From: a virus
Strand: one strand, 5' to 3'
Length of the DNA stretch: 43,730 nucleotides
IMG/VR virus record: IMGVR_UViG_3300043431_000467
Coordinates: 1 to 43,730 of that record
A model generated the notes under the pieces. The model did no database searches. It was not told the DNA's origin and worked only from the letters and a program-made list of their open reading frames with translations. A program made the translations under genes and the position numbers. Below are positions 1 through 43,730 of the stretch, in pieces. How positions within the stretch are numbered: position 1 is the first letter of the stretch; each line of letters starts with the position of its first letter.

Positions 1-185
1 GCGAGATCCTCGTCTTGTTCAAGGAAATGCAGGCTCTCGGCTGGGTCGAGAATTACGACCAGTTCAAGGCGGAGCTCGTGGTGCAGCGCGACCCCACCGA
101 CCAGAACCGAATCAACTGCCTGATCCCGCCCGACATCATCAACAACCTGTTGGTCACCGCGGCGTCCATCCAGTTCCGAAAGTAA
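1..185 (+). CDS. Phage tail sheath protein, C-terminal end (partial)
   Basis: Open reading frame entering from the left edge, read from base 3; 60 codons are visible, ending in TAA at 183-185. The fragment contains DQNRINCLIPPDIINNL followed by a short strand ending QFRK. This matches the closing segment of Mu gpL-type contractile sheath proteins, where an N-R-(L/I)-(D/N) turn precedes a PPDxVNxL helix and a final strand that integrates into neighbouring subunits. The next gene, three bases on, is the tail tube, the usual order in Mu-like tails. The rest of the gene lies outside the window. Confidence 0.8.
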   Translation, partial: EILVLFKEMQALGWVENYDQFKAELVVQRDPTDQNRINCLIPPDIINNLLVTAASIQFRK

Positions 186-188
186 TCC

Positions 189-548
189 ATGGCGAAAACC
201 ACTGGTACAGTCATTGTGCGCCGCGATGGGCAGTCCCTTCGCAGTAAGACCGGCAAGGCTACGATCATGCTCGGCGGCGTCGAGCGCGTCCCCGTCTTTG
301 CGGATGGCGGCATCGCCGGCTACGCCGAGAAGCCCGTCGCATCGAAAGTCACGCTCACCATCGTCCACGACTCGACTGTGGACTTGATTGCCATCTCTCG
401 CGACACGAATGTCTCGCTCGAGTTCGCCTGCGACTCCGGTCCGGTGTATCTCGTCGGCGGAGCGTTCCTCAGCAAGCCACCGGAGCTCAACGCGGGCGAG
501 GCGGACGTGCAGCTCGAGTACGAAGGCAACGCTACGATTCAGCGCTAA
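189..548 (+). CDS. Phage tail tube protein (Mu gpM-like)
   Basis: 119 codons, close to the roughly 118 of Mu gpM. The protein would polymerise into the inner tube through which DNA passes and around which the sheath contracts. Visible family features are an N-terminal strand beginning GTVIVRRDGQSLRSK, a central segment with the VTLTIVHDSTVDL pattern, and the C-terminal strand VQLEYEGNA typical of the Tail_tube family. It lies between sheath and tail assembly chaperone, as expected. Identification rests on length, order and sequence pattern. Confidence 0.85.
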   Translation: MAKTTGTVIVRRDGQSLRSKTGKATIMLGGVERVPVFADGGIAGYAEKPVASKVTLTIVHDSTVDLIAISRDTNVSLEFACDSGPVYLVGGAFLSKPPELNAGEADVQLEYEGNATIQR

Positions 549-571
549 CGCATAGCGCGGAGGAGGCTCCC

Positions 572-883
572 ATGAAATTTGTTCTGAAACGGCCGTTCAA
601 GTCGCCGATCGGCGCGCAGTCCCTGATCACCGAGGTCACGCTCCGCGAGCTACTCGCAGACGATGTGGTCGAAGGATTCAGCGCGGCGGAGAAGACCGCC
701 AAGCAGTTCCGTTCGATGATCGAGCGGACAGCCAGCATCCTGCCCGAAGAGCTCGGCAAGATGGGCGCGGCGGACTACCTTGAGCTGCAAGGCTTCGTGG
801 CCTACCAGTTGAACGGCGGCGACCCCGCCGCGTACGGCAAGGTCGATCCCGACCCAAAAGCTACCGCCACCCCCTCCACCTGA
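572..883 (+). CDS. Tail assembly chaperone, short form (Mu gp41-like)
   Basis: 103 codons with a strong ribosome site (GGAGGAGG about 5 bases before ATG). It resembles the short Mu gp41-type tail assembly chaperones: an N-terminal strand (KRPFKSPIG), a Leu/Asp-rich middle and an Ala/Pro-rich tail. Such proteins coat the tape measure protein during tail assembly and are not in the virion. Position between tube and tape measure supports this. The gene carries a perfect slippery heptamer near its end, so this is probably the non-shifted product of a frameshifted pair. Confidence 0.75.
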   Translation: MKFVLKRPFKSPIGAQSLITEVTLRELLADDVVEGFSAAEKTAKQFRSMIERTASILPEELGKMGAADYLELQGFVAYQLNGGDPAAYGKVDPDPKATATPST

Positions 884-1002
884 TTCAGGAGGTGGTGACG
901 GCGTTCAGCTGGACGCCTGACACGATCGGCAAACTGTCGCTGACCCGGCTCCGGTTCTGGGCTGGGATCGCCCAGGAAAAGCTGAAGCATTCGGTGCTAT
1001 AG
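572..1002 (+). CDS. Tail assembly chaperone, predicted -1 frameshift product
   Basis: If ribosomes slip by -1 at CCCAAAA (853-859), the first 96 codons of the chaperone are joined to a second frame that stays open to TAG at 1000-1002, giving about 143 residues. The extension reads through HPLHLIQEV, FSWTPDTIG and LRFWAGIAQEKLK. These have the aromatic and amphipathic character of the T-type extensions of GpG/GpGT chaperones, which recruit the tape measure protein. The second frame has no good start of its own and fills the gap before the tape measure gene. Frameshifting here is inferred, not shown. Confidence 0.65.
853..859 (+). promoter_or_regulatory. -1 ribosomal frameshift slippery heptamer CCCAAAA
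   Basis: Codons in the zero frame are GAC CCA AAA, so the heptamer C CCA AAA fits X XXY YYZ exactly and re-pairs as CCC AAA after a -1 slip. It sits 8 codons before the zero-frame stop, and the -1 frame is open on both sides of it. I did not identify a clear stimulatory structure downstream. Confidence 0.65.
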
Positions 1003-1008
1003 TTCACC

Positions 1009-2859
1009 ATGGCGAAGCCCACCCTTGCCGAGTTGCAGCTGCAGATTCAGATGCAGGGTATGGGCAAGCTTGCCCAGCTCACGGACGCACTCAAGCGTGT
1101 CGGCGGGGCAGAGATTCGTCGACAGATGGATGCGCAGGCACGTGCGCTGCTCGGAATAGAGCAGGCCGCATCCAAGGCCAACAAGCCCCTAGGTCTGTTC
1201 TCCGGAACGCTCGGGGGGATTGCGAAGTTCGGCCTCGCGGCGATGACGATCAAGCGCTCCTTCGAGTTCGTCGGCGGGGCTGTGTCGAACGCGCTCGACC
1301 CGCTCATCCGGTTCCAGCAGACGATGGCCCAGGTCCGCACCAAGGGCACATACACTGCGCGAGACACCGCCGATCTCGGCGAGTTCATGAAGCAGAATGT
1401 TCGAGAGGGCTCCCAGTTCGGAATCAACCAACAGGCGGAAGCGGCCGTCGATCTCGCAGCAAGCAATCTAAGCCCCGGCCAAGTCAAGGCCGTCATGCCG
1501 ACCGTGTTGCGGTTCTCCCAGGCCACGGGGGCGAGCACAGCTGAGTCGTCGAAGATGTTGACGAACGTCGCCAACATGTTTAAGACGGACCTGAGCGATC
1601 CGGTCGCAATCGAGAAGCTCGCGGCGCAGATCAACAAGGCCGCGAACATGTCGACGATCGGCGTGTCCGACATCTTCCACACGTTGAAGTACGTGGGCAC
1701 CCAGGCCGGCATCGCCGGCATGGACCCGGCTCAGGTCCTTGCCATGACGGCCATCCTCGGCAACCAAGGCATTGTTGCCAGCAAAGCCGGTACTGGCATG
1801 CGCAACCTGTTTGCCGCCACTACCCGCCCGCCGCGCCGCGGCAAAGTGGCTGCCGCACAGCTGGCAAGCATCGGCATGACCCAGAAGGACATTCAAGCGG
1901 GCTTCACGGATCTCCCGCGACTCCAAGAGGAGATCGGGCGGCGCATACAAGGCTGGCGCAAGGGCAAGGACGGCAAGTGGGTGCAGTCCGCTAAAGCCCT
2001 CTCGGCCGCCCAGGAAGCCGCATTCAACTCGATCCAGTACGGACAATACGGCTCTACGACCAGCGCCGTACTTACGCGTGCTGCTAGCTCGGGTGTCCTA
2101 GGAGAGATCACGCGCCGCAACATCAAGAAGAACGACGCGGGCGAGTGGGTCTTCGACTCCAAGAACGCCATCATCGAATTTCAGAAGGCAATCTCGGACA
2201 CCGGGGATTCGCTCAAAGAGACGTCCGAGATCATGGGCGAGCAGCTTGCGGGCCGCCTCGCCAAGGTTGATGCGAAACTTGAGTTGCTGAAGGTCACGAT
2301 GGGGGAGCGCTTCATCCCGCAACTCGAGAAAGCAATCGACTGGGCCGACAAAACTGCTGCGGCTGTCGAGAAGTGGGTGCGGCAGAATCCGGAAGCGATC
2401 AACCAATGGGGCCGCGCATTCGAGTCCCTCGGTATGGCCTTGTCTAACATGCAACCGGTTGTGGGCTGGCTCGCCGACAGGTTCGCAGACCTGGGTATGA
2501 TCTCCAAGCCTGTTACGCGTAAGGATGTATCTGTCGAGGATGACGCGAACGCCAAGAAGCAGTGGATCGACCAATGGGAGAAGCAGCACATAACCGGCTT
2601 CCTTACTCAGGGGCAGCGCCGCGAGGCGGCCGAAGAGGCTTACAGGCAAGGGCCAGGCAAGGCCGATGATCTAGAAACTGCACGCAAACGGCGAGCCCTC
2701 GAGAAGGGCGGTGGCGCGGAGAACGAGCTGTACGGCCAATCCCGCGTCGATCTTAGAATCCATCTCGACGATAACGGTAAGCTGCAAGCCTTCGTCGATA
2801 AGATGTCTAAGGGCGAGGGCGGGCCGGTCATGCGTACGCAGGTGACGAACGCGCTATGA
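1009..2859 (+). CDS. Tail tape measure protein
   Basis: 616 codons from ATG at 1009. The middle (about residues 120-290) has the TP901/PhageMin_Tail core seen in many tape measures: AAVDLAASNLSPGQVKAVMP, then QATGASTAESSKML, IGVSDIFHTLKYVGTQAGI and VLAMTAILGNQGI, ending in a GTGMRNLFAA turn. The C-terminal half is helical and charged. The length suggests a short tail (about 90 nm if 1.5 angstrom per residue applies). It follows the chaperone and overlaps the next gene by 4 bases. No lysozyme or peptidase domain was recognised in it. Confidence 0.9.
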   Translation: MAKPTLAELQLQIQMQGMGKLAQLTDALKRVGGAEIRRQMDAQARALLGIEQAASKANKPLGLFSGTLGGIAKFGLAAMTIKRSFEFVGGAVSNALDPLIRFQQTMAQVRTKGTYTARDTADLGEFMKQNVREGSQFGINQQAEAAVDLAASNLSPGQVKAVMPTVLRFSQATGASTAESSKMLTNVANMFKTDLSDPVAIEKLAAQINKAANMSTIGVSDIFHTLKYVGTQAGIAGMDPAQVLAMTAILGNQGIVASKAGTGMRNLFAATTRPPRRGKVAAAQLASIGMTQKDIQAGFTDLPRLQEEIGRRIQGWRKGKDGKWVQSAKALSAAQEAAFNSIQYGQYGSTTSAVLTRAASSGVLGEITRRNIKKNDAGEWVFDSKNAIIEFQKAISDTGDSLKETSEIMGEQLAGRLAKVDAKLELLKVTMGERFIPQLEKAIDWADKTAAAVEKWVRQNPEAINQWGRAFESLGMALSNMQPVVGWLADRFADLGMISKPVTRKDVSVEDDANAKKQWIDQWEKQHITGFLTQGQRREAAEEAYRQGPGKADDLETARKRRALEKGGGAENELYGQSRVDLRIHLDDNGKLQAFVDKMSKGEGGPVMRTQVTNAL

Positions 2860-4112
2860 GCTACCTCACAGAAAAGCAGCCGGCATCCTTTCGCGGCGTC
2901 AAGTTCTTCGTCAAGAGCCACAAGACCGCGGTCGGGCGAAAGACGGCGATCTACGATTTGCCGTTCAATGACAACGGCGCCGCGACTCTCGATCTAGGCC
3001 GCCGCCCGCGCAAGTACAAGATCTCCGCAGTCCTGATCGAGACGCCAGACTCGTCGTTGCGAGAGCAGCGCGAAGCGCTCGTCGCCGCGCTCGAGACCCG
3101 CGACCCCGGCCTGCTCATCCATCCAGTCTACGGCCGCAAGCAGGTCGTAGCTCAAGGCGAGATCGATCTGATCGAGTCGACCGACAACGGCGGCGTGCTC
3201 GAGGTCGAGTTCGAGTTCATCGAGGCCCGCGAGAAGCCCGGAGCGGCCCCCAAGCCTTCACCCAAAGCTGACATGATCTCGAAGGCGCGCAAGTTGCGCA
3301 CCGATGCCGGCACGACGATGAGTGGCGGATTCCTGACGAACGTTCCCGATCTTGTTGCCGCCTCGAACCTGCGCACGCTCGATGAAGTGTTGACTGATCT
3401 CACGCGCATCAACCAGCTCGTAGGGGCTGCGCTCGCCGTACCTACGCACTTCGCACATCAGATTACCGCCATCACGAATCAGGCCGCAGAGCTGCTGAAC
3501 ACGCCGCAGGCGCTCTACAACACGCTCGACTCTCTATTCGCGGAGCTGCTGCAGGCCGTGCGCACGATCACGGATGCTTCTGTGACCTCTGCCGGCGGGC
3601 TCGTGACACTCGACTCGATCACCGTCGCGCTCGCGGCCCTGGGTTCGGATGCTCCTACCCCTGTCGGCGAGACGCAAACCCGCATCGACGAAAGGACGAA
3701 CCATGCTCTGCTTCTGCAAACTCTGCGTGCAAGTGCGTTGGGCAGTCTTGCAGAAACCGTCGCCGAAACGACGTTCTCTGCCGCTAACGACGCACGAAAT
3801 GTACTTCAGACCCTGACCGACGCCCTGGCCTCTGTCAGTGACGAGCCGATCGCAGACATCGAGCCCGAGCAGCAACTCGTCGAGTCGTTGCGGGACGTCG
3901 CGGCATCCTCGGTCGTGCGTCTCGGCAGCGTGGCCGGCACGCTTGCCGAGCTGACCACATACACCCCACCGACCACGTTGCCTGCGATTGTAGTGGCCTA
4001 CAATCTGTACGCGGATGCGACCCGCGAGGATGAGATCCTCGAGCGCAACCCCCATGTTGTGCACCCGCTCTTCGCCCCGGGGCGCACTGACCTTGAGATT
4101 CTAGCCCCGTGA
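2856..4112 (+). CDS. Mu gpN-like tail protein with DNA circularisation N-terminal domain
   Basis: 418 codons; ATG overlaps the tape measure stop (ATGA). The first 125 residues carry the DNA_circ_N signature: ASFRGVKFFVKSHKTAVGRK, YDLPFNDNG, then a Gly-Arg-Arg-Pro-Arg-Lys strand and an ALVAALETRDPGLLIHP helix ending in the VYGRKQV strand. In Mu this protein (gpN, gene 43) is part of the tail tip; 'DNA circularisation' is a historical name. The remaining 290 residues are Ala/Leu/Thr-rich helices without a recognised domain. Confidence 0.85.
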   Translation: MSYLTEKQPASFRGVKFFVKSHKTAVGRKTAIYDLPFNDNGAATLDLGRRPRKYKISAVLIETPDSSLREQREALVAALETRDPGLLIHPVYGRKQVVAQGEIDLIESTDNGGVLEVEFEFIEAREKPGAAPKPSPKADMISKARKLRTDAGTTMSGGFLTNVPDLVAASNLRTLDEVLTDLTRINQLVGAALAVPTHFAHQITAITNQAAELLNTPQALYNTLDSLFAELLQAVRTITDASVTSAGGLVTLDSITVALAALGSDAPTPVGETQTRIDERTNHALLLQTLRASALGSLAETVAETTFSAANDARNVLQTLTDALASVSDEPIADIEPEQQLVESLRDVAASSVVRLGSVAGTLAELTTYTPPTTLPAIVVAYNLYADATREDEILERNPHVVHPLFAPGRTDLEILAP

Positions 4113-5212
4113 GTGCTCCTGATCAGATAACGCTGGTCGTGGACGGCGGGGAATACGCGGGCTGGACGCAGGTCGAGGTCGAGCGCAGTCTCGACCGCTT
4201 CGCGCACAGCTTCGACTTGGGGTATACGGACCGCTGGTCGGAGGCGGCCGAGCCGTGGCCGATCCGCCCCGGTGCCACCGCCCAGATCAAGTACGGCAAC
4301 CACATTCTGATCACGGGCTGGGTGGAGGCGAGCACCTTCTCTGCGCAGCGCGATCAGTGGCGCCTGCGCGCGCAAGGGAGATCACTAACCGGAGATCTCG
4401 TCGACTGCGGCGCCCTGTTCAAGACCGGGAACTGGAACAACCAGTTGCTCCGCGTGATCGCGAATGACCTGGTTTCACCGTACGGTTTGGCGGTCGAGCT
4501 GTCGATTCCCGACAACGAACCAATCCGCAAGTTCACGATCGAGATGGGAGAGTCGGTCTACGATGCGCTCGAAAGGCTGGTTCGAAACCGCGGGTACCTC
4601 CTCACTACGCACCCTGACGGCAACGTTGGGCTGGTTCGTCTACTTGACTTTGTGGGTAGTGTGGTTGACGTTCCGGTGGCTGACGCGATCTCGCGAGAGT
4701 TGAGCGAGGATGCCCAGGACGTTCACAGCCAGTACCTCTTGCGTTCGCAGAGCTACGGCGCCGACGAGTTCGGCCTAGACGTCACGATCCGTCGCACGTT
4801 CGACGGTCAGCCGGTCACCGGCATGCGCCACAGGCCGATGGTGCTGTTCGCCGACAGCGCGAGCTCGCGCGAAGAGCTAGCCAAGCGCGCAGCCTGGGAG
4901 CAGAACGTGCGCTACGGCCGCTCGGTGCGAGTGCGCTACTCGCTGCCTGGGGTTCTGGACCCCCGCGGCCTGCCGTGGGCCCCGGCCACTCAATACTTCG
5001 TCAACGATCCAGTCCTAGGTGTCGAGGAACGCTTGCTGTGCGTTCGCGCGAACGTGCACGTCGACAACGGCGATCTGATGACCGACATCGAGCTCACCCG
5101 CCCCGAGGCGTTCAGCCTGCTAGAGTGGCCGGATGATGTGCTGAATCTGGTGACGAAACTGGGCCGGCCCAAGGTCAAACGGGCCCCGATCAAGAAGCAG
5201 CAGAAGGGCTGA
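4109..5212 (+). CDS. Baseplate hub protein (Mu gpP/gp44-like)
   Basis: 367 codons starting at GTG 4109, which overlaps the upstream stop as GTGA. The protein has the gpP-type opening (strand ITLVVDGGEYAGW, then VEVERSLDRFAHSFDLGYTD) and a middle segment with VYDALERLVRNRGYLL and HPDGNVGLV, as in the trimeric hubs related to T4 gp27 and P2 gpD. The C-terminal part contains RRTFDGQPV and the ITDxxLTRPEAF-like end. It is followed at once by the gp45-type spike, its partner in the central baseplate. Confidence 0.85.
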   Translation: MSAPDQITLVVDGGEYAGWTQVEVERSLDRFAHSFDLGYTDRWSEAAEPWPIRPGATAQIKYGNHILITGWVEASTFSAQRDQWRLRAQGRSLTGDLVDCGALFKTGNWNNQLLRVIANDLVSPYGLAVELSIPDNEPIRKFTIEMGESVYDALERLVRNRGYLLTTHPDGNVGLVRLLDFVGSVVDVPVADAISRELSEDAQDVHSQYLLRSQSYGADEFGLDVTIRRTFDGQPVTGMRHRPMVLFADSASSREELAKRAAWEQNVRYGRSVRVRYSLPGVLDPRGLPWAPATQYFVNDPVLGVEERLLCVRANVHVDNGDLMTDIELTRPEAFSLLEWPDDVLNLVTKLGRPKVKRAPIKKQQKG

Positions 5213-5736
5213 TGGATCTCACACTCCTACGCAAGCTGCGCACGCGCCTGCAGAACCTTGTCCTGCGCGCCAGCGTAGACCGGCCCGGCGTTCGCTACCA
5301 GATCTCGTCGGTCGGCGACAGCTCGCGCTCCGATATCGAGCACATGGAGCCGCAGGGGCTGCACTTCCGCGCGCCCGTCGGAGCGGAAGGGATTGAGCTG
5401 CGCCCGGGGGCGGTACCTGAGAACTCGGTGCTTGTCTGCGCGCAGGGCGACGCTCCGGAGGATGTTCTGCTTCCGGGGGAGGGCGGCCTGCACTACCTCG
5501 GCACCTTCAAGGTGTTCTGCAAGAGCAACGGGGAAGTGCATCTGGCCGGCGGTACCGGCGCCGCGGACTTCGTAGCGCTGGCCCAGAAGGTAGACACGGC
5601 CATCGCGAACATCCGGACCTACATCAACGCGCACGTACACCCTGGAGTTACCACTGGCGGTGGGGTGACCGGGGCTGTGGCCGTGCCGCTCGGGGCGCAG
5701 GCTAGTAGCGCAGCCGCGAAAGTGAAGGCCACCTGA
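5212..5736 (+). CDS. Baseplate assembly/spike protein (Mu gp45-like)
   Basis: 174 codons; ATG shares its A with the preceding TGA. The first 120 residues fit the Phage_Mu_Gp45 family: a helix with LQNLVLRASV, then DIEHMEPQGLHFRAPVGAEG, a VLVCAQGD strand and an LPGEGGLHYLG loop. In Mu gp45 forms the trimeric membrane-piercing spike. The C-terminal end has a helix TAIANIRTYINAHVHP and an HVHP-GVTTGGG loop like the histidine-rich tips of phage spikes, which can bind metal; metal binding is inferred. Confidence 0.85.
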   Translation: MDLTLLRKLRTRLQNLVLRASVDRPGVRYQISSVGDSSRSDIEHMEPQGLHFRAPVGAEGIELRPGAVPENSVLVCAQGDAPEDVLLPGEGGLHYLGTFKVFCKSNGEVHLAGGTGAADFVALAQKVDTAIANIRTYINAHVHPGVTTGGGVTGAVAVPLGAQASSAAAKVKAT

Positions 5737-6158
5737 TGCAAGATTTCCAGATTTCAGTCGACAGTAGCGGCCACCTCTACACGGACGACTCGTTGCGGAC
5801 GATGGTTCTGGTGGCGCTGTATACGTGGCGCCGCGGCGATCCTGAGGATGACGTGCCGGACGTGAGCGATCTCAAGGGCTGGTGGGGCGACTCGTACCCG
5901 GAGGTCGAGGGCGACCAGATGGGCAGCAAGCTATGGCAACTTCAGGGCATGAATGCCGGCCCGACCGCCATCGAGTTCGCGAAACAGGAAATTGCAGCGG
6001 CACTGCAATTCATGCTTGATGATGGCATCGTCGACAATGTACTAGCCGAGATTGAAATCTCTGGCACGACTCTTGCAGGCAGGATTGGGCTCCTGCGGCC
6101 GAGAGACCCCAATGTGCTGTGGGTCCCGCTATGGGACGCCACCCTCGCCATCGGCTGA
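5736..6158 (+). CDS. Baseplate wedge protein (Mu gp46-like)
   Basis: 140 codons; its ATG shares a base with the upstream TGA. It has the pattern of gp46/GP46-family proteins: an early LRTMVLVALYTWRRGDPEDD segment, the GWWGDSYPEVEGDQMGSKLW core (the conserved Gly-Trp-Trp-Gly-Asp and Gly-Ser-x-Leu-Trp elements), and a C-terminal strand region. These are the GpW/gp25-like wedge components placed next to gp47. Gene order supports the call. Confidence 0.88.
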   Translation: MQDFQISVDSSGHLYTDDSLRTMVLVALYTWRRGDPEDDVPDVSDLKGWWGDSYPEVEGDQMGSKLWQLQGMNAGPTAIEFAKQEIAAALQFMLDDGIVDNVLAEIEISGTTLAGRIGLLRPRDPNVLWVPLWDATLAIG

Positions 6159-6176
6159 TCTGCTACAGTCGGAGCA

Positions 6177-7238
6177 GTGGCCCCCACTATCCCCACACTT
6201 AAGCAGATCATCGATCGCTGCCGGGCTGACTTCCGGATCGAGGCGGGGATCGACGTGCTTCGCCGCTCTATCGAGTCGGCGCTTCTTCGCGTGCAAGCGA
6301 AGGTAAGCCAGGCACAGTACGCCTATCTGAAGTATGTCGATGACCAAGGCTTTGCGGACACGGCCGACGAAGCCCACTTCTGGCGGCATGCGGCCCTAAG
6401 GGGATTGTACCAGAAGCCCGCCACCCCCGCCACCGGAACGGTTCGGTTCACCGGCGTCGACGGTACGACCATCCCGCTGGGCACCGGGGTCGCCCGTTCT
6501 GACGGCGCCACCTACACCACTACGGAGGAGCTCGATATCGGCTCGACCACGACCGGTCTCGTGGACATTGCCGTCGAGGCCGACGAGGTCGGGACCGCCA
6601 GCAACTGCGAGGACGATCAGCCGCTTACCCTGTCCGGCTCGATCGTAGACGTAGACTCGGACGCTACTTGGCTCGTCACCCTCGTCGACGGCACCGACGA
6701 CGAGACGCAAGCTGACGGCCTGTCGCGCTACCTCGATGATGTTTCGAATCCGGACTCCGGAGGCGGAACCGCCGGGGACTACGAACGCTGGGCGCTCGAG
6801 GTTTCCGGCGTCACGCGCGCCTGGGAGACCGCGGTTGGCGGTAACGAAGTTGCGGTCGCCTTCGTCCGGGACAACGACGGAACAGGCTCCGCCATCCTTC
6901 CAGACGCGGGGGAGCGTACAGAAGTCGAAGACTACGTCCAGGAACTTGCCCCGATTACGGTCGACGTCAGCGTTACGACCCTGACCGCGCTGACTGTCAA
7001 CGTCACGCTGACCGCGCTCTCCCCGAACACGACCGCCGTACAGAATGCAGTCACGGCCGAGCTTGAGGACTTCTTCGCGACCTACCCCGAGCCGGGCCTG
7101 CAGATCGAGTTGTCGCAAATCGAGGCCGCGATCAGCGCTGCGACCGGCGAAACCTCGCACGTGATGAGTGTGCCCGCGGCCGCCGTCGCACCCACCTCTA
7201 CTCAACTGCCGATCCTCGGCACGATCACTTTCCCGTAA
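6177..7238 (+). CDS. Baseplate J-like wedge protein (Mu gp47-like)
   Basis: 353 codons from GTG 6177; GGAG lies only two bases upstream, so the start is less certain than the gene. Features of the Baseplate_J family are visible: an N-terminal helix region with QAQYAYLKYVDDQGFADTAD, the strand pair GTVRFTGVDGTTIPLGTGV, then GGGTAGDYERWALEVSGVTRAW about midway (the PGGTxxDYxxWAxxVxGVxxA motif), and a C-terminal VTLTALSPNT domain. This wedge protein connects the baseplate periphery to the hub. Confidence 0.9.
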   Translation: MAPTIPTLKQIIDRCRADFRIEAGIDVLRRSIESALLRVQAKVSQAQYAYLKYVDDQGFADTADEAHFWRHAALRGLYQKPATPATGTVRFTGVDGTTIPLGTGVARSDGATYTTTEELDIGSTTTGLVDIAVEADEVGTASNCEDDQPLTLSGSIVDVDSDATWLVTLVDGTDDETQADGLSRYLDDVSNPDSGGGTAGDYERWALEVSGVTRAWETAVGGNEVAVAFVRDNDGTGSAILPDAGERTEVEDYVQELAPITVDVSVTTLTALTVNVTLTALSPNTTAVQNAVTAELEDFFATYPEPGLQIELSQIEAAISAATGETSHVMSVPAAAVAPTSTQLPILGTITFP

Positions 7239-7239
7239 C

Positions 7240-8229
7240 ATGAGCATCTCCGCTGCCGACTTCGAATATGCGATGTCCGCCCTGCTTCCGCAAGGGCCGG
7301 TGTGGGATCGTTTTCGCGAAACGTCGAACGACCTACTCAGCGCCTTGGCGCAGGAGCCGGCCCGGCTAGTCGAAGATGCCGATGCGACGCTCGAGGGGCA
7401 CATCCCGGACAGCTCGTCCGCGGATCTCGATCATTTCGAAAAGATCGTCGGGGTCCCCGATTCCGACTTGACTGACGCCGAACGGCTTGTGCGCATCCAG
7501 ACCTTGCTGTTCGGACGCCGCAAAGTCACACGCGCGTACCTCGAGCAGATTCTGCAGACACTTGCCGGCGATGCGAACGTGACGCTACTTCAGCGTGCGT
7601 ACGCCCCCGCTGCCGCAGGCGTCATGAACGTCGGCGATAGTCTTGCGAGCGGCGAGTGGGATTACACTTGGCTGGCAGAGTATATGCCAGACGCAACCGC
7701 GCTCGGCACCCCTGACGTATTCAGCGATTGGTCCGGATTCGTTGCGGTCGCGGACAATAACCAACCCTCGCCCGTCACGCTAGACACGACGGCGGCGCGC
7801 GCAACGATCCCGGCAACGCCCACCGTAGCGTATCGCGATCTAGATACAACCGTAGTCGCTAACGGCTCTGTTGTGTATGCGAGTATCTGGGTGCGGCCAG
7901 TCTCGGTCTCCTGCCAGCTCAACCTGAGCTTGCTCGGCCGTGGCGGCGGCACGACCACGACCTCTCACACTTGCGAAGTCGGAGCCTGGACGAAGCTCTC
8001 GGTCGAGGGCGCAACTGGAACCGGCGCCACGACGCCCCGAATCCGGCTCTCGGTGACCGGCGGCGCGCAGCAGTTCGATCTGTCGTGGCTGTCGGTGGGA
8101 GTTCGCAGCTCTGTGTTCGAGGCCGCGACCGCAGAGTTCTTTCCTATCCACACGCAAGGACACTTCTCCGTGCAAGGCGAGTTCGCTACGAGTCTCGCGC
8201 ACGCAGACCAGCTCGAGGTGATGCTCTAA
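7240..8229 (+). CDS. Baseplate/tail protein gp48-like with an extra beta-sandwich-like region
   Basis: 329 codons; I start it at ATG 7240, one base after the gp47 stop, because an earlier in-frame start would lie inside gp47. Residues 1-115 match Mu gp48: MSALLPQGPVWDR, VEDADATLEGHIPDSS, then DLDHFEKIVGVPD and the RRKVTRAYLEQILQTL helix. Usual gp48 proteins are about 180-200 residues. This one carries about 135 extra residues (SDWSGFVAVADNN to FDLSWLSVGVRS) with the look of a galactose-binding or CBM-like beta-sandwich, before the expected C-terminal TQGHFSVQGEF strand. I infer a possible added adhesion function. Confidence 0.75.
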   Translation: MSISAADFEYAMSALLPQGPVWDRFRETSNDLLSALAQEPARLVEDADATLEGHIPDSSSADLDHFEKIVGVPDSDLTDAERLVRIQTLLFGRRKVTRAYLEQILQTLAGDANVTLLQRAYAPAAAGVMNVGDSLASGEWDYTWLAEYMPDATALGTPDVFSDWSGFVAVADNNQPSPVTLDTTAARATIPATPTVAYRDLDTTVVANGSVVYASIWVRPVSVSCQLNLSLLGRGGGTTTTSHTCEVGAWTKLSVEGATGTGATTPRIRLSVTGGAQQFDLSWLSVGVRSSVFEAATAEFFPIHTQGHFSVQGEFATSLAHADQLEVML

Positions 8230-8230
8230 A

Positions 8231-9751
8231 ATGTACCTGCCAGACGATCCGACAGCCGACAGCGGCCAGTACACCGAAGGTACTCCAGGTTCCGTGCCGC
8301 CGACTCGCGTGCGCGCGGAGCATCTGAATGCGATTACAAACGAGCTCACGAACGCCATCGAAGCGTACGGGCTCACGCTCGACAAGAACGACTCGACGCA
8401 GCTCATGCAGCTGCTCGCCGAGATCGCGGTCTTGGCGGCCGGGCGGCTGACCGCCGGGCACGGAATCGACGCCACCGCAACCGACGCAAACGGCATCGGG
8501 CTGCACGGCACGGGCCTCGGCACGGGCACGGGCGTACGCGGCGACGGCGGCTCTACGGGGCCCGGCGGCATCTTCGACGGTAACGGCGGCGCAGCAGGCG
8601 CAACGGGCTTCGGTTCGAGTGCGGGGGCGGGGCTTGAGGGTACTGGCGGCTCCACAGGGCCGGGCATCAAGGGCACCGGCGGTTCGAGCTCCGGTCCTGG
8701 CGTCTACGGCATCGGCGGCGCGGGCGGGGACACCGGCGTCTACGGCCAAGGCACGGGCACGGACGCGGGTGGCGAGTTCTACGGCGGCACCGGCGGCGCG
8801 GCCGCGTGGGGCGTCTACGGACTCGGCAACGGTACGCGCGGCGGCGTGCGGGGCGAGGGCGGCGCAGTCTCAGGCCCCGGCGGAGAGTTCGTCGGTGGAG
8901 CATCGAACGGCGAAGGGCTGGTCAGTACCGGAACAGGCTCCGGCAACGGTGGCACGTTCACTGGTGGCTCGTCGAACGGCAAGGGCGTAAGCGGAACTGG
9001 CGTAGGCTCGGGGATTGGCGGGAACTTCGTTGGCGGTTCGACCGGTAAGGGTATCGTAGCGGCGGCCGGCGGGGGCAACACCATCGGCATCGATGGAACT
9101 GGAACCGGAACCGGTACCGGCACGGTAGGCCGAGGCGCCACGAGCACGGTCGGGATCGGCGTCGAAGGCTTCGGCGGTTCGAGCGGCGGTGTTGGCGTCA
9201 AGGGCACTGGTGCAGGTAACGGTCGCGGCGTGCTGGGCGTCGGTGTCGGGTCTGGTGCCGGCGTCTACGGGGATTGCAGCGGCGGCTCCGGACCTGGCGT
9301 AGCTGGTCTTGGCGCCAGCGGGCAGGCCGGCGGCGATTTCATCGGCGGCGGCAGCAGCGGCGCAGGGCTGGTAGGGCAAGGCGGCGCGAGTAACGGCATC
9401 GGCGTTCAGGGCACCGGAGATGGCTCGGGAGCCGGCGTCCAAGGCACCGGCGGAGACGGGAGCGCCCCTGGTGTTCTCGGCATCGGCGGTGCAAGTAACG
9501 GCATTGGCGTACGCGGTGAAGGTACGGGCACCGGCAGCGGCGTCTACGGGATCGGTACGGCCAGCGGCCCGGGTGTCAATGCGTCCAACGCCAGCGGCGG
9601 CCCGGCACTCTATGGCAGCGTGTCCGGCGGGGGCGCGGCGCTCCAGCTCGCATCGCAATCCACCCCATCCCCCCTCGTAAACGGCACTCTGTGGTACGAT
9701 GGCACGCACCTCTACGTTTGCATCGGAGGCAGCCCCGTTCAGCTTGACTGA
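8231..9751 (+). CDS. Tail fibre/adhesin with glycine-rich GxG repeats
   Basis: 506 codons, starting one base after the gp48 stop. Residues 1-75 look like a baseplate-attachment region (PPTRVRAEHLNAITNEL and DKNDSTQLMQLLAEIA, common at the N-terminus of fibre proteins downstream of gp48). Residues about 90-460 are a long run of GTGxGxGVxGxGG-type repeats with short inserts such as GGEFVGGASNGEGL. The last about 45 residues (TPSPLVNGTLWYDGTHLYVC) form the compact C-terminal tip found in many fibre proteins. The repeats could form a beta-solenoid or polyglycine-II bundle; this is inference. Likely receptor-binding. Confidence 0.7.
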   Translation: MYLPDDPTADSGQYTEGTPGSVPPTRVRAEHLNAITNELTNAIEAYGLTLDKNDSTQLMQLLAEIAVLAAGRLTAGHGIDATATDANGIGLHGTGLGTGTGVRGDGGSTGPGGIFDGNGGAAGATGFGSSAGAGLEGTGGSTGPGIKGTGGSSSGPGVYGIGGAGGDTGVYGQGTGTDAGGEFYGGTGGAAAWGVYGLGNGTRGGVRGEGGAVSGPGGEFVGGASNGEGLVSTGTGSGNGGTFTGGSSNGKGVSGTGVGSGIGGNFVGGSTGKGIVAAAGGGNTIGIDGTGTGTGTGTVGRGATSTVGIGVEGFGGSSGGVGVKGTGAGNGRGVLGVGVGSGAGVYGDCSGGSGPGVAGLGASGQAGGDFIGGGSSGAGLVGQGGASNGIGVQGTGDGSGAGVQGTGGDGSAPGVLGIGGASNGIGVRGEGTGTGSGVYGIGTASGPGVNASNASGGPALYGSVSGGGAALQLASQSTPSPLVNGTLWYDGTHLYVCIGGSPVQLD

Positions 9752-10032
9752 TGGCCGGACCGTACACAACCAGTCGCTACTCCGGGCGCCGCCGCGCGGC
9801 GGCGCCCGTGCGCATGCTTCAGGTGCGGGACGCGGCCCCTACAGCTGCGTCCGGATCGGAGGATCCGCTCGGCGGCGGGTCCGGCGGCGGTCTGCCGTCC
9901 GGATTGACGAGTCGATACTCCGGTGCGCGGCGGGCCGTGCCGACCATCAAAATGATCAGCCTGCAGCCGGCCCCGGTTCCTGTTGTCTCTGAGAGCACCC
10001 AATCTGATCCCCTTCCGGTGTTGTTTATATGA
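9751..10032 (+). CDS. Small unknown protein in the fibre cluster
   Basis: 93 codons; ATG shares a base with the fibre stop (TGATG). I do not recognise the family. It contains an internal duplication, TSRYSGRRRAA near the N-terminus and TSRYSGARRAV about 45 residues later, separated by a Gly/Ser-rich linker. Two Ser-Arg-Tyr-Ser-Gly-x-Arg-Arg units in so small a protein suggest a two-fold binding surface. Placement among fibre genes suggests a structural or assembly role. Confidence 0.6.
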   Translation: MAGPYTTSRYSGRRRAAAPVRMLQVRDAAPTAASGSEDPLGGGSGGGLPSGLTSRYSGARRAVPTIKMISLQPAPVPVVSESTQSDPLPVLFI

Positions 10033-10631
10033 CGGTCACAAAGTATAAAGATGCAGTCGACGTCACCCACGAATTTCAGCAGGAAGCGGGGGATAACGGC
10101 GGCTCAGAAGTACGTCCGGTTGCAGGGATGCCTAGTGCGGTGCGCGCGCAATTTACTGCGATGGCCGCGAGCCTGGTGGCGATCGACGCGAATACGAACA
10201 CGGTCGAAGCTCTGATCGGAACGACGAACTCGACGCTGTCTACGATCGATGGACGGGTAGACGGACTCGAAGCTCTGATCGGAACGACGAACTCGACGCT
10301 GTCTACGATCGACGGACGCGTAGACGGGCTTGAGGCTCTGATCGGAACGACGAACTCGAGCCTCGACCCCGGCACGTGCGTCACGAATCAGACGTCCAGC
10401 ACCACCACAAGTGCGGCGTTCTCCAGCCAGGCATGTACGCTCGGAGCCTGGGTCAAGAACATCTCGACCTCGAACCAGATCATCTACGTCAAGATGAACG
10501 CGACGGCCACCTCGGGCAACGGCTACCAGCTGACCGTAGGAGAAGAGCGATTCTTTCCGTGCGCGAACATGACCGAAATCAACCACATCGCATCCGCAAC
10601 CGGGGCTAACACGTGCTGGGAAGCGATCTGA
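10029..10631 (+). CDS. Fibre-like protein with a 21-residue coiled-coil repeat
   Basis: 200 codons, ATGA overlap with the preceding gene. Residues about 60-108 are two exact-length copies and a partial third copy of a 21-residue unit (EALIGTTNS, TLSTIDGRVDGL), i.e. three heptads per unit, coded by 63-bp DNA repeats at 10206-10361. Such I/L-heptad segments form trimeric coiled-coil shafts in phage fibres. The C-terminal about 90 residues (WVKNISTSNQIIYVKMNA, LTVGEERFFPCANM) look like a small beta domain at the tip. Function inferred as a tail fibre or adhesin. Confidence 0.65.
   Translation: MTVTKYKDAVDVTHEFQQEAGDNGGSEVRPVAGMPSAVRAQFTAMAASLVAIDANTNTVEALIGTTNSTLSTIDGRVDGLEALIGTTNSTLSTIDGRVDGLEALIGTTNSSLDPGTCVTNQTSSTTTSAAFSSQACTLGAWVKNISTSNQIIYVKMNATATSGNGYQLTVGEERFFPCANMTEINHIASATGANTCWEAI
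10206..10361 (+). repeat. 63-bp in-frame tandem repeat (2 full copies plus part)
   Basis: Copies begin at 10206, 10269 and 10332 (the third is cut short after about 30 bases). They are nearly identical at the DNA level and encode three heptads each, so copy number could change by recombination or slippage without breaking the frame. Confidence 0.85.
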
Positions 10632-11479
10632 ATAGTCCAGCACTGCGACGGGCGCGGCGCCCGCGCGGGCTTCTTGACGGGGTGAGCGTTACTCCGCTAG
10701 AGGCTTGGTCGTGCGCCTGGCTGCTGAACAGTCGGTACAAGGGACCGCTGTTCACGGTGCGGGATGATACTACGACCGGGACGCAGGATATCTACCCGCG
10801 CAACGGTCGCGTCGATCTGTTCTCCCTGCTGTCGTTTCTTGGCGGGCACTCGGGAGCAATTGAGACGGTCTATGGGCAATACAACGGAAAAAATCACTCT
10901 ACGTCGGGTGGTGGCACGCGCCCCCGCATAGTTCTCAGCGGTACGCTAGACGTAACCGCCAACAACACCCCCACCATGGTGTTCGCTGGCGCCCAAGTGT
11001 TGGCTCATGGAACCGCACTGGGTATGACCGGATCGCCTGCTTTGACGATGCTGTATTGTGGGTTGTCAACAGTCAACTCCAAAATCATGGCGGGGCTAGG
11101 CGATCTCGGCACCAACAATAAGTGCTTCGCCCACAACACCGGCACGTCCTCTACCGTACCCTTAATCACACAGGCGGGTGCGTTTCGTGGGTTCACGGCC
11201 TCGGCGCAGAGCTCACAGCACTACTACATTGCGGGCAAAGCGGCATCCGCTACGCCCTCCGCCTTCACTCTAGAGCAAGACGGCACAGCGCTTTCGCAGG
11301 CGTCGCTGACTAACGGGGCAACTGCGCAGAATATGACAGATACCAACGTGGTGTGGGGGCACAACGGCCAAGGCACGGCGTATATGACAGGCAACTCCAA
11401 TGTCTTGGCAATCTGGAATGCCGTGCTGTCAGGGGACGACCTGCTGCTCGCTCGCGCGTGCGGCGCAGCGCATATGTAA
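10613..11479 (+). CDS. Tail protein resembling the arabinofuranosidase B / LamG-like fold
   Basis: 288 codons if started at GTG 10613, inside the end of the previous gene; GTG 10682 is an alternative start. The N-terminal part (RRARRPRGLLDG, then LEAWSCAWLLNSRYKGPLF, VRDDTTTGTQDIY and VYGQYNGKNH) follows the pattern of alpha-L-arabinofuranosidase B catalytic-domain-like modules, where an AYSLRxLxxxYTGP segment and a TTWYDQSGN motif occur. Here the usual W-Y-D-Q is changed to VYGQYNG, so catalysis is doubtful. The rest is a concanavalin-like beta-rich sequence. In phages such modules act as glycan-binding tail proteins; this is inference. Confidence 0.55.
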   Translation: MLGSDLNSPALRRARRPRGLLDGVSVTPLEAWSCAWLLNSRYKGPLFTVRDDTTTGTQDIYPRNGRVDLFSLLSFLGGHSGAIETVYGQYNGKNHSTSGGGTRPRIVLSGTLDVTANNTPTMVFAGAQVLAHGTALGMTGSPALTMLYCGLSTVNSKIMAGLGDLGTNNKCFAHNTGTSSTVPLITQAGAFRGFTASAQSSQHYYIAGKAASATPSAFTLEQDGTALSQASLTNGATAQNMTDTNVVWGHNGQGTAYMTGNSNVLAIWNAVLSGDDLLLARACGAAHM

Positions 11480-11501
11480 GTTCTGCTATGGTCAGTCTTA
11501 G

Positions 11502-11750
11502 ATGTCGATCGACCTTGTATCTGCCCTGATCGGGGCAGCCATTCCCTTGACTCTGGCCGGCATCGGCATAGCTGTATCTTGGGGTAAGCTGAATCAGCTA
11601 GTAGCCACCCTATTCAATACAGTACAACATATGGCGGAGGCGGTAGAGAAGTTGACCGACAGCCACGCCTCCGTCAGAACAACGGTAGAACAGCACGACG
11701 AACGACTAGACCGGCTCGAAGCGCCGCTCTTCCGCAAGCAAAACCACTAG
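11502..11750 (+). CDS. Small membrane protein with coiled coil (lysis cassette candidate)
   Basis: 82 codons. One hydrophobic segment (about residues 6-27, ALIGAAIPLTLAGIGIAV) is followed by about 50 residues of amphipathic helix ending in TVEQHDERLDRLEAPL. A single N-terminal membrane anchor plus a coiled coil is the layout of inner-membrane spanins and of XhlA-like lysis accessory proteins. The lipoprotein and endolysin genes follow within 1 kb. Which lysis role it has cannot be decided from sequence. Confidence 0.6.
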   Translation: MSIDLVSALIGAAIPLTLAGIGIAVSWGKLNQLVATLFNTVQHMAEAVEKLTDSHASVRTTVEQHDERLDRLEAPLFRKQNH

Positions 11751-11787
11751 TTCTGCGTCCGGTGCGGGCGTGTGCTAGAACAACGAC

Positions 11788-11997
11788 ATGATGGTCCAGC
11801 AAATCCTCATGTACGTCGGCATGACCTACGCCTTCTGCGGTGCGCTGCTGCCCGTGGTCGAAGTCCTCAAGATGTTCGCCGCGCAGAACGGCTCGGAAGG
11901 GCCGGAAGACAAGGCGCTGTCGAGCTTCGAGTCGTTCCTGCATAGCGCAGCGGATCTGCTGGGCCGCCTCGGTCCTGACTTTCGGGCGAAGAAATGA
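11788..11997 (+). CDS. Small membrane protein, holin candidate
   Basis: 69 codons; ATG ATG start. A hydrophobic stretch at about residues 5-31 (ILMYVGMTYAFCGALLPVVE) precedes a polar C-terminal half ending in Arg-Ala-Lys-Lys. Size, membrane segment and place just before the lipoprotein and endolysin genes make it a holin or holin-like candidate; nothing more specific was recognised. It overlaps the next gene by ATGA. Confidence 0.6.
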   Translation: MMVQQILMYVGMTYAFCGALLPVVEVLKMFAAQNGSEGPEDKALSSFESFLHSAADLLGRLGPDFRAKK

Positions 11998-12173
11998 AGT
12001 CGCTAGCGGGGCTGGCCCTGGGGGCGGTCGGGTTTGTTCTCGACCGCCTGATCTCCATCTTCGAGACCCCTCTGCCGCCGAAGCCGGTCGAGAAGGTGTT
12101 CCCGCACGAAGGCGTTCCGGAAGAGTTTCTCGACCGGCTACTCAAAGAGGCAAAGGATCTAGACCCACAATGA
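11994..12173 (+). CDS. Small membrane-anchored protein in the lysis cassette
   Basis: 59 codons, from ATG 11994 (overlapping the previous stop) to TGA 12171-12173. The N-terminal segment SLAGLALGAVGFVLDRLIS is hydrophobic; the rest is a short acidic and proline-containing tail. Family not recognised. Tight overlaps on both sides (ATGA at each end) make translation likely. Confidence 0.6.
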   Translation: MKSLAGLALGAVGFVLDRLISIFETPLPPKPVEKVFPHEGVPEEFLDRLLKEAKDLDPQ

Positions 12174-12676
12174 AGCAACTCCTCGTACTATCCCTGGTTC
12201 TGACTGGCTGTGCGTCCACCCTTCCCGAGATCAAACACGACCTCGAAGAGGGGGCGCAGAAGGTTGCAGAGGCGATCGACCACGGCCGTAACGCCGTTGT
12301 GGCGGCGCGCAAGAAACAAGACCAGCTCCGCGGGGAGTTGCAGCCCTTCGCGATGGCGTCGGTGCAGCTCTGCAGCGGCGTGCCCGTCGACCCGCAGGCA
12401 TGTGCGGATCTTGACGTCATTCAGAACGAGCTGTTCCGCGCGTTCGACGTGTCGGGGCAGGCGTTGACGGTCGCAGAGCAAGCGGCGTTTGATGCATCTG
12501 CAGCCTTCCGTACCTTCAGCGAAGGTCACGGCAGCTTCAAGGCCGCATTCGACGGCGCCGCGAAGCTTGTGGCGGCGGCGCGCAAGGCCGGCGATGGCGT
12601 CGAGCAACTCCTTGCCGTAGCGAAAGACTACGCAGAAGCGGTGTCGAATCTTGCCGCAAAGCTCAAACAAGCCTAG
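12170..12676 (+). CDS. Lipoprotein in the lysis cassette (outer-membrane spanin candidate)
   Basis: 168 codons from ATG 12170, chosen because it overlaps the upstream TGA and gives a proper lipoprotein signal: Lys at 3, a Leu/Val-rich core and the lipobox LTGC with Cys 14. The mature part is helical and Ala/Lys/Glu-rich, with two more cysteines near the middle. A lipoprotein next to small membrane proteins and an endolysin suggests a spanin-like role in outer-membrane disruption, though it is longer than typical Rz1. It also implies a Gram-negative host. Confidence 0.6.
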   Translation: MKQLLVLSLVLTGCASTLPEIKHDLEEGAQKVAEAIDHGRNAVVAARKKQDQLRGELQPFAMASVQLCSGVPVDPQACADLDVIQNELFRAFDVSGQALTVAEQAAFDASAAFRTFSEGHGSFKAAFDGAAKLVAAARKAGDGVEQLLAVAKDYAEAVSNLAAKLKQA

Positions 12677-13196
12677 CCCGTTCAAGTGGAAGGCCGCGCC
12701 CACCCCTTCCGATCCAGATCACGTAACGATCCTGGAGGGGTGGGACCGGCTGAACATTACGTCCTTCGCGTGCGAGGAACTTGCGCGCTGGACGCATGGC
12801 AAGAGCCGCATTGTGACGATGAACCACCAGTGTCGCGAGTCGTTTCTAGGTCTATGGGCCGCGTGGGAGAAAGACGGCGCGCTTGAGCGGTTCAAGTCCG
12901 ACTACACGCCAGCGCCGACCCGCGCGATTGTACACGACGGCTGGGCCGGAGCATACAACCCACGGTACAAGCGCGGCGTCGCACACGATCAGAACCCGAA
13001 CCACCTCAGCAACCATGCGAGCGGCCATGCGTTTGATATCGCCGCACAGCGCTACCCGCTCGGCCGCGAGATTCCCGGCCCGGATCTGATCCACCTTCTT
13101 GTTCCGATCGCCAAGTCCTACGGCTGGCGTTGGGGCGGCGAGTTCACGCGCCGCGATGGCATGCACTTCCAGCACGAAACGAGTCCATTCACATGA
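12651..13196 (+). CDS. Endolysin, peptidase M15-type
   Basis: 181 codons from TTG 12651, overlapping the lipoprotein gene by 26 bases; no better in-frame start was seen. The zinc-peptidase signature of M15 is clear: SNHASGHAFDI (the SxHxxGxAxD motif with His and Asp ligands, about residues 120-130) and DGMHFQ near the C-terminus with the third ligand His. Such enzymes cut peptide bonds in the peptidoglycan stem. No signal peptide is visible, so export would depend on a holin. It overlaps the next gene by ATGA. Confidence 0.8.
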   Translation: MPQSSNKPSPFKWKAAPTPSDPDHVTILEGWDRLNITSFACEELARWTHGKSRIVTMNHQCRESFLGLWAAWEKDGALERFKSDYTPAPTRAIVHDGWAGAYNPRYKRGVAHDQNPNHLSNHASGHAFDIAAQRYPLGREIPGPDLIHLLVPIAKSYGWRWGGEFTRRDGMHFQHETSPFT

Positions 13197-13609
13197 GCGC
13201 AACGACTACAGCCGCTACGGCGGTCATCGACGATATCGAAGCCCACACCGGCGGCGTAACTGCAAACGATCTGAACGTTGCGATGTCGCGCGTGGTTGTG
13301 GAGTTCGCTGAGTCGGGCGTGACTGCTAGCGAGTCCGGTGGTGCGACCGGCGCCGCAACCGCCGTAGCGATGACCACCGCAAGCGCTACGCTTATCGCGG
13401 CGAACGCTAGCCGAGTCGGACTCATGATCTACAACCCATTGGCGGTAACGCTGTACGTGCGTTTCGAGAATGCGGACGCGGCTACTGTTCAGTCCTTTTG
13501 GGTTCTGCCCGGCGAGACGTACGAGATGCCTCGTCGATACTACACCGGGATCGTGAAGGCTGCAACCGCCTCCAGCTCCGGCAGCGTCTTTGTCACGGAG
13601 ATCGTGTAA
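13193..13609 (+). CDS. Small phage structural protein (unknown, beta-rich)
   Basis: 138 codons from ATG 13193 (ATGA overlap with the endolysin). The C-terminal half, with ATLIAANASRVGLMIYNPLA, LYVRFENADA and YEMPRRYYTGIVKA, has the pattern of small beta-rich phage proteins whose strands read as 'nANRxGLxIYN...LYV...YExPxxYTG'. Their exact role is not established; they occur among tail or head decoration genes. Placed after the lysis genes and before a glycine-rich protein. Confidence 0.6.
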   Translation: MSATTTAATAVIDDIEAHTGGVTANDLNVAMSRVVVEFAESGVTASESGGATGAATAVAMTTASATLIAANASRVGLMIYNPLAVTLYVRFENADAATVQSFWVLPGETYEMPRRYYTGIVKAATASSSGSVFVTEIV

Positions 13610-14631
13610 TGCCTATTCATGCTCCTCGCGGGCCCGCGCGCATCGTCGATCACTACGACACCGCCGGCACCACGGCCGTCACGACACGTACGGGCTATCA
13701 AGTTGTTGAGCTACTGCTACGTCCCGGCGCCCAAGGCGGAGGAGGAGGCGGGGGCGGAGGTATCGGCCAAACATCTGCTACGGGCGGGGGAGGCGGAGGA
13801 GCGGGTAACGGTGGCGGTGGCGGTGGGGCCTCTATGCTGCGTGTGCCCTGCTCGATCGCACCGGGCACCGTGCTCACTCTGGTGCGCGGTGCGGGGGGCA
13901 CGGGTGGTGCGGGGGGTACGTCGGGCGCCAACAATTCTGTGGCGGGGTCTGTCGGGTCCCCGTCGTATGTGACGACACAAGCTGGAGTCCACATCGCGAA
14001 GACCGCGGGCCTTGTAACTATAGCCGGCAACGGGGGGAACAAAGGCAACAACGCATCTGCGGGCAACGGGGGTACCGCAGGTAGCGGGCAGTCTCTTACA
14101 GCAGCTAACACGCGACACTTTGGCCTGAACCTCCCGAACGCTGACGTTACCGGCAACGCAGGAGGGGCAGGGGGCGCAAGCAGCAACCCCGGCAATTCGC
14201 CCACTACGCCAAATCTACCAACCGGGGCCGTTCTCGCCTTCCCGTCCACCTACGCCACTGTCCCGAGCAACGCAGCGGGTGGTGCCGCAGACACCACCGC
14301 GGGCGGGGGCGGGGCCGGGGCATCCGGAGGTACCGGCGGACCCGGAGATGAAGTCGACTACGGCCTCGGAATCGCTCCGCTGACTGGTGCCGGTTCCGGT
14401 GTGGGTGGCGCTGGCGGCGCTGGCGGCGCTGGCTCTGTAGCAGGCACTGGCACGACGGGCTCGAACGGCAGTAATGGCGCGACTGGGTCCCACGGCAGAG
14501 GCGGTGGCGGTGGCGGTGGCGCGGGCGGCGGTGGCGCTGGGCTTTCCGCGGGCGGGGCAGGTGGTGTTGGCGGCACAGGCGGCGACGGCAGCCCAGGCTA
14601 CATCGGCCTGGTCTACGCGCGCCTGAGCTGA
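13609..14631 (+). CDS. Glycine-rich tail fibre-like protein
   Basis: 340 codons from ATG 13609, sharing a base with the preceding TAA. After about 35 residues (TGYQVVELLLRPGAQ) there are long poly-glycine tracts, a short GTVLTLVRGAGGTGG strand, and further GGxGGxGG runs to the end, closing with a YIGLVYARLS strand. This is the architecture of Gly_rich-type phage tail proteins, in which glycine tracts form polyglycine-II sandwiches bearing receptor-binding loops. It is the last gene of the plus-strand late operon and overlaps the opposing array gene by 19 bases. Confidence 0.6.
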   Translation: MPIHAPRGPARIVDHYDTAGTTAVTTRTGYQVVELLLRPGAQGGGGGGGGGIGQTSATGGGGGGAGNGGGGGGASMLRVPCSIAPGTVLTLVRGAGGTGGAGGTSGANNSVAGSVGSPSYVTTQAGVHIAKTAGLVTIAGNGGNKGNNASAGNGGTAGSGQSLTAANTRHFGLNLPNADVTGNAGGAGGASSNPGNSPTTPNLPTGAVLAFPSTYATVPSNAAGGAADTTAGGGGAGASGGTGGPGDEVDYGLGIAPLTGAGSGVGGAGGAGGAGSVAGTGTTGSNGSNGATGSHGRGGGGGGGAGGGGAGLSAGGAGGVGGTGGDGSPGYIGLVYARLS

Positions 14632-14786
14632 TCCCGGAGCGGATCGCAGAGCTGGTCGTAGAGCTGGTCGCAGAGCTGGGCGTCGAGCTGGGCGGAGAGC
14701 TGGTAGTAGATCTGGCGATCGAGCGGGGCCCAGAGCTGGCGATCGAGCTGGGCCCAGAGCTGGTAGAGTGGTTTGTCAGGATTCAT
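14613..14786 (-). CDS. QL-repeat micro-protein, left array gene 1 (distal)
   Basis: 57 codons. From ATG 14786 the protein is built almost entirely of a four-residue repeat: PLYQLWAQLDRQLWAPL, then YYQLSAQLDAQLCDQL and further DQL units to RDQLRRA. Repeating CAG-CTC codons give a 12-base DNA periodicity. It starts inside the end of the neighbouring member and is convergent with the glycine-rich protein gene. No family recognised. Confidence 0.65.
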   Translation of the reverse strand: MNPDKPLYQLWAQLDRQLWAPLDRQIYYQLSAQLDAQLCDQLYDQLCDPLRDQLRRA

Positions 14787-14943
14787 GGTTGTGCGCTGCG
14801 CAGAGCTGATTGCGCGTCTGAGTGTACAGCTGCCAGTAGAACTGCCGGTAGAGCTCGGCGTAGATTTGGGCGTTGAGCTCGGCGGAGAGCTGGCGCACGA
14901 GCCGGGCACAGAAGAGCTGTTGGCGTGATCGGTCAGGGTTCAT
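14776..14943 (-). CDS. QL-repeat micro-protein, left array gene 2
   Basis: 55 codons from ATG 14943, which overlaps the stop of the upstream member (ATGA). It begins MNPDRSRQQLF and continues with more degenerate units (RQLSAELNAQIYAELYRQF, WQLYTQTRNQL), ending CAAHNHES. It shares the MNPD start with its downstream neighbour but lacks the LREQ ending; its last 11 bases overlap that neighbour. Confidence 0.6.
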   Translation of the reverse strand: MNPDRSRQQLFCARLVRQLSAELNAQIYAELYRQFYWQLYTQTRNQLCAAHNHES

Positions 14944-15113
14944 GGCTGTTCTCGGAGCTGGACCGTCAGCTTGATGTATATTTCAGCGCCTAGCGCCCAG
15001 TCGAAGTGACTGTATAGCTCGTCGCGCAAACGCCAATGCAACTGCTGTTGAAACTGGGCGTGCAGCCGATCCTCGAATCCGCCGCATGCAGCTGTGGCTC
15101 TGAAGCGCTTCAC
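14940..15113 (-). CDS. QL-repeat family micro-protein, left array gene 3 (diverged)
   Basis: 57 codons if started at GTG 15113, chosen because it overlaps the upstream stop as GTGA and gives the family's usual length. The repeat is weak (DRLHAQFQQQLHWRL, DELYSHFDWAL), but the protein ends in LTVQLREQP, the signature shared with right-array members, and its end codes the conserved junction CTCCGAGAACAGCCATGA. Confidence 0.55.
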   Translation of the reverse strand: MKRFRATAACGGFEDRLHAQFQQQLHWRLRDELYSHFDWALGAEIYIKLTVQLREQP

Positions 15114-15289
15114 GTCGACACCCACTTCAGGTAGAACGACTCGCGTCCGCACCAGAGAATCCGCTGAGCGATGAGTTTTCCAGGCATCCCGCCCGAGAAA
15201 ATACAACGAACGGTTTCGCTCGACAGGTGGCGTTCGATCGCTCGTCGCAGCCTGCGTTGCCTGTTCGCTTTACGTTTTCGGTTCGTCAT
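15110..15289 (-). CDS. Small basic protein within the left array
   Basis: 59 codons from ATG 15289 to TGA 15112-15110. The N-terminus is very basic (TNRKRKANRQRRLRRAIE), which could bind nucleic acid; the rest (CIFSGGMPGKLIAQRILWCG) has no repeat. It overlaps genes on both sides (20 and 4 bases), which supports translation. Family unknown. Confidence 0.5.
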   Translation of the reverse strand: MTNRKRKANRQRRLRRAIERHLSSETVRCIFSGGMPGKLIAQRILWCGRESFYLKWVST

Positions 15290-15446
15290 GCTGTAGTGCC
15301 TGGAGCAAGGGACTGTAAAACTCCAGAAATAGTTGATTCCCTACGCTGGTATGCATCTCGTCGAACAGCCGCTGATTTATGCGGGGGTCGGCAGCATAGT
15401 GGATATCTAGTCCCATCTGCGTCCGTAGCAATTCAGGTTCGCGCAT
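15270..15446 (-). CDS. Small protein in the left array, possible diverged family member
   Basis: 58 codons from ATG 15446 to TAA 15272-15270; its start lies inside the last codons of the neighbouring repeat gene. The sequence (LLRTQMGLDIHYAADP, NQRLFDEMHTSVGNQLF, FYSPLLQALQ) has no clean QL repeat but keeps the N-Q-L and Q-A-L spacing seen in diverged members. Membership is inferred from length and position. Confidence 0.5.
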   Translation of the reverse strand: MREPELLRTQMGLDIHYAADPRINQRLFDEMHTSVGNQLFLEFYSPLLQALQHDEPKT

Positions 15447-15624
15447 GGCGTAGCTGGTCGTCGAGCTGGGCGTAGAGCTGGTCGTAGAGCTGGCCGAAGA
15501 GCTGGGTCCAGAACTGGGCGTGGAGCTGGGCGTAGAGCTGGTCGTCGAGCTGGGCGTGGAGCTGGGCGTAGAGCTGATCCCAGACCGGCTCGTTGAGCTG
15601 GCGGGCGAGCCGGTCTGGGATCAT
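15433..15624 (-). CDS. QL-repeat micro-protein, left array gene 6
   Basis: 63 codons from ATG 15624, overlapping the upstream stop (ATGA). After MIPDRLARQLNEPVW the protein is a nearly perfect tetrad repeat: DQLYAQLHAQLDDQL, YAQLHAQFWTQLFGQL, YDQLYAQLDDQL, ending RHART. A longer open frame reaches back to 15846, but that part is the antisense or other-frame shadow of the neighbouring genes. Confidence 0.7.
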   Translation of the reverse strand: MIPDRLARQLNEPVWDQLYAQLHAQLDDQLYAQLHAQFWTQLFGQLYDQLYAQLDDQLRHART

Positions 15625-15782
15625 CGCCGTTCTCGGAGCTGATCGTGCAGCGGTGTCCAGCTGCACACCCAGCGCGGGGCGAGTAGTTGGGTGTGGAGCT
15701 GGGGGCGAAGCTGGTCGTCGAGCCGGCAGAGCCGGGCGTCGAGCTGGACCCAGAAATCGCGGTAGCGCTCGTGCGCGTTCAT
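15621..15782 (-). CDS. QL-repeat micro-protein, left array gene 7 (promoter-proximal)
   Basis: 53 codons from ATG 15782 to TGA 15623-15621. Starts MNAHERYRDFW like right-array members (MNAH), then VQLDARLCRLDDQLRPQL, a non-repeat middle, and the family ending HDQLRERR. Its ATG overlaps the stop of the metallopeptidase-like lipoprotein gene, so it is translationally coupled to that gene. Confidence 0.65.
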   Translation of the reverse strand: MNAHERYRDFWVQLDARLCRLDDQLRPQLHTQLLAPRWVCSWTPLHDQLRERR

Positions 15783-16231
15783 GGCGCCTCGCGGATGTCA
15801 CGGCCCCGGTACGGAAACCAGATCGCGAGCTTCTCGTGCGCGCCATCTAGCCCGACGTCCGTACAAGCTCCGAACCAGTGCCGGAGCTCGTGCTCGATCG
15901 TGGCGTTGCCGTAGAACGAGTTGTCCCACTGCTGATCGACAAAGATCGTGTTGCCTTGCAGGCAGCCGTAGAGTTCGTTGCTGCCGCCGCACGTGATCTG
16001 TAGTTTGTTCTGCGGGAGCATCTCGTAGTGGATAGTCCACATCGCGCGCTTGCATCCGACGTTGATGTCTGGCAAGCCCTGTGCGAGCCAGCGCTGCCTG
16101 AGGTCGACCGCGTGGTCGAACAGGTTCACAATCGGCTCGCTGAAGTTGTCACTACACGAGGTAGCGCCGCATGACACAAATAGACACAGAACTAGGGGTA
16201 GGTGTTTCATCGGGGGATCCATCGCAGTCAT
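15779..16231 (-). CDS. Secreted or lipid-anchored protein with an HExxH zinc-peptidase motif
   Basis: 150 codons from ATG 16231, chosen for the GGAGG seven bases upstream; ATG 16210 is an alternative that gives a shorter signal peptide. A hydrophobic N-terminal segment (HLPLVLCLFVSC) followed by cysteines 16, 21 and 26 looks like a lipoprotein or secretion signal. HELRH at residues 114-118, in a helix preceded by NATIE, is the gluzincin-type HExxH motif; the third ligand is not evident (His 132 is possible). Eight cysteines in total suggest a disulphide-stabilised exported protein. It heads the left QL array. Function is inferred only. Confidence 0.55.
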   Translation of the reverse strand: MTAMDPPMKHLPLVLCLFVSCGATSCSDNFSEPIVNLFDHAVDLRQRWLAQGLPDINVGCKRAMWTIHYEMLPQNKLQITCGGSNELYGCLQGNTIFVDQQWDNSFYGNATIEHELRHWFGACTDVGLDGAHEKLAIWFPYRGRDIREAP

Positions 16232-16563
16232 GCTTCTACCTCCAACTCCCAGACCAAGACCTCGCCGGGGATGACTGCCGCCGGGCTGCAAATCCCGGAG
16301 CTGAGAAGTCCAGCTTCCCAGGTATTGTAGTTTTTCTCGTTCTGCTCCGCGGCGGCCGCGCGCCCTTGGTGCCAGGCGGTCCAATCCCCGGCCCAGACGC
16401 TGGAGGGGGGAACAACCTTCTTCGGCCGCTTCAGTGCCAGTTCCAGTTCGGAGGCATAGGCGTCCGCCGCGGCTCGGGTGGTGAACGTCTTGATCGCCCA
16501 GCAGTTCGGGCTGTAGTCGTCGTAATCCGCAGATGCCGAGCCCACAACTGTGAACACTTTCAT
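16228..16563 (-). CDS. Unknown protein, 111 residues
   Basis: Start at ATG 16563, with AAAGGTGG about six bases upstream. The sequence (MKVFTVVGS, CWAIKTFTTRAAADAYASEL, then WTAWHQGRAAAAEQNEKNY) resembles short phage proteins with a beta-hairpin followed by an 'AxxYAxxLE' helix, but I do not recognise a family. A sigma70-like promoter lies just upstream. It overlaps the metallopeptidase-like gene by ATGA. Confidence 0.65.
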   Translation of the reverse strand: MKVFTVVGSASADYDDYSPNCWAIKTFTTRAAADAYASELELALKRPKKVVPPSSVWAGDWTAWHQGRAAAAEQNEKNYNTWEAGLLSSGICSPAAVIPGEVLVWELEVEA

Positions 16564-16577
16564 GGCTTCCACCTTTT

Positions 16578-16775
16578 TCAGTTCGGCGTTGCTGCCGATA
16601 GAGATGATGGTACCGCATCCCCGGCTCGATGCAAGCGTCGACACTCGTCGACGACTACGATTTGTAGCAGGGCTAGGTGATCTTCGTGCACGCGACGCAC
16701 CTTGTCGCTGCTTGCGCACTTCGCCTTGAACTGGGCCCGGTGCATGCTGAGTTCGAGTGCTTGAAGTGTAGTCAT
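16578..16775 (-). CDS. Unknown small protein, 65 residues
   Basis: Start at ATG 16775, overlapping the upstream stop. Helical and basic N-terminal half (LQALELSMHRAQFKAKC, KVRRVHEDHLALLQI), then ECRRLHRAGD and a Ser-rich tail. No family recognised. The promoter candidate at 16607-16634 lies within its 3' part. Confidence 0.55.
   Translation of the reverse strand: MTTLQALELSMHRAQFKAKCASSDKVRRVHEDHLALLQIVVVDECRRLHRAGDAVPSSLSAATPN
16607..16634 (-). promoter_or_regulatory. Sigma70-like promoter candidate
   Basis: On the minus strand TTGCAT (-35), 16-base spacer, TACCAT (-10). It points at the gene starting at 16563. A short spacer and a moderate -10 make it uncertain. Confidence 0.35.
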
Positions 16776-16984
16776 TCGTCGAAAACCTTGTCGAGGAGCC
16801 AGTACATAGACATTCCAACCCCCACCAACAATACGCCCACAATTGGCGCCAAGGAGAGCAAGGCCAGCACTCTGACGATCTCCTTGGCTACGGTCGGCGT
16901 CAACCAAGCCAGGTCCCAGCACACGACCGCGACTGCCAGGTACAGCGCCGGAAGCATGAGAATTGCAAGTTTGGCGTAGGTCAT
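16772..16984 (-). CDS. Small two-helix membrane protein
   Basis: 70 codons from ATG 16984 (TGATG junction with the upstream gene). Two hydrophobic segments are visible: LAILMLPALYLAVAVVCW near the N-terminus and LALLSLAPIVGVLLVGVG near the C-terminus, joined by a short charged loop. Family and role unknown; several other tiny membrane proteins lie in the same operon. Confidence 0.6.
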   Translation of the reverse strand: MTYAKLAILMLPALYLAVAVVCWDLAWLTPTVAKEIVRVLALLSLAPIVGVLLVGVGMSMYWLLDKVFDE

Positions 16985-17139
16985 CGCTCCTCCTGCAGCC
17001 GATAGTGTGCTTCTTCGAGCTCCACTTCAGCGTCGCGCACTTCCTCTTGAAGTATCTGACGCAGCCGAGCCTTCAGCATCAGGATCTCAGCCCTGGCCGC
17101 CGCAAGCTCTACTGCCAGCTTTTCCATTTCTTCCATCAT
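16981..17139 (-). CDS. Small coiled-coil protein, 52 residues
   Basis: From ATG ATG at 17139 to TGA 16983-16981. Almost entirely a charged amphipathic helix (EEMEKLAVELAAARAEIL, MLKARLRQILQEE, ELEEAHYRLQEER) with heptad spacing, hence a likely coiled coil. The start lies in the motif GGAGCACGCCATGATGG, repeated exactly at the next gene's start (17333). Confidence 0.6.
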   Translation of the reverse strand: MMEEMEKLAVELAAARAEILMLKARLRQILQEEVRDAEVELEEAHYRLQEER

Positions 17140-17333
17140 GGCGTGCTCCGACCCTTCTCACTGGCCAGATCTCGAGCTATCTCGAGGGCTCGAGATAATC
17201 TGCTCTGGGCATCCTCTACTCTGTGGATCCAATCGGCGCTAGAACTTGCTGGGCCGCCGATTAGACGCTTGGCATCCGCCACAAGTGCCTTGGCGAGCGT
17301 CACGCGCTCTTGGGCGGTTAGCGGCCCCATCAT
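17136..17333 (-). CDS. Unknown small helical protein, 65 residues
   Basis: Start ATG 17333 chosen over the longer frame because it overlaps the upstream TGA and has GGAG seven bases before it. Sequence is helical (PLTAQERVTLAKALVADAK, WIHRVEDAQSRLSRALEIA). No family recognised. Confidence 0.6.
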   Translation of the reverse strand: MMGPLTAQERVTLAKALVADAKRLIGGPASSSADWIHRVEDAQSRLSRALEIARDLASEKGRSTP

Positions 17334-17569
17334 GGCGTGCTCCATTCGATGGTGACGCTGACGTTCACGCAATGTGCTACTGCCGGCATGTTGATGATCT
17401 CTGCAATAGCCAGACCCAGCACCACGGCTTGTTCGTTGTTGAGCTTCAGGAGCAGTCGATCGTCGAACTCGAACGGGACGCCTATGCTGAGATCCTGAAA
17501 CGCGAGACGCACAGTCGGACGCCCCTTGCGCCGGGTCTGGATCTGCGAAAATACCATGTCATCCATCAT
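17330..17569 (-). CDS. Unknown small protein, 79 residues
   Basis: From ATG 17569 (ATGA overlap with the upstream gene). Mixed alpha/beta character: GRPTVRLAFQDLSIGVPFEF, then NNEQAVVLGLAIAEIIN and a final VNVSVTIEW strand. No family recognised. Confidence 0.6.
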   Translation of the reverse strand: MMDDMVFSQIQTRRKGRPTVRLAFQDLSIGVPFEFDDRLLLKLNNEQAVVLGLAIAEIINMPAVAHCVNVSVTIEWSTP

Positions 17570-18258
17570 CGCACCGCCTTGTTCTTGATCTTGACGACTT
17601 CCGTGATCACGACACCCGGGATTTCAATCTTGCCCTTGTAGGCATCGGCCTGGGCCTGGATGAGTGCCGTGTTCACAACCTTGGTCCAGTATGCCTCGGG
17701 GATCAGTGAGATGTCAACAATTCGAATCTCGTAATCGACCTCTTCGCGTGACGTTTCTGGAAGCTCGAGCCGTTGCCCCCCGTGCGCTACGAAAAGTGTG
17801 TCTTTGTCGCCCTGCCCGCCACTGTCCTCGATGGCTTTGAGCGCCGCGAGTTCGGCGGCGCGGATGACGGCACGTGCGTCGGCCTGCAACCGCTTGCAGA
17901 CGTCTTCGATCTTCTGCCAGAACTCGGCGACCGGCTTGCACAAGTTGTCGATACGCCGGCCCGCCTCGAGGGCGGGCTCTTTCAGATGCTTGCGTAGCGT
18001 CTCGATCTCTTTGCGCTGGTCGAACGCCTCGCGTTGCAGCTCGCCGACCAGGTCCATCGACTCCTGATCCTCGATGACGAACTCGGCCAGAATCTGCAGG
18101 CGCTCGCGCCCGGCCTGTTCCCAGATCTGGAGCTGGGATAGCGCCTCCTCCGGCGCCTCGACCGAGGTCTTGCCCGGCTTCGAGGCTTTGCGGGCACGCT
18201 TCTTCGGCGTCTCGGGTACCAGTTCAGCTTTCACTTCTTGTTCTTGTTCTTCGGTCAT
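17566..18258 (-). CDS. Phage coiled-coil protein, recombination/replication-associated type
   Basis: 230 codons from ATG 18258. A basic, low-complexity N-terminus (TPKKRARKASKPGKT) is followed by a long coiled coil (residues about 55-140: ESMDLVGELQREAFDQR, then KPVAEFWQKIEDVCKRL) and a C-terminal region with VDYEIRIVDISLIPEAYW and KIEIPGVVITEV. The IPxxY...IPGV ending recurs in phage proteins encoded near single-strand annealing or nuclease genes, whose function I cannot state. No catalytic motif was seen. Confidence 0.55.
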   Translation of the reverse strand: MTEEQEQEVKAELVPETPKKRARKASKPGKTSVEAPEEALSQLQIWEQAGRERLQILAEFVIEDQESMDLVGELQREAFDQRKEIETLRKHLKEPALEAGRRIDNLCKPVAEFWQKIEDVCKRLQADARAVIRAAELAALKAIEDSGGQGDKDTLFVAHGGQRLELPETSREEVDYEIRIVDISLIPEAYWTKVVNTALIQAQADAYKGKIEIPGVVITEVVKIKNKAVR

Positions 18259-18261
18259 CTC

Positions 18262-18633
18262 TTAGCCTCTTCCGCAGTGCGGGCAGGGGTAGTTCAACAG
18301 CTTGTTCTTGATGTCCTTCTCGGTGCACCTGATTTCGCCCAGAAAAAACTTGGCTCGAGTACCGGGTCCCTCATCAAAGCGCTGGGCGCCTAGCACCTGG
18401 CACTCGTACACGTTGGCGCATTTGTCGCCCGGGTATGGCGGATATGACGTGCTGCCACTGTACTCCCAGTGCAATATGGGTGACTTGCGGCGTTTGGGTG
18501 CCTTCTTGTCAGTGCACTGACACGGCACATCGCCGCTTACTAGATTTCCCTCGTGTGTGGTGGTCTCGAGTCGCCAGTAGCCGCGACCTCCACACTGTGC
18601 ACACTTCGGTTTCGGCTTGTGCCGTTCGGTCAT
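18262..18633 (-). CDS. Small zinc-binding-motif protein
   Basis: 123 codons from ATG 18633, with AAGGAGGAG upstream. The N-terminal CAQCGGRGYW followed by a CQC pair, and a C-terminal PCPHCGRG, are two Cys pairs of zinc-ribbon/DnaJ-type spacing. Between them lies a beta-rich segment (KCANVYECQVLGAQRF). Likely a structural zinc site; function unknown. Confidence 0.6.
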   Translation of the reverse strand: MTERHKPKPKCAQCGGRGYWRLETTTHEGNLVSGDVPCQCTDKKAPKRRKSPILHWEYSGSTSYPPYPGDKCANVYECQVLGAQRFDEGPGTRAKFFLGEIRCTEKDIKNKLLNYPCPHCGRG

Positions 18634-18797
18634 GCCCTGCTCCTCCTTAGGGCAGTGTCGGTCCGCTCGGCCCACAGCAGCAAGAAAAGACCCAAGCACC
18701 CCTTGCTTCCGATCGTCGGCGCCAATAGCCAGAACCCGACAACGTACAGTGCCAACACCAGAACAGCCAGAATTAGCCGAATTTGCTTGTCGGTCAT
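18630..18797 (-). CDS. Small membrane protein, 55 residues
   Basis: From ATG 18797 to TGA 18632-18630. Two hydrophobic stretches: IRLILAVLVLALYVVGFWLL and GCLGLFLLLWAE. Ends with a basic tail that codes the strong ribosome site of the next gene. ATGA overlaps at both ends support translation. Unknown role. Confidence 0.6.
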   Translation of the reverse strand: MTDKQIRLILAVLVLALYVVGFWLLAPTIGSKGCLGLFLLLWAERTDTALRRSRA

Positions 18798-19129
18798 TTC
18801 CCTTCTCCTACTTTTCCGAGCGCCTTGTCGATGCGCGAGCCTATAAACTCAATCACTTTCTGGCCGTTATCCGCGGTTCCGATCTTGCGCGCCTCCGTCA
18901 TCAGTTGCGCTTTGAGCAGGCTCTCAGGGGTTGGCAGAAGGGCCGCAAGGCCGAAAAGCACCGCTACTATGACAGGGCCGTACTTGTAGGGGCCGGACAT
19001 CGGCTTGGGCTCGTCAAATGCTATATGCCTAGCGATTTGAGCGGTAACCCATACTGTCGCCCACAGAAAACCGGCCACGATCAAAGTGGCTTGTACATTC
19101 GCGGCAATGCTCATGAGATATAAAATCAT
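18794..19129 (-). CDS. Two-helix membrane protein, 111 residues
   Basis: From ATG 19129, GGAGG eight bases upstream. Hydrophobic segments VQATLIVAGFLWATVWVTA and YGPVIVAVLFGLAALLP flank a short polar loop; the C-terminal about 35 residues are charged (MTEARKIGTADNGQKV). No family recognised. It overlaps neighbours by ATGA on both sides. Confidence 0.6.
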   Translation of the reverse strand: MILYLMSIAANVQATLIVAGFLWATVWVTAQIARHIAFDEPKPMSGPYKYGPVIVAVLFGLAALLPTPESLLKAQLMTEARKIGTADNGQKVIEFIGSRIDKALGKVGEGK

Positions 19130-19569
19130 GCCCTGATCCTCCCAGTCTCACGTAATCCCATATACACCGCGCACAGAACGTGCGCACGGTGTGTCTTCAG
19201 TTTCGAGATAGTACGCAGCTCTTGTGCCGTGAGCGCCTCGAGCGCGCGCTTGTGACGCAAGTCCTTGTTGAGCGTGTACGGGTAGTCGTACCTTCGATAC
19301 TTGAACCGTCCGGCATACTCTCCGGCGGCGATACACAGCTCTTGTACGTCCTCTTGGGTCGCTCTGCCCTTACGCTTGGTCGGATCCACTTGCTGAATGT
19401 ACGGTCTTTCCATGATCACGCGGGGGCACAGCCCCCCAAGTATCACCAGAAATGCCTCTTGGTCGCGAGGCGTTTTGCCCGTTTCGACAAGCACCTTGTT
19501 GCTGTCGAAACGAGCCCAGGCCAGGAAGTTCACGCTCGGATCCCCGAACGTGGTGTGCTCCCAGATCAT
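19126..19569 (-). CDS. RuvC/RNase H-fold-like protein, possibly degenerate
   Basis: 147 codons from ATG 19569. The order of motifs follows RuvC-like phage resolvases: GDPSVNFLAWARF near the N-terminus (Asp 10 in place of the first catalytic Asp), a VIMERPYIQQ strand with Glu 54, a basic middle (NKDLRHKRALEAL) and a C-terminal THRAHVLCAVYMGL. In RuvC-like enzymes that last helix reads HxxDA; here the Asp is Cys 133, so catalysis may be lost or altered. Fold assignment is by pattern and moderate in certainty. Confidence 0.5.
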   Translation of the reverse strand: MIWEHTTFGDPSVNFLAWARFDSNKVLVETGKTPRDQEAFLVILGGLCPRVIMERPYIQQVDPTKRKGRATQEDVQELCIAAGEYAGRFKYRRYDYPYTLNKDLRHKRALEALTAQELRTISKLKTHRAHVLCAVYMGLRETGRIRA

Positions 19570-19685
19570 CGCCGATACCCGCGAACGATAAACGACAAGG
19601 CGATGTCTACCACCATGTAGCAGCAGAACACGATGAAGCAGACCGCAAGCACCTGCCCCGCCCACTCGAGGAGGTTCAAGATCAC
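19566..19685 (-). CDS. Tiny single-span membrane protein, 39 residues
   Basis: From GTG 19685 (GTGA overlap with the upstream stop) to TGA 19568-19566. Hydrophobic and cysteine-containing core: WAGQVLAVCFIVFCCYMVVD then IALSFIV, ending in RGYRR. Exact overlaps on both sides are the main support. Confidence 0.5.
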   Translation of the reverse strand: MILNLLEWAGQVLAVCFIVFCCYMVVDIALSFIVRGYRR

Positions 19686-20098
19686 CGGCCCTGCTCCTTG
19701 GCCTTGGCCAACAGCTCGTACCGGCTAGAGACCTTGAAGTGCTCGAAGAGACCAGACAGGTAGCCGTGTACTGAGTACTCGCCCACGCCCAGCGTTTCCT
19801 GCATCTGCGCCGTGCTCTCGCCACGGAGCACGCACTCGAGCGCCTGCTCCTGGCGCGCGGATAGCATGCGCTGGAACGAAGGAACTGTGTCGTCGCCGGC
19901 AAGCTTGGCGAGCAGGGCTGCGCGGCAGCGCACCCCGAATCGGGAGTACAGACGATTCAAGGTCTTGCTGACAGAGAAGGGCTTAATCCCTAGCTGCTCT
20001 GCGACCTGATTCGCAGTTCGAAATCCTGGCCCGAAGGCGTCGATGATCGCTGCTTCGCGCGGGGTCAGTCCGCGATGGTCACGTGTGCGCTTTCTCAT
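19682..20098 (-). CDS. Regulator-like protein with two LuxR/GerE-type HTH domains
   Basis: 138 codons from ATG 20098. Residues 11-67 (LTPREAAIIDAF, VAEQLGIKPFSVSKTLNRLY) and 79-133 (LSARQEQALECVLRGEST, ETLGVGEYSVHGYLSGLFEHF) each show the four-helix GerE pattern: a starting L[TS]xRE/Q, then the recognition helix followed by the dimerisation helix. There is no receiver or ligand domain, so it is a stand-alone double DNA-binding protein. It may regulate phage or host promoters; targets unknown. Confidence 0.65.
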   Translation of the reverse strand: MRKRTRDHRGLTPREAAIIDAFGPGFRTANQVAEQLGIKPFSVSKTLNRLYSRFGVRCRAALLAKLAGDDTVPSFQRMLSARQEQALECVLRGESTAQMQETLGVGEYSVHGYLSGLFEHFKVSSRYELLAKAKEQGR

Positions 20099-20676
20099 TT
20101 TCTTGGGTCTCCTAGTGCCTCGAAGGCTACTGTCATCATATTGGCGCACTCTCCCCAATAGAGCAAGCACAAAGGTGCAGGAAATGTAGACTTGTAGCCG
20201 ACAAACTTGACCGGATCTAGGTCTACGACTAGGGCTGCCGACAGTGCAGCCTTGCGGAACCAGCGTCGATGCCCGCGAGTAGGGACCAGCGTTGCGACCT
20301 CGTACGTCTGCCCCTGCTCCTTGCACTTCGCGAGCCACACCTTCAGGTCCGCATACGGCGGGTTCACGTAGGTGTAGTCTTGCCAGGGCTCGCACAGCCC
20401 GTCCACTTCGTTGTCCTGTGCGATGAAGACAGTGCGCTTGCCCTCCTTCCGCGGCGGCACGCACCACTTCGTCTCGGCCGGTACGAGAGAATCAGGGCCG
20501 GAGCACGGGTCGAGTGCGATCTTCGGCCAGACCTGCAACAAGGCTATGATAATCGGCAGCGGCGTGTAGATCTCTTGCGGGCGATCGCCGGGACCGATCA
20601 TGGACTTCGCGATGTTCTTGCGGCTCTCCTCGCGCGCGCCGTAGAACGCCTGAAGACACGGAATTGGCTCAGGCAT
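20095..20676 (-). CDS. Phage DNA N6-adenine methyltransferase (Dam-like)
   Basis: 193 codons from ATG 20676, with GGAGG further upstream. Residues 56-60 DPCSG and the later DGLCEPWQDYTYVNPPY (NPPY at 105-108) match the phage Dam family (DNA N-6-adenine-methyltransferase), followed by the VATLVPTRGHRRWF and GYKSTFPAPLCLLYW segments. It would methylate adenine in phage DNA, perhaps to evade restriction. No restriction gene is nearby. It overlaps the upstream gene by 8 bases. Confidence 0.8.
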   Translation of the reverse strand: MPEPIPCLQAFYGAREESRKNIAKSMIGPGDRPQEIYTPLPIIIALLQVWPKIALDPCSGPDSLVPAETKWCVPPRKEGKRTVFIAQDNEVDGLCEPWQDYTYVNPPYADLKVWLAKCKEQGQTYEVATLVPTRGHRRWFRKAALSAALVVDLDPVKFVGYKSTFPAPLCLLYWGECANMMTVAFEALGDPRK

Positions 20677-21127
20677 CGTCCGCGTGCCTCCAAAACACAT
20701 GACCTGTGGCCGGGTCCGTACGGAAGATGTACTTGCCGATCTGGCACTCGTAGCCTGAAGTTGTAATTGTAGTGCCGCTGCTGGCCGTACCGTCACTGCC
20801 TGTACGGCCGCCGCCGCCGCCAGTTGTAATTGTTGCAGTGCTGCCGCCCGCGGAGATTCCGGCGCCGCCGCCCCCACCCGCGGAGATTCCGACGGCGCGA
20901 AAGCCTACGAACCGCACTGCGAGCCCGTGCGACCAGCTCGAGGGCTCGTGTTTGTACTGCAGCTGACAAGGCACCGCGGCACCCGGGCTCGCCTCAACTG
21001 CCCGCGGCGCCTGCACGCAGCTGCAGACGTGGTAGCCGCACCCGCCGCACGCCTTGGTCTCCGCGCGCGCCTGCCCGATTGGGCTGACCACATGTCGAAT
21101 CTTGCCATTGACCGTTCTGAATTTCAT
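20669..21127 (-). CDS. Unknown Cys-rich/Gly-rich protein sharing a peptide with the neighbouring phosphatase
   Basis: 152 codons; GGAGG lies about six bases before ATG 21127, and a promoter candidate lies just upstream. It has a CGGCGYHVCSC cysteine cluster, then KHEPSSWSHGLAVRFV, which is almost the same as the C-terminal KHTEPSSWSHGFAVEFV of the upstream metallophosphatase. A poly-Gly/Ala/Thr linker and a C-terminal GYECQIGKYIFRTDPATGH domain follow. It may be built partly from a duplicated phosphatase segment. Function unknown. Confidence 0.55.
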   Translation of the reverse strand: MKFRTVNGKIRHVVSPIGQARAETKACGGCGYHVCSCVQAPRAVEASPGAAVPCQLQYKHEPSSWSHGLAVRFVGFRAVGISAGGGGGAGISAGGSTATITTGGGGGRTGSDGTASSGTTITTSGYECQIGKYIFRTDPATGHVFWRHADDA

Positions 21128-21145
21128 CTGTCGCCTCCAGCACTG

Positions 21146-21174
21146 ATAGTACCGCAGGCAGCAGGGGCAGGCAA
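21146..21174 (-). promoter_or_regulatory. Sigma70-like promoter for the 21127 gene
   Basis: Minus strand: TTGCCT, 17-base spacer, TACTAT, then a 5' leader carrying GGAGG before ATG 21127. It is in the largest gap (50 bases) of this part of the operon. Confidence 0.5.
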
Positions 21175-21177
21175 GTG

Positions 21178-22116
21178 CTAGCGTATCAGTTTCAGCAGGG
21201 GCAGGAGCTGGCTTTCACCATCGTGGATCGTAACGTTCAGATGCAGGAACCGACCGGAAGCCTTCTGGACGAACTCTACAGCGAAGCCGTGCGACCAGCT
21301 CGAGGGCTCGGTGTGTTTGTACAGCGGCTGCAGCTTCGCCAACGTGCCGGGGCACCAGGCCCCGAACCCGGCCGACATGACTGTGCGCTCTACCGCGCTC
21401 TGTGCTCGGTGCGTGTGCCCGTGCACCACGTTCGTGCCGACGCGCACGAGATGCGTGTACGTCGCGTGCTTGCCGTGCGAGATGCCGTGAACGAAGATGA
21501 TCTTGCCGAGCCGAATGGCGCCAGGAATTGACAAGTCGTCATAGAATTCCGAACGCTTGCGGTAGCGAATTCCGCGCTCCTTCATGTGGAGCACGCTTTG
21601 CGGGCCCATCGACTCTACGAAGAGATCGGCGTCGCGCCGAGTCGTGAAACTGCGCGCGGCCCAGCGCTCTACGTGCTGCTCGTGGTTGCCCTCGATGTAG
21701 TCGTAGCCCCTAGCGTTGGGGGTGACGGCGCACAGTTCCGACAGGAACACGTTGGCCTGCGCCACGTCATCCGCGTAGGACTCGGCCAGCTCGTTCGTGT
21801 ACGTGCGCTGATGCGAGTTGAATGTGCCGCCGCAATCCAGATGATCCCCGAGGAGTACGACCTGTTTCGGATCCAGCTCCTTGGCGTCCTTCAGCATTGC
21901 CCTGGCCGCCGGCCAGTCGATGTGCGCGCCGTGGGAGTCCGGGATCACCAAACGTACGAACGATGCGAACGGCCGCGCTTCGCCTTTGGGCTTCCCGGCC
22001 TTAGGGGCCTTCGCTTTGCGCAGCGCCTCGCTCTGGGCTAGGGCCTTGCGTAGTTGCGCGTTCTCGTCGGCTAGATCTGAGCGATTGGCTTTGCAGATCA
22101 GCTCCTTGGCCCTCAC
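21178..22116 (-). CDS. Calcineurin-like metallophosphatase
   Basis: 312 codons. The metallophosphoesterase motifs are in order: DSH (residues 60-62), GDHLD (90-94), GNHE (143-146), a lone His 210 after IIFV, and GHTH (233-236). The N-terminal about 50 residues are a helical, Lys-rich extension. Phage enzymes of this family sit among replication genes and act on phosphodiesters or nucleotides, but the substrate is not known. Its C-terminal EPSSWSHGFAVEFV peptide recurs in the next gene. Confidence 0.85.
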   Translation of the reverse strand: MRAKELICKANRSDLADENAQLRKALAQSEALRKAKAPKAGKPKGEARPFASFVRLVIPDSHGAHIDWPAARAMLKDAKELDPKQVVLLGDHLDCGGTFNSHQRTYTNELAESYADDVAQANVFLSELCAVTPNARGYDYIEGNHEQHVERWAARSFTTRRDADLFVESMGPQSVLHMKERGIRYRKRSEFYDDLSIPGAIRLGKIIFVHGISHGKHATYTHLVRVGTNVVHGHTHRAQSAVERTVMSAGFGAWCPGTLAKLQPLYKHTEPSSWSHGFAVEFVQKASGRFLHLNVTIHDGESQLLPLLKLIR

Positions 22117-22373
22117 TTAGACCACTCCCGTCCAAGTTGCTCGCGGACGACGCGGCGTAGACTGTCGCGCCCCCCGCCGGTCCAGCCCATTTGACGCAGC
22201 ATTTTGGTTGTGGCGTGCAGGCTGACGCGCTGCGAATAGCTTGTAGTCTTGTCGTTGTGCTCGATGATAGCCTTCACCTCCTTGCACATCGCGGCTGAGA
22301 GCGGGTACACGCACTGGCGCTTGGCGTCGATCAGGTTTGCGGCTTTGATCTTGGTCTTCAGTTGTGCTGCCAC
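22113..22373 (-). CDS. Small protein between polymerase and phosphatase, possible HTH
   Basis: 86 codons if started at GTG 22373, which has AAGGAG about ten bases upstream inside the end of the polymerase gene; the longer frame would overlap much more. Sequence (IKAANLIDAKRQCVYPL, QRVSLHATTKMLRQMGWTG) has a helix-turn-helix-like C-terminal half. No family recognised. Confidence 0.55.
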   Translation of the reverse strand: MAAQLKTKIKAANLIDAKRQCVYPLSAAMCKEVKAIIEHNDKTTSYSQRVSLHATTKMLRQMGWTGGGRDSLRRVVREQLGREWSK

Positions 22374-24469
22374 AGTTGTAACTCTCCTTGTGCGTTGCGG
22401 ACGGTCTTCGCGTCCTTGGACCACACCATCGTCAAAACGGGCTCGGCGGGTGTCGGGTAGTCCGGTGTGAACTTGTTCAGTTCCTCTTCCATGATGTGCG
22501 CCAGTCGCCGGGTTGCCGCTGCGAGCCCCGCAAGCGGCCCCTCGATCACGATCTCATCGTGCACGAAAGCTACGATACGGTATCCAAATAGCGCACTCCC
22601 TGGTACGTAGCACTCCATAGCTACCCGCGCCAGCGCTTCGAGCGCGCCATCGGCAAGTAGCCCCTGGAAGAAGGTGTTACATGCGGCCGAGTACGTGCAC
22701 CCGCCGCGCCACCGCAGGCTGCGCACCTGCTGAATCAGGATCCGCTTGTCGCCCTCTTGCATGCTCGAGACGAGTGCAAAGAGTTGTGCGACCTCTGGGA
22801 AGCTCTGATCGTACAGCTTCATCAGACGATCGGCCTCCGCCTCACTGAATTTGACGCCGTAGCTCTTGCGCGCGGTTACGACCATTTTGCGCTTGCCCAT
22901 GCCGCCGGGCCGGCCGAACACGATCGGCTTTGCGGACTGACGCCACGCCTTGACTTCTTTGTCGCCGGCCTTGTATCGAACGAGAGCATCTTCGTAGGTG
23001 GTGCCCTTGCCGTAGGCCAGCGCACCGAACCAGAGGTGCACGTCGATCCCAGCGTTGAGCATGTCGCCGAGCTTCGAGTACCCGAACTTGTCCCGGCAGA
23101 CTTGCGCCAGCGTGTGCAGCTCGCCTGCGCTGTAGTCCGCAAGGCCGAACCCGTGACCGGGTCTTGGCTTGATGCACGACCGCGCATCGGATACTCGGTC
23201 GAACAGCGCGATCAGCACGCGGCGCAGCTCATCGTCGGGGCTGCGCGGGAAGTTCTGAATCTGCACCCCTACAAGATCTCGGGGTAGTGGCTTCTTGCTG
23301 ACGCCCTTGCTTGAGCTGGTTCGCCCCGTATCGAGAAGCGAGTCGTAGCGAGGCTGCAGCGGAAGGTCTACGCCCTTCTCGAGATCGTCGAGTCTTGGTA
23401 GCAGGTTCTTGATCCGGCCGTAGTCCGCCCACTCGATCAAGGTCTCGTCGCCCGACAAGATGCAGGAGTCGCGGTCCGTGGATACGATCGCCCAGTTCGG
23501 CACAAGCTCGGGCTGAAAGGCCGCGAGCGCCTTCTTGCTCTTGCTCTTCGACTTTGTTTCGACTTTCGGCAGATCTTCAAAGCGGCAGTGCGTCTGCCCC
23601 TCGCGCCGCTCGACCTCAGTCTTGGTCAGCGGAACAGGTCGGCCGGTGTCGAAGTAGCGGCGCGCCAGGCGCTCCGCGGCCGCGCGCATGTTCTTGCTGC
23701 CGCTCGGCTTGATCAGCCCTGTGTCGACGAGCGGGGGGTGGTACGCCCCTTTGATGTCCTTCCAGCCGCCCTTCCACAGCTCGTACATGCGCTCTTCGGT
23801 GGCGCGCTTGAGTTCCTTGACCCGGACCGAGTCCGTGCGCACCCCGTAGCAGTGCGCCAGACGCAAGGCCAGGTCGTACAGGGCCCGGCGGGGGGCCTGC
23901 TTGCCGAGGATGGGCGAGCCATGCTCCTCCTGCCAGCGCTGGCAGATGCGCCGCTGCGACCGTAAAATCAACCAGGGGCCGCGCGCGTCGTCGCGCGGAT
24001 AGTTGACGGCGTCCTCCGGCCACAGCCGCATCGGCAAGGAATCAAGCTCCCTGTACTTCAGGCGCCAAGGGTTCTGCTTGTCGATCGCAAACGGCAGCCG
24101 GTGCCGCTCGGCCAGCACATCAAGGGCGTAGCCCCGCTGCTTACGAAACTTCAGCTCGCCGAAGGCGATGTCGATCAACTTCTGATTCAGCAGAATGTCT
24201 TCGACCTGATCGTCAAAATACAGGTCGAAGATCGGCTCGATGAAGTCCGGCTCGAACGCCATCAAGCAGGTAGCATCGAAAGCTGTCGTCGTGTTGACCA
24301 GCTTCTGCCCAGAGCGCAGCAGATGCCAGACGCGTTCGAGTCCGCCACCGCCGCACGAGAACTGTTCGACTTCGCCGACCTTGCCGTCGGTCGACCAAGA
24401 GATGCACACCGGACGAGGGGCAGCGACGGGCCGCTCAATCAGGTATGTCTCAAGGTCGAACGATATCAC
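22358..24469 (-). CDS. Family A DNA polymerase with 3'-5' exonuclease domain
   Basis: 703 codons from GTG 24469, which overlaps the exonuclease stop as GTGA; the frame extends further upstream only in antisense-like sequence. ISFDLET at residues 2-8 is Exo I (DxE). The polymerase motifs follow: A (GLADYSAGELHTLAQV, about residue 443), B (Lys-rich KPIVFGRPGGMGKRK to the SYGVKF helix, about 515) and C (AFVHDEIVIEG, about 634). It is the replicative polymerase of the phage, acting with the helicases and primase of the same operon. Confidence 0.92.
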   Translation of the reverse strand: MISFDLETYLIERPVAAPRPVCISWSTDGKVGEVEQFSCGGGGLERVWHLLRSGQKLVNTTTAFDATCLMAFEPDFIEPIFDLYFDDQVEDILLNQKLIDIAFGELKFRKQRGYALDVLAERHRLPFAIDKQNPWRLKYRELDSLPMRLWPEDAVNYPRDDARGPWLILRSQRRICQRWQEEHGSPILGKQAPRRALYDLALRLAHCYGVRTDSVRVKELKRATEERMYELWKGGWKDIKGAYHPPLVDTGLIKPSGSKNMRAAAERLARRYFDTGRPVPLTKTEVERREGQTHCRFEDLPKVETKSKSKSKKALAAFQPELVPNWAIVSTDRDSCILSGDETLIEWADYGRIKNLLPRLDDLEKGVDLPLQPRYDSLLDTGRTSSSKGVSKKPLPRDLVGVQIQNFPRSPDDELRRVLIALFDRVSDARSCIKPRPGHGFGLADYSAGELHTLAQVCRDKFGYSKLGDMLNAGIDVHLWFGALAYGKGTTYEDALVRYKAGDKEVKAWRQSAKPIVFGRPGGMGKRKMVVTARKSYGVKFSEAEADRLMKLYDQSFPEVAQLFALVSSMQEGDKRILIQQVRSLRWRGGCTYSAACNTFFQGLLADGALEALARVAMECYVPGSALFGYRIVAFVHDEIVIEGPLAGLAAATRRLAHIMEEELNKFTPDYPTPAEPVLTMVWSKDAKTVRNAQGELQLWQHN

Positions 24470-24984
24470 GGCTTCTGGCGCTCCCAGTAGAACTTCAGCT
24501 TTTCGATGCTGGCGTGGCAGTCCGCAAGTGCGCGGTGCGCGGCCTTGTCCGGGCGCGGGGCTGTGCTGAAGCCCCAAAGCTGTCGCGCGACCATGAAGCT
24601 GGACGTGTCGACCATACGGTGCGAGAACAACGAGAGCAGCTGCGGCATGTGCTGCGCCAGGAAGCTGCGATCGAAGTGGATCGAATCCCCCGCCAGGTAC
24701 CGCGGGCTGTTCGGCTCGACGCGCCGAACGAAATTCCACAGCTCGTACTCGACATCAGCGAGCGCCTCGCCAGCATTGAGACTGCCCAGTAGCCCGTTGT
24801 CCTCGTGCATCTTCCGCACGAAATACGACATCGGTCGCGTCTGCGGGCAGTCAGTAATCGCGCTTACGAACTCTCCGATTACGTTCAACTTGGCGTCGAC
24901 TGCCACCGCGGCAACCTCAAGGATTGCGTCTTGTTGCGGATCAAGGCCAGTGGTCTCCAGGTCCAGGAAGATCATGACTCGCAC
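24466..24984 (-). CDS. DEDD 3'-5' exonuclease, oligoribonuclease-like
   Basis: 172 codons from ATG 24984. FLDLETTGLDP at residues 6-16 is Exo I; LAGDSIHFDRSFL is Exo II with its Asp; HRALADCHASIEKL is the Exo III His-x4-Asp of the DEDDh subclass. The pattern and length are closest to oligoribonuclease (Orn), which clears 2-5-nt RNAs. In a phage it may recycle nucleotides or proofread. It sits directly before the polymerase and overlaps both neighbours. Confidence 0.85.
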   Translation of the reverse strand: MRVMIFLDLETTGLDPQQDAILEVAAVAVDAKLNVIGEFVSAITDCPQTRPMSYFVRKMHEDNGLLGSLNAGEALADVEYELWNFVRRVEPNSPRYLAGDSIHFDRSFLAQHMPQLLSLFSHRMVDTSSFMVARQLWGFSTAPRPDKAAHRALADCHASIEKLKFYWERQKP

Positions 24985-25313
24985 CTCACCCAGACACCTA
25001 GAACTTCCAAATCGAAGAACACCGGAATGCCGATGCGCTCCGCTTCCGCAATCTCCCCACGAGCGCCTTCTGATTGGCGCCAGTTCGGCATCGCCAGCAC
25101 TGCATCGCAGCGGCGCATCATCTCGAGCGTGCCGTCGAGCCAGAACTGCGCAGGGGCGAGCTCATCGAAGTGCGCGGTGTTGGTGTGCGGGATGACGGGC
25201 ATGGCGCCTAGTGCTGGGACTTGGGCGCCAAAGGCTCGCGCGGCCGCGATGTTCTGCTCCTGTTTCAGGAAAGAGCTGCCGCGGTAGGGACCTGCAATGT
25301 AGACGAGTTTCAT
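24972..25313 (-). CDS. Nucleoside 2-deoxyribosyltransferase-like protein (DUF4406-type)
   Basis: 113 codons from ATG 25313. KLVYIAGPYRG at the start, VIPHTN after a helix, and MMRRCDAVLAMPNW followed by EGARGEIAEAERIGIPVFF match the DUF4406 / deoxyribosyltransferase-like fold, where the Tyr, Asn/His and Glu residues line a nucleoside pocket. Members are thought to act in nucleotide metabolism; the precise reaction is not established. The frame overlaps the exonuclease by 13 bases. Confidence 0.7.
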   Translation of the reverse strand: MKLVYIAGPYRGSSFLKQEQNIAAARAFGAQVPALGAMPVIPHTNTAHFDELAPAQFWLDGTLEMMRRCDAVLAMPNWRQSEGARGEIAEAERIGIPVFFDLEVLGVWVRCES

Positions 25314-25600
25314 TCAACACCTGCTGGTGGAGGCGGTAGTGGTCGACTCCAGCTGTAGCCCTGCCAGTCGGGCTCGTTGTGCCCTTGTAGCTTATCGACC
25401 ACCTTGCCCTTGCGCAAGATGAATTCCTTCAAACCTATGTAATCTCCCTCCGCGGACGCAACTGGGTATACTCCAGGATCCTCGGGGGGTCCCGGCACCC
25501 AACCACCATCCAAGAACTCATACCAGAGCTCTCGTAGGTCCACGTCGAGGATGATCTCCTCGAGTCGTGGCAGGAGGTCGTCAGGTGCCGGTTTGCTCAT
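25310..25600 (-). CDS. Unknown small acidic protein
   Basis: 96 codons from ATG 25600. Acidic helix at the N-terminus (LLPRLEEIILDVDLREL), then a Pro/Gly-rich stretch (WVPGPPEDPGVYP) and a short C-terminal end SWSRPLPPPP. No family recognised. ATGA overlap with the downstream gene. Confidence 0.55.
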   Translation of the reverse strand: MSKPAPDDLLPRLEEIILDVDLRELWYEFLDGGWVPGPPEDPGVYPVASAEGDYIGLKEFILRKGKVVDKLQGHNEPDWQGYSWSRPLPPPPAGVE

Positions 25601-25606
25601 TGCGGC

Positions 25607-26107
25607 CTAGAACTTTCGGAAGGTCGGCTTCCAGAACACGTGCTGTTTTTGTTCGCCGGTCAGCAGCTTAGCGATCTTCACTCGGAATTTGGTGCCGCGC
25701 AGCGCGGCGCCGTCGTCAAGCAGCGACTGATCGGCCAGCTTCTCCCAGCCGTTCATGTCGTTGTCGCCGGGGTGCGGAAGCTCCGGGTCGATCTCCATCC
25801 CGAGCGCTTCTGCGAAAACGGCGGCCAGAAACCCTTTTAGGTTGCCAAGGGCCTTCTTGCGGTTATACTCTTTCTTAGAGAACAGCCGATTGATGGTAAT
25901 CGAGCGGTCCTGCCCAGGGCGGATCAAAGGAGTGTCACTCTCGAGCACGACAAGTTCAATCACATAGCTCGGTTCGTTGGTCTCGTGAGAGTCCACGACC
26001 TTCAACGCCGCGACCTCGCACGCGAAGTCTCCCTCGATCTCCATCTTGGGGCGTTTGTCGCTTGCGCTAGCTTGTCCCAGTCCTGTGAAACTGTACTTCG
26101 TTGTCAT
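25607..26107 (-). CDS. Possible DUF669-like single-stranded DNA-binding protein
   Basis: 166 codons from ATG 26107. The first half is an OB-fold-like set of strands (YSFTGLGQASASD, IEGDFACEVAALKVVDS, EPSYVIELVVLESDT); then comes FSKKEYNRKKALGNLKGFLA and a final strand pair KFRVKIAKLLTGEQ with FWKPTF. This outline recalls DUF669/DUF2815-type phage proteins, which bind single-stranded DNA beside phage polymerases. The call is by pattern and location. Own promoter candidate at 26131-26158. Confidence 0.5.
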   Translation of the reverse strand: MTTKYSFTGLGQASASDKRPKMEIEGDFACEVAALKVVDSHETNEPSYVIELVVLESDTPLIRPGQDRSITINRLFSKKEYNRKKALGNLKGFLAAVFAEALGMEIDPELPHPGDNDMNGWEKLADQSLLDDGAALRGTKFRVKIAKLLTGEQKQHVFWKPTFRKF

Positions 26108-26130
26108 TTGTAGTTGTTCCTTGTTTTTCG

Positions 26131-26158
26131 GTTATCGCACATAGGTGTTCTATGTCAA
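26131..26158 (-). promoter_or_regulatory. Promoter with perfect -35, overlapping the helicase stop codon
   Basis: On the minus strand TTGACA (-35, 26153-26158), 16-base spacer, GATAAC (-10, 26131-26136). Within the spacer is an inverted repeat CATAG-AACAC-CTATG, a possible operator. It would drive the ssDNA-binding/exonuclease/polymerase group independently of the upstream helicase. Confidence 0.5.
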
Positions 26159-28056
26159 GACTCTTCCACATCATCCGACTCATCTTCGTCAGAATTGTGG
26201 CGAAGTGCGGCTTCCGCGGTCGCATCTTTGGGGCCGGCCCACATCTCGTCTCCGAGCTGGACCCACCTCTCGACCGCGGAGAAATCCCGTATGTCGGCGT
26301 AGCACAGTTTTTGCGCCTGCTGCAGCGTATCCCGCGACATGTCGGCCCGCCCGAGGGCGTAGAGCATGGATTGGTACGCTTCATCGCAGACCATCCAGGT
26401 TTCCGCGGTCACGATCGGGGCCGGCTGTCCGTCGCGGTGGGTGCGGCCGAGACTTTGCTCCCACAAGCTGTTTGTGGACATGGGGGTAGCGTACGCGTTG
26501 GCGTGCCACTGGTACTGCAGGTTGAGCCCGTAGGAGCAGGACTTGACCGATGCGATCGCCGGGCCTTTGCGGTTCCGGTCTTCGAGCGGACGCCCCTGGG
26601 AGTCGAGGGATTTCTGACGGTGGTAGGCGATACCAGTGGCCCTTTCAAGCGCGTCCCCGAGGGCGGGGAACTCCACCCAGAGCAGCCCCTTGGTGTTTTC
26701 GAGCCAACGTGCGCAGTGCTGCACCATGGAGTCGTCGAGCCACCTCGGCTTCACTTCGTACACGTACGTAGGGCGGATGGCCTCCCACTGCTTCCAGGCT
26801 GCAACGAGATCTGGTTCTTTCTTGTCGAAGGCGCCTGCCATGATGTTTTTGACTACGTGTCCGGGGGTGCTGAGTCTGTAGCGCCCTTGGACGTCGTCAC
26901 GCAGGCGCCAGTAGTGCTTGCGTACGAGCAACCACTCTGTGGGCGGGGCGGGGTCCCAGTAGTTGAAAAACCCACACTGCAGCTCGCGACAGTGCCGCCA
27001 CAAATCCATAGGCGTCTCGAAGGGCATGCCGTCCGGGGTGCAGCGGGTCTCGCGCATCTTGATGATGGACTCGGCGATGATGGCAGGGGCCTTCAAGGGT
27101 TGCGCGACGATGTGCAGTTTGTTCTCGGGGCGGGATTCACCTGTGGTGATGACTCCGGGTGTCTCGACGAGACGGCGGCCGAAGGCCAAGCGGCCGCGCT
27201 GGACTTCGGGCAGGTTTGGATCGATGTCGGGGGAGAGCCGGATCAGCGCGCCGGGCTGCCAACGGCTTTCGGGCGTGACCTTCTCGTCGAGCGCGGCGCA
27301 CCACTGGTTCTTCTCGTCGAAGCTGCGCGGAACCGGGGCGTTCTCCCCGAGCGCTAGGCGGGAGATGTGCCAGTACTGGTTAAGGCTGGTGTCCGTGGGC
27401 GTGCCGCACATCGCGATCACGATGAGCTTCTCGCCGAAGTACGCCTCTTCCTTGCGCACCTTCGTGACGTAGTGGGCGAGGTTGTGCCAGGTGCCGCTGT
27501 TCGTGTTTTTGCAGGCGTCGGACTCGTCCAGGATGATCAGATCGGGCTTGAGGTCGCCCAAGATCTTGCCGTCGTAGTCGCGGGCAAGTTGAGAGTAGGT
27601 GTTCATCGACATCGACTGGATGCGCCAATGTCGGCTTGCCTCCTCGAGCGCACCCCATGTCGATTTCAAGACGCCCGCCTTCGTGAAGTAGATGGGCCGT
27701 TTGCCCATGTCAAGGCCCACGATCTGCGCGGCGATGGGCGACAGGCCGGCAATCAAGGTCTTGCCTGCGCCAACCCGCGCGCAAACGAAGGCTCCGCGCA
27801 GGCGGACGAGCTCCTCGAGCGCCAGCACCTGAACCGGACGCATTCGTTGCCCGCCGTGCGGGGTCCGGAATGCATCCGAGAACAGCTCAACCATCTGATC
27901 AAGATTGCCGAGCTCTTGCCACACTCGCCGAGGCAGATCCCGAATCCGACGAAGTTCGTCAGTCTCTCTGACGCAGTTGACTGTTTTACCTCCGGGGGAG
28001 AACAGTCTACCTGTCCGCAGCTGGAACTGCTCGGCGAGTGTGAGGGAAGTGGCCAT
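26155..28056 (-). CDS. SNF2-like superfamily 2 helicase
   Basis: 633 codons from ATG 28056. Motif I is ARVGAGKT (about residue 95), motif II LIILDESDACKN (about 178), motif III MCGTP, and motif VI QSLGRTHRDGQ (about 538), preceded by SCSYGLNLQYQ. The 'QxxGRxxRxGQ' form and the DESD box are typical of phage SNF2-like translocases encoded next to family A polymerases. It would unwind or remodel DNA during replication or recombination. Confidence 0.85.
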   Translation of the reverse strand: MATSLTLAEQFQLRTGRLFSPGGKTVNCVRETDELRRIRDLPRRVWQELGNLDQMVELFSDAFRTPHGGQRMRPVQVLALEELVRLRGAFVCARVGAGKTLIAGLSPIAAQIVGLDMGKRPIYFTKAGVLKSTWGALEEASRHWRIQSMSMNTYSQLARDYDGKILGDLKPDLIILDESDACKNTNSGTWHNLAHYVTKVRKEEAYFGEKLIVIAMCGTPTDTSLNQYWHISRLALGENAPVPRSFDEKNQWCAALDEKVTPESRWQPGALIRLSPDIDPNLPEVQRGRLAFGRRLVETPGVITTGESRPENKLHIVAQPLKAPAIIAESIIKMRETRCTPDGMPFETPMDLWRHCRELQCGFFNYWDPAPPTEWLLVRKHYWRLRDDVQGRYRLSTPGHVVKNIMAGAFDKKEPDLVAAWKQWEAIRPTYVYEVKPRWLDDSMVQHCARWLENTKGLLWVEFPALGDALERATGIAYHRQKSLDSQGRPLEDRNRKGPAIASVKSCSYGLNLQYQWHANAYATPMSTNSLWEQSLGRTHRDGQPAPIVTAETWMVCDEAYQSMLYALGRADMSRDTLQQAQKLCYADIRDFSAVERWVQLGDEMWAGPKDATAEAALRHNSDEDESDDVEES

Positions 28057-28157
28057 CAGTAGATCGGCAGTCGTATCAGCTCTAGGTACAGGTGGGCGCT
28101 GAAAGCGAGAAATAGTGCGACGATTGCCAGGAATATTACCGTTTCGATACGATCTAC
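28056..28157 (-). CDS. Possible tiny membrane peptide without a canonical start
   Basis: The frame ending at TGA 28058-28056 codes VDRIETVIFLAIVALFLAF and a short tail, closely resembling the 27-residue gene at 35215-35298 (TDRIETAAILV). The first codon of the conserved part is GTA at 28157; no ATG, GTG or TTG precedes it, so translation is uncertain. It may depend on reinitiation from the gene ending at 28154. Confidence 0.25.
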   Translation of the reverse strand, partial: VDRIETVIFLAIVALFLAFSAHLYLELIRLPIY

Positions 28158-28240
28158 CTCATGAGGCGGGCTACGACCCAGGCCGTCAGCGGTATGCTAG
28201 CTAGGCACACCGCTACAGCAACTACATCCGGCCAGCTCAT
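28154..28240 (-). CDS. Tiny membrane protein, 28 residues
   Basis: From ATG 28240 (ATGA overlap with the nuclease gene) to TAG 28156-28154. Sequence WPDVVAVAVVCLASIPLTAW is one membrane span followed by a short basic end. Small size keeps confidence low, but the exact overlap is typical of this operon. Confidence 0.4.
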   Translation of the reverse strand: MSWPDVVAVAVCLASIPLTAWVVARLMR

Positions 28241-29430
28241 GCCTCGAGCTCCTTCGCTGCTGCGATCAGAGCTTCTCCGATTCGCCGCGCGAAGATTGCG
28301 GCCATGTGCTTCCCCTTGGGGGTGCCGGCGCTGTAGGTCTCGATAGCTAGAACTGCGTGCTCACGGCTGCTGTTCACGTTACCTGCGCCGTTGGCCGATT
28401 GTTGTTTGAATTCGATCTCGGTCTGCTTCGATGCTGCTTCCGGGGGGTTGATTAGATCTGGCTTCGATGCTGCGATCAGCGGCGCTTCAGCCTGTGCCTT
28501 GGCACCTGTTGCTTCAGCCTTCTTTTTTGCTGCGAGTGCTGCGAGACGATCGGATACACTGAGTTCGGCCATGGGATTGGGCTCCTTCTTCTTGGTTTGA
28601 ACGTGGAACAGTTTCTGGGTAGGTTTCAGGTTGCAGACAGGAACGTAGTGACAGTCCCTGCCGTACTTGTGACAGCGTCGCGGGTTGTAGTCAAGGCTCA
28701 GCGGATGAGGTTGCGTTGCCTCGAGCTCTACGACTCGCTGTGCTTGTGGGTGTACGATCGTCCCGAAGGCGTCTTCAATCTCGCCGCGGGAGAGCGTGAT
28801 GTAGGATGGTTTGGCCGTGAAGGGCGGGCCTTGGCTAGCGATGACCTGCCCGGACAGCTTGTCCTTGAACTTGGTCTGCTTGTAGCCGTAGTACAACCAT
28901 AACAGGTCGGCTTCGGAGTCGCCAGTGTGTGCTAGATACCAGGCCGCGTAGAGTACAGCCTGTACGTTGTCGAGAAAGCCGTGGCGTTCTGCGTACCCTT
29001 CTCCGGTCGTGCGCTTCTGCCACAAGCCATATGCTGTCGGGTTCGAACTGGTCTTGTGGTCGCCGACATACATCCGCCCGCGGCGCGGCGGTGGGTGTAG
29101 GGCTAGGTCGAAGTTCGCGAACAGATCGAGGAACAGCCCATACGAGATCCCAGAAACCTCGAGAAGCTTTTCCCCCTCCACGCCGCCGGTTTTCGGGGGC
29201 GGCAGGTATGGCAAGCCCTGCAGGAACATCGCCCCGCCCACAGTCAAATGGTCCGGCTTGTGCCCGTGCTCAAGGTAGGCTTGTGCTGCAGCGTGCAGCT
29301 CGATGCCAAGGCTTGCAGCTAGCCCCTTCGGCTCCTTGTCGAAGCCTAGCGCCTTGCCCCAGTAGTGGAACGCGCCTAGCCGCTCGCACTCTGAGAACTT
29401 GTCGATTTTGGTAGCAGATTGGAGGGTCAT
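28237..29430 (-). CDS. PD-(D/E)XK nuclease with C-terminal extension (Cas4/RecB-like)
   Basis: 397 codons from ATG 29430. KIDKFSECERLGAFHYW starts the nuclease, GIELHAAAQAYLE is the conserved helix, and MYVGDHKTSS (about residue 123) is the D-x-K motif of RecB-type nucleases. CHKYGRDCHYVPVC near residues 252-267 offers three cysteines that could bind an iron-sulphur cluster, as in Cas4; a fourth is not obvious. The last about 110 residues form a separate Ala/Lys-rich helical domain. It acts with the flanking helicase and primase. Confidence 0.75.
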   Translation of the reverse strand: MTLQSATKIDKFSECERLGAFHYWGKALGFDKEPKGLAASLGIELHAAAQAYLEHGHKPDHLTVGGAMFLQGLPYLPPPKTGGVEGEKLLEVSGISYGLFLDLFANFDLALHPPPRRGRMYVGDHKTSSNPTAYGLWQKRTTGEGYAERHGFLDNVQAVLYAAWYLAHTGDSEADLLWLYYGYKQTKFKDKLSGQVIASQGPPFTAKPSYITLSRGEIEDAFGTIVHPQAQRVVELEATQPHPLSLDYNPRRCHKYGRDCHYVPVCNLKPTQKLFHVQTKKKEPNPMAELSVSDRLAALAAKKKAEATGAKAQAEAPLIAASKPDLINPPEAASKQTEIEFKQQSANGAGNVNSSREHAVLAIETYSAGTPKGKHMAAIFARRIGEALIAAAKELEA

Positions 29431-29436
29431 GAAATC

Positions 29437-29475
29437 CTAGCCCCGGGTCTGGTATCCAATCAGACCCGGGGCTAG
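29437..29475 (-). terminator. Perfect 15-bp stem hairpin between primase and nuclease genes
   Basis: Two 15-base arms (29437-29451 and 29461-29475), perfectly complementary and GC-rich, with a 9-base loop. Downstream on the minus strand there is only ATTTC, so it is not a classical terminator; it may attenuate, protect the mRNA end, or set relative levels of the two proteins. Confidence 0.55.
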
Positions 29476-29497
29476 ACCCTTGCTCACAGCCCGCACC

Positions 29498-31798
29498 TCA
29501 GTTTGCCCCGGCGCTCAGGAAGGCGCCGCCTTGGCTTACAATAGCTTCCAGTTCCGCAAGTGTCAACTCCCAAGAGTTCTCTTGGCCCCACTGTGCGAGA
29601 TCTTCGAGCGACACCGCATAGAGCCCGCGCTGCTTGCGCGTGCCGAGCTCCTTCATCACGTTCGCAATGGCGGGCAAGGAGAGTTGGCGCTCTTTGTCGA
29701 GGTAGCGCGCATACTTGTCGTAGATGAACCGCGGGTTGATCAGCAGCTCCCCCCGCCCGAGCACGAACATTTGCCCGGCGCCCTCGTTCGCGAGGTGCGG
29801 AGCGTGCAAGAACGACATCAGCCACTGGCACACAAGACTGCGATCGCGGCTGGCGATGCGCATGTGCCGGTGAAGCTCCGAGTCGCGCCCCTGCACCCAG
29901 AGCCGGTCGTTCTGTTTGCTCTCGACAACGCGGTTCTCCTCGAGCCACAGAATGTACTGTGCCAGACGCGCGGGTGGGAAGAACGGGGCTCGGCTCGGTG
30001 GCAGCCGGTAGAACAGCAAGCGCTCGCAGATGGCGTCGACGTCATCGCGGCCGACAGTCTCAGACGAGTTGTTGAACAAGTGCAGGTTGTTCATGGCGAA
30101 CACGAACCGCAGTGATCCTTCCATCTTGCTCGTGGGCAGGAACTTGCGGTTCAGGGTGATGGTGCGGGCGGCCACGAGTTGGCGCAGCTTGCCGCTGTCC
30201 TTGCGGAAGCGCTCAGGGACGGTGTCGTCGGCCAGAACCACAGGGCACTCCATGAGCGCGTCGTTGAACGACTCGCCGAGGCTATCCATGTCGGTGGGCG
30301 GGGCGCCCCAGATCGCAGCAATCCCCTCCGCAAGCATGGTTTTGCCGACGCCTGGGGCGCCGCAGAGGTAAAGTGCGGCTGTAGCTTTGTCGAGCTTCGG
30401 GGCCGTGGCGAGCCAGTCAAGGAGTGTGTCATCCCCCCACGATCGCAGCCACGCGTCGATCTCGTAGTCGTAGTTCGGGACGAGATCCAGACGTCGCGGC
30501 GCGATGGCGTACGTCAGGATGTGCCCGTTCACGGTGCTGGTTCGGGCCGAAAGGCTCGCGCGAACGATGTCGACTGCGCGGCCGTAGTCCTGGAGCAGGG
30601 TCTTGAGAGTGCGGTTGTGGACGTCCCCATCTTTGTTGACCTTGCGAAGCTGCAACTTGAATGGCTGTTCTGCGGGCAGCAGCTTCTGAAACGCCGACGT
30701 CTCGCCCGAGTCGATCGTGCCTACGTTGACGTAGTTCCCCTCATAGAACACGTACAGACTGTTCTGGTGGCGGACGAGCAGCTGCTTCTGTAGGTAGTCC
30801 GGTTTCGGAACGCCCTGCTCGACGCAGAAGGTAGACAGATCGTCGATGTTGTACGGCCCTTCGCGCCCGAGCTGGTACATGCGGATGGGGTCCTCCCCCA
30901 TCAACTTCTCGGTGATTTCTCTGCGGGCGCGCTCGAGCTTCTCGGTGAATGTGGTGCCGTCTGAGTGGCGGCAGCCCGGCAGATGGAGCTGCGGCATGCA
31001 GACTTCAACTATGGTCGCGTTCTCGAGCCCCTGCGCGCGGCGCGCGATGAAGGTGGCGCAAGCGTAGAGCGCTTCGTCGCGCTGGCCTTGTTCGGCGTAG
31101 GGGCCGTGTGTCTGTGCGAGCAGGCGCTGCAAGGTGGCGCGGCCGAGTACCGCCCACTCGCCGCGAGCGGAAGCTTGAGACATCTGCTCGAGTCGCTTGC
31201 GTGTCTCTTCGTGGTTCAGGCTCTGGACCACGACGCCGTTCTGCGGCTGCGTGGACTTGAGAACCTCATCAACATCCAGGGGATCAGAACCCCCCGACTT
31301 AGCCTCGAATTGTGCCGCCCCCTCAATCTGCACAGGCCAGTAGTACAGTCGGACTGGATCTTTACACTTCTGGTCGTTCGTCGAGGCAGCCAAGGTCTGC
31401 GCCATGATTGCCCAGAAGTCGGCCCACTCCCGCACGAGAACGTTGCGCGAGAGGCGCAACACGAGTCGGTAGCGCAACTGACCGTCGACCGGAACGTGGC
31501 GCCGGGTGGAGTAGTAGATGTACTGAAGTCCCCACTCTTCCACCTTATTCAGAACATCCAACCATTCCTTGGTTTTCAGGTTGTCGAAGTCCAGAACCAG
31601 ACATGAGAGCGAGATGACATCGGTGCTCGCTCTGTTGCCCTGCGCGAGTGTTGCAGGGATCCACGCCTCGAGATTGAACCCCCTCTGGTCGAACGATTTT
31701 GTCTTGGGGGTGGCGGTCAGCAGTTCGGCGAGTTGCTCCCATGTCAGATCCTGGGCGACTGCTGAAGCAGCATGGTGTTCGAGTCGCTGGATGCGCAT
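29498..31798 (-). CDS. Primase-helicase fusion (AEP-like primase plus VapE/D5-type helicase)
   Basis: 766 codons from ATG 31798, which follows an AAAGAAAGAG stretch; a TTG at 31828 is the alternative. The N-terminal 200 residues have LSCLVLDFDN and YYSTRRHVPVDGQLRYRLVL, then EWADFWAIMAQTLA, a pattern of primase-polymerase-like modules of phage origin. The C-terminal part is a VapE/DUF5906 superfamily 3-like ATPase: GAPGVGKTMLAEG (P-loop, about residue 481), CPVVLADDT (Walker B, about 519), and FVFAMNNLHLF (sensor). It is probably the replication initiator or helicase-primase. Confidence 0.8.
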   Translation of the reverse strand: MRIQRLEHHAASAVAQDLTWEQLAELLTATPKTKSFDQRGFNLEAWIPATLAQGNRASTDVISLSCLVLDFDNLKTKEWLDVLNKVEEWGLQYIYYSTRRHVPVDGQLRYRLVLRLSRNVLVREWADFWAIMAQTLAASTNDQKCKDPVRLYYWPVQIEGAAQFEAKSGGSDPLDVDEVLKSTQPQNGVVVQSLNHEETRKRLEQMSQASARGEWAVLGRATLQRLLAQTHGPYAEQGQRDEALYACATFIARRAQGLENATIVEVCMPQLHLPGCRHSDGTTFTEKLERARREITEKLMGEDPIRMYQLGREGPYNIDDLSTFCVEQGVPKPDYLQKQLLVRHQNSLYVFYEGNYVNVGTIDSGETSAFQKLLPAEQPFKLQLRKVNKDGDVHNRTLKTLLQDYGRAVDIVRASLSARTSTVNGHILTYAIAPRRLDLVPNYDYEIDAWLRSWGDDTLLDWLATAPKLDKATAALYLCGAPGVGKTMLAEGIAAIWGAPPTDMDSLGESFNDALMECPVVLADDTVPERFRKDSGKLRQLVAARTITLNRKFLPTSKMEGSLRFVFAMNNLHLFNNSSETVGRDDVDAICERLLFYRLPPSRAPFFPPARLAQYILWLEENRVVESKQNDRLWVQGRDSELHRHMRIASRDRSLVCQWLMSFLHAPHLANEGAGQMFVLGRGELLINPRFIYDKYARYLDKERQLSLPAIANVMKELGTRKQRGLYAVSLEDLAQWGQENSWELTLAELEAIVSQGGAFLSAGAN

Positions 31799-32544
31799 GT
31801 AGACTCTTTCTTTAGCAGCTTCCGCCAAGTGCGCAAAGTAGTCGTACTGCAGTGCACTTGTGCACAGATGCGTCGCACGGTCAATCCCTTCTTGACCAGG
31901 GCTAGGGCTGCCTCCCGTTTTGCTTCAAGGTTTTGGGCGTATGCGGAGGTAGGCTGCCCTCTTCGTATCCAGTGATGAATTGTACTGGGTGCGCGGTTCA
32001 TGGTTTCGGCGATGTTCTGCGGTCGCATGCCTTGCGCGAGCAATCTGCACATCTCGTTGTAGTCGTCCACTGTAGCTTTTCGTGCTGTGTTTGTGGGGTA
32101 CGCTCGAGGCGTATTTGACACCAACTGGCATATGGTTGAGTATCCTACATTGTAGGCAAGAGCTACTTCACGCGCGCTGGCGTCGCCGCTCAGAACGATC
32201 TCGATTGCTACGAGTTTTTGTAGTTCAGTCAGTCTGCGCATGCCCACTCGTAGGTGTCCGTTCCACCTGCCGTCAACATGCAGCCACTTTCGTATGACGC
32301 GGGCTGAGTGCCCAATCTTCTGGGCTGCTTCGACTGTTGACGCCCCAGAAAGAACCATCTCTATGGCTTGTTTCTTGGTCTGTGGGCTTGTTTTGTTTCT
32401 CGACCACCTGCCGTCCATACGCAGCCACTTTCGTACGATTTGTACTGAGTATCCAACCTCCCGGGCTGCTTCGATTGTTGACGCCCCGGCCAAGACCATC
32501 TCTACGGCCTGCTTCTTGACCCCCGGGCCTGCTCGGTTTTTCAT
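31744..32544 (-). CDS. Protein with five tandem helix-turn-helix repeats
   Basis: 266 codons from ATG 32544. Five HTH-like units are visible at about residues 10-41, 57-88, 109-143, 160-194 and 209-244. Units 1 and 2 are near copies (KKQAVEMVLAGASTIEAA, KKQAIEMVLSGASTVEAA), each ending VRKWL/IRKWL + DGRW. Unit 3 (LVAIEIVLSGDASAREVA) matches the first unit of the gene at 33747. These are transposase-type HTHs without any catalytic domain. It lies next to the 13-bp and 29-bp repeat arrays and may bind them; this is inference. It overlaps the primase start. Confidence 0.65.
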   Translation of the reverse strand: MKNRAGPGVKKQAVEMVLAGASTIEAAREVGYSVQIVRKWLRMDGRWSRNKTSPQTKKQAIEMVLSGASTVEAAQKIGHSARVIRKWLHVDGRWNGHLRVGMRRLTELQKLVAIEIVLSGDASAREVALAYNVGYSTICQLVSNTPRAYPTNTARKATVDDYNEMCRLLAQGMRPQNIAETMNRAPSTIHHWIRRGQPTSAYAQNLEAKREAALALVKKGLTVRRICAQVHCSTTTLRTWRKLLKKESTCASSDSNTMLLQQSPRI

Positions 32545-32768
32545 CCGGGTACCCCCCGGCCTGCTCGGTTTTTCATAGTGGGGTCAGTTCCGGGCCCGGC
32601 CTGGTGCCCGACAGCAAGAGTGGCAACTATAAAATATAGCTGGTTTGACAGTTGGGGGAAGAGTGAGTCCTCGACTTCGGAGATTATGCACTTGCGCACT
32701 TCGAGGTTCAATAGGAACTGCAGATGCCGGGCCTCGCAGAAGAGTTTGTCATCATGTATCGGGATCAT
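32541..32768 (-). CDS. Possible small protein of 75 residues
   Basis: From ATG 32768 to TGA 32543-32541, overlapping the five-HTH gene by ATGA. A longer open frame runs through the 13-bp repeats and is not credible. The sequence has DKLFCEARHLQFLLNLE, KCIISEVEDSLFPQLSNQL and a hydrophobic YFIVATLAVG; its last residues come from a 33-base duplication of the next gene's start. Weak evidence. Confidence 0.35.
   Translation of the reverse strand: MIPIHDDKLFCEARHLQFLLNLEVRKCIISEVEDSLFPQLSNQLYFIVATLAVGHQAGPGTDPTMKNRAGRGVPG
32545..32577 (-). repeat. Duplicated start region of the five-HTH gene
   Basis: On the minus strand ATGAAAAACCGAGCAGGC occurs at 32577 and again at 32544, exactly 33 bases apart. 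The downstream copy is the real start; the upstream copy is in the same frame as the small ORF ending at 32541. Confidence 0.75.
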
Positions 32769-32819
32769 AGCTGGGTGCTTGTGCTGTGGCTCTGTGACTG
32801 GTGCAACCTTAGGTAGACC

Positions 32820-32930
32820 TTCGTAGTAAACCTTCGTAGTAAACCTTCGTAGTAAACCTTCGTAGTAAACCTTCGTAGTAAACCTTCGTAGTAAACCTTC
32901 GTAGTAAACCTTCGTAGTAAACCTTCGTAC
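32820..32930. repeat. 13-bp tandem repeat, eight perfect copies plus seven bases (iterons)
   Basis: Unit TTCGTAGTAAACC on the plus strand, copies starting at 32820, 32833, 32846, 32859, 32872, 32885, 32898 and 32911, then TTCGTAC. Thirteen bases is not a codon multiple, so the array is non-coding. Iterated AT-richer repeats beside replication genes are typical of origins that bind an initiator. Confidence 0.8.
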
Positions 32931-32959
32931 TGCCCCAGGCACACCCCCCATCCCGCCCC

Positions 32960-33082
32960 ACATGTGGTGTCCTGTAGGTGGTGCACCTACATGTGGTGTC
33001 CTGTAGGTGGTACACCTACATGTGGTGTCCTGTAGGTGGTACACCTACATATGGTGTCCTGTAGGTGGTGCGCCTACATGTG
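32960..33082. repeat. 29-bp tandem repeat, four copies with internal dyad
   Basis: Copies begin at 32960, 32989, 33018 and 33047, with a partial fifth (ACATGTG). Each junction forms the inverted repeat TGTAGGTG-(3)-CACCTACA. Copies differ at one or two positions (GTGCACC, GTACACC). The dyad is the same core as the palindromes at 38843-38864 and 38907-38934. Confidence 0.8.
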
Positions 33083-33089
33083 CCTCGTG

Positions 33090-33332
33090 CTACTTGCGGC
33101 CGCGGCCGCGCTTGGGGGGCACGGTGGCTGCGACGCGCGCTTGCTCTGCCAGGGCCCGGCGCTCGGCAGCGGCGGCGTTGCGGCGCGCAGTGTAGCGGGC
33201 GAAAGACGCGTGCTCCTCTGCCTCGGTCGGCTCGACCGGAAGCGTGGGTGGGCGCGGAAGCGACGGTCGGCACGCCGCGAGCAGGGTTTCGTCGGCGGGG
33301 CATGGCAGGGTCGATGCGTTGTTCAGGCTCAT
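33090..33332 (-). CDS. Small basic-tailed unknown protein
   Basis: 80 codons from ATG 33332, with GGGAG nine bases upstream. A GTG at 33347 is in frame and lies seven bases after a -10 hexamer, so an alternative leaderless start exists. Pro-rich N-terminal half, then a helix (SFARYTARRNAAAAERRAL) and a basic end PPKRGRGRK like DNA-binding tails. Unknown. Confidence 0.55.
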   Translation of the reverse strand: MSLNNASTLPCPADETLLAACRPSLPRPPTLPVEPTEAEEHASFARYTARRNAAAAERRALAEQARVAATVPPKRGRGRK

Positions 33333-33354
33333 GTTCGTCTCCCTCACAGAATTG

Positions 33355-33383
33355 AGTATGGGGCAGTGACTCGGAAAAGTCAC
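33355..33383 (-). promoter_or_regulatory. Promoter embedded in a hairpin
   Basis: Minus strand GTGACT, 17-base spacer, CATACT. The -35 and spacer lie inside the inverted repeat at 33360-33389 (12-base arms, 6-base loop), so a dimeric protein binding the dyad would cover the promoter. Confidence 0.45.
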
Positions 33384-33389
33384 TGCCCC
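33360..33389. repeat. 12-bp inverted repeat over the promoter
   Basis: GGGGCAGTGACT and its reverse complement separated by six bases. It could be an operator, or in RNA a hairpin. Confidence 0.6.
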
Positions 33390-33402
33390 GTCGCAGAAAA
33401 GT

Positions 33403-33426
33403 GAGCCCGGCCCTAGGGCCGGGCTC
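33403..33426 (-). terminator. 24-bp perfect palindrome followed by ACTTTTC
   Basis: GAGCCCGGCCCT and its complement form a perfect palindrome; on the minus strand it is followed by ACTTTTC. It lies directly after the stop of the gene at 33434, so a terminator is likely, though the U-run is short. Confidence 0.55.
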
Positions 33427-33433
33427 CCGGGCC

Positions 33434-33664
33434 CTAGCGGGTGCTCATCCAGATCTCAATGCCGGGGACCGCCGGGTTGCGGTAGACCGCGTGCCCATCC
33501 CCCACGTCGGTTTGGCGCGCGTCGATGGTCAGCCCCTCGTCAAGCATCATCCGCACAGCCTCAGCTTGCGTAAGGCGCCGTGTCGAGCCCTGGAAAAGTC
33601 CGGTGTGCAGGTAGTAGTTGATGCTCATCTTCGACTCCGTGTTGCTGTTGTTTGCCGTGCTCAC
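33434..33664 (-). CDS. Unknown small protein with a leaderless-type start
   Basis: 76 codons if started at GTG 33664, which lies exactly six bases after the -10 GATACT; ATG 33628 with GGAG upstream is an alternative (64 codons). Sequence: an N-terminal Asn/Ser-rich lead, then STRRLTQAEAVRMMLDEGL and a beta segment HAVYRNPAVPGIEIW. No family recognised. Confidence 0.6.
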   Translation of the reverse strand: MSTANNSNTESKMSINYYLHTGLFQGSTRRLTQAEAVRMMLDEGLTIDARQTDVGDGHAVYRNPAVPGIEIWMSTR

Positions 33665-33670
33665 AGATAT

Positions 33671-33699
33671 AGTATCGGACGCCCGAAGCTCGGGGGCAA
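33671..33699 (-). promoter_or_regulatory. Sigma70-like promoter, leaderless geometry
   Basis: Minus strand TTGCCC (33694-33699), 17-base spacer, GATACT (33671-33676); a GTG start follows after six bases. Confidence 0.55.
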
Positions 33700-33746
33700 G
33701 CCTCGAACGTTCGCAGCCCAGCAAACGCGTATGATGCGCTGCGCAC

Positions 33747-34121
33747 CTACATCTTGGCGAGCCAGCGGGTGACTGCGGACCGCGCGCGGCCGAGCTGTCT
33801 CGAGATCGCGCTCAAGCTCGCGCCGCCTTCGTGTAGCTCTCGGGCCAGCACCAGTTCAGCCGCGCTTGGGCCGATCTTGCGCCAGGGAGGCCGTGCTCGC
33901 GGTGTGCGAGCTACCAGGCCTTGTACTGTCGAGCGGCTCACCTGGTAGACGTCGGCGACTGCGCTAGCGCTAGCCTCGCCGCTGAGCACGATCTCGATCG
34001 CCACCAGGCGTTGGAGCGGTGACAGGCGATGGCGCCTAGGCACTTCAGACCCAACTCCACCCAGCGGCCCACACCCAGGCGTGTAGGAATCCGGCTTCAT
34101 CGTAGCACGCGACTCGGCCAT
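33747..34121 (-). CDS. Two-HTH protein, paralogue of the five-HTH protein
   Basis: 124 codons from ATG 34121, or 117 from ATG 34100. HTH 1 (LVAIEIVLSGEASASAVAD, then VSRSTVQGLVARTPRA) is nearly the same as HTH 3 of the gene at 31744; HTH 2 (SLSAISRQLGRARSAVTRWL) is a second one. There is no catalytic domain. The start overlaps the upstream gene's end by about 55-77 bases. Confidence 0.65.
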   Translation of the reverse strand: MAESRATMKPDSYTPGCGPLGGVGSEVPRRHRLSPLQRLVAIEIVLSGEASASAVADVYQVSRSTVQGLVARTPRARPPWRKIGPSAAELVLARELHEGGASLSAISRQLGRARSAVTRWLAKM

Positions 34122-34218
34122 CGTAGCCTAGGCTCGCGAGCTCGGTCGCGAGCTCGTCTGGCGTGCCGCTCAGATCGTAGTCTACACCTCGGAGCCAGAT
34201 TTGTATGTCGAATTCCAT
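34045..34218 (-). CDS. Unknown small protein, 57 residues
   Basis: From ATG 34218 (TGATG junction). Reads FDIQIWLRGVDYDLSG, ELATELASLGYDGRVAC, then AWVWAAGWSWV. Mixed alpha/beta, no family recognised. Its 3' part overlaps the start of the two-HTH gene. Confidence 0.5.
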   Translation of the reverse strand: MEFDIQIWLRGVDYDLSGTPDELATELASLGYDGRVACYDEAGFLHAWVWAAGWSWV

Positions 34219-34457
34219 CACAGGGTCTCCAGCAAGGCGCACATGCGTGCGCTGAACTCTGCGCGCTCCCGCTCCGCTTCCAGGCGTTCGCGGACGACCA
34301 CCTCGGGCGCCGGGGGTACGCGCTTGTACCTGATGTGGCTACAAGGGTAGTCCTCTCGCGAGACCGGGGTGAGACAGATCCCGCGGCCTTCGCAACGGGC
34401 GCAGGCGTAGACGGGGTAGTGGACGGCTACGATGTCGTATCGATCGAATGAGGTCAT
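34218..34457 (-). CDS. Small protein with a Cys-pair motif
   Basis: 79 codons from ATG 34457 (ATGA overlap). ACARCEGRGICL followed about 15 residues later by PCSH suggests a zinc knuckle; the C-terminal half is a charged helix (RERLEAERERAEFSARM). Unknown function. Confidence 0.55.
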   Translation of the reverse strand: MTSFDRYDIVAVHYPVYACARCEGRGICLTPVSREDYPCSHIRYKRVPPAPEVVVRERLEAERERAEFSARMCALLETL

Positions 34458-34762
34458 GTCAGGTTCCTCGTCTTCCGTGGAGCCGCGAGGCGCCGTGCCA
34501 TACGATAGAGCTCCGCACAGAACTCAACCCAGACATCCTGCGCGATGGCGTAGCAGTCGCGCTCGACACTCGGTTCCTCGCCCGGCGCGAATCCCCGTAG
34601 GGTGACAGATCCGGAGGTGCCGTCCGCGATCACCGCGGCGTTGCAGTCAAACGAGCGCCCCAGCTCACACGCGAGCTGGCGAGCATACTGGGTGTATTCG
34701 CGGCGCGTGACGTCCGCTCCGCTGCTCTCGTAGTCTCCGATGTTGTAGGTGATGTACTTCAT
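34454..34762 (-). CDS. Unknown protein, 102 residues
   Basis: From ATG 34762, with AAGGAG upstream (ATGA overlap). Sequence: YITYNIGDYESSGADVTRRE, then a helix (YTQYARQLACELGRSF), a beta hairpin and a C-terminal helix ending in a basic RRLAAPRKTR. No family recognised. Confidence 0.55.
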   Translation of the reverse strand: MKYITYNIGDYESSGADVTRREYTQYARQLACELGRSFDCNAAVIADGTSGSVTLRGFAPGEEPSVERDCYAIAQDVWVEFCAELYRMARRLAAPRKTRNLT

Positions 34763-34998
34763 GTCATGTCTCCTTGGCTATACCGGCGACGCTCTCTAGC
34801 CGTTGGCGGGCGCGCGACTGTCCGCGCGCACCATAGGGAATATGCGTCTCGCTCTTGCGCGCGAGACGCGCGCCCGAACTCGCGGAGATCGTCAGATTCC
34901 ACTACGTGCAGCCCGGTCTGCGCTTCCGCATAGCACCAAGATGTGCGCCCTACGCGCACGGCGCCTAGTTCCAGCGCCGCTATCTGCAGATAGGTCAT
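34759..34998 (-). CDS. Unknown protein, 79 residues
   Basis: From ATG 34998, overlapping the upstream stop. Sequence has AALELGAVRVGRTSWCYAEA and a basic C-terminal segment (ARTVARPPTARERRRY). No family recognised. Confidence 0.5.
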   Translation of the reverse strand: MTYLQIAALELGAVRVGRTSWCYAEAQTGLHVVESDDLREFGRASRAQERDAYSLWCARTVARPPTARERRRYSQGDMT

Positions 34999-35132
34999 CG
35001 ACCGGCCCTTTCGATCTTGCCCTGTACGTGGGCGATTTGGTTCGACTGTTGCTCGGTGAGACTGTCGACGGCGCGAGAGAGCGCCCAGACAGTGACCGCG
35101 GTTACGATTGCTGCGATGATGAGCGACTTCAT
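34995..35132 (-). CDS. Small membrane protein, 45 residues, leaderless-type start
   Basis: From ATG 35132 to TGA 34997-34995. KSLIIAAIVTAVTVWAL is one membrane span, followed by a Gln/Asp-rich tail. The ATG lies six bases after TATGAT, so no ribosome site is possible in the mRNA. Confidence 0.55.
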   Translation of the reverse strand: MKSLIIAAIVTAVTVWALSRAVDSLTEQQSNQIAHVQGKIERAGR

Positions 35133-35138
35133 ACCTAG

Positions 35139-35167
35139 ATCATACGGCCGCTGCGCCGCTGACTCAA
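35139..35167 (-). promoter_or_regulatory. Sigma70-like promoter, leaderless geometry
   Basis: Minus strand TTGAGT (35162-35167), 17-base spacer, TATGAT (35139-35144), then six bases to ATG 35132. Confidence 0.6.
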
Positions 35168-35214
35168 GGGACGATCGTCGATCTCGGATCAGACGCGTAA
35201 GATGCGCTGCGCGC

Positions 35215-35298
35215 CTACAGTGCGCACACGAGGGCGAAGCTGAGCGCGGTCAGCGCGCAGATCACGAGGATTGCCGCGGTTTCGATGCGATCTGTCAT
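35215..35298 (-). CDS. Tiny membrane protein, 27 residues
   Basis: From ATG 35298 (ATGA overlap). TDRIETAAILVICALTALSF is a polar start then one span. The DRIET start recurs at 28157. Confidence 0.45.
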   Translation of the reverse strand: MTDRIETAAILVICALTALSFALVCAL

Positions 35299-35471
35299 GT
35301 TTGGTCCGATCCTTGCCAGCCTAGGAGTTCCACCCAGCGCTGCCCGGCGCGCTGGAAGATCTGCGTTGCGCTCCGGTCGCGGCCCGCGATGTGGGGGGTT
35401 GTCGTCGTGATGAAAATCCAACCGCCGAGGGTGCGCAGTGCGTAGTCGCGGGGCGAGGGGTGGTGTATCAC
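35295..35471 (-). CDS. Unknown small protein, 58 residues
   Basis: Start GTG 35471, overlapping the upstream TGA (GTGA). Sequence IHHPSPRDYALRTLGGWIF, then RDRSATQIFQRAGQRWVEL. No family recognised. Confidence 0.5.
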   Translation of the reverse strand: MIHHPSPRDYALRTLGGWIFITTTTPHIAGRDRSATQIFQRAGQRWVELLGWQGSDQT

Positions 35472-35698
35472 TTGAACCTCACCTGCACGTAGGGGTAGTT
35501 TTTGTCGTCGCACGACAGAATTCGAGTGTGCGCGACACCGTCGCTGGTCAGGATGTACGCGAGCTTCGCACATGTAGTGTCGGCAGTGCGAGCGGTGCTC
35601 AGTACGCGTGCGATCTGTACGTCGTTCTCGGCACGTATCACGGTCGCCGCCGCTTGCGGGCCGAAGGCTGTGACGAAAAGTGCGATGTATACGTTCAT
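35468..35698 (-). CDS. Unknown small protein with hydrophobic N-terminus
   Basis: 76 codons from ATG 35698 (ATGA overlap). NVYIALFVTAFGPQAAATVI may be a signal or anchor; then beta-rich ILTSDGVAHTRILSCDD and YVQVRFK. Possibly exported. No family. Confidence 0.5.
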   Translation of the reverse strand: MNVYIALFVTAFGPQAAATVIRAENDVQIARVLSTARTADTTCAKLAYILTSDGVAHTRILSCDDKNYPYVQVRFK

Positions 35699-35979
35699 GT
35701 GTCCTCATGTGCGACAAAGAACCCCTCCTCGGCGAGGCGTTCGCGTGCCTCGCGTGCGGACTCGGCGCGCATGTAGATCTGTTCGTGCGACGCCCAGCTC
35801 GCCGCGCGGTCGCGCTGCAGCCAGTGGTGTGGCTCACTCGGCATCAGACAGTACAGTCTCTGCCCGGTTCCCCAGTAGCGGCCGCTCGAATCGTAGCCTT
35901 GTGAGTTGATGTGGGTGCGTGTGACAGTCACGTTGCGCAACGTGGGCCGGCGGAGGGTGATTGTAGTGGGGTAGGTCAT
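35695..35979 (-). CDS. Unknown protein, 94 residues
   Basis: From ATG 35979, with AAAGGA about nine bases upstream. PTTITLRRPTLRNVTVTRT, then YDSSGRYWGTGQRLYC and a helix SAREARERLAEEGFFV. No family recognised. Confidence 0.55.
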   Translation of the reverse strand: MTYPTTITLRRPTLRNVTVTRTHINSQGYDSSGRYWGTGQRLYCLMPSEPHHWLQRDRAASWASHEQIYMRAESAREARERLAEEGFFVAHEDT

Positions 35980-36119
35980 CGGGACGTTCCTTTCGTGCAC
36001 AGCGTGTAGATCATGAGGTCGTGCAGGAGTCGCGCGTAGACTCGCGAGTGTGTGTCGCGCGAGAACTGGACGGCGTTGAGTGCGGCTCGGACGAGGGTGT
36101 CGGATGGGGTCAGGCTCAT
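35976..36119 (-). CDS. Unknown small protein, 47 residues
   Basis: From ATG 36119 to TGA 35978-35976. Helical: SDTLVRAALNAVQFSRD, RVYARLLHDLMIYTLC. Its end codes the ribosome site of the next gene. Overlaps both neighbours. Confidence 0.5.
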   Translation of the reverse strand: MSLTPSDTLVRAALNAVQFSRDTHSRVYARLLHDLMIYTLCTKGTSR

Positions 36120-36409
36120 GGTACGTAATCCTCTCTAACTGATTCTAACGCGGCCTCGTATGCGTCGTCAATGCCAGTGAGGAGCTCGTCGGCTACGATC
36201 GACAGATCTACAAGCGTGCAGTCGCTGTCGATGTAGCCGTACGCCCACAAGCCGAGATTGTGTGACTCGAGCGCGTAGGACGGATCACCGTAGTGCAGAT
36301 CCCACTCTTGGCCCGATACTTGCAGTCGCACGGACAGACTGCCGTGCTGTGCGAGCGGCTGTAGGGAAATCAGGGCTTGGACAAGATCTGGGTGTTTGGG
36401 TTGAGTCAT
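36116..36409 (-). CDS. Unknown protein, 97 residues
   Basis: From ATG 36409, preceded by AAGGAGGTCTGAACC. Reads LVQALISLQPLAQHG, a beta segment WDLHYGDPSYALES and an acidic helix LLTGIDDAYEAALES. No family recognised. Confidence 0.55.
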   Translation of the reverse strand: MTQPKHPDLVQALISLQPLAQHGSLSVRLQVSGQEWDLHYGDPSYALESHNLGLWAYGYIDSDCTLVDLSIVADELLTGIDDAYEAALESVREDYVP

Positions 36410-36430
36410 GTGGGTTCAGACCTCCTTCCG

Positions 36431-36649
36431 TCACCGCGTACGCAGGGGGCCGTGTCCGGGCTTACAGCGATCGATGTGATCGCACATAACGACCTCACAA
36501 CGGAGCTCGTGGCCGCACCTGTTCTCGCGACACGGCAGCATGCGCACGCTGTAGGTCTTGAATAGACTGTTGAACTCGAGTCCGAAATCGTACCCGGTGT
36601 CGTTTGCTTGTTTTTGCGCGAGGGCGCGGGCCTCTTTGTAGCTTTTCAT
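36431..36649 (-). CDS. Unknown small protein, 72 residues
   Basis: From ATG 36649, with GGAGG about eight bases upstream. Basic helix (YKEARALAQKQANDTGYDFG) and a Cys/His-containing part (PCRENRCGHELRCEVVMC) that could bind a metal. Unknown. Confidence 0.55.
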   Translation of the reverse strand: MKSYKEARALAQKQANDTGYDFGLEFNSLFKTYSVRMLPCRENRCGHELRCEVVMCDHIDRCKPGHGPLRTR

Positions 36650-36652
36650 GGT

Positions 36653-36835
36653 TCAGACCTCCTTCAGTGCGCGAACGACGCGATGGCCGTTGCGTATGTA
36701 CGTGATTGTCGTGTCTTGGATCAGCGCAGTCACGAGCGAGCCGTGCTTGCAGACGCGCTCCAAGGTGTGCGTCGAGAGACTGTGCCAGCCTTGTGCGAGG
36801 AGCGTCTCGATTGCGAGTGCTTGTTGCGTCGTCAC
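36653..36835 (-). CDS. Unknown small protein, 60 residues, leaderless-type GTG start
   Basis: GTG 36835 lies six bases after CATACT. TTQQALAIETLLAQGWHSL, VCKHGSLVTALIQDTT, ending in ALKEV whose codons form the next gene's ribosome site. No family recognised. Confidence 0.55.
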   Translation of the reverse strand: MTTQQALAIETLLAQGWHSLSTHTLERVCKHGSLVTALIQDTTITYIRNGHRVVRALKEV

Positions 36836-36841
36836 ATAGAG

Positions 36842-36871
36842 AGTATGAGACAGAGTCGGAAGCGGGGTCAA
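36842..36871 (-). promoter_or_regulatory. Sigma70-like promoter, leaderless geometry
   Basis: Minus strand TTGACC (36866-36871), 18-base spacer, CATACT (36842-36847), then six bases to GTG 36835. Confidence 0.55.
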
Positions 36872-36878
36872 GAGGATT

Positions 36879-37100
36879 TCAGTCGATTTTGAATTTGCCG
36901 GCGTGGGCGGCGCAGAACGCGCGCGCGGCGCGCAGTGTGCCGAATTCGACGCGCTGGCCTAGGGTGTAGTGTCGGTGCATGGGCGGGCATTCGATCGTGG
37001 ACTGTAGGGCGCCATCGAGACCTCGGATCTCGAGAACGGTGGAGGGGGTGGTGTGTGTGAACGCTTCGGTGCAGATCGCGAAATGTTTGCGGCGGGCCAT
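36879..37100 (-). CDS. Unknown small protein, 73 residues
   Basis: From ATG 37100, with AAAGGGA upstream. Basic N-terminus (ARRKHFAIC), then VLEIRGLDGALQSTI and GTLRAARAFCAAHAG. No family recognised. Confidence 0.5.
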   Translation of the reverse strand: MARRKHFAICTEAFTHTTPSTVLEIRGLDGALQSTIECPPMHRHYTLGQRVEFGTLRAARAFCAAHAGKFKID

Positions 37101-37155
37101 GTGCGTTCCCTTTCAGTCGATCTCGATGTGTGCGAGCGCGTTGTTCGTGTTCTCG

Positions 37156-37184
37156 AGTATATGACAGAGCTGGAAGCGGGTCAT
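37156..37184 (-). promoter_or_regulatory. Sigma70-like promoter
   Basis: Minus strand ATGACC (37179-37184), 17-base spacer, TATACT (37156-37161). The spacer shares GCTTCC and CTCTGTC with the promoter at 36842. The first gene (ATG 37100) has a leader of about 50 bases with a ribosome site. Confidence 0.55.
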
Positions 37185-37235
37185 GCATCAAGACGAAGTT
37201 TTTTCGTGTGGGCGGAAATTACAGTGGAGCTGGAA

Positions 37236-38183
37236 CTACTCGTCGGGTAGGCGCACAAGATCGCGAGTGGAGTTCCAGTGGTCCGGGGTGGGCGTGGTCA
37301 GCCAGTGCTCATTGCCGCCTCTACGGAACGCCAGGAGCTTGCGTGCGATGGGGACCGTCACCCAGTGGCGGTTCCAGACGTAGGCCCACAGGTAGGCGCA
37401 GAAGCGGGCCAAGGGGTCGGAGCAGTGGTGCATGACCCTACGTTGTAGGGTCATTATCTCCTTCGGGGGCATGGAGGTGTGAAATCGCGCGAGCGGTTCG
37501 TCGGACGAAGTACCTAGGAGGCGGCGGCGGGGGGCGACACGCCATGCGGGGTAGGATTCTTCCGGGAAGTAGGAGCTGGTGAGGCGTAGGCCGGTGTAGT
37601 CGCCTGGCGGGATCTGTGGCATGTGGCCGCCGGTCTCGGCGGGGATTCCCGTGCGCTCGTAGGCTTCGAGCACACGGCGGCGGTGGTCGCGCGCGACTCT
37701 GCGGCGCCACAGTTTGGCGACGCGGTTTTCCTCAGGTGTGAGTTCGCCGCGCCACTTCTGTTCGTAGAATTGTGGGCCTGGGTAGTACCCCCGGCGCCAG
37801 CGGTCCGGGCGGGGGCGCTCACCATCCCACAGTCCCACCCAGCCCAGGATCTGGTGCTGCAGGCGTAGGTCGTATGCCTGCGGTACGTGGTCTGTCCAGG
37901 GGCAGGGTAGGCGTTGTGGGGTGCCGGGTATGGGTGCGTCGCAGCATAGGTCGCGACACTGCATGTCTGCTCTAAGCTGATTGTGCAGATAGCGTACAGC
38001 CAGGTCAATGAGGTCGGCGCCGTTCTCCGGCCAGCGGTCGGGTTGGGTCCGGTTGTGCGCGAGCCACGCACGCGTGCGCGCTATCTGCGCGGCTGGGGCG
38101 AGGATGTCGAGCTTCCGCGAGTTGTGCCACCTAGCACCGACAGGGTCTTGTTTCCGTTTATACACCATTTCCAGATTCTCCAT
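37236..38183 (-). CDS. Unknown protein, 315 residues
   Basis: From ATG 38183; ATG 38168 has GGAG upstream and may be the true start. Trp/Arg/Pro-rich sequence with no domain I can name: WPENGADLIDLAVRYLHN, CRDLCCDAPIPG, RRRVARDHRRRVLEAYERTG, MHHCSDPLARFCAYLWAYVW. The first large gene of the leftward operon, hence perhaps an early function. Cysteine pairs near residue 100 may bind a metal. Confidence 0.65.
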   Translation of the reverse strand: MENLEMVYKRKQDPVGARWHNSRKLDILAPAAQIARTRAWLAHNRTQPDRWPENGADLIDLAVRYLHNQLRADMQCRDLCCDAPIPGTPQRLPCPWTDHVPQAYDLRLQHQILGWVGLWDGERPRPDRWRRGYYPGPQFYEQKWRGELTPEENRVAKLWRRRVARDHRRRVLEAYERTGIPAETGGHMPQIPPGDYTGLRLTSSYFPEESYPAWRVAPRRRLLGTSSDEPLARFHTSMPPKEIMTLQRRVMHHCSDPLARFCAYLWAYVWNRHWVTVPIARKLLAFRRGGNEHWLTTPTPDHWNSTRDLVRLPDE

Positions 38184-38185
38184 GT

Positions 38186-38404
38186 TCAGCCCACTTCGAC
38201 CTCTAGATCTAGATCAATTTTATGGGCACCTTTTTTCGCGTGGCCCCTGTGCAGACATAGGCTACAACGATGTACCATTGTACGTTCTAAGAAACGTCCG
38301 CGCAAGGACCACGCGAAAAAAGGGTGGGAGTGGGTGAAAAACGCGTACTTGCTTTCGACTACGTACGTAGTACGCATTTTGCTTACACCGTCACTGTAAT
38401 TCAC
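38186..38404 (-). CDS. Possible small Cys/His protein at the operon start
   Basis: 72 codons from GTG 38404 (GGGGG upstream); its TGA lies two bases before ATG 38183, which supports a real gene. The C-terminal MVHRCSLCLHRGHAKKG has a C-x2-C-x2-H-x2-H spacing suggestive of a zinc site or an HNH-like remnant. The coding part contains a 15-bp inverted repeat, so the sequence may be a control element instead. Confidence 0.4.
   Translation of the reverse strand: MNYSDGVSKMRTTYVVESKYAFFTHSHPFFAWSLRGRFLERTMVHRCSLCLHRGHAKKGAHKIDLDLEVEVG
38229..38323. repeat. 15-bp inverted repeat, 65-base spacing
   Basis: CCTTTTTTCGCGTGG at 38229-38243 and its exact complement at 38309-38323. The spacer holds GTAC-CATT-GTAC. 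Could form a long RNA stem or be a paired protein site. Confidence 0.65.
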
Positions 38405-38546
38405 GCACCCCCAGCAGAAATTCCACCCCTAGCTCCGCTCCCACACATGCCCCTACCAAACACACCCTAGTTCCAGATATTCCACAATCTCCACATTTGC
38501 CCACATCTCCAGACTTGACTTTCGCTTCGAAAATTGTTACGCTCAC
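38391..38546 (-). CDS. Possible small zinc-ribbon-like protein, 51 residues
   Basis: From GTG 38546 to TGA 38393-38391, overlapping the next ORF by 14 bases. KCGDCGISGTRVCLVGAC has four cysteines in C-x2-C-x7-C-x4-C spacing. No convincing ribosome site. Composition is less GC-rich than the rest. It would be the first gene of the leftward operon. Confidence 0.3.
   Translation of the reverse strand: MSVTIFEAKVKSGDVGKCGDCGISGTRVCLVGACVGAELGVEFLLGVRELQ
38515..38543 (+). promoter_or_regulatory. Plus-strand sigma70-like promoter candidate
   Basis: TTGACT, 17-base spacer, TACGCT. It would start a transcript of about 570 bases through the palindromic region towards the right QL array. Confidence 0.35.
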
Positions 38547-38842
38547 TCTGCGCCTACGCTTAGGCGATGAGCGTAAAAGACACACGTCGGGGGGAGTCGG
38601 GGGTGTAAGGTCTTTCCCAGCATTCGTGTACGCACCTACATCCGGCACCAGTACCGGGACAAGTGAGCGTATGTAGTACGTGTGTACGGGAGTAGTTGGC
38701 ACGCGCGTATGCGGTACGTAGTAGTTGGCATGGTACGTATGTAGTACACATGCCACGTGTAGTTGGCATGCAGATGTAGTCTACATGTAGTTGGCATGCA
38801 CCAGTGCCGGTGCTACACCTACATGTGGGGCTAGCGGTGGCG

Positions 38843-38864
38843 CTACACCTACATGTAGGTGTAG
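38843..38864. repeat. 22-bp perfect palindrome CTACACCTACA/TGTAGGTGTAG
   Basis: Centre between 38853 and 38854. Followed by GTGCGCTCGAGCTGGGCTAG, the same sequence that follows the second palindrome 67 bases on. Confidence 0.75.
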
Positions 38865-38906
38865 TGCGCTCGAGCTGGGCTAGTGCCAGACCTGTGCGTA
38901 GGGGTG

Positions 38907-38934
38907 GCACTACACCTACATGTAGGTGTAGTGC
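38907..38934. repeat. 28-bp perfect palindrome, second copy
   Basis: Extends the core of the first to GCACTACACCTACA and its complement. Core CACCTACA/TGTAGGTG also forms the dyads of the 29-bp repeats at 32960-33082. Confidence 0.75.
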
Positions 38935-39078
38935 GCTCGAGCTGGGCTAGTACCATATGTGGGATGGTGTGTGCGGTGTATGCCCCCGGGCCTGGGTGTG
39001 GGGGTGGGTGTGGGACTGCGCACATGTCAGATGTGCAGAAATTTTTTTTGAAAAATTCACCAATCCCAGCCCTAGACC

Positions 39079-39107
39079 TTGCCATACCTGCGAAAACAAG
39101 TCAAACT
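39079..39107 (+). promoter_or_regulatory. Promoter candidate of the right QL array, leaderless geometry
   Basis: TTGCCA (39079-39084), 17-base spacer, CAAACT (39102-39107), six bases, ATG 39114. The -10 is weak, but spacing equals that of three other promoters in the window. Confidence 0.45.
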
Positions 39108-39113
39108 GTATTC

Positions 39114-39284
39114 ATGCTACTTTCCGACGCCTGGCAGCTCTACGCCCAGCTCTACGCCCAGCTCCACACCCAGCTCTCCGTCCAGCTCTACGGCCAGCTC
39201 TACGGCCAGCGCCACGCCCTCTCCGTCCAGCTCTACGGCCAGCTCTACGACCAGCTCAACGCCCAGCTCCTAAAACAGCCATGA
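39114..39284 (+). CDS. QL-repeat micro-protein, right array gene 1
   Basis: 56 codons from ATG 39114. After LLSDAW it is a run of four-residue units: QLYAQLYAQLHTQLSVQL, YGQLYGQRHALSVQLYG, QLYDQLNAQLLKQP. CAGCTC codons dominate. No ribosome site; the upstream promoter geometry suggests a leaderless mRNA. It overlaps gene 2 by ATGA. Confidence 0.7.
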   Translation: MLLSDAWQLYAQLYAQLHTQLSVQLYGQLYGQRHALSVQLYGQLYDQLNAQLLKQP

Positions 39285-39460
39285 ACCTATTCGCCCAGAA
39301 CCTAAGAATGATAAGAGTTCTAGCCGAACGGCTAGATCCTGATAATTTGTACTGGGAGCTGCACCATCAAGTCGATCTGCCGCTGTGTGATGTACTGTAC
39401 AGGCGACTCTACCATGAACTGTATTTTTCGATCGAGGATCAGCTCCGAGAACAGCGATGA
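39281..39460 (+). CDS. Diverged QL-family micro-protein, right array gene 2
   Basis: 59 codons. NLFAQNLRMIRVLAERLD, LYWELHHQVDLPLCDVLY, RRLYHELYFSIEDQLREQR. The tetrad spacing survives in places but the DNA is not repetitive, so this member shows protein-level divergence under apparent constraint. Shares the LREQ ending. Confidence 0.7.
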   Translation: MNLFAQNLRMIRVLAERLDPDNLYWELHHQVDLPLCDVLYRRLYHELYFSIEDQLREQR

Positions 39461-39624
39461 ACGCGCACCAACTCGACGACCAGCTCTTCGACCAGCTCGG
39501 CGCCCAACTCCACGCCCAGCTCCGCACCCATCTCTCCAACCAGCTTCTCTACGCCCAGCTCTACGCCCAGCTCTACTCCCAACTCCACGCCCAGCTCCAC
39601 GCCGGGCTCCGAGAACAGACATGA
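39457..39624 (+). CDS. QL-repeat micro-protein, right array gene 3
   Basis: 55 codons. NAHQLDDQLFDQLGAQLHAQ, LRTHLSNQLLYAQLYAQ, LYSQLHAQLHAGLREQT. MNAH start is shared with gene 6 and with the proximal gene of the left array. Confidence 0.7.
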   Translation: MNAHQLDDQLFDQLGAQLHAQLRTHLSNQLLYAQLYAQLYSQLHAQLHAGLREQT

Positions 39625-39729
39625 ACACAAGTCAGCTCCACGCCCAGCTCTCCGCCCAGCTCGACGCCCAGCTCCACGCCCAGCTCTGGGCCCAGCTCTA
39701 CGCCGAGCTCTACGCCCAACTCTACGCCC
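39591..39729 (+). repeat. 139-bp duplication, copy 1
   Basis: Matches 40086-40224 with two mismatches by my reading (within 39651-39653). Spans the end of gene 3 and the first half of gene 4. Confidence 0.85.
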
Positions 39730-39809
39730 AACTCTACGACCAGCTCCACGACCAGCTCTACGCCCAGCTCCACGACCAGCTCTGCGATCAGCTCCGAGAA
39801 CAGCCATGA
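39621..39809 (+). CDS. QL-repeat micro-protein, right array gene 4
   Basis: 62 codons, the most regular member: NTSQLHAQLSAQLDAQLHAQ, LWAQLYAELYAQLYAQL, YDQLHDQLYAQLHDQL, ending LREQP. Its first half is a near copy of gene 7 (139-base duplication). Confidence 0.72.
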   Translation: MNTSQLHAQLSAQLDAQLHAQLWAQLYAELYAQLYAQLYDQLHDQLYAQLHDQLCDQLREQP

Positions 39810-39934
39810 ATACAGACAAGCTCTGCGCCCGGCTCGACGGCCAGCTCTACGCCCAGCTCTACGCCCAGCTCTCCGCCCGGCTCGCCGACCAGCTCTACGC
39901 CCGGCTCGCCGACCAGCTCCGAGAACAGCCATGA
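39806..39934 (+). CDS. QL-repeat micro-protein, right array gene 5
   Basis: 42 codons, the shortest. NTDKLCARLDGQLYAQLYAQ, LSARLADQLYARLADQL, REQP. ATGA overlaps on both sides. Confidence 0.68.
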   Translation: MNTDKLCARLDGQLYAQLYAQLSARLADQLYARLADQLREQP

Positions 39935-40119
39935 ACGCGCACCGGCTCGAAGCCCAACTCTGCAACCTGCTCGAAGTCGAGCTCGCGATCGAACTCTCTT
40001 GGCGGATTCACGTCGAACTCTGGGCCAAGCTCTGCCCGCAACTCTATGACGAGCACGGCGCCCAACTGCGCGCCCAGCTCGAGGTCCAGCTCCACGCCGG
40101 GCTCCGAGAACAGACATGA
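39931..40119 (+). CDS. Diverged QL-family micro-protein, right array gene 6
   Basis: 62 codons. NAHRLEAQLCNLLEVELA, IELSWRIHVELWAKLCPQLY, then AQLRAQLEVQLHAGLREQT. The centre is diverged, the ends keep the family pattern. Confidence 0.68.
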   Translation: MNAHRLEAQLCNLLEVELAIELSWRIHVELWAKLCPQLYDEHGAQLRAQLEVQLHAGLREQT

Positions 40120-40224
40120 ACACAAGTCAGCTCCACGCCCAGCTCGACGCCCAGCTCGACGCCCAGCTCCACGCCCAGCTCTGGGCCCAGCTCTACGCCG
40201 AGCTCTACGCCCAACTCTACGCCC
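40086..40224 (+). repeat. 139-bp duplication, copy 2
   Basis: Same as 39591-39729, offset 495 bases; spans the end of gene 6 and the first half of gene 7, so genes 4-6 look like a duplicated block boundary. Confidence 0.85.
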
Positions 40225-40316
40225 GGCTCTGGGCCCAGTTCTACGAACATCTCAGTAATTTCTACTACCCCACCGTCGAGTTCCGCCAACCCCCAATCGT
40301 TGCACGCCGCGCTTGA
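40116..40316 (+). CDS. QL-repeat micro-protein, right array gene 7
   Basis: 66 codons. Begins as gene 4 (NTSQLHAQLDAQLDAQ), then LWAQFYEHLSNFYYP and a non-repeat end REFRQP-like tail (VEFRQPPIVARRA). It lacks LREQ because its 3' part runs antisense into the large terminase gene for 65 bases; perhaps a truncated copy. Confidence 0.65.
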   Translation: MNTSQLHAQLDAQLDAQLHAQLWAQLYAELYAQLYARLWAQFYEHLSNFYYPTVEFRQPPIVARRA

Positions 40317-42876
40317 GCTGCTCTTTCTTGCTGAGCAGCTGCACAGCCAACCGAGGGTCCTGCAAGACCTCGTCGGGGTACTTCGTCTCCACCTTGATGA
40401 AATCAAACGAGGGGATCGGGTTCTCGAGCAGGTATCTGTACGCTCCGGCGAGCGCCGAAACTGCATCATCCTTCGATTTCGGGTCCGGAAACCCTTCGAG
40501 TTGGTTGAAAAACTGCGTATTCCACGGACGTTCGAGGTAGTGAAGCTCTCCTCTAAAAGCCGCCTTACTGGCCTCGCGGGCGTGCCAGTCCTTGTTTTGC
40601 GTGTCCATCACGACACACGGCGCAAACCGGCGAATATCCGTCGCCAGGCGCTCAGCTTGATCGTCGCCCGCCTGCCCCGGATCCCGGAAAATCACCACTG
40701 TCGTGCGCGGCCCGTCTTGCTGCGCGCAGCGCAACTGCAACGCTTGCACCGCCCCCGGAGAGTCTCGATGGAACGTCGCGTCCGGAATCACGATTCTCCC
40801 GTTGCGTGTCCGGTCCAGCTTTACGCTGACCGTCCAGTCCGGGTTGTCGAGCTTGCCGTCGCGCGCTTTGAAGCTCTCCGGGCGAATCACCCCCGGAATC
40901 AGTTCGCCCTCTATCGGCGTCGAAGCGGTATCCCAGCATCTCACGGACTGCACGATATCCGCTGCGCGCCCCTCCTGCGACAAGAGCACGCGCTCGAGGT
41001 CCGTCTGCCCCCAAACCTTGAACGCGACCTTCTGGAAGAAGTCCCCAACCCCCTGTCTGACGTTCCAATTCCCCCCGAGGTACCTGTCGCGCTCGACCGC
41101 AGTCATAGACTTGAGGTTCGCGAGGTACTCCGGATCCTTGTCCATCAGGATCTGGTTGTCCGACAACAAGCTCGGGATGAACGTCAACGACATAACAGAG
41201 CGGGGGTCGTTCTCTACGTAGCGCAGCAACTCCTCGGGCGTAGCCGCCCAAACGATCTCGTCCTTGACCCGGACGTAGTGCCGCACCACCCCCGCCCGCG
41301 ACATGATTGGGTACCCGTCCTCGCCGATCCACCAGTCGATCAGTGACCGCAAGTAGCAGTCGGGATCAGGGTTTGTCGTGACCGCAACCTGACGCGGAAC
41401 GTTCGCCATACCTCGAAGGCGGCTGATGATGAAGAAAAACTGCTTTCCTTCGAACTCCGAGCCCTCGTCAAGCCCGATGTAGTCGTACTGCTTAGACTTG
41501 TGCGAGACAGCGTCCTTCTCGTGCTGCATGTGCTTGAGCTCGACTCGCGCGCGCGAGCCGTCGAAGACCCATTCAGAGCGGTTCTGATTGAACTTCCCGC
41601 CCAAGTCCGGGTAGAAGTTCCGTGTCTCGTCGAGCAACGAGCCGCCACCTTCGAGCATCTTGAACGTGCGCCGGAAGATGATCGCGTTGTAGCCCTTGAT
41701 GTGACTGTACTTTGCTGCCCTCCAAGCCTGGTACCACGAGTTATGGGTAGGTATGCAGGCGCGAGAGATCAAGTAGGTATGATCGGGGGAGTCGACCGCA
41801 ATGCACATCATAGACCCGGGATCTACTACCCTCTCGGCCGCTACTATGTAGTGATAGTTCTGGGTCTTGCGACGACGGGGCTGCCAAGCAGCTAGTTTGC
41901 GTGGGAGGCGGCACGGCTGAAACGCCGGAGTGAAGTACACAGACCACTTAGGTCCGCAGTCCTTGCCGTAGAGCGATGCGCGGCCCTCGCAGATAGTAGG
42001 TTTCGCCCCTAGACTGGCCGCCAGCCAATAGACTGCATCCGCCAGTTTTTTATTGGTGTTGCAGAATTCGACACGCCCGCCCTTACCCTTTTCGACATGC
42101 CCGTCGGTGTCTATCAGCCCTTGGAGCAGAGCTAGGCGCTGCCCTGCCGACGCGAGCAGGTACGGCTCCGGTACGTGTTTGACCCCCAATACTCCTAAGT
42201 CACGAAGGGTCGAGGTCAGCTTTAGTATCGTTCCCTGCTTGAACGGCTTTTGTGGGTCCCTCTGGCGAAGGCTTCCGAGAGTCCAACCCTCCCGCTCCCA
42301 CGCCTGCCAGAGTTCGGGGTCCTCGCTGCTGTAGTCGCCAGCATCGGTGTTTCCGTCTCCTAGCCACAGTCCAAGAAGATAAGGGGCCAGCGGCAGCTTC
42401 ACTTCTGATAGCTCCAGCTGTGCGCACACCGGCACTGCATGATTCGTGCGCCGGGCTTTACGGCCCGGGACCAGAAGCGTGTCCGCGATCTCTTGCGTGG
42501 TGCGCACTTGCGGCTCCGGCACACGGCCGCGCCTCGCCCCTGCCTTGCGTTCGGCGTCCGTGCACGTAACCCATTGATGCTCCGCGCAAGCCTGGATGAC
42601 TTCTCCGTTGTCGAAGGTCAACCGAAAGACCACGGATGGGGTCTGAACGTCGGAGCACCACAGAACAGAGCATGTGCGCCCGTCGCGCCCGAGGACCAGA
42701 TCCCCCGGTTTTAGGGTGCCGATGGCTCGGGGACCTTGAGGGGTCTGGACTTCCTGTGAGATCGGCAGGGCCTTGCCCCCGCCCGCACCCCCTCCGAATA
42801 CTAGGATACGTGCCTTGCTCTTGGCCGCCATCATCTGCGGGCCCGGCTGCGGCTTGATGATGCGCGTCTCACTCAT
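40252..42876 (-). CDS. terL: Terminase large subunit interrupted by an intein
   Basis: 874 codons; removing the 344-residue intein leaves 530, a usual size for TerL. Walker A is GGGAGGGK (residues 28-35) followed by the intein and then S380. Walker B is YDYIGLDEG (Asp 470, Glu 471). The nuclease domain shows VRCWDTAS, FRDPGQAGDDQA and KSKDDAVSALAGAY, with the acidic residues of the RNase H-like fold. TerL packages DNA into the prohead and cuts it. The gene overlaps terS by 8 bases and its 3' end overlaps the opposing array gene. Confidence 0.93.
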   Translation of the reverse strand: MSETRIIKPQPGPQMMAAKSKARILVFGGGAGGGKALPISQEVQTPQGPRAIGTLKPGDLVLGRDGRTCSVLWCSDVQTPSVVFRLTFDNGEVIQACAEHQWVTCTDAERKAGARRGRVPEPQVRTTQEIADTLLVPGRKARRTNHAVPVCAQLELSEVKLPLAPYLLGLWLGDGNTDAGDYSSEDPELWQAWEREGWTLGSLRQRDPQKPFKQGTILKLTSTLRDLGVLGVKHVPEPYLLASAGQRLALLQGLIDTDGHVEKGKGGRVEFCNTNKKLADAVYWLAASLGAKPTICEGRASLYGKDCGPKWSVYFTPAFQPCRLPRKLAAWQPRRRKTQNYHYIVAAERVVDPGSMMCIAVDSPDHTYLISRACIPTHNSWYQAWRAAKYSHIKGYNAIIFRRTFKMLEGGGSLLDETRNFYPDLGGKFNQNRSEWVFDGSRARVELKHMQHEKDAVSHKSKQYDYIGLDEGSEFEGKQFFFIISRLRGMANVPRQVAVTTNPDPDCYLRSLIDWWIGEDGYPIMSRAGVVRHYVRVKDEIVWAATPEELLRYVENDPRSVMSLTFIPSLLSDNQILMDKDPEYLANLKSMTAVERDRYLGGNWNVRQGVGDFFQKVAFKVWGQTDLERVLLSQEGRAADIVQSVRCWDTASTPIEGELIPGVIRPESFKARDGKLDNPDWTVSVKLDRTRNGRIVIPDATFHRDSPGAVQALQLRCAQQDGPRTTVVIFRDPGQAGDDQAERLATDIRRFAPCVVMDTQNKDWHAREASKAAFRGELHYLERPWNTQFFNQLEGFPDPKSKDDAVSALAGAYRYLLENPIPSFDFIKVETKYPDEVLQDPRLAVQLLSKKEQLKRGVQRLGVGGTRRWGSRNY
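41740..42771 (-). mobile_element. Class 3 intein with LAGLIDADG endonuclease in the TerL P-loop
   Basis: 344 residues, precursor 36-379. It starts with Ala (ALPISQEVQTPQG), not Cys or Ser, and ends CIPTHN before Ser +1. The class 3 W-C-T set is present: Trp 67 in EHQW, Cys 323 in MMCIAVDSPD, Thr 342 in PTHN. Endonuclease motifs are LLGLWLGDG (Asp 139) and LLQGLIDTDG (Asp 223). Class 3 inteins begin splicing from the block F Cys. Both endonuclease motifs look intact, so homing may be active. Confidence 0.9.
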
Positions 42877-43438
42877 CGTCGTCGCCCTGCCAGACCTTCA
42901 CCTTCGGCGTGGCGTCGAGCGGCGGCGGCGCCTGCAGTTTGTCGAGCTCCCCGAAGTGCTTCAGAAGCAGCATCAAGATCTGCGACTTGTCGACGAACGT
43001 GTACGACCAGCGCCCCTTCGCGAAGTTTACGCTCTTGATCGCCGCGCGTAGCGGCGCCGGAAGCTCATCCGGCGGCAACACGCCCCGTTCCTGGATCTCC
43101 CCGTACTCCGAGTCCTTGGTGGTGAGCTGGCCGATCAAGTCCTTGATGTCCCACCCGGCCGCGAGCTGCCACAGCGCCTGCAGGCAGCCGTCGCGGATGT
43201 CGCGATGCCTATCTCTGCGCTCGGCATGCACCCACGCGATGTAGCGCTGTACGGGGCGATTCTTGAGAATCCCCTCGCCGAACGCCGCCGCGCCTCTGTC
43301 GCTGACCGAGTACCCCGCCGCGCGCACGGCAGCAGCGATCGACATGTTCGGGTCGGATAGGAAGTGATCGCAGAAAGCGCGCTCCTGCGGCTTCAGATCG
43401 GCGGTGATGATCGCCAGATCGTCTTGCGGGGCGTCCAT
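42869..43438 (-). CDS. terS: Terminase small subunit
   Basis: 189 codons from ATG 43438 (shares a base with the upstream TGA). LKPQERAFCDHFLSDPN, then AAAVRAAGYSVSDRGAAAFG and NRPVQRYIAWVHAE are the Terminase_2 DNA-binding domain pattern. The C-terminal half is helical with a terminal acidic QGDDDE. It recognises packaging sites and activates TerL, encoded directly downstream. Confidence 0.85.
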   Translation of the reverse strand: MDAPQDDLAIITADLKPQERAFCDHFLSDPNMSIAAAVRAAGYSVSDRGAAAFGEGILKNRPVQRYIAWVHAERRDRHRDIRDGCLQALWQLAAGWDIKDLIGQLTTKDSEYGEIQERGVLPPDELPAPLRAAIKSVNFAKGRWSYTFVDKSQILMLLLKHFGELDKLQAPPPLDATPKVKVWQGDDDE

Positions 43439-43635
43439 CAGTTCAGGACCGCGCCCGGCTTCTGCGCATCTTCGAGGACCCCCTCGATCTGTAGAAACAC
43501 CACAGAGAATTGGGGGTACGCAACGACCGCGATCGGCGCTAGAACTGTGGCTTCTTCGTCTTCGTAGAAGCCGACGGGCTTTTCGCCCTCAGGATCCGCT
43601 GCTTGGAGGAGTTTGATCAGCTCGTTTGTGGTCAC
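43438..43635 (-). CDS. Unknown small protein upstream of terS
   Basis: 65 codons from GTG 43635, GAGAGG seven bases upstream. TTNELIKLLQAADPEGEKPV, then a beta segment APIAVVAYPQFSVVFLQIEG. This 'LIxxLQxxDPExxV' opening occurs in small phage proteins of unknown function. The last about 95 bases of the window hold no gene I can support. Confidence 0.6.
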   Translation of the reverse strand: MTTNELIKLLQAADPEGEKPVGFYEDEEATVLAPIAVVAYPQFSVVFLQIEGVLEDAQKPGAVLN

Positions 43636-43730
43636 GCGTGCGCCTCTCGTACATATCTAGCACGATCGAGAGACGCGGGTGCCGAAGCGGATCCGGATGA
43701 ATGTTAGGGTAGTATTTCGCGAACAGCCGC

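What the first reader, a model, noticed from the sequence alone, without database searches (positions are those of the whole stretch)
14613..15782. Second array of the same family at the far end of the leftward operon
Five recognisable members (14613, 14776, 14940, 15433, 15621) plus two small ORFs (15110, 15270) form an unbroken overlapping chain on the opposite strand, 24 kb from the right array. Starts (MNPD, MNAH) and the endings LREQP/LRERR are shared with the right array. Two distant copies on both flanks of the early region suggest function or a recombination role at the early/late boundaries.
Basis: partly seen in the sequence, partly recalled or inferred. Interest (0 to 1): 0.85.

Follow-up and report, generated by a model that had tools for sequence, protein, structure and literature searches.

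The report
Phage arrays of four-residue-repeat mini-proteins
This phage carries rows of tiny overlapping genes for short proteins built from a four-amino-acid repeat, which appear to be the detached, fast-changing repeat part of a widespread but unstudied phage gene cassette, possibly used to outmanoeuvre bacterial defences.

Summary
The array is real and coding. On the minus strand, 14613-15782, lie seven overlapping small ORFs; five are clear family members, a sixth (15270) is a diverged one, and 15110 is not. They share a 4-residue repeat (xxQL, 12 nt), start MN and C-terminus LREQ with the right array (seven units, 39114-40316, plus strand). Q and L codons are conserved while the other two residues vary, and diverged units keep a hydrophobic residue at every fourth position. 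IMG/VR contig G001 overlaps both window ends at 99-100% identity. So the same phage (about 57 kb) also has two more arrays and a DUF6745 gene without internal repeats. Across 48 clusters of viral DUF6745 loci, 25 have the repeat inside DUF6745, 17 have it as free-standing units nearby, none both; the tree needs at least 7 switches. A second small gene accompanies DUF6745 in 43 of 48 clusters. The arrays are best read as the split-out repeat component of this cassette. Its function is unknown; the only tested analogue, Tweety gp54, is a counter-defence protein tuned by tetrapeptide copy number. The 'early/late boundary' reading is weakened: arrays occur at four places.

The parts
15621..15782 (-). 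left array unit Lf1 (53 aa, MNAHERY...DQLRERR); weak 4-residue phasing
15433..15624 (-). left array unit Lf2 (63 aa, 12 Q-L pairs)
15270..15446 (-). left array unit Lf3 (58 aa), diverged member: hydrophobic residue at every 4th position, Q and terminal motif lost
15110..15289 (-). small basic ORF in the chain, not a member
14940..15113 (-). left array unit Lf5 (57 aa, GTG start, ends LREQP); 11 hydrophobic 4th positions in a row
14776..14943 (-). left array unit Lf6 (55 aa, MNPDRS)
14613..14786 (-). left array unit Lf7 (57 aa, MNPDKP), convergent with the ORF ending at 14631
39114..39284 (+). right array unit R1 (56 aa)
39281..39460 (+). right array unit R2 (59 aa), DNA repeat lost, 4-residue phase and LREQR kept
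39457..39624 (+). right array unit R3 (55 aa)
39621..39809 (+). right array unit R4 (62 aa), modelled by AlphaFold2 as one helix
39806..39934 (+). right array unit R5 (42 aa)
39931..40119 (+). right array unit R6 (62 aa), diverged
40116..40316 (+). right array unit R7 (66 aa), 3' end overlaps the convergent terminase gene
1..6323 (+). left end shared with IMG/VR contig G001 (reverse of its bases 6323-1)
   Evidence: 6000 b with 1 mismatch, 905 b at 100%
43495..43730 (+). right end shared with the far end of G001 (19864-19629); G001 bridges the window ends and carries DUF6745 and two more arrays
   Evidence: 236 b, 2 mismatches

Best explanation
The arrays are operons of free-standing tetrad-repeat mini-proteins: the repeat component of a phage cassette made of DUF6745, a small conserved 'VTHSETG' protein and a 4-residue-repeat part. 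In other phages that part is an insert inside DUF6745; here it has been split into about 20 separate, translationally coupled units in four arrays, with one repeat-less DUF6745 in the genome. Shown: coding selection, mutual exclusion of internal and free-standing repeat, repeated switching on the tree, conserved second gene, turnover of arrays by 12-bp and whole-unit indels. Inferred: the units act in trans with DUF6745, standing where the internal repeat stands. Inferred more weakly: the complex is a counter-defence or similar host-interaction factor whose target range is set by repeat number and by the two variable residues of each tetrad, so that many units of different length and sequence form a ready-made repertoire, as copy number tunes Tweety gp54. 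My split: cassette membership about 0.85, action in trans with DUF6745 about 0.6, counter-defence about 0.3.
For: Same phage: G001 overlaps both ends of the window and carries DUF6745 (PF20530, E 1.2e-30), its small neighbour and two arrays. Internal XOR free-standing: 0 of 25 clusters with an internal repeat have free units, 17 of 23 without do (after moving L411 by hand on the evidence; Fisher 2.4e-8, 1.5e-6 with complete ORFs only). The class without the repeat lacks the same stretch between two landmarks (30-86 against 68-168 residues in 27 proteins). Tree: at least 7 (internal) and 8 (free) changes forced by well-supported branches; close relatives of opposite type share the core motif, including this phage (L454, free QL) next to L453 (internal QL) (motifs). 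Second gene in 70 of 79 loci, 43 of 48 clusters, always same strand. Selection: Q-L codons pN .052 / pS .286, variable codons pN .563 / pS .296 in the window. Coupling: 31 of 44 neighbouring units overlap by exactly 4 nt. Turnover: L430 vs L431 differ by 0.1% mismatches and one 1-nt indel outside arrays, and inside by no mismatch but a 12-nt and a 194-nt indel. Functional precedent: Tweety gp54 (PMC9262239 section 14; PMC8549241 passage).
Against: Tweety gp54 shares no detectable homology with DUF6745, so the functional link is analogy only. No defence or known function was found for DUF6745 or its neighbour (Pfam, PADLOC, PHROGs, NCBIfam). No complex was modelled. In L392 and L086 the variable codons do not show pN above pS (.544/.583.411/.570), L394 and L410 are near equal, and L408/L410 and L382/L383 show no faster change inside arrays. 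L086 (5.6 kb) and L321 (20.8 kb) have arrays but no DUF6745 in the fragment. Six of 48 clusters have neither form. Fisher's test treats related loci as independent. Repeats evolve by recombination, so pN/pS is only indicative.
Confidence: 0.55

Rival explanations
1. DNA-level element: the 12-bp repeats serve as recombination, replication or binding sites at ends of transcription units, and the ORFs are a by-product of a stop-free repeat.
For: Both arrays in the window lie at convergent gene ends; regular units are nearly open in other frames too; arrays recombine.
Against: Repeat DNA differs among phages while the amino-acid pattern is kept; Q-L codons pN far below pS; diverged units keep phase with stops in other frames; two further arrays are not at convergent ends; tie to DUF6745.
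Confidence: 0.05
2. Neutral or selfish expansion: slippage-prone small ORFs that multiply without use to the phage.
For: Strong length and copy-number turnover in some pairs; some units look decayed (two short units without a start in the QL frame at L009 13856-13985).
Against: Purifying selection on Q-L, shared start and end motifs, ATGA coupling, and mutual exclusion with the internal repeat over at least 7 switches.
Confidence: 0.08
3. Structural or assembly role: the units are helical or beta-rich rods, for instance assembly scaffolds, and variable residues tune packing among themselves rather than a host target.
For: AlphaFold2 models a unit as one long helix (pLDDT 96); a 4-residue period can also fit extended or stacked beta structure (hydrophobic power at 4.0 or 2.0, not 3.5-3.6); the L086 array lies next to a terminase-like gene, the right array next to terminase.
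Against: DUF6745 loci are not tied to virion genes: the only conserved neighbour is the VTHSETG gene; DUF6745 is rare (3 of 299 genomes of one phylum, the centre genome included).
Confidence: 0.14
4. Specificity spacer: as with TAEL repeats of EcoR124I HsdS, the tetrads are a helical ruler that sets distance and rotation between two binding domains, and DUF6745 acts on nucleic acid or a restriction enzyme.
For: One 12-bp TAEL repeat is just over one helical turn and changes specificity (PMC3874165, passages); internal repeats sit between two confidently modelled domains.
Against: Free units are not joined to the domains, so they cannot be a covalent ruler; PDB matches of the DUF6745 model are weak (Foldseek best E 0.31; Z 4.0 or less).
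Confidence: 0.1

Closest known systems
Mycobacteriophage Tweety gp54 (tetrapeptide-repeat counter-defence protein)
   Same: 4-residue repeat with a 12-bp unit, two fixed and two variable residues, third codon positions fixed, copy number varying between phages; presumed non-essential by its authors (PMC2884959).
   Different: Repeat is AA[GWQ][SY], inside one protein; no homology with DUF6745; no free-standing units described.
DUF6745 (PF20530) proteins with internal xxQL/xxQV/xxSL/xxAT repeats
   Same: Same tetrad repeat; close relatives of opposite architecture share the core motif.
   Different: Here the repeat is outside the protein, as many separate genes.
TAEL repeats of EcoR124I/II HsdS
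   Same: 12-bp unit coding just over one helical turn whose number changes specificity (PMC3874165 passages).
   Different: Two or three copies inside one subunit of a host restriction enzyme, no arrays of genes; no homology shown.
Bordetella phage BMP-1 bbp36 VR2 (as told in PMC2884959)
   Same: Variable-number short repeat in a dispensable phage gene.
   Different: 24-bp element inside one gene; sequence not compared here.

Membership tests
DUF6745 cassette, repeat component | DUF6745 (PF20530 over cut-off) in the same genome | tested here: met
   0 matches in the window itself, but G001, joined to both window ends by overlap, has one at 107.9 bits
DUF6745 cassette, repeat component | repeat absent from DUF6745 when free units are present | tested here: met
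   L454/L009 DUF6745 has no internal tetrad repeat
DUF6745 cassette, repeat component | VTHSETG neighbour gene on the same strand | tested here: met
   L009:11413-11766; 39 nt downstream of DUF6745 by the tblastn hit (row L454)
DUF6745 cassette, repeat component | physical contact of free units with DUF6745 | not testable with these tools
   needs experiment or complex prediction
Tweety gp54 family | sequence homology of the unique N- and C-terminal domains | tested here: not met
   hhalign of the DUF6745 alignment with gp54: probability 0.1%; gp54 hits phrog_3416, our proteins do not
Tweety gp54 family | tetrapeptide repeat of 12 bp with variable copy number | tested here: met
Tweety gp54 family | counter-defence activity tuned by copy number | not testable with these tools
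   host unknown, needs plaque assays
Diversity-generating retroelement variable region | reverse transcriptase in the genome | tested here: not met
   RVT_1: 0 of 6 records, both parts of this phage included; the other four are fragments of other phages
HsdS TAEL spacer | repeat within an S subunit between two target-recognition domains | tested here: not met
   units are free-standing; only a weak PADLOC match (18.9 bits) of the repeat of L166 DUF6745
Coiled coil (heptad) proteins | hydrophobic period near 3.5 | tested here: not met
   power at 3.5 and 3.6 is below that at 4.0 in all 22 ORFs tested; most peak near 4.0 or 2.0
Pfam or PHROGs family of the units | match over cut-off | tested here: not met
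   no Pfam hit over its cut-off for 10 proteins; best PHROGs E 0.0056 for 9

The most novel reading that the evidence does not exclude
A previously undescribed kind of phage system in which a hypervariable repeat domain has been broken up, several times independently, into a multigene repertoire of mini-proteins that assemble in trans with one shared DUF6745 partner. Each infection would deliver many variants at once, a combinatorial counter-defence kit that changes by 12-bp slippage and unit shuffling.
Probability: 0.3. Interest if true: 0.92.

Novelty: new variant of a known kind. Interest (0 to 1): 0.75.

Why it matters
DUF6745 is a domain of unknown function, and the one phage tetrapeptide-repeat protein with a tested role that I found (Tweety gp54) is a counter-defence factor whose mechanism is called obscure in PMC8549241. 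The finding ties small phage ORFs, easily dismissed as low-complexity noise, to a defined cassette, shows that evolution repeatedly swaps an internal repeat for an array of free mini-genes, and gives a direct test: do free units complement a DUF6745 whose internal repeat is deleted? It also shows diversification at two of four residues on a conserved scaffold, without a reverse transcriptase as far as searched.

Tried and rejected
Tried without result: near-identity DNA search of 12 kb in phage records (no match); tblastn of a unit in phage records (no match, low-complexity filter on, query not cut at the exact unit ends); Rfam (0 matches); Pfam, PHROGs, PADLOC and NCBIfam for units, DUF6745 and the VTHSETG protein (no function); PDB by sequence (0 matches) and by fold (unit: 0 matches at E 10; DUF6745 model: best E 0.31, no Z over 4.0; domains not folded alone); MoxR/vWA ternary conflict systems as a frame for DUF6745 (one locus, L261, has a bpMoxR-like ATPase at 28.1 bits, but clustering of flanking ORFs found no such conserved neighbour; PMC7159879 holds none of the repeat terms searched).

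Considered and rejected: DGR; a shared DNA-level site (repeat DNA differs); a role tied to convergent ends (two arrays are elsewhere). An early reading of mine that the phage lacks DUF6745 was wrong: the gene lies outside the window.

Literature searches that found no description of DUF6745, of the free-standing arrays or of these repeat strings: (open-licence PMC only). Papers: PMC2884959 passages; PMC9262239 passage and section 14; PMC8549241 passage; PMC3874165 passages; PMC7159879 and PMC7824862 term searches only.

Counting choices: one search found 119 relatives and kept 80 (79 loci); grouping at 80% identity gave 48 clusters. The script called L411 'internal' because its stop-to-stop frame runs upstream of the ATG; I moved it to free-standing after (before the move: 26 internal, 16 free, 6 neither). 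Eight internal clusters are cut off at a contig end. L454 is this phage and counts as one of the 17.
Full report
Observation. The chain of small ORFs on the minus strand at 14613-15782 is real. Seven ORFs overlap by 4, 14, 20, 4, 4 and 11 nt and the first overlaps its upstream neighbour by 4 nt. Five are plain members of the family of the right array; a sixth (15270-15446) is a diverged member; 15110-15289 is not one. The right array has seven units at 39114-40316, all joined by ATGA. BLAST within the window gives 71-90% identity between arrays.

Coding. The regular units are a 12-nt DNA repeat that is nearly open in several frames, so an open frame alone proves little. Three facts do. First, units that have lost the DNA repeat keep L, I, V, M or F at every fourth residue: runs of 9 (R2), 9 (R6), 11 (Lf5) and 8 (Lf3), reached by 13, 1, 0 and 15 of 20,000 residue shuffles. 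Two of the ten ORFs tested fail this: Lf1 (1,650) and L009 13114-13317 (937). Second, R2 is open only in the coding frame among forward frames (6 and 4 stops in the others). Third, in the window's tetrads the Q and L codons have pN .052 against pS .286, while the two variable codons have pN .563 against pS .296. The same contrast holds in most other arrays, strongly in L382 (.483/.065) and L430 (.558/.179) for the variable codons; it fails in L392 and L086 and is weak in L394 and L410.

The same phage outside the window. L009, found by a DNA pattern, belongs to IMG/VR contig G001 of 19,864 bases. Window 324-6323 matches G001 6000-1 with one mismatch, window 1-905 matches without any, and window 43495-43730 matches the last 236 bases of G001 with two mismatches. 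G001 therefore bridges the two ends of the window; the arithmetic length is about 57 kb. The part outside the window holds a Mu-type portal gene, an array of four units (L009 9696-10367), a DUF6745 gene (10439-11377; PF20530, E 1.2e-30), a 118-residue gene, dUTPase and a second array (13114-14134) with two short units that have no start in the right frame. So this phage has four arrays and about 20 units, and the arrays are not confined to early/late boundaries.

The cassette. Many phage DUF6745 proteins, and some bacterial ones, carry long internal tetrad repeats. A search of viral contigs gave 79 DUF6745 loci, 48 clusters at 80% identity of the C-terminal part. Twenty-five clusters have the repeat inside DUF6745 and none of these has free-standing units; of 23 without it, 17 have free-standing units nearby, up to 16 in one locus, and 6 have neither (one cluster, L411, moved by hand). 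Fisher's exact test gives 2.4e-8, or 1.5e-6 if only complete internal ORFs count. In an alignment of 27 proteins the repeat lies between the same landmarks and is missing from the short class. A tree of the C-terminal domains, which leaves out the repeat, needs at least 7 changes for 'internal' and 8 for 'free-standing' on well-supported branches. Opposite types that lie close on the tree share the core motif: L414 and L416 (AT), L454 (this phage) and L453 (QL), L404 and L457 (QV), L383 and L390/L395 (QL), L411 and L433 (QL) (motifs read). A small protein with a VTHSETG-like stretch sits beside DUF6745 in 70 of 79 loci and 43 of 48 clusters, always on the same strand; no other neighbour is conserved to that degree.

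Turnover. L430 and L431 are near-identical phages: outside arrays 0.1% mismatches in 9,113 aligned bases and one 1-nt indel; inside arrays no mismatch in 1,937 bases but a 12-nt and a 194-nt indel, the latter about one unit. L422/L427 and L409/L410 differ far more inside arrays (19.6% and 22.1%) than outside (0.5% and 2.8%), though some of this may be misalignment of non-matching units; L408/L410 and L382/L383 show no such contrast. Consecutive units overlap by exactly 4 nt in 31 of 44 cases, one locus per cluster.

Structure. AlphaFold2 gives unit R4 as one helix, residues 3-59, mean pLDDT 96, and the internal repeat of L166 as long helices, mostly at pLDDT 45-75, between confident N- and C-terminal domains. 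I hold the helix as unproven: hydrophobic periodicity is 4.0 or 2.0, not 3.5-3.6, which does not suit a usual coiled coil and leaves room for a beta form. No solved structure resembles DUF6745 by sequence or clearly by fold.

Mechanism. Best supported is that the units replace the internal repeat and act with DUF6745 in trans. What the complex does is inferred by analogy. In Tweety gp54 the number of tetrapeptide repeats tunes counter-defence against prophage defence systems (PMC9262239 section 14; PMC8549241), and its 12-bp unit also varies at first and second codon positions with fixed third positions (PMC2884959). In EcoR124 one 12-bp TAEL repeat shifts and rotates two domains (PMC3874165). 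Gp54 is not homologous to DUF6745, so this is 'works like', not 'is a'.

Novelty. Searches of open-licence papers found no mention of DUF6745 or of free-standing tetrad arrays. The repeat kind is known from Tweety; its split into multigene arrays tied to DUF6745 appears not to be described in what I could search.

Noticed in passing
window 38840-38867 and 38907-38934: Two copies of a 28-bp palindrome (one perfect) 67 nt apart, 0.2-0.3 kb upstream of the right array; its 22-bp core occurs nowhere else in the window (one further 3-mismatch copy beside it) or in L009; a candidate operator.
   Followed up: partly
window 40252-42876: Terminase large subunit interrupted by an intein with LAGLIDADG and Hint similarity near its N-terminus, ahead of the terminase domains.
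   Followed up: partly
L336:2011-2349 and L009:11413-11766: Small conserved VTHSETG protein, no Pfam family, partner gene of DUF6745 in 43 of 48 viral clusters.
   Followed up: partly
window 1-6323 and 43495-43730 with G001: Two separate IMG/VR records overlap at both ends and are parts of one phage.
   Followed up: yes
window 15779-16177: ORF directly upstream of the left array with an HExxH-like stretch (IEHELRH), no Pfam or PHROGs hit.
   Followed up: no
L428 5986-6879: DUF6745 without called repeat keeps about two tetrads (ASVRASVGAS) at the insertion site, perhaps a collapsed repeat.
   Followed up: no
L086 3749-4733: Array of tetrad mini-genes right after a terminase-like gene in an AT-rich phage fragment without DUF6745.
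   Followed up: partly
window 32541-33044: Minus-strand ORF with a tandem repeat of about 12 residues (RRFTTKVYYEGLL), unrelated to the tetrads.
   Followed up: no

Follow-up and report, generated by a model that had tools for sequence, protein, structure and literature searches.

A candidate iteron-type replication-origin region beside the primase-helicase operon of an uncultured myovirus-like phage

Tandem direct repeats near an initiator gene are known from iteron plasmids and from the lambda ori, and plasmid iterons are typically spaced about 20-22 bp apart. The satellite phage P4 carries a primase-helicase fusion together with iterons, and its two cis regions, ori and crr, share a motif. 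The alpha protein of P4 and its cognate ori site are mentioned in the available part of PMC6092414. According to PMC7581432, the origins recognised by SaPI Rep helicases are iteron sites adjacent to the helicase's own gene, and binding by SCCmec Cch2 needs direct repeats, not inverted repeats. PMC6092414 and PMC7581432 place SaPI/PICI origins 3' of rep, their iterons lying on either side of an AT-rich stretch. For pRN1, PMC4234260 describes an operon in which a small DNA-binding repressor is followed by the PrimPol-helicase, and a candidate origin located 3' of the gene that forms a stem-loop and has no iterons.

The DNA analysed here, referred to as the window, makes up a complete IMG/VR virus record (43,730 bases) and has no end repeats. 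Myovirus-like tail genes are on its plus strand, replication genes on its minus strand and terminase genes at its right end. The proteins scanned included none from head genes, so the window is probably a partial genome. An earlier note had proposed a candidate origin at 32820-33082, and one close relative of the window, G001 (IMG/VR contig 3300017792_000002, 55,369 bp; the corresponding locus is L013), was found for comparison. The repeats and their immediate surroundings are as follows.

31744..32544, minus strand: gene of a five-HTH protein (266 aa, phrog_664-like)
32519..32576, minus strand: third conserved repeat, two copies of AAAAACCGAGCAGGCC(G/C)GGGGGT, overlapping the start of the five-HTH gene
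32813..32929, minus strand: 13-bp iteron array, nine copies reading GTAAACCTTCGTA on the plus strand and GGTTTACTACGAA on the primase-sense strand
32930..32959, no strand: 30-bp spacer between the arrays, 80% GC
32960..33082, minus strand: 29-bp array (TRF: period 29, 4.2 copies, 94% matches), primase-sense unit ACATGTAGGTGTACCACCTACAGGACACC
33090..33332, minus strand: 80-aa basic small protein ending in KRGRGRK, without family match, bounding the non-coding gap upstream
33747-34121, minus strand: gene of a two-HTH protein paralogous to the five-HTH one (41% identical across 90 aa), on the far side of the arrays

Both kinds of repeat described in the earlier note are real, although its account can be refined. 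Eight 13-bp copies are perfect (32826-32929, or 32820-32923 in the register of that note), and a ninth with one mismatch, at 32813-32825, had been overlooked, as had the third repeat, AGGCCGGGGGGT. The perfect identity attributed to the copies holds for these eight, whereas the 29-bp copies are near-perfect. The second array follows the first a little less directly than stated, the GC-rich spacer lying between them. The 13-mers are directional and without dyad. Every 29-bp unit has a 19-bp dyad with 8-bp arms, TGTAGGTGnnnCACCTACA, perfect in three copies and with one mismatch in the fourth, so the internal dyads had been correctly noticed. Exact matches to the 13-mer number eight in the window, all inside the array; with up to three mismatches there are 14 against 4.46 expected, a count reached by none of 100 shuffles. 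With 39% GC, the 13-mer array has the lowest GC of the whole window at the 100- and 200-bp scale. A sequence resembling the 13-mer, GGTGTACCACCTA or a close variant, is found inside each 29-bp unit. Shuffled 13-mers equal the observed match in 5.0% of trials for the window and in 0.35% for the first G001 unit, a chosen one, and the joint pattern was built from both repeats; a binder common to the two units is suggested rather than demonstrated by this likeness.

The arrays occupy a gap between the 33090-33332 gene and the five-HTH gene, upstream of the primase-helicase. The codon-usage gene call, which also missed the HTH gene and so is not decisive by itself, places no gene between 33090 and the HTH and primase genes. 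In both the window and G001, all three primase-sense frames run into stops within the 29-bp array. A coding role of the arrays was ruled out by these stops together with the lack of a conserved frame, and the region is non-coding, as had been stated. The primase-helicase lies roughly 1 kb downstream, beyond the HTH gene. From it onward, the leftward operon consists of the following genes.

29498..31828, minus strand: primase-helicase with an N-terminal AEP/PrimPol-like domain and a DUF5906 / SF3-like AAA+ helicase
28237..29430, minus strand: exonuclease-like protein, same operon
26155..28056, minus strand: DEAD/SNF2-type helicase, same operon
22358..24409 (longest ORF to 24739), minus strand: family A DNA polymerase

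The primase-helicase is separated from the next gene on its 3' side by 67 bp. Its DUF5906 match is above the Pfam cut-off (37.6 vs 27.6 bits). A structural model built from eight sequences, with pTM 0.32, aligns with the AEP domain of the cyanophage S-2L PrimPol with Z 9.3 and the SF3 helicases papilloma E1, AAV Rep, phage NrS-1 and SaPI5 primase-helicase with Z 6-7.3, the values of 6-7 for the helicase part being near those of unrelated models by the structure tool's own note. From the structure search the C-terminal part is uncertain; for an SF3-type helicase two lines agree, Pfam DUF5906 and the predicted fold. The five HTH units reported earlier are borne out by PF13384 matches in five stretches of the protein and by a fold model with five tri-helical units (mean pLDDT 50, used for helix counts only). 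A 141-bp tandem duplication (81% matching) is present at 32263-32518 within this gene and doubles the first HTH, and the number of HTH units seems to be evolving by duplication. The primase-helicase is most likely the initiator or loader, and the five-HTH protein may be a regulator or an accessory to the initiator. The repeats could be bound by either class of protein.

The locus shares with the SaPI/PICI pri-rep-ori and SCCmec Cch2 systems, as the available parts of the sources describe them, an AEP primase with an SF3/D5-type helicase and short non-coding direct repeats beside the helicase gene. Unlike SaPI/PICI origins, which lie immediately 3' of rep, the window arrays lie 5' of the primase-helicase with the HTH gene intervening. 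They also comprise two unit lengths, 13 and 29 bp, their spacer is 80% GC instead of an AT-rich flanked region, and the window belongs to a tailed phage encoding its own PolA and a second helicase. The pRN1 operon likewise has a small DNA-binding protein gene ahead of the PrimPol-helicase, whereas its candidate origin, in the available description, is a 3' stem-loop and the window arrays are iterons 5' of the gene. Tandem direct repeats near the candidate initiator gene, and the local AT-richness of the window array, are shared with iteron plasmids and the lambda ori, but the window spacings of 13 and 29 bp are not multiples of the helical phase and no RepA-type initiator was found in the window. 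Nor does the window contain an exact DnaA box (TTWTNCACA); two sites with one mismatch are near the arrays, and L013 5300-6300 has no such box. The combination of a primase-helicase with iterons resembles that of P4, and so may a half-site common to the 29-bp array and a distant region of the window.

38813..38931, no strand: second non-coding region sharing the half-site ACACCTACAT / ATGTAGGTGT with the 29-bp array, with palindromes within 38840-38867 and 38907-38934

This region may possibly be a second cis element of the same system, a weak suggestion from the shared half-site. In contrast to the P4 arrangement, its motif was sought in G001 and is absent there, and the likeness to alpha is one of architecture. 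The kind of site is well known, and the sequence itself is new.

Several searches were carried out for relatives, by a procedure that may leave out records very near the window. Alignment of the second helicase with its MW202816 homologue led to 25 loci, L013 among them. MW202816 was rejected as a model, having a different replicative helicase (DnaB plus primase) and no comparable array. A scan for paired 13-mers through the whole viral contig collection matched a single contig, again G001. The primase alignment search returned G001 and one weak locus (L049), and a TerL scan three TerL relatives. No close relative came from primase or PolA queries in viral contigs, and no match from exact array patterns in viral contigs, from blastn of the repeat region against phages and plasmids or from the primase query in genome contigs. 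With tblastn of the primase and HTH proteins against phages there was none at 1e-5, and relaxed limits gave weak primase-domain matches only.

The proteins of G001 are 44% (primase), 43% (exonuclease), 51% (helicase) and 56% (PolA) identical to those of the window, in the same gene order. Upstream of its primase the order of the window is kept: 29-bp-type units, 13-mers, then an HTH gene, here of 84 aa. Five 29-bp-type units, some with 6- or 9-bp insertions, are at L013 5518-5690, and three near-perfect copies and one degenerate copy of the 13-mer GGTTTACYACGAA at L013 5733-5802, with spacings of 13, 20 and 24. The third repeat, AGGCCGGGGGGT, is found at L013 6085-6260, after the HTH gene, whereas in the window it overlaps the HTH gene start. 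Exact 13-mer matches within G001 are restricted to the repeat locus. The orthologous 0.8-kb blocks have 134 11-mers in common, compared with a maximum of 4 for any of 49 other pairs of upstream blocks and with 13 for the entire primase gene. Their longest match is 19 nt (maximum 17, mean 9.4 in 500 dinucleotide shuffles) and they share 50 runs of 9-mers (maximum 12 in 500 dinucleotide shuffles). The repeats thus retain their sequence, order and place although most of the coding DNA of the two genomes has diverged. The earlier note had listed a lack of repeat conservation in relatives among the outcomes that would count against an origin, and in one of one close relative both order and position are retained. 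It had also taken the perfect identity of the copies as a sign of active maintenance; constraint is indeed indicated, but by another route. Copy identity is weak evidence of constraint, because recent slippage or duplication can also give identical tandem copies, and the G001 copies are imperfect. It is the conservation across genomes that we read as real evidence of constraint.

The five-HTH protein was sought in G001 and not found. Because it is undetected where the repeats are kept, it appears not to be needed for their retention. The 84-aa HTH protein at the same position of G001 shares with it only the broad phrog_664 profile (E 7e-4), and no BLAST similarity was detected between the two. 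Among more distant primase relatives (23-27% identical, alignment A5), none of six has a repeat excess in the approximately 1.2 kb upstream of the primase, as judged by repeated 9-mers against the 95th percentile of their own locus. This test is crude: L013 exceeds its threshold (105 vs 65), whereas the window does not (156 vs 183), its background being raised by repeats in coding sequence. Within the reach of this comparison, the arrays are confined to the close pair.

How the block might function was considered under several readings. Chance, or functionless tandem repeats expanded by replication slippage, is suggested by the near-identical window copies, by the different copy numbers (9 vs 3-4) and by the many tandem repeats, mostly coding, in other parts of the genome. 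The recurrence of both the 13-mer and the 29-bp unit at the orthologous position of G001, at 44-56% protein identity, contradicts this explanation, which is extremely improbable. The 29-bp units could instead act as hairpins in the leader of the leftward transcript, through attenuation, processing or antitermination. Each window unit does have its 8-bp dyad, and the window array folds at -52.1 kcal/mol, moderately better than its shuffles (z -2.26), of which 3 in 200 do as well. In G001, however, the fold is weaker (z -1.65) and the dyad is broken in four of five units, where 2-4 of 8 pairs remain (7 of 8 in the first unit), while the surrounding sequence is kept. The window has no Rfam family match and the 13-mers have no dyad at all, so that a role in RNA is very unlikely. 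The broken G001 dyads in kept sequence and the directional 13-mers without dyad favour recognition of the repeats as DNA sequence, by a DNA-binding protein, rather than as RNA hairpins. With its tandem iterons next to a multi-HTH protein, the block resembles parS/parC-like arrays. It could serve a plasmid-like or extrachromosomal phase, as a centromere-like partition site or as a nucleoprotein anchor to which the multi-HTH protein binds. Phages with a repeat-bearing parS next to repA provide a precedent in the available part of PMC7157519. Here the neighbours are replication genes and no ParA-like ATPase is present among the window proteins scanned, small ORFs being covered in part, which leaves partition with little probability.

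Repression without any origin role has more in its favour and is the main rival to an origin. The HTH protein would bind the arrays cooperatively, as a multi-site operator, and autoregulate the leftward replication operon. In both genomes the arrays are separated from the primase by an HTH gene, which encodes five HTH units in the window and the 84-aa protein in G001, and the five-HTH and two-HTH paralogues flank the arrays. The half-site ACACCTACAT occurs again in the non-coding region further upstream at 38.8 kb, and CACCTACAT has one additional copy at each of 33744 and 38633, like dispersed regulatory sites. The last 13-mer of G001 overlaps the start codon of its HTH gene, a position that fits an operator as well as an origin. 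On the other hand, at least 12 sites over 260 bp are kept as an array, beyond typical operator need, the G001 motif is restricted to one locus, and the HTH proteins are without BLAST-detectable homology although the 13-mer is nearly invariant. An exclusively regulatory site is on balance unlikely, and a dual role, as origin and as operator for the replication operon, is likely.

From the sequence comparison, the block at 32.5-33.1 kb is probably the iteron-type replication-origin region of this phage. Multiple direct repeats lie in non-coding DNA and are linked to a candidate initiator gene, the primase-helicase downstream, as in iteron origins. The initiator would most likely be the conserved PrimPol-SF3 primase-helicase itself, or else a phrog_664-type HTH protein recruiting it, and would recognise as iterons both the GGTTTACYACGAA repeats and the 29-bp units related to them. 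The resulting nucleoprotein complex could melt the adjacent AT-richer DNA, the 13-mer array being the most AT-rich 100-200 bp of the window. The SF3 helicase would be loaded at the melted DNA, and the primase would then allow synthesis to begin, carried out by the family A polymerase that the phage itself encodes. This nucleoprotein complex would probably repress the adjoining leftward HTH-primase-exonuclease-helicase-polymerase operon as well. The GC minimum is found at the array in the window (0.38 over 100 bp), and the G001 block is not a minimum. A switch in GC skew at the repeats, proposed earlier as a check, is absent, the cumulative extremes being at 8.4 and 39.1 kb in the window and at 10.3 and 29.9 kb in G001. 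The origin first proposed from the letters is thus strengthened by the conservation of order and place in G001, and weakened by the missing skew switch, by the five-HTH protein undetected in G001 and by the six of six distant relatives without repeat excess.

A more elaborate, two-tier origin can be imagined, though as a whole it is doubtful. One initiator would read the core GGTkTACYACnnA at two spacings, with tight 13-mers at the melting site and the 29-bp units as a high-affinity or regulatory set. The GC-rich third repeat would mark the primase side, the 38.8 kb region would be a distant crr-like element, and the PrimPol-SF3 protein would work with a multi-HTH accessory whose HTH number varies between phages. 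For the simpler iteron-type origin, the candidate is compact, conserved and testable, with a likely initiator, in an uncultured lineage. Few mapped origins are known among tailed phages with PrimPol-SF3 replication modules. The finding suggests that iteron origins of the SaPI kind may be used by full-size myoviruses too, at the opposite flank of the helicase gene.

Other observations concern the rest of the window and its relatives. The large non-coding region at 38150-39110 contains four GTAGTTGGCATGC-like sequences and a 28-bp palindrome twice, inside 57-bp direct repeats. A homology of the window at 38.2-39.1 kb with G001 1-360, seen by eye in CCCCCGG(G)CCTGG, was dropped (BLAST E ~3). Clusters of very short ORFs (about 40-66 aa), composed almost wholly of a QLxA-type tetrapeptide repeat such as QLYAQLHAQL, are at 39114-40316 on the plus strand and at 14613-15624 on the minus strand; no such tandem array is listed in G001. 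The plus-strand ORFs at 39457-40316 overlap their neighbours by 4 nt, many QLxA ORFs end in REQP or REQT, and the 12-bp DNA repeat has opposite orientation at its two places in the window. The large terminase gene is also interrupted.

40252-42876, minus strand: TerL with an intein-like insertion (Hint and LAGLIDADG matches)

In G001 the corresponding TerL parts (residues 7-36 and 380-874) are contiguous and residues ~37-379 are absent. TerS/TerL are on the minus strand in the window (40252-43438) and on the plus strand, ahead of the tail genes, in G001 (7027-9112), an orientation change that is read as a rearrangement or inversion. In another helicase relative, an AT-rich 17-bp repeat, GAAAAAGCATGCTTGTA, is present in 2.9 copies (L014 129-178) near a (CTCCA)21 run, and is possibly a separate iteron array.

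Follow-up and report, generated by a model that had tools for sequence, protein, structure and literature searches.

Arrays of tiny overlapping phage genes built on a four-residue repeat (a tetrad) are a real, recurrent and undescribed phage gene family, with a period of four kept at the protein level, an array layout, and two diversifying residues per unit. We describe them from a stretch of viral DNA of 43,730 nt, called the window below, and from other phages. Their structural and evolutionary picture is fairly secure; their functional role is a guess.

A viral-contig search found a second record, IMGVR_UViG_3300044806_000206 (L012), whose overlaps with the two window ends are 99 to 100% identical: window 43495..43730 matches L012 14387-14152, and window 1-846 matches L012 846-1. 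Because the overlap is at both ends, the two records make up a single circular genome of about 57 kb. This phage has a Mu-like portal, terminase, tape measure and baseplate hub genes, and a polymerase. L012 apart, a portal search of IMG/VR returned no close relative, and a terminase-based search matched intein-bearing relatives only; the terminase large subunit of the window (40252-42876, minus strand) itself carries an intein-like insert inside its Walker A motif (GGAGGGK-[ALPISQEV...ACIPTHN]-S). Rfam and tRNA scans came back empty. Repeats of other kinds are present as well: a 13-bp repeat (GTAAACCTTCGTA) in nine near-perfect copies and a 29-bp repeat in four copies, at 32813-32929 and 32960-33082, and a 63-bp tandem repeat (10204-10359, 2.5 copies) within a predicted gene at 10029-10631.

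Array A consists of seven plus-strand ORFs, at 39114..39284, 39281..39460, 39457..39624, 39621..39809, 39806..39934, 39931..40119 and 40116..40316, with 56, 59, 55, 62, 42, 62 and 66 codons (as many amino acids). The preliminary description had placed and measured them correctly, and all six junctions are, as it had them, ATGA overlaps. The window was shuffled 100 times under a first-order Markov model; of the chains of ORFs of 30 to 115 aa linked by exact xTGA overlaps, the longest then held three ORFs in 54 runs, four in 40 and five in 6, so that a chain of seven is beyond chance. Two other xTGA chains, of six ORFs each, start near 17676 and 36498 on the minus strand; unrelated to the tetrad arrays, they are apparently ordinary phage operons or chance frames, and from them we take overlap coupling to be common in this phage. 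Tandem Repeats Finder gives the 12-bp unit of array A as CAGCTCTACGCC, that is Q-L-Y-A. Since a GC-rich 12-bp repeat, its period a multiple of three, opens other frames too (long ALRP and STPS ORFs are open here), open frames alone are weak evidence; the case for array A is carried by its junctions and its divergent members, not by frame openness.

Within array A, gene 1 reads MLLSDAWQLYAQL...LLKQP. Gene 2 (g2) is without the DNA repeat and has nine hydrophobic residues consecutively at a spacing of four (residues 23-55, p=0.0005). Genes 3 and 6 end in LREQT, genes 4 and 5 in LREQP; gene 4 (g4) holds 14 consecutive tetrads. The last gene, gene 7 (g7), starts as a near-copy of gene 4 and overlaps the 3' end of the oppositely oriented terminase gene. 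Upstream of the array, an AT-richer stretch (38640-38960) with recurring GTAGTTGGCATG and CTACACCTACATGTAGGTGTAG (inverted-repeat) motifs possibly has a regulatory role.

A protein search of the window revealed a second seven-ORF array, B (15782-14613, minus strand), which the earlier description had missed. Its members are m1 (15621..15782, 53 aa, MNAHERYR...LRERR), with weak periodicity; m2 (15433..15624, 63 aa), with 15 consecutive tetrads; m3 (15270..15446, 58 aa), without the DNA repeat and with period-4 hydrophobic residues (L7 M11 I15 (A19) I23 L27 M31 V35 L39 F43 L47 L51; p=0.0005); m4 (15110..15289, 59 aa, MTNRKRK start), whose tetrad periodicity is not significant and whose membership of the family is uncertain; m5 (14940..15113, 57 aa), with a GTG start, 11 consecutive tetrads with L, F or I, and a C-terminal LREQP; m6 (14776..14943, 55 aa), made of tetrads and running 11 nt into m7; and m7 (14613..14786, 57 aa), the last, with 12 tetrads and no LREQ ending. 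Two further arrays lie on L012: C (9649-10308), of four genes, and D (13055-14075), which begins on the stop codon of a dUTPase-like gene and contains a zinc-ribbon-like ORF. Among contigs with QL arrays, L012 was the sole match to the junction pattern TCCGAGAACAGNNATGAA.

The gene endings had been read as a sign of selection on the protein. They are as first given (LREQ followed by P, T or R in five genes of array A, LLKQP in gene 1, no such ending in gene 7), but the reading is not supported, the LREQ ending being restricted to genes that have another gene downstream. Over arrays A to D an ending of LREQ type is found in 12 of 17 non-last genes versus none of 5 last genes (Fisher p ~0.01, on our own count). 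As last genes lack it, we regard this ending as a junction for starting the next gene rather than as a protein signature. Two other array phages, L067 and L068, have endings of their own, REEFNND with AGGGAAGA upstream of the next ATG in the former and YKGIKYYEE with TATAAAGG just upstream of the next start in the latter, and in both the last gene is again without the corresponding ending, or has an altered one. Judged from their placement, these gene-end sequences look like junctions needed to start the next gene. That they serve ribosome binding in the window phage is only a suggestion, because its junctions carry no strong Shine-Dalgarno motif.

Selection on the protein, and not on a bare minisatellite, is borne out by another line of evidence: members that are free of the DNA repeat retain a hydrophobic residue at each fourth position. 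The DNA repeat was said to be lost from two genes of array A, which is true of the gene at 39281; the one at 39931 still shows in-phase tetrads, in which E, R, K or L stands in place of Q. With array B included, the members without the repeat are g2, m3 and m5. In shuffle tests, the longest hydrophobic run at spacing four had p ~0.0005 or less in g2, m3, m5 and m6; there was no period-4 pattern in m4 and a weak one in m1 and d1. Pooling these four, the most divergent members in the window, we counted 38 hydrophobic pairs at lag 4 versus 17.5 expected (2.2-fold), 34 versus 16.2 at lag 8 and 32 versus 14.9 at lag 12, and 10 versus 17.8 (0.6-fold) at lag 3. In the divergent set (g2, m3, m5 and d1), the second base of the L-slot codon is kept, being T in 72% of units, a figure that is partly so by construction since the hydrophobic residues set the phase (the shuffle tests allow for the choice of phase); the bases flanking this T are near random (C 34% and C 22%). 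Between the near-copies g4 and g7, all eight of the eight differing codons are nonsynonymous. Against selection on the protein, frames are broken despite a persisting DNA repeat in one case, two copies of array D (L012, ~13797-13925). At that place a one-base frame shift makes the ATG frame translate the ALRP repeat onward into the next tetrad gene.

The same architecture is present in at least three phages beyond the window phage, L067, L068 and L115. Using as query gp38 of the Mycobacterium prophage prophiGD102-1, the sole public phage relative of the repeat, we obtained 26 viral loci; in most of them the tetrads lie within one DUF6745-like ORF, and at four (L067 and L068/L069/L070) they form stand-alone arrays. 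L115 was added by a broad DNA pattern scan, among the matches listed, and a single scan of genome contigs gave no further match. In 198 genomes of Actinomycetota, the only phylum covered, the tetrad micro-protein family was not found. When the retrieved loci other than those of the window phage were scanned blind for runs of small linked ORFs showing a lag-4 and lag-8 signal, the L067, L068 and L115 phages were the only ones returned.

L115 has a run of about 30 tandem micro-genes of 56 to 82 aa with M[KRIV]KR starts and mostly 4-nt overlaps. One of them is a perfect-repeat gene, and 29 of the 30 recovered micro-genes are without the DNA repeat. These 29 have 308 hydrophobic pairs at lag 4 versus 179.5 +/- 9.2 in shuffles (14 SD; none of 5000 shuffles reached 308), and lags 8 and 12 are enriched as well. 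The preliminary description had held that leucine at every fourth residue is no classical heptad coiled coil, and the lag profile agrees: lags 3, 7 and 11 are depleted (ratios of 0.70 to 0.73 in L115) and lags 4, 8 and 12 enriched (1.57 to 1.72), with the divergent window members alike. The slots of the L115 proteins (L/V/I, then R/Y, D/N and Q/E/N) are filled as in the perfect tetrads. When 16 of the L115 proteins without the repeat were made into a profile, it matched the arrays of the window (9.3e-9), L012 (2.9e-10), L067 (4e-11) and L068 (1.5e-14), and none of five control phage contigs; part of this cross-phage match may be due to shared periodic composition.

Other occurrences of the repeat are of a different kind. 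A solitary tetrad micro-gene (MKKRKQLWDKL...YKGMKHYYEEA) lies at 30718-30882 of G202 (IMGVR 3300044940_000489); the main array of this phage is some 37 kb away. Matches on plasmids of Hymenobacter, Vibrio and Alteromonas were discarded as arrays, being isolated repeats, two of them near parA, and so was a Thermoactinospora match (L037), where an MFS gene begins with the repeat. Many viral contigs begin or end within tetrad repeats (L053, L056, L057, L062/L065, L066, L070, L111, L117 and L126, among others), so that such repeats break assemblies and are probably under-recorded.

Variation within the unit is narrowly confined. Cis tetrads, those inside larger proteins, were compared among phages that are otherwise only 35 to 50% identical. 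Little or no change is seen at ten of the twelve positions of the unit, even at silent ones; the entropy lies in the first base of x (NGG, for W, G or R), with ~1.5 bits, and in y at its second base (GAC/GGC, for D or G), with ~0.9 bits. Other phages obey the same restriction with other alphabets (S or N together with Y/D/N/R/G; in MW202476, x-S-S-L), and in nearly every family the entropy of the unit is limited to the x and y positions. Stand-alone arrays are likewise nearly fixed at the Q and L codons and vary at x and y. The unit sequence itself differs among phages (CAGCTC, CAGTTG, AGCCTC). Number and order of units also change: gp38, L046, L047 and L048 have 45, 61, 18 and at least 20 tetrads (the last a lower bound set by the contig end), in different order between identical flanks (0 to 1 mismatch over up to 897 nt), differences that could include errors of repeat assembly. 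The four mycobacterial prophage arrays (L011 7684-9129, L046, L047 and L048) are all made from the same six exact 12-mers. A diversity-generating retroelement was considered as the source of variation and ruled out for want of a reverse transcriptase (PF00078), found in none of 13 records, several of them fragments.

AlphaFold2 models g4 as a single helix of 57 residues (pLDDT 96), and gives G-rich cis tetrads a confidence of 40 to 50; the program tends towards helix for such sequences. Since an exact period of four makes the hydrophobic stripe drift round an ordinary alpha helix, an unusual helix packing or a different fold is suggested. Foldseek with the g4 model returned nothing, and PDB sequence searches using family profiles gave no credible match.

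What might such arrays do for the phage? The explanation that we consider best, and to which we give about an even chance as a whole, is that they encode translationally coupled, diversifying helical binders that interfere with the host, perhaps together with DUF6745. In the unit Q-L-x-y, the Q and L slots are conserved and x and y vary; each micro-protein would be one rod-like helix whose Q/L stripe packs on itself or on a partner and whose x/y face binds. Recombination among 12-bp units and among cassettes would generate the copies, and one transcript could then yield several related binders that differ in surface. We would guess that these interfere with host proteins, in counter-defence or takeover, probably together with the repeat-less DUF6745 protein encoded beside array C, to which they would supply in trans the tetrad segment that other DUF6745 proteins carry in cis. 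That this amounts to a new system, in which coupled period-4 helical micro-proteins, alone or with DUF6745, constitute a rapidly evolving combinatorial repertoire for recognition or counter-defence, constantly reshuffled as 12-bp units recombine, is a tentative proposal, for which we would expect the odds to be somewhat unfavourable.

The place of DUF6745 deserves attention. Array C stops 72 nt before a repeat-less gene (L012 10380-11318) that matches Pfam DUF6745 (PF20530) at 1.2e-30. Of the three array phages known from long contigs, two have a gene of this type without tetrads, the window phage and the L070 phage, in the latter far from the array. Otherwise the domain is rare, with none of 41 viral contigs (L115 among them) having it and 2 of 50,697 phage records matched by tblastn. 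The protein most closely related to that of L012 (48% identity) has cis tetrads at the matching place, as have other viral homologues; in all, over 20 phages have DUF6745 proteins with internal tetrads, and bacterial DUF6745 proteins are often without them. The tetrad unit and its variable slots are common to the window, L067 and L068 arrays and the cis DUF6745 proteins, and PF20530 matched none of the micro-proteins. One DUF6745-type gene (L076 3770-4516) has apparently lost the first part of the domain, its tetrads leading directly into the C-terminal part. A structure model of DUF6745 had no convincing match in the PDB. A partnership between DUF6745 and the arrays is suggestive. DUF6745 is not a constant partner, however, as it was not found in the 65.7-kb L115 contig.

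These observations bear on a narrower explanation, that the micro-proteins are nothing but trans-supplied subunits of DUF6745, a split tetrad-repeat protein without a target of its own. The 72-nt spacing of array C, the cis tetrads of the homologues at the matching place and the second repeat-less DUF6745 gene, in the L070 phage, all speak for it. We nevertheless think it unlikely, given an array of about 30 genes on a contig without DUF6745, the distance of arrays A, B and D from the DUF6745 gene, and several bacterial DUF6745 proteins that have no tetrads at all.

Mimicry is another candidate: the micro-proteins might imitate the tetrapeptide-repeat helix of HsdS and so keep type I restriction enzymes from assembling or from recognising DNA. 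The TAEL repeats of HsdS are indeed helix-coding 12-bp repeats (PMC3874165), and the PADLOC model Specificity_I is matched in its central part by 7 of 21 members from the window phage (best 3.9e-8), the only PADLOC result and one that we take as an analogy. The match is probably one of AQL/AEL composition, however, as an L068 member and m3 of the window are unmatched, and the proteins contain no target recognition domain and, with E up to 10 allowed, match no Methylase_S model in Pfam. We consider this mimicry distinctly improbable.

A little lower again we rate the possibility of a translated minisatellite, in which selfish or neutral 12-bp repeats sit between genes and the proteins are by-products, their frames kept open by a period divisible by three. 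DNA homogeneity within arrays is strong, four intergenic sites are occupied in one phage, and array D has its frame-shifted copies. A minisatellite would change over all positions of the unit and leave the frame unprotected; this is not the pattern found, with the two frame-shifted copies as the exception. The protein period persists in repeat-free members, starts and overlaps are regular over some 30 L115 genes, and unrelated phages share the slot composition; given the L115 array, the minisatellite reading is already disfavoured.

The repeats might instead act as DNA, as signals for recombination, packaging or replication, with coding secondary; the near-constant silent sites of cis tetrads across phages would fit, as would the position of array A against the terminase gene and of the L067 array after a terminase-like gene, but divergent members retain the protein pattern only and the unit sequence is unlike between phages, which makes this very improbable. 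Equally improbable is a structural role as filament or scaffold, in the virion or in a compartment of the infected cell, since the predicted rod-like helix and the many near-identical copies are offset by differing array number and position and by a variable face unexpected in a pure scaffold.

Diversifying coupled binders thus being the reading we prefer, the family would be an unnamed one, of strict four-residue period and up to about 30 tiny overlapping genes per array, that gene callers and family libraries have missed. It raises a structural question, which fold has an exact period of four, and two evolutionary ones, how fixed silent sites go with two varying residues per unit and how arrays come to differ among otherwise identical prophages. 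If the micro-proteins are true variable binders, their targets would expose an undescribed host-phage conflict.

The view that no phage system of this kind had been described agrees with our searches of family databases and of the open-access literature: no family in Pfam, PHROG, NCBIfam or the PDB covers the micro-proteins, and the literature yielded nothing about DUF6745 or these repeats. Several known systems are comparable in part. In type IC HsdS subunits (EcoR124I/EcoR124II), the TAEL repeat is coded by 12 bp, makes just over one helical turn and sets the spacing of domains, and changes of its copy number have an effect (PMC3874165, PMC10030836). The arrays share with it the 12-bp DNA repeat, a four-residue unit that in the arrays is predicted to be helical, and the leucine at every fourth residue. 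In HsdS, however, two or three copies serve as a spacer in a protein with two target recognition domains, whereas the array proteins, of 42 to 66 aa and without such domains, are repeats throughout, with dozens of units and variable residues; the absence of a recognition domain makes this a likeness, not membership. Pentapeptide-repeat proteins likewise have a short strict repeat with one hydrophobic residue per unit, and some of them (Qnr, MfpA) protect bacterial enzymes; their period is five, A(D/N)LXX, in contrast to the period of four found here, where lag 5 has a ratio of 0.79 (L115) and Pfam gives no match. Diversity-generating retroelements resemble the arrays in the targeted-looking variation at few codon positions, but here the variation is between repeat units and not relative to a template. 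TAL and PPR proteins are repeat-coded binders, a logic comparable to that of the proposed repertoire. DUF6745 proteins of the prophiGD102-1 gp38 type have the same 12-bp-coded [x][y]QL unit and variable slots; in those the tetrads form one long segment of a large protein, whereas in the arrays they make up separate overlapping genes without a DUF6745 domain.

Follow-up and report, generated by a model that had tools for sequence, protein, structure and literature searches.

Class 3 inteins are defined by a Trp-Cys-Thr (WCT) set made up of Trp B:12, Cys F:4 and Thr G:5, by the absence of a nucleophile at position 1 and by Ser or Thr at position +1 (PMC5050341, PMC5222942). Their splicing chemistry is established (PMC5222942, PMC7664689), and the characterised members splice with a requirement for Cys F:4 (PMC5222942). 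The large terminase subunit (TerL) is the commonest intein host in mycobacteriophages, where the TerL1-a intein separates two invariant P-loop residues, Lys and Thr (Kelley et al. 2016, PMC5050341). In the same study, splicing was observed for five terminase inteins and cleavage of intein-free alleles for two (TerL1-b and TerL1-c). TerL inteins are also on record in the phages Rak2/K64-1 and Vibrio JA1, and the intein of the MIJ3 paper lies in PolB, not in TerL.

The TerL intein of NelitzaMV (KT222941) resembles the intein described here in its site directly after the Lys of Walker A and before a Ser/Thr, its Ala1, its WCT set and its LAGLIDADG endonuclease, and the two are 36.7% identical over all 344 residues. 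Every class 3 residue is present in the NelitzaMV copy, whose junctions read ARKNGK^ALDVETP...PTHN^T (^ marks a splice junction), and from its site and phage group we infer that it is the TerL1-a intein of Kelley et al. 2016. However, its host belongs to the TerL1 (Terminase_1) family and has Thr at +1, whereas the host of our intein is of the Terminase_6 family and has Ser. The mini-inteins MsmDnaBi1 and MchDnaB1 (6BS8, 6RIX/6RIY) share with our intein the class 3 Hint fold, insertion in a P-loop and the positions of the WCT residues and His B:10, with Trp67 the same even by number. In contrast, they interrupt DnaB, lack an endonuclease and carry DxxH in block B where our intein has CxxH. TerL P-loop class 3 inteins from IMG/VR and GTDB (L171, 47% identical; L095, 46%; L092, 45%) have the same site (GGxxGGGK^S/T), class and length range, although the exteins of such hosts are only 23-27% identical to our TerL. 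Dozens more TerL P-loop class 3 inteins were found in this analysis, and the PHROGs terminase profile phrog_36964 aligns through the intein (residues 34-384). The arrangement is therefore already described and common, and the copy reported here is an ordinary further example.

An intein within the Walker A motif of TerL

The window (the whole stretch of DNA analysed), a 43,730-base virus record, encodes tail proteins (tape measure, baseplate hub and baseplate wedge) and replication proteins (DNA polymerase, helicase and primase). A megablast search of positions 20000-43730 against a phage collection gave no match, and the phage thus has no near relative in that collection. Several of the long ORFs (200-377 aa) at positions 10029-14631 and 37236-38183 are without a PHROG match. 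In this window, the Walker A motif of TerL is almost certainly split by a class 3 intein of full length that carries a LAGLIDADG homing endonuclease, and this intein would be expected to splice and to home (Table 1).

Table 1. Features of the intein-bearing terminase locus, in window coordinates.
Feature	Position	Strand	Details
terS (small terminase)	42869..43438	-	directly upstream, 8-base overlap with terL start; phrog_51, 3.8e-12
terL precursor ORF	40252..42876	-	874 aa; N-extein, intein and C-extein; phrog_979 terminase large subunit, 1e-107
N-extein	42772..42876	-	35 aa; C-terminal end is Walker A FGGGAGGGK; last residue Lys35
Class 3 intein	41740..42771	-	344 aa, Ala1 to Asn344
Block B core, His65 (B:10) to Thr69, including Trp67 (B:12)	42565..42579	-	codons counted from Ala1 at 42771
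LAGLIDADG motif 1 (block C)	42352..42378	-	LLGLWLGDG, residues 132-140, Asp139
LAGLIDADG motif 2 (block E)	42100..42129	-	LLQGLIDTDG, residues 215-224, Asp223
Cys323 (F:4), predicted class 3 initiating nucleophile	41803..41805	-	coincides with the MchDnaB1 block F Cys; 170/170 inteins
Block G, Thr342-His343-Asn344 (G:5-G:7)	41740..41748	-	PDB and 170-intein alignments, junction DNA
C-extein	40252..41739	-	Ser+1 of Walker A, remaining ATPase (Walker B IGLDEG), RNase H-like nuclease

A sequence-only reading of the window had proposed both the host protein and the limits of the insert, and each has held. Pfam finds Terminase_6N and Terminase_6C in the exteins, in keeping with the PHROG assignment, and the Walker B and nuclease residues are conserved. 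The protein thus has the Walker A/B ATPase, the RNase H-like nuclease and the adjoining terS gene of a Terminase_6 large terminase. The intein coordinates are exact to the base, as judged from the ORF translation and from the DNA of both junctions, with the Ala1 codon beginning at 42771 and the Asn344 codon ending at 41740. The intein starts with ALPISQ and ends with ACIPTHN, and the C-extein (ORF residues 380 onward) starts with SWYQAWR. The junction reads GGGAGGGK^S, which places the insertion between the Lys and the Ser of Walker A, as had been proposed. The Hint fold lies in one continuous frame with the host exteins, unbroken through the precursor. A group I intron was also considered, and is ruled out by the open frame throughout the insert and the presence of the Hint fold.

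Class 3 residues, endonuclease and predicted fold

Position 1 is Ala, and the intein therefore lacks the Cys, Ser or Thr nucleophile, whereas the WCT set is complete: Trp67 (in EHQW), Cys323 (MMCIAV) and Thr342 (PTHN), each numbered as in the earlier reading. His65 (B:10), His343 (G:6), Asn344 (G:7) and Ser+1 are all present as well. In a phmmer search of PDB sequences, class 3 inteins came first, led by MchDnaB1 (6rix, 1.1e-10) and followed by MsmDnaBi1 (6bs8), and the next match was a gp41-1 intein engineered with a WCT set (6riz). In these alignments the HQW and THN triplets each fall on an identical triplet, and Cys323 falls on the Cys of block F. Matches to class 3 inteins of known structure at 1e-10, with Trp67 and Cys323 on the block B Trp and the block F Cys, exclude chance. 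The class 3 assignment would have failed had these two residues fallen outside blocks B and F; both occupy the WCT positions of MchDnaB1 and MsmDnaBi1, and the set remains in register in an alignment of 170 inteins.

That alignment comprises 170 distinct inteins, the window's included, extracted from the loci we collected. Since these loci were gathered with a class 3 intein alignment, using search patterns based on its endonuclease motifs, the conservation of the WCT set is in part a product of selection, and the counts describe the family rather than provide a blind test. His B:10 and Cys F:4 are invariant (170/170), Trp B:12 is found in 165 and Thr G:5 in 166, and the Asp of the first and second LAGLIDADG motif in 161 and 166, respectively. 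The flanks are mostly P-loops (GK^S in 91, GK^T in 51), and 38 of the 170 inteins are flanked by the TerL-type GGxxGGGK motif.

Both LAGLIDADG motifs proposed from the sequence are present, as read in blocks C and E, with the catalytic acids Asp139 and Asp223, and Lys198 of block D is intact too. Pfam recognises LAGLIDADG_3 in the intein above the cut-off (8.2e-10) and Hint_2 below it (2.2e-4), and a second LAGLIDADG_3 domain was found nowhere else in the window. An AlphaFold model of the intein, built with 36 sequences, has a pLDDT of 96.6, a pTM of 0.93 and no low-confidence segment. It matches 6BS8 with Z 19.5, rmsd 1.4 A and 34% identity, and 6RIX with Z 19.4 (Foldseek, VIA); class 3 Hint domains superpose on it within 1.4 to 1.9 A, at 33-34% identity. 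PI-SceI (the VMA intein), which likewise joins Hint to LAGLIDADG in a two-domain fold, is matched along the whole length (325 residues, Z 27.3; Foldseek, VIA). PI-SceI is itself a class 1 intein (Cys1), and its host protein is not TerL.

Several other TerL inteins among the collected loci have unusual characteristics. Five P-loop inteins (L073, L074, L079, L080 and L081) have Ala1 and Cys F:4 together with Phe B:12 and Asn G:5, such that F-C-N replaces W-C-T, and their LAGLIDADG motifs are degenerate; they are possibly a divergent class 3 branch. The P-loop intein of L078 combines Cys1 with a full WCT set, a mixed class 1/class 3 signature, and L088 has a class 3-like intein two residues further upstream in the P-loop (GGSRGG^P...THN^SKT). 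The 1298-aa TerL ORF of L002 (429-4322) apparently holds three inteins in one terminase, namely a class 3 intein in the P-loop, a Cys1 type ahead of Walker B and a Cys1 type near the C-terminus. Compared with it, the L003 TerL lacks the middle intein and has a different last one. In L046, a 788-aa TerL of Terminase_6 type, the P-loop is empty and a Cys1 intein-like insert is found at Walker B (PHIC...INKN^CFDE).

Distribution among terminase relatives

Eighty terminase relatives were collected with the C-extein alone. A P-loop intein is present in eight of them, and most of the others have an uninterrupted GGxxGGGKS/T; at the site of the window's insertion, the empty relatives read GGxAGGGKS/T. 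The intein is absent from all 30 of the TerLs closest by extein, and the best intein match (L171, from a Chloroflexi MAG) is 47% identical as an intein although its TerL extein is only 23% identical. Conversely, the nearest intein-bearing terminase by extein (L042) has an extein that is 31% identical and an intein that is only about 30% identical. We conclude that the intein is mobile, given that the 30 closest exteins are empty and the closest intein resides in a TerL only 23% alike. Such incongruence between intein and extein is the trace expected of horizontal movement by homing. In the intein tree, the window's copy groups with those of L093, L109 and L122 (terminase-like hosts with another type of P-loop) with a support of 95. 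Because many deep branches are weak, we claim mobility alone and name no donor. A 2011 study by Tori and Perler reportedly enlarged class 3 and suggested that it arose in phages.

Predicted splicing, rival readings and expected consequences for packaging

By analogy with characterised members of the class, Cys323 would attack the bond between Lys(-1) and Ala1 to form a branched thioester at block F, and the N-extein would then be passed to Ser+1. Cyclisation of Asn344 would free the intein, and conversion of the ester to a peptide bond would restore GGGAGGGKS. The endonuclease domain would cut intein-free terL at the conserved P-loop codons and in this way spread the intein. It could be argued that Ser+1 attacks the N-terminal junction directly and that Cys323 is dispensable, as in a class 2 intein, with which Ala1 and Ser+1 are compatible (PMC5222942). 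However, the full WCT set is present and aligned, the best structural matches to the Hint domain are class 3 inteins, and Cys F:4 was needed by all three WCT inteins tested (PMC5222942), such that a class 2 mechanism is highly improbable.

One residue that counts against this reading is Cys62 (B:7; codon 42586-42588, minus strand), which lies just upstream of the block B core and gives CxxH where DxxH is usual. The B:7 position is reported to be important for early splicing steps. Asp, the usual though not defining residue, occupies it in 103 of the 170 inteins and Cys in 26, the window's included; 11 of the 25 related class 3 inteins (among 169) with this Cys are at the TerL site. Given its presence in 25 relatives, the Cys is unlikely to inactivate the intein. 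This substitution, together with the degenerate endonuclease motifs of relatives L073, L079 and L081, might nevertheless suggest an intein in decay, either with a dead endonuclease and splicing retained or with splicing impaired. We consider such decay unlikely, since the intein keeps Lys198 and the Asp of each LAGLIDADG motif, the reading frame is uninterrupted, the model is confident along its whole length, and a splicing-dead insert in a phage TerL is expected to be lethal.

A somewhat less probable proposal is that Cys323 pairs with Cys62 or another intein Cys under oxidative stress, holding TerL inactive. The precedent is MsmDnaBi1, also a class 3 intein, in which a reversible Cys118-Cys48 disulfide that involves the catalytic Cys blocks splicing (PMC6195587). 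The window intein has 11 Cys residues, one of them (Cys62) in block B, and Cys recurs at B:7 in the relatives noted above. Yet it has no Cys at the number of MsmDnaBi1 Cys48, most of its other Cys residues are poorly conserved, and shared descent would explain the recurrent Cys equally well. More doubtful still is the specific suggestion that Cys62 and Cys323 form a two-thiol active site, a sub-type in a group of phage P-loop inteins, whose oxidation would pause splicing and delay packaging.

Under our preferred reading of an active class 3 intein, the split of Walker A means that ATP binding and hydrolysis are expected from spliced TerL only. It can soundly be inferred that splicing is required for TerL ATPase function and hence for packaging, and Kelley et al. 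2016 reason similarly for phage TerL and its pentamer (PMC5050341). The suggestion, made in the sequence-only reading, that splicing is a regulatory point for packaging is speculation; for it the window sequence offers only what holds for class 3 inteins generally, and nothing in that sequence points specifically to regulation. As one more clear instance of a recurring arrangement, this locus does not by itself change the view of inteins or terminases. In packaging motors that are only distantly related, class 3 inteins recur at these same codons of the P-loop, where any loss that is tolerated must be exact.
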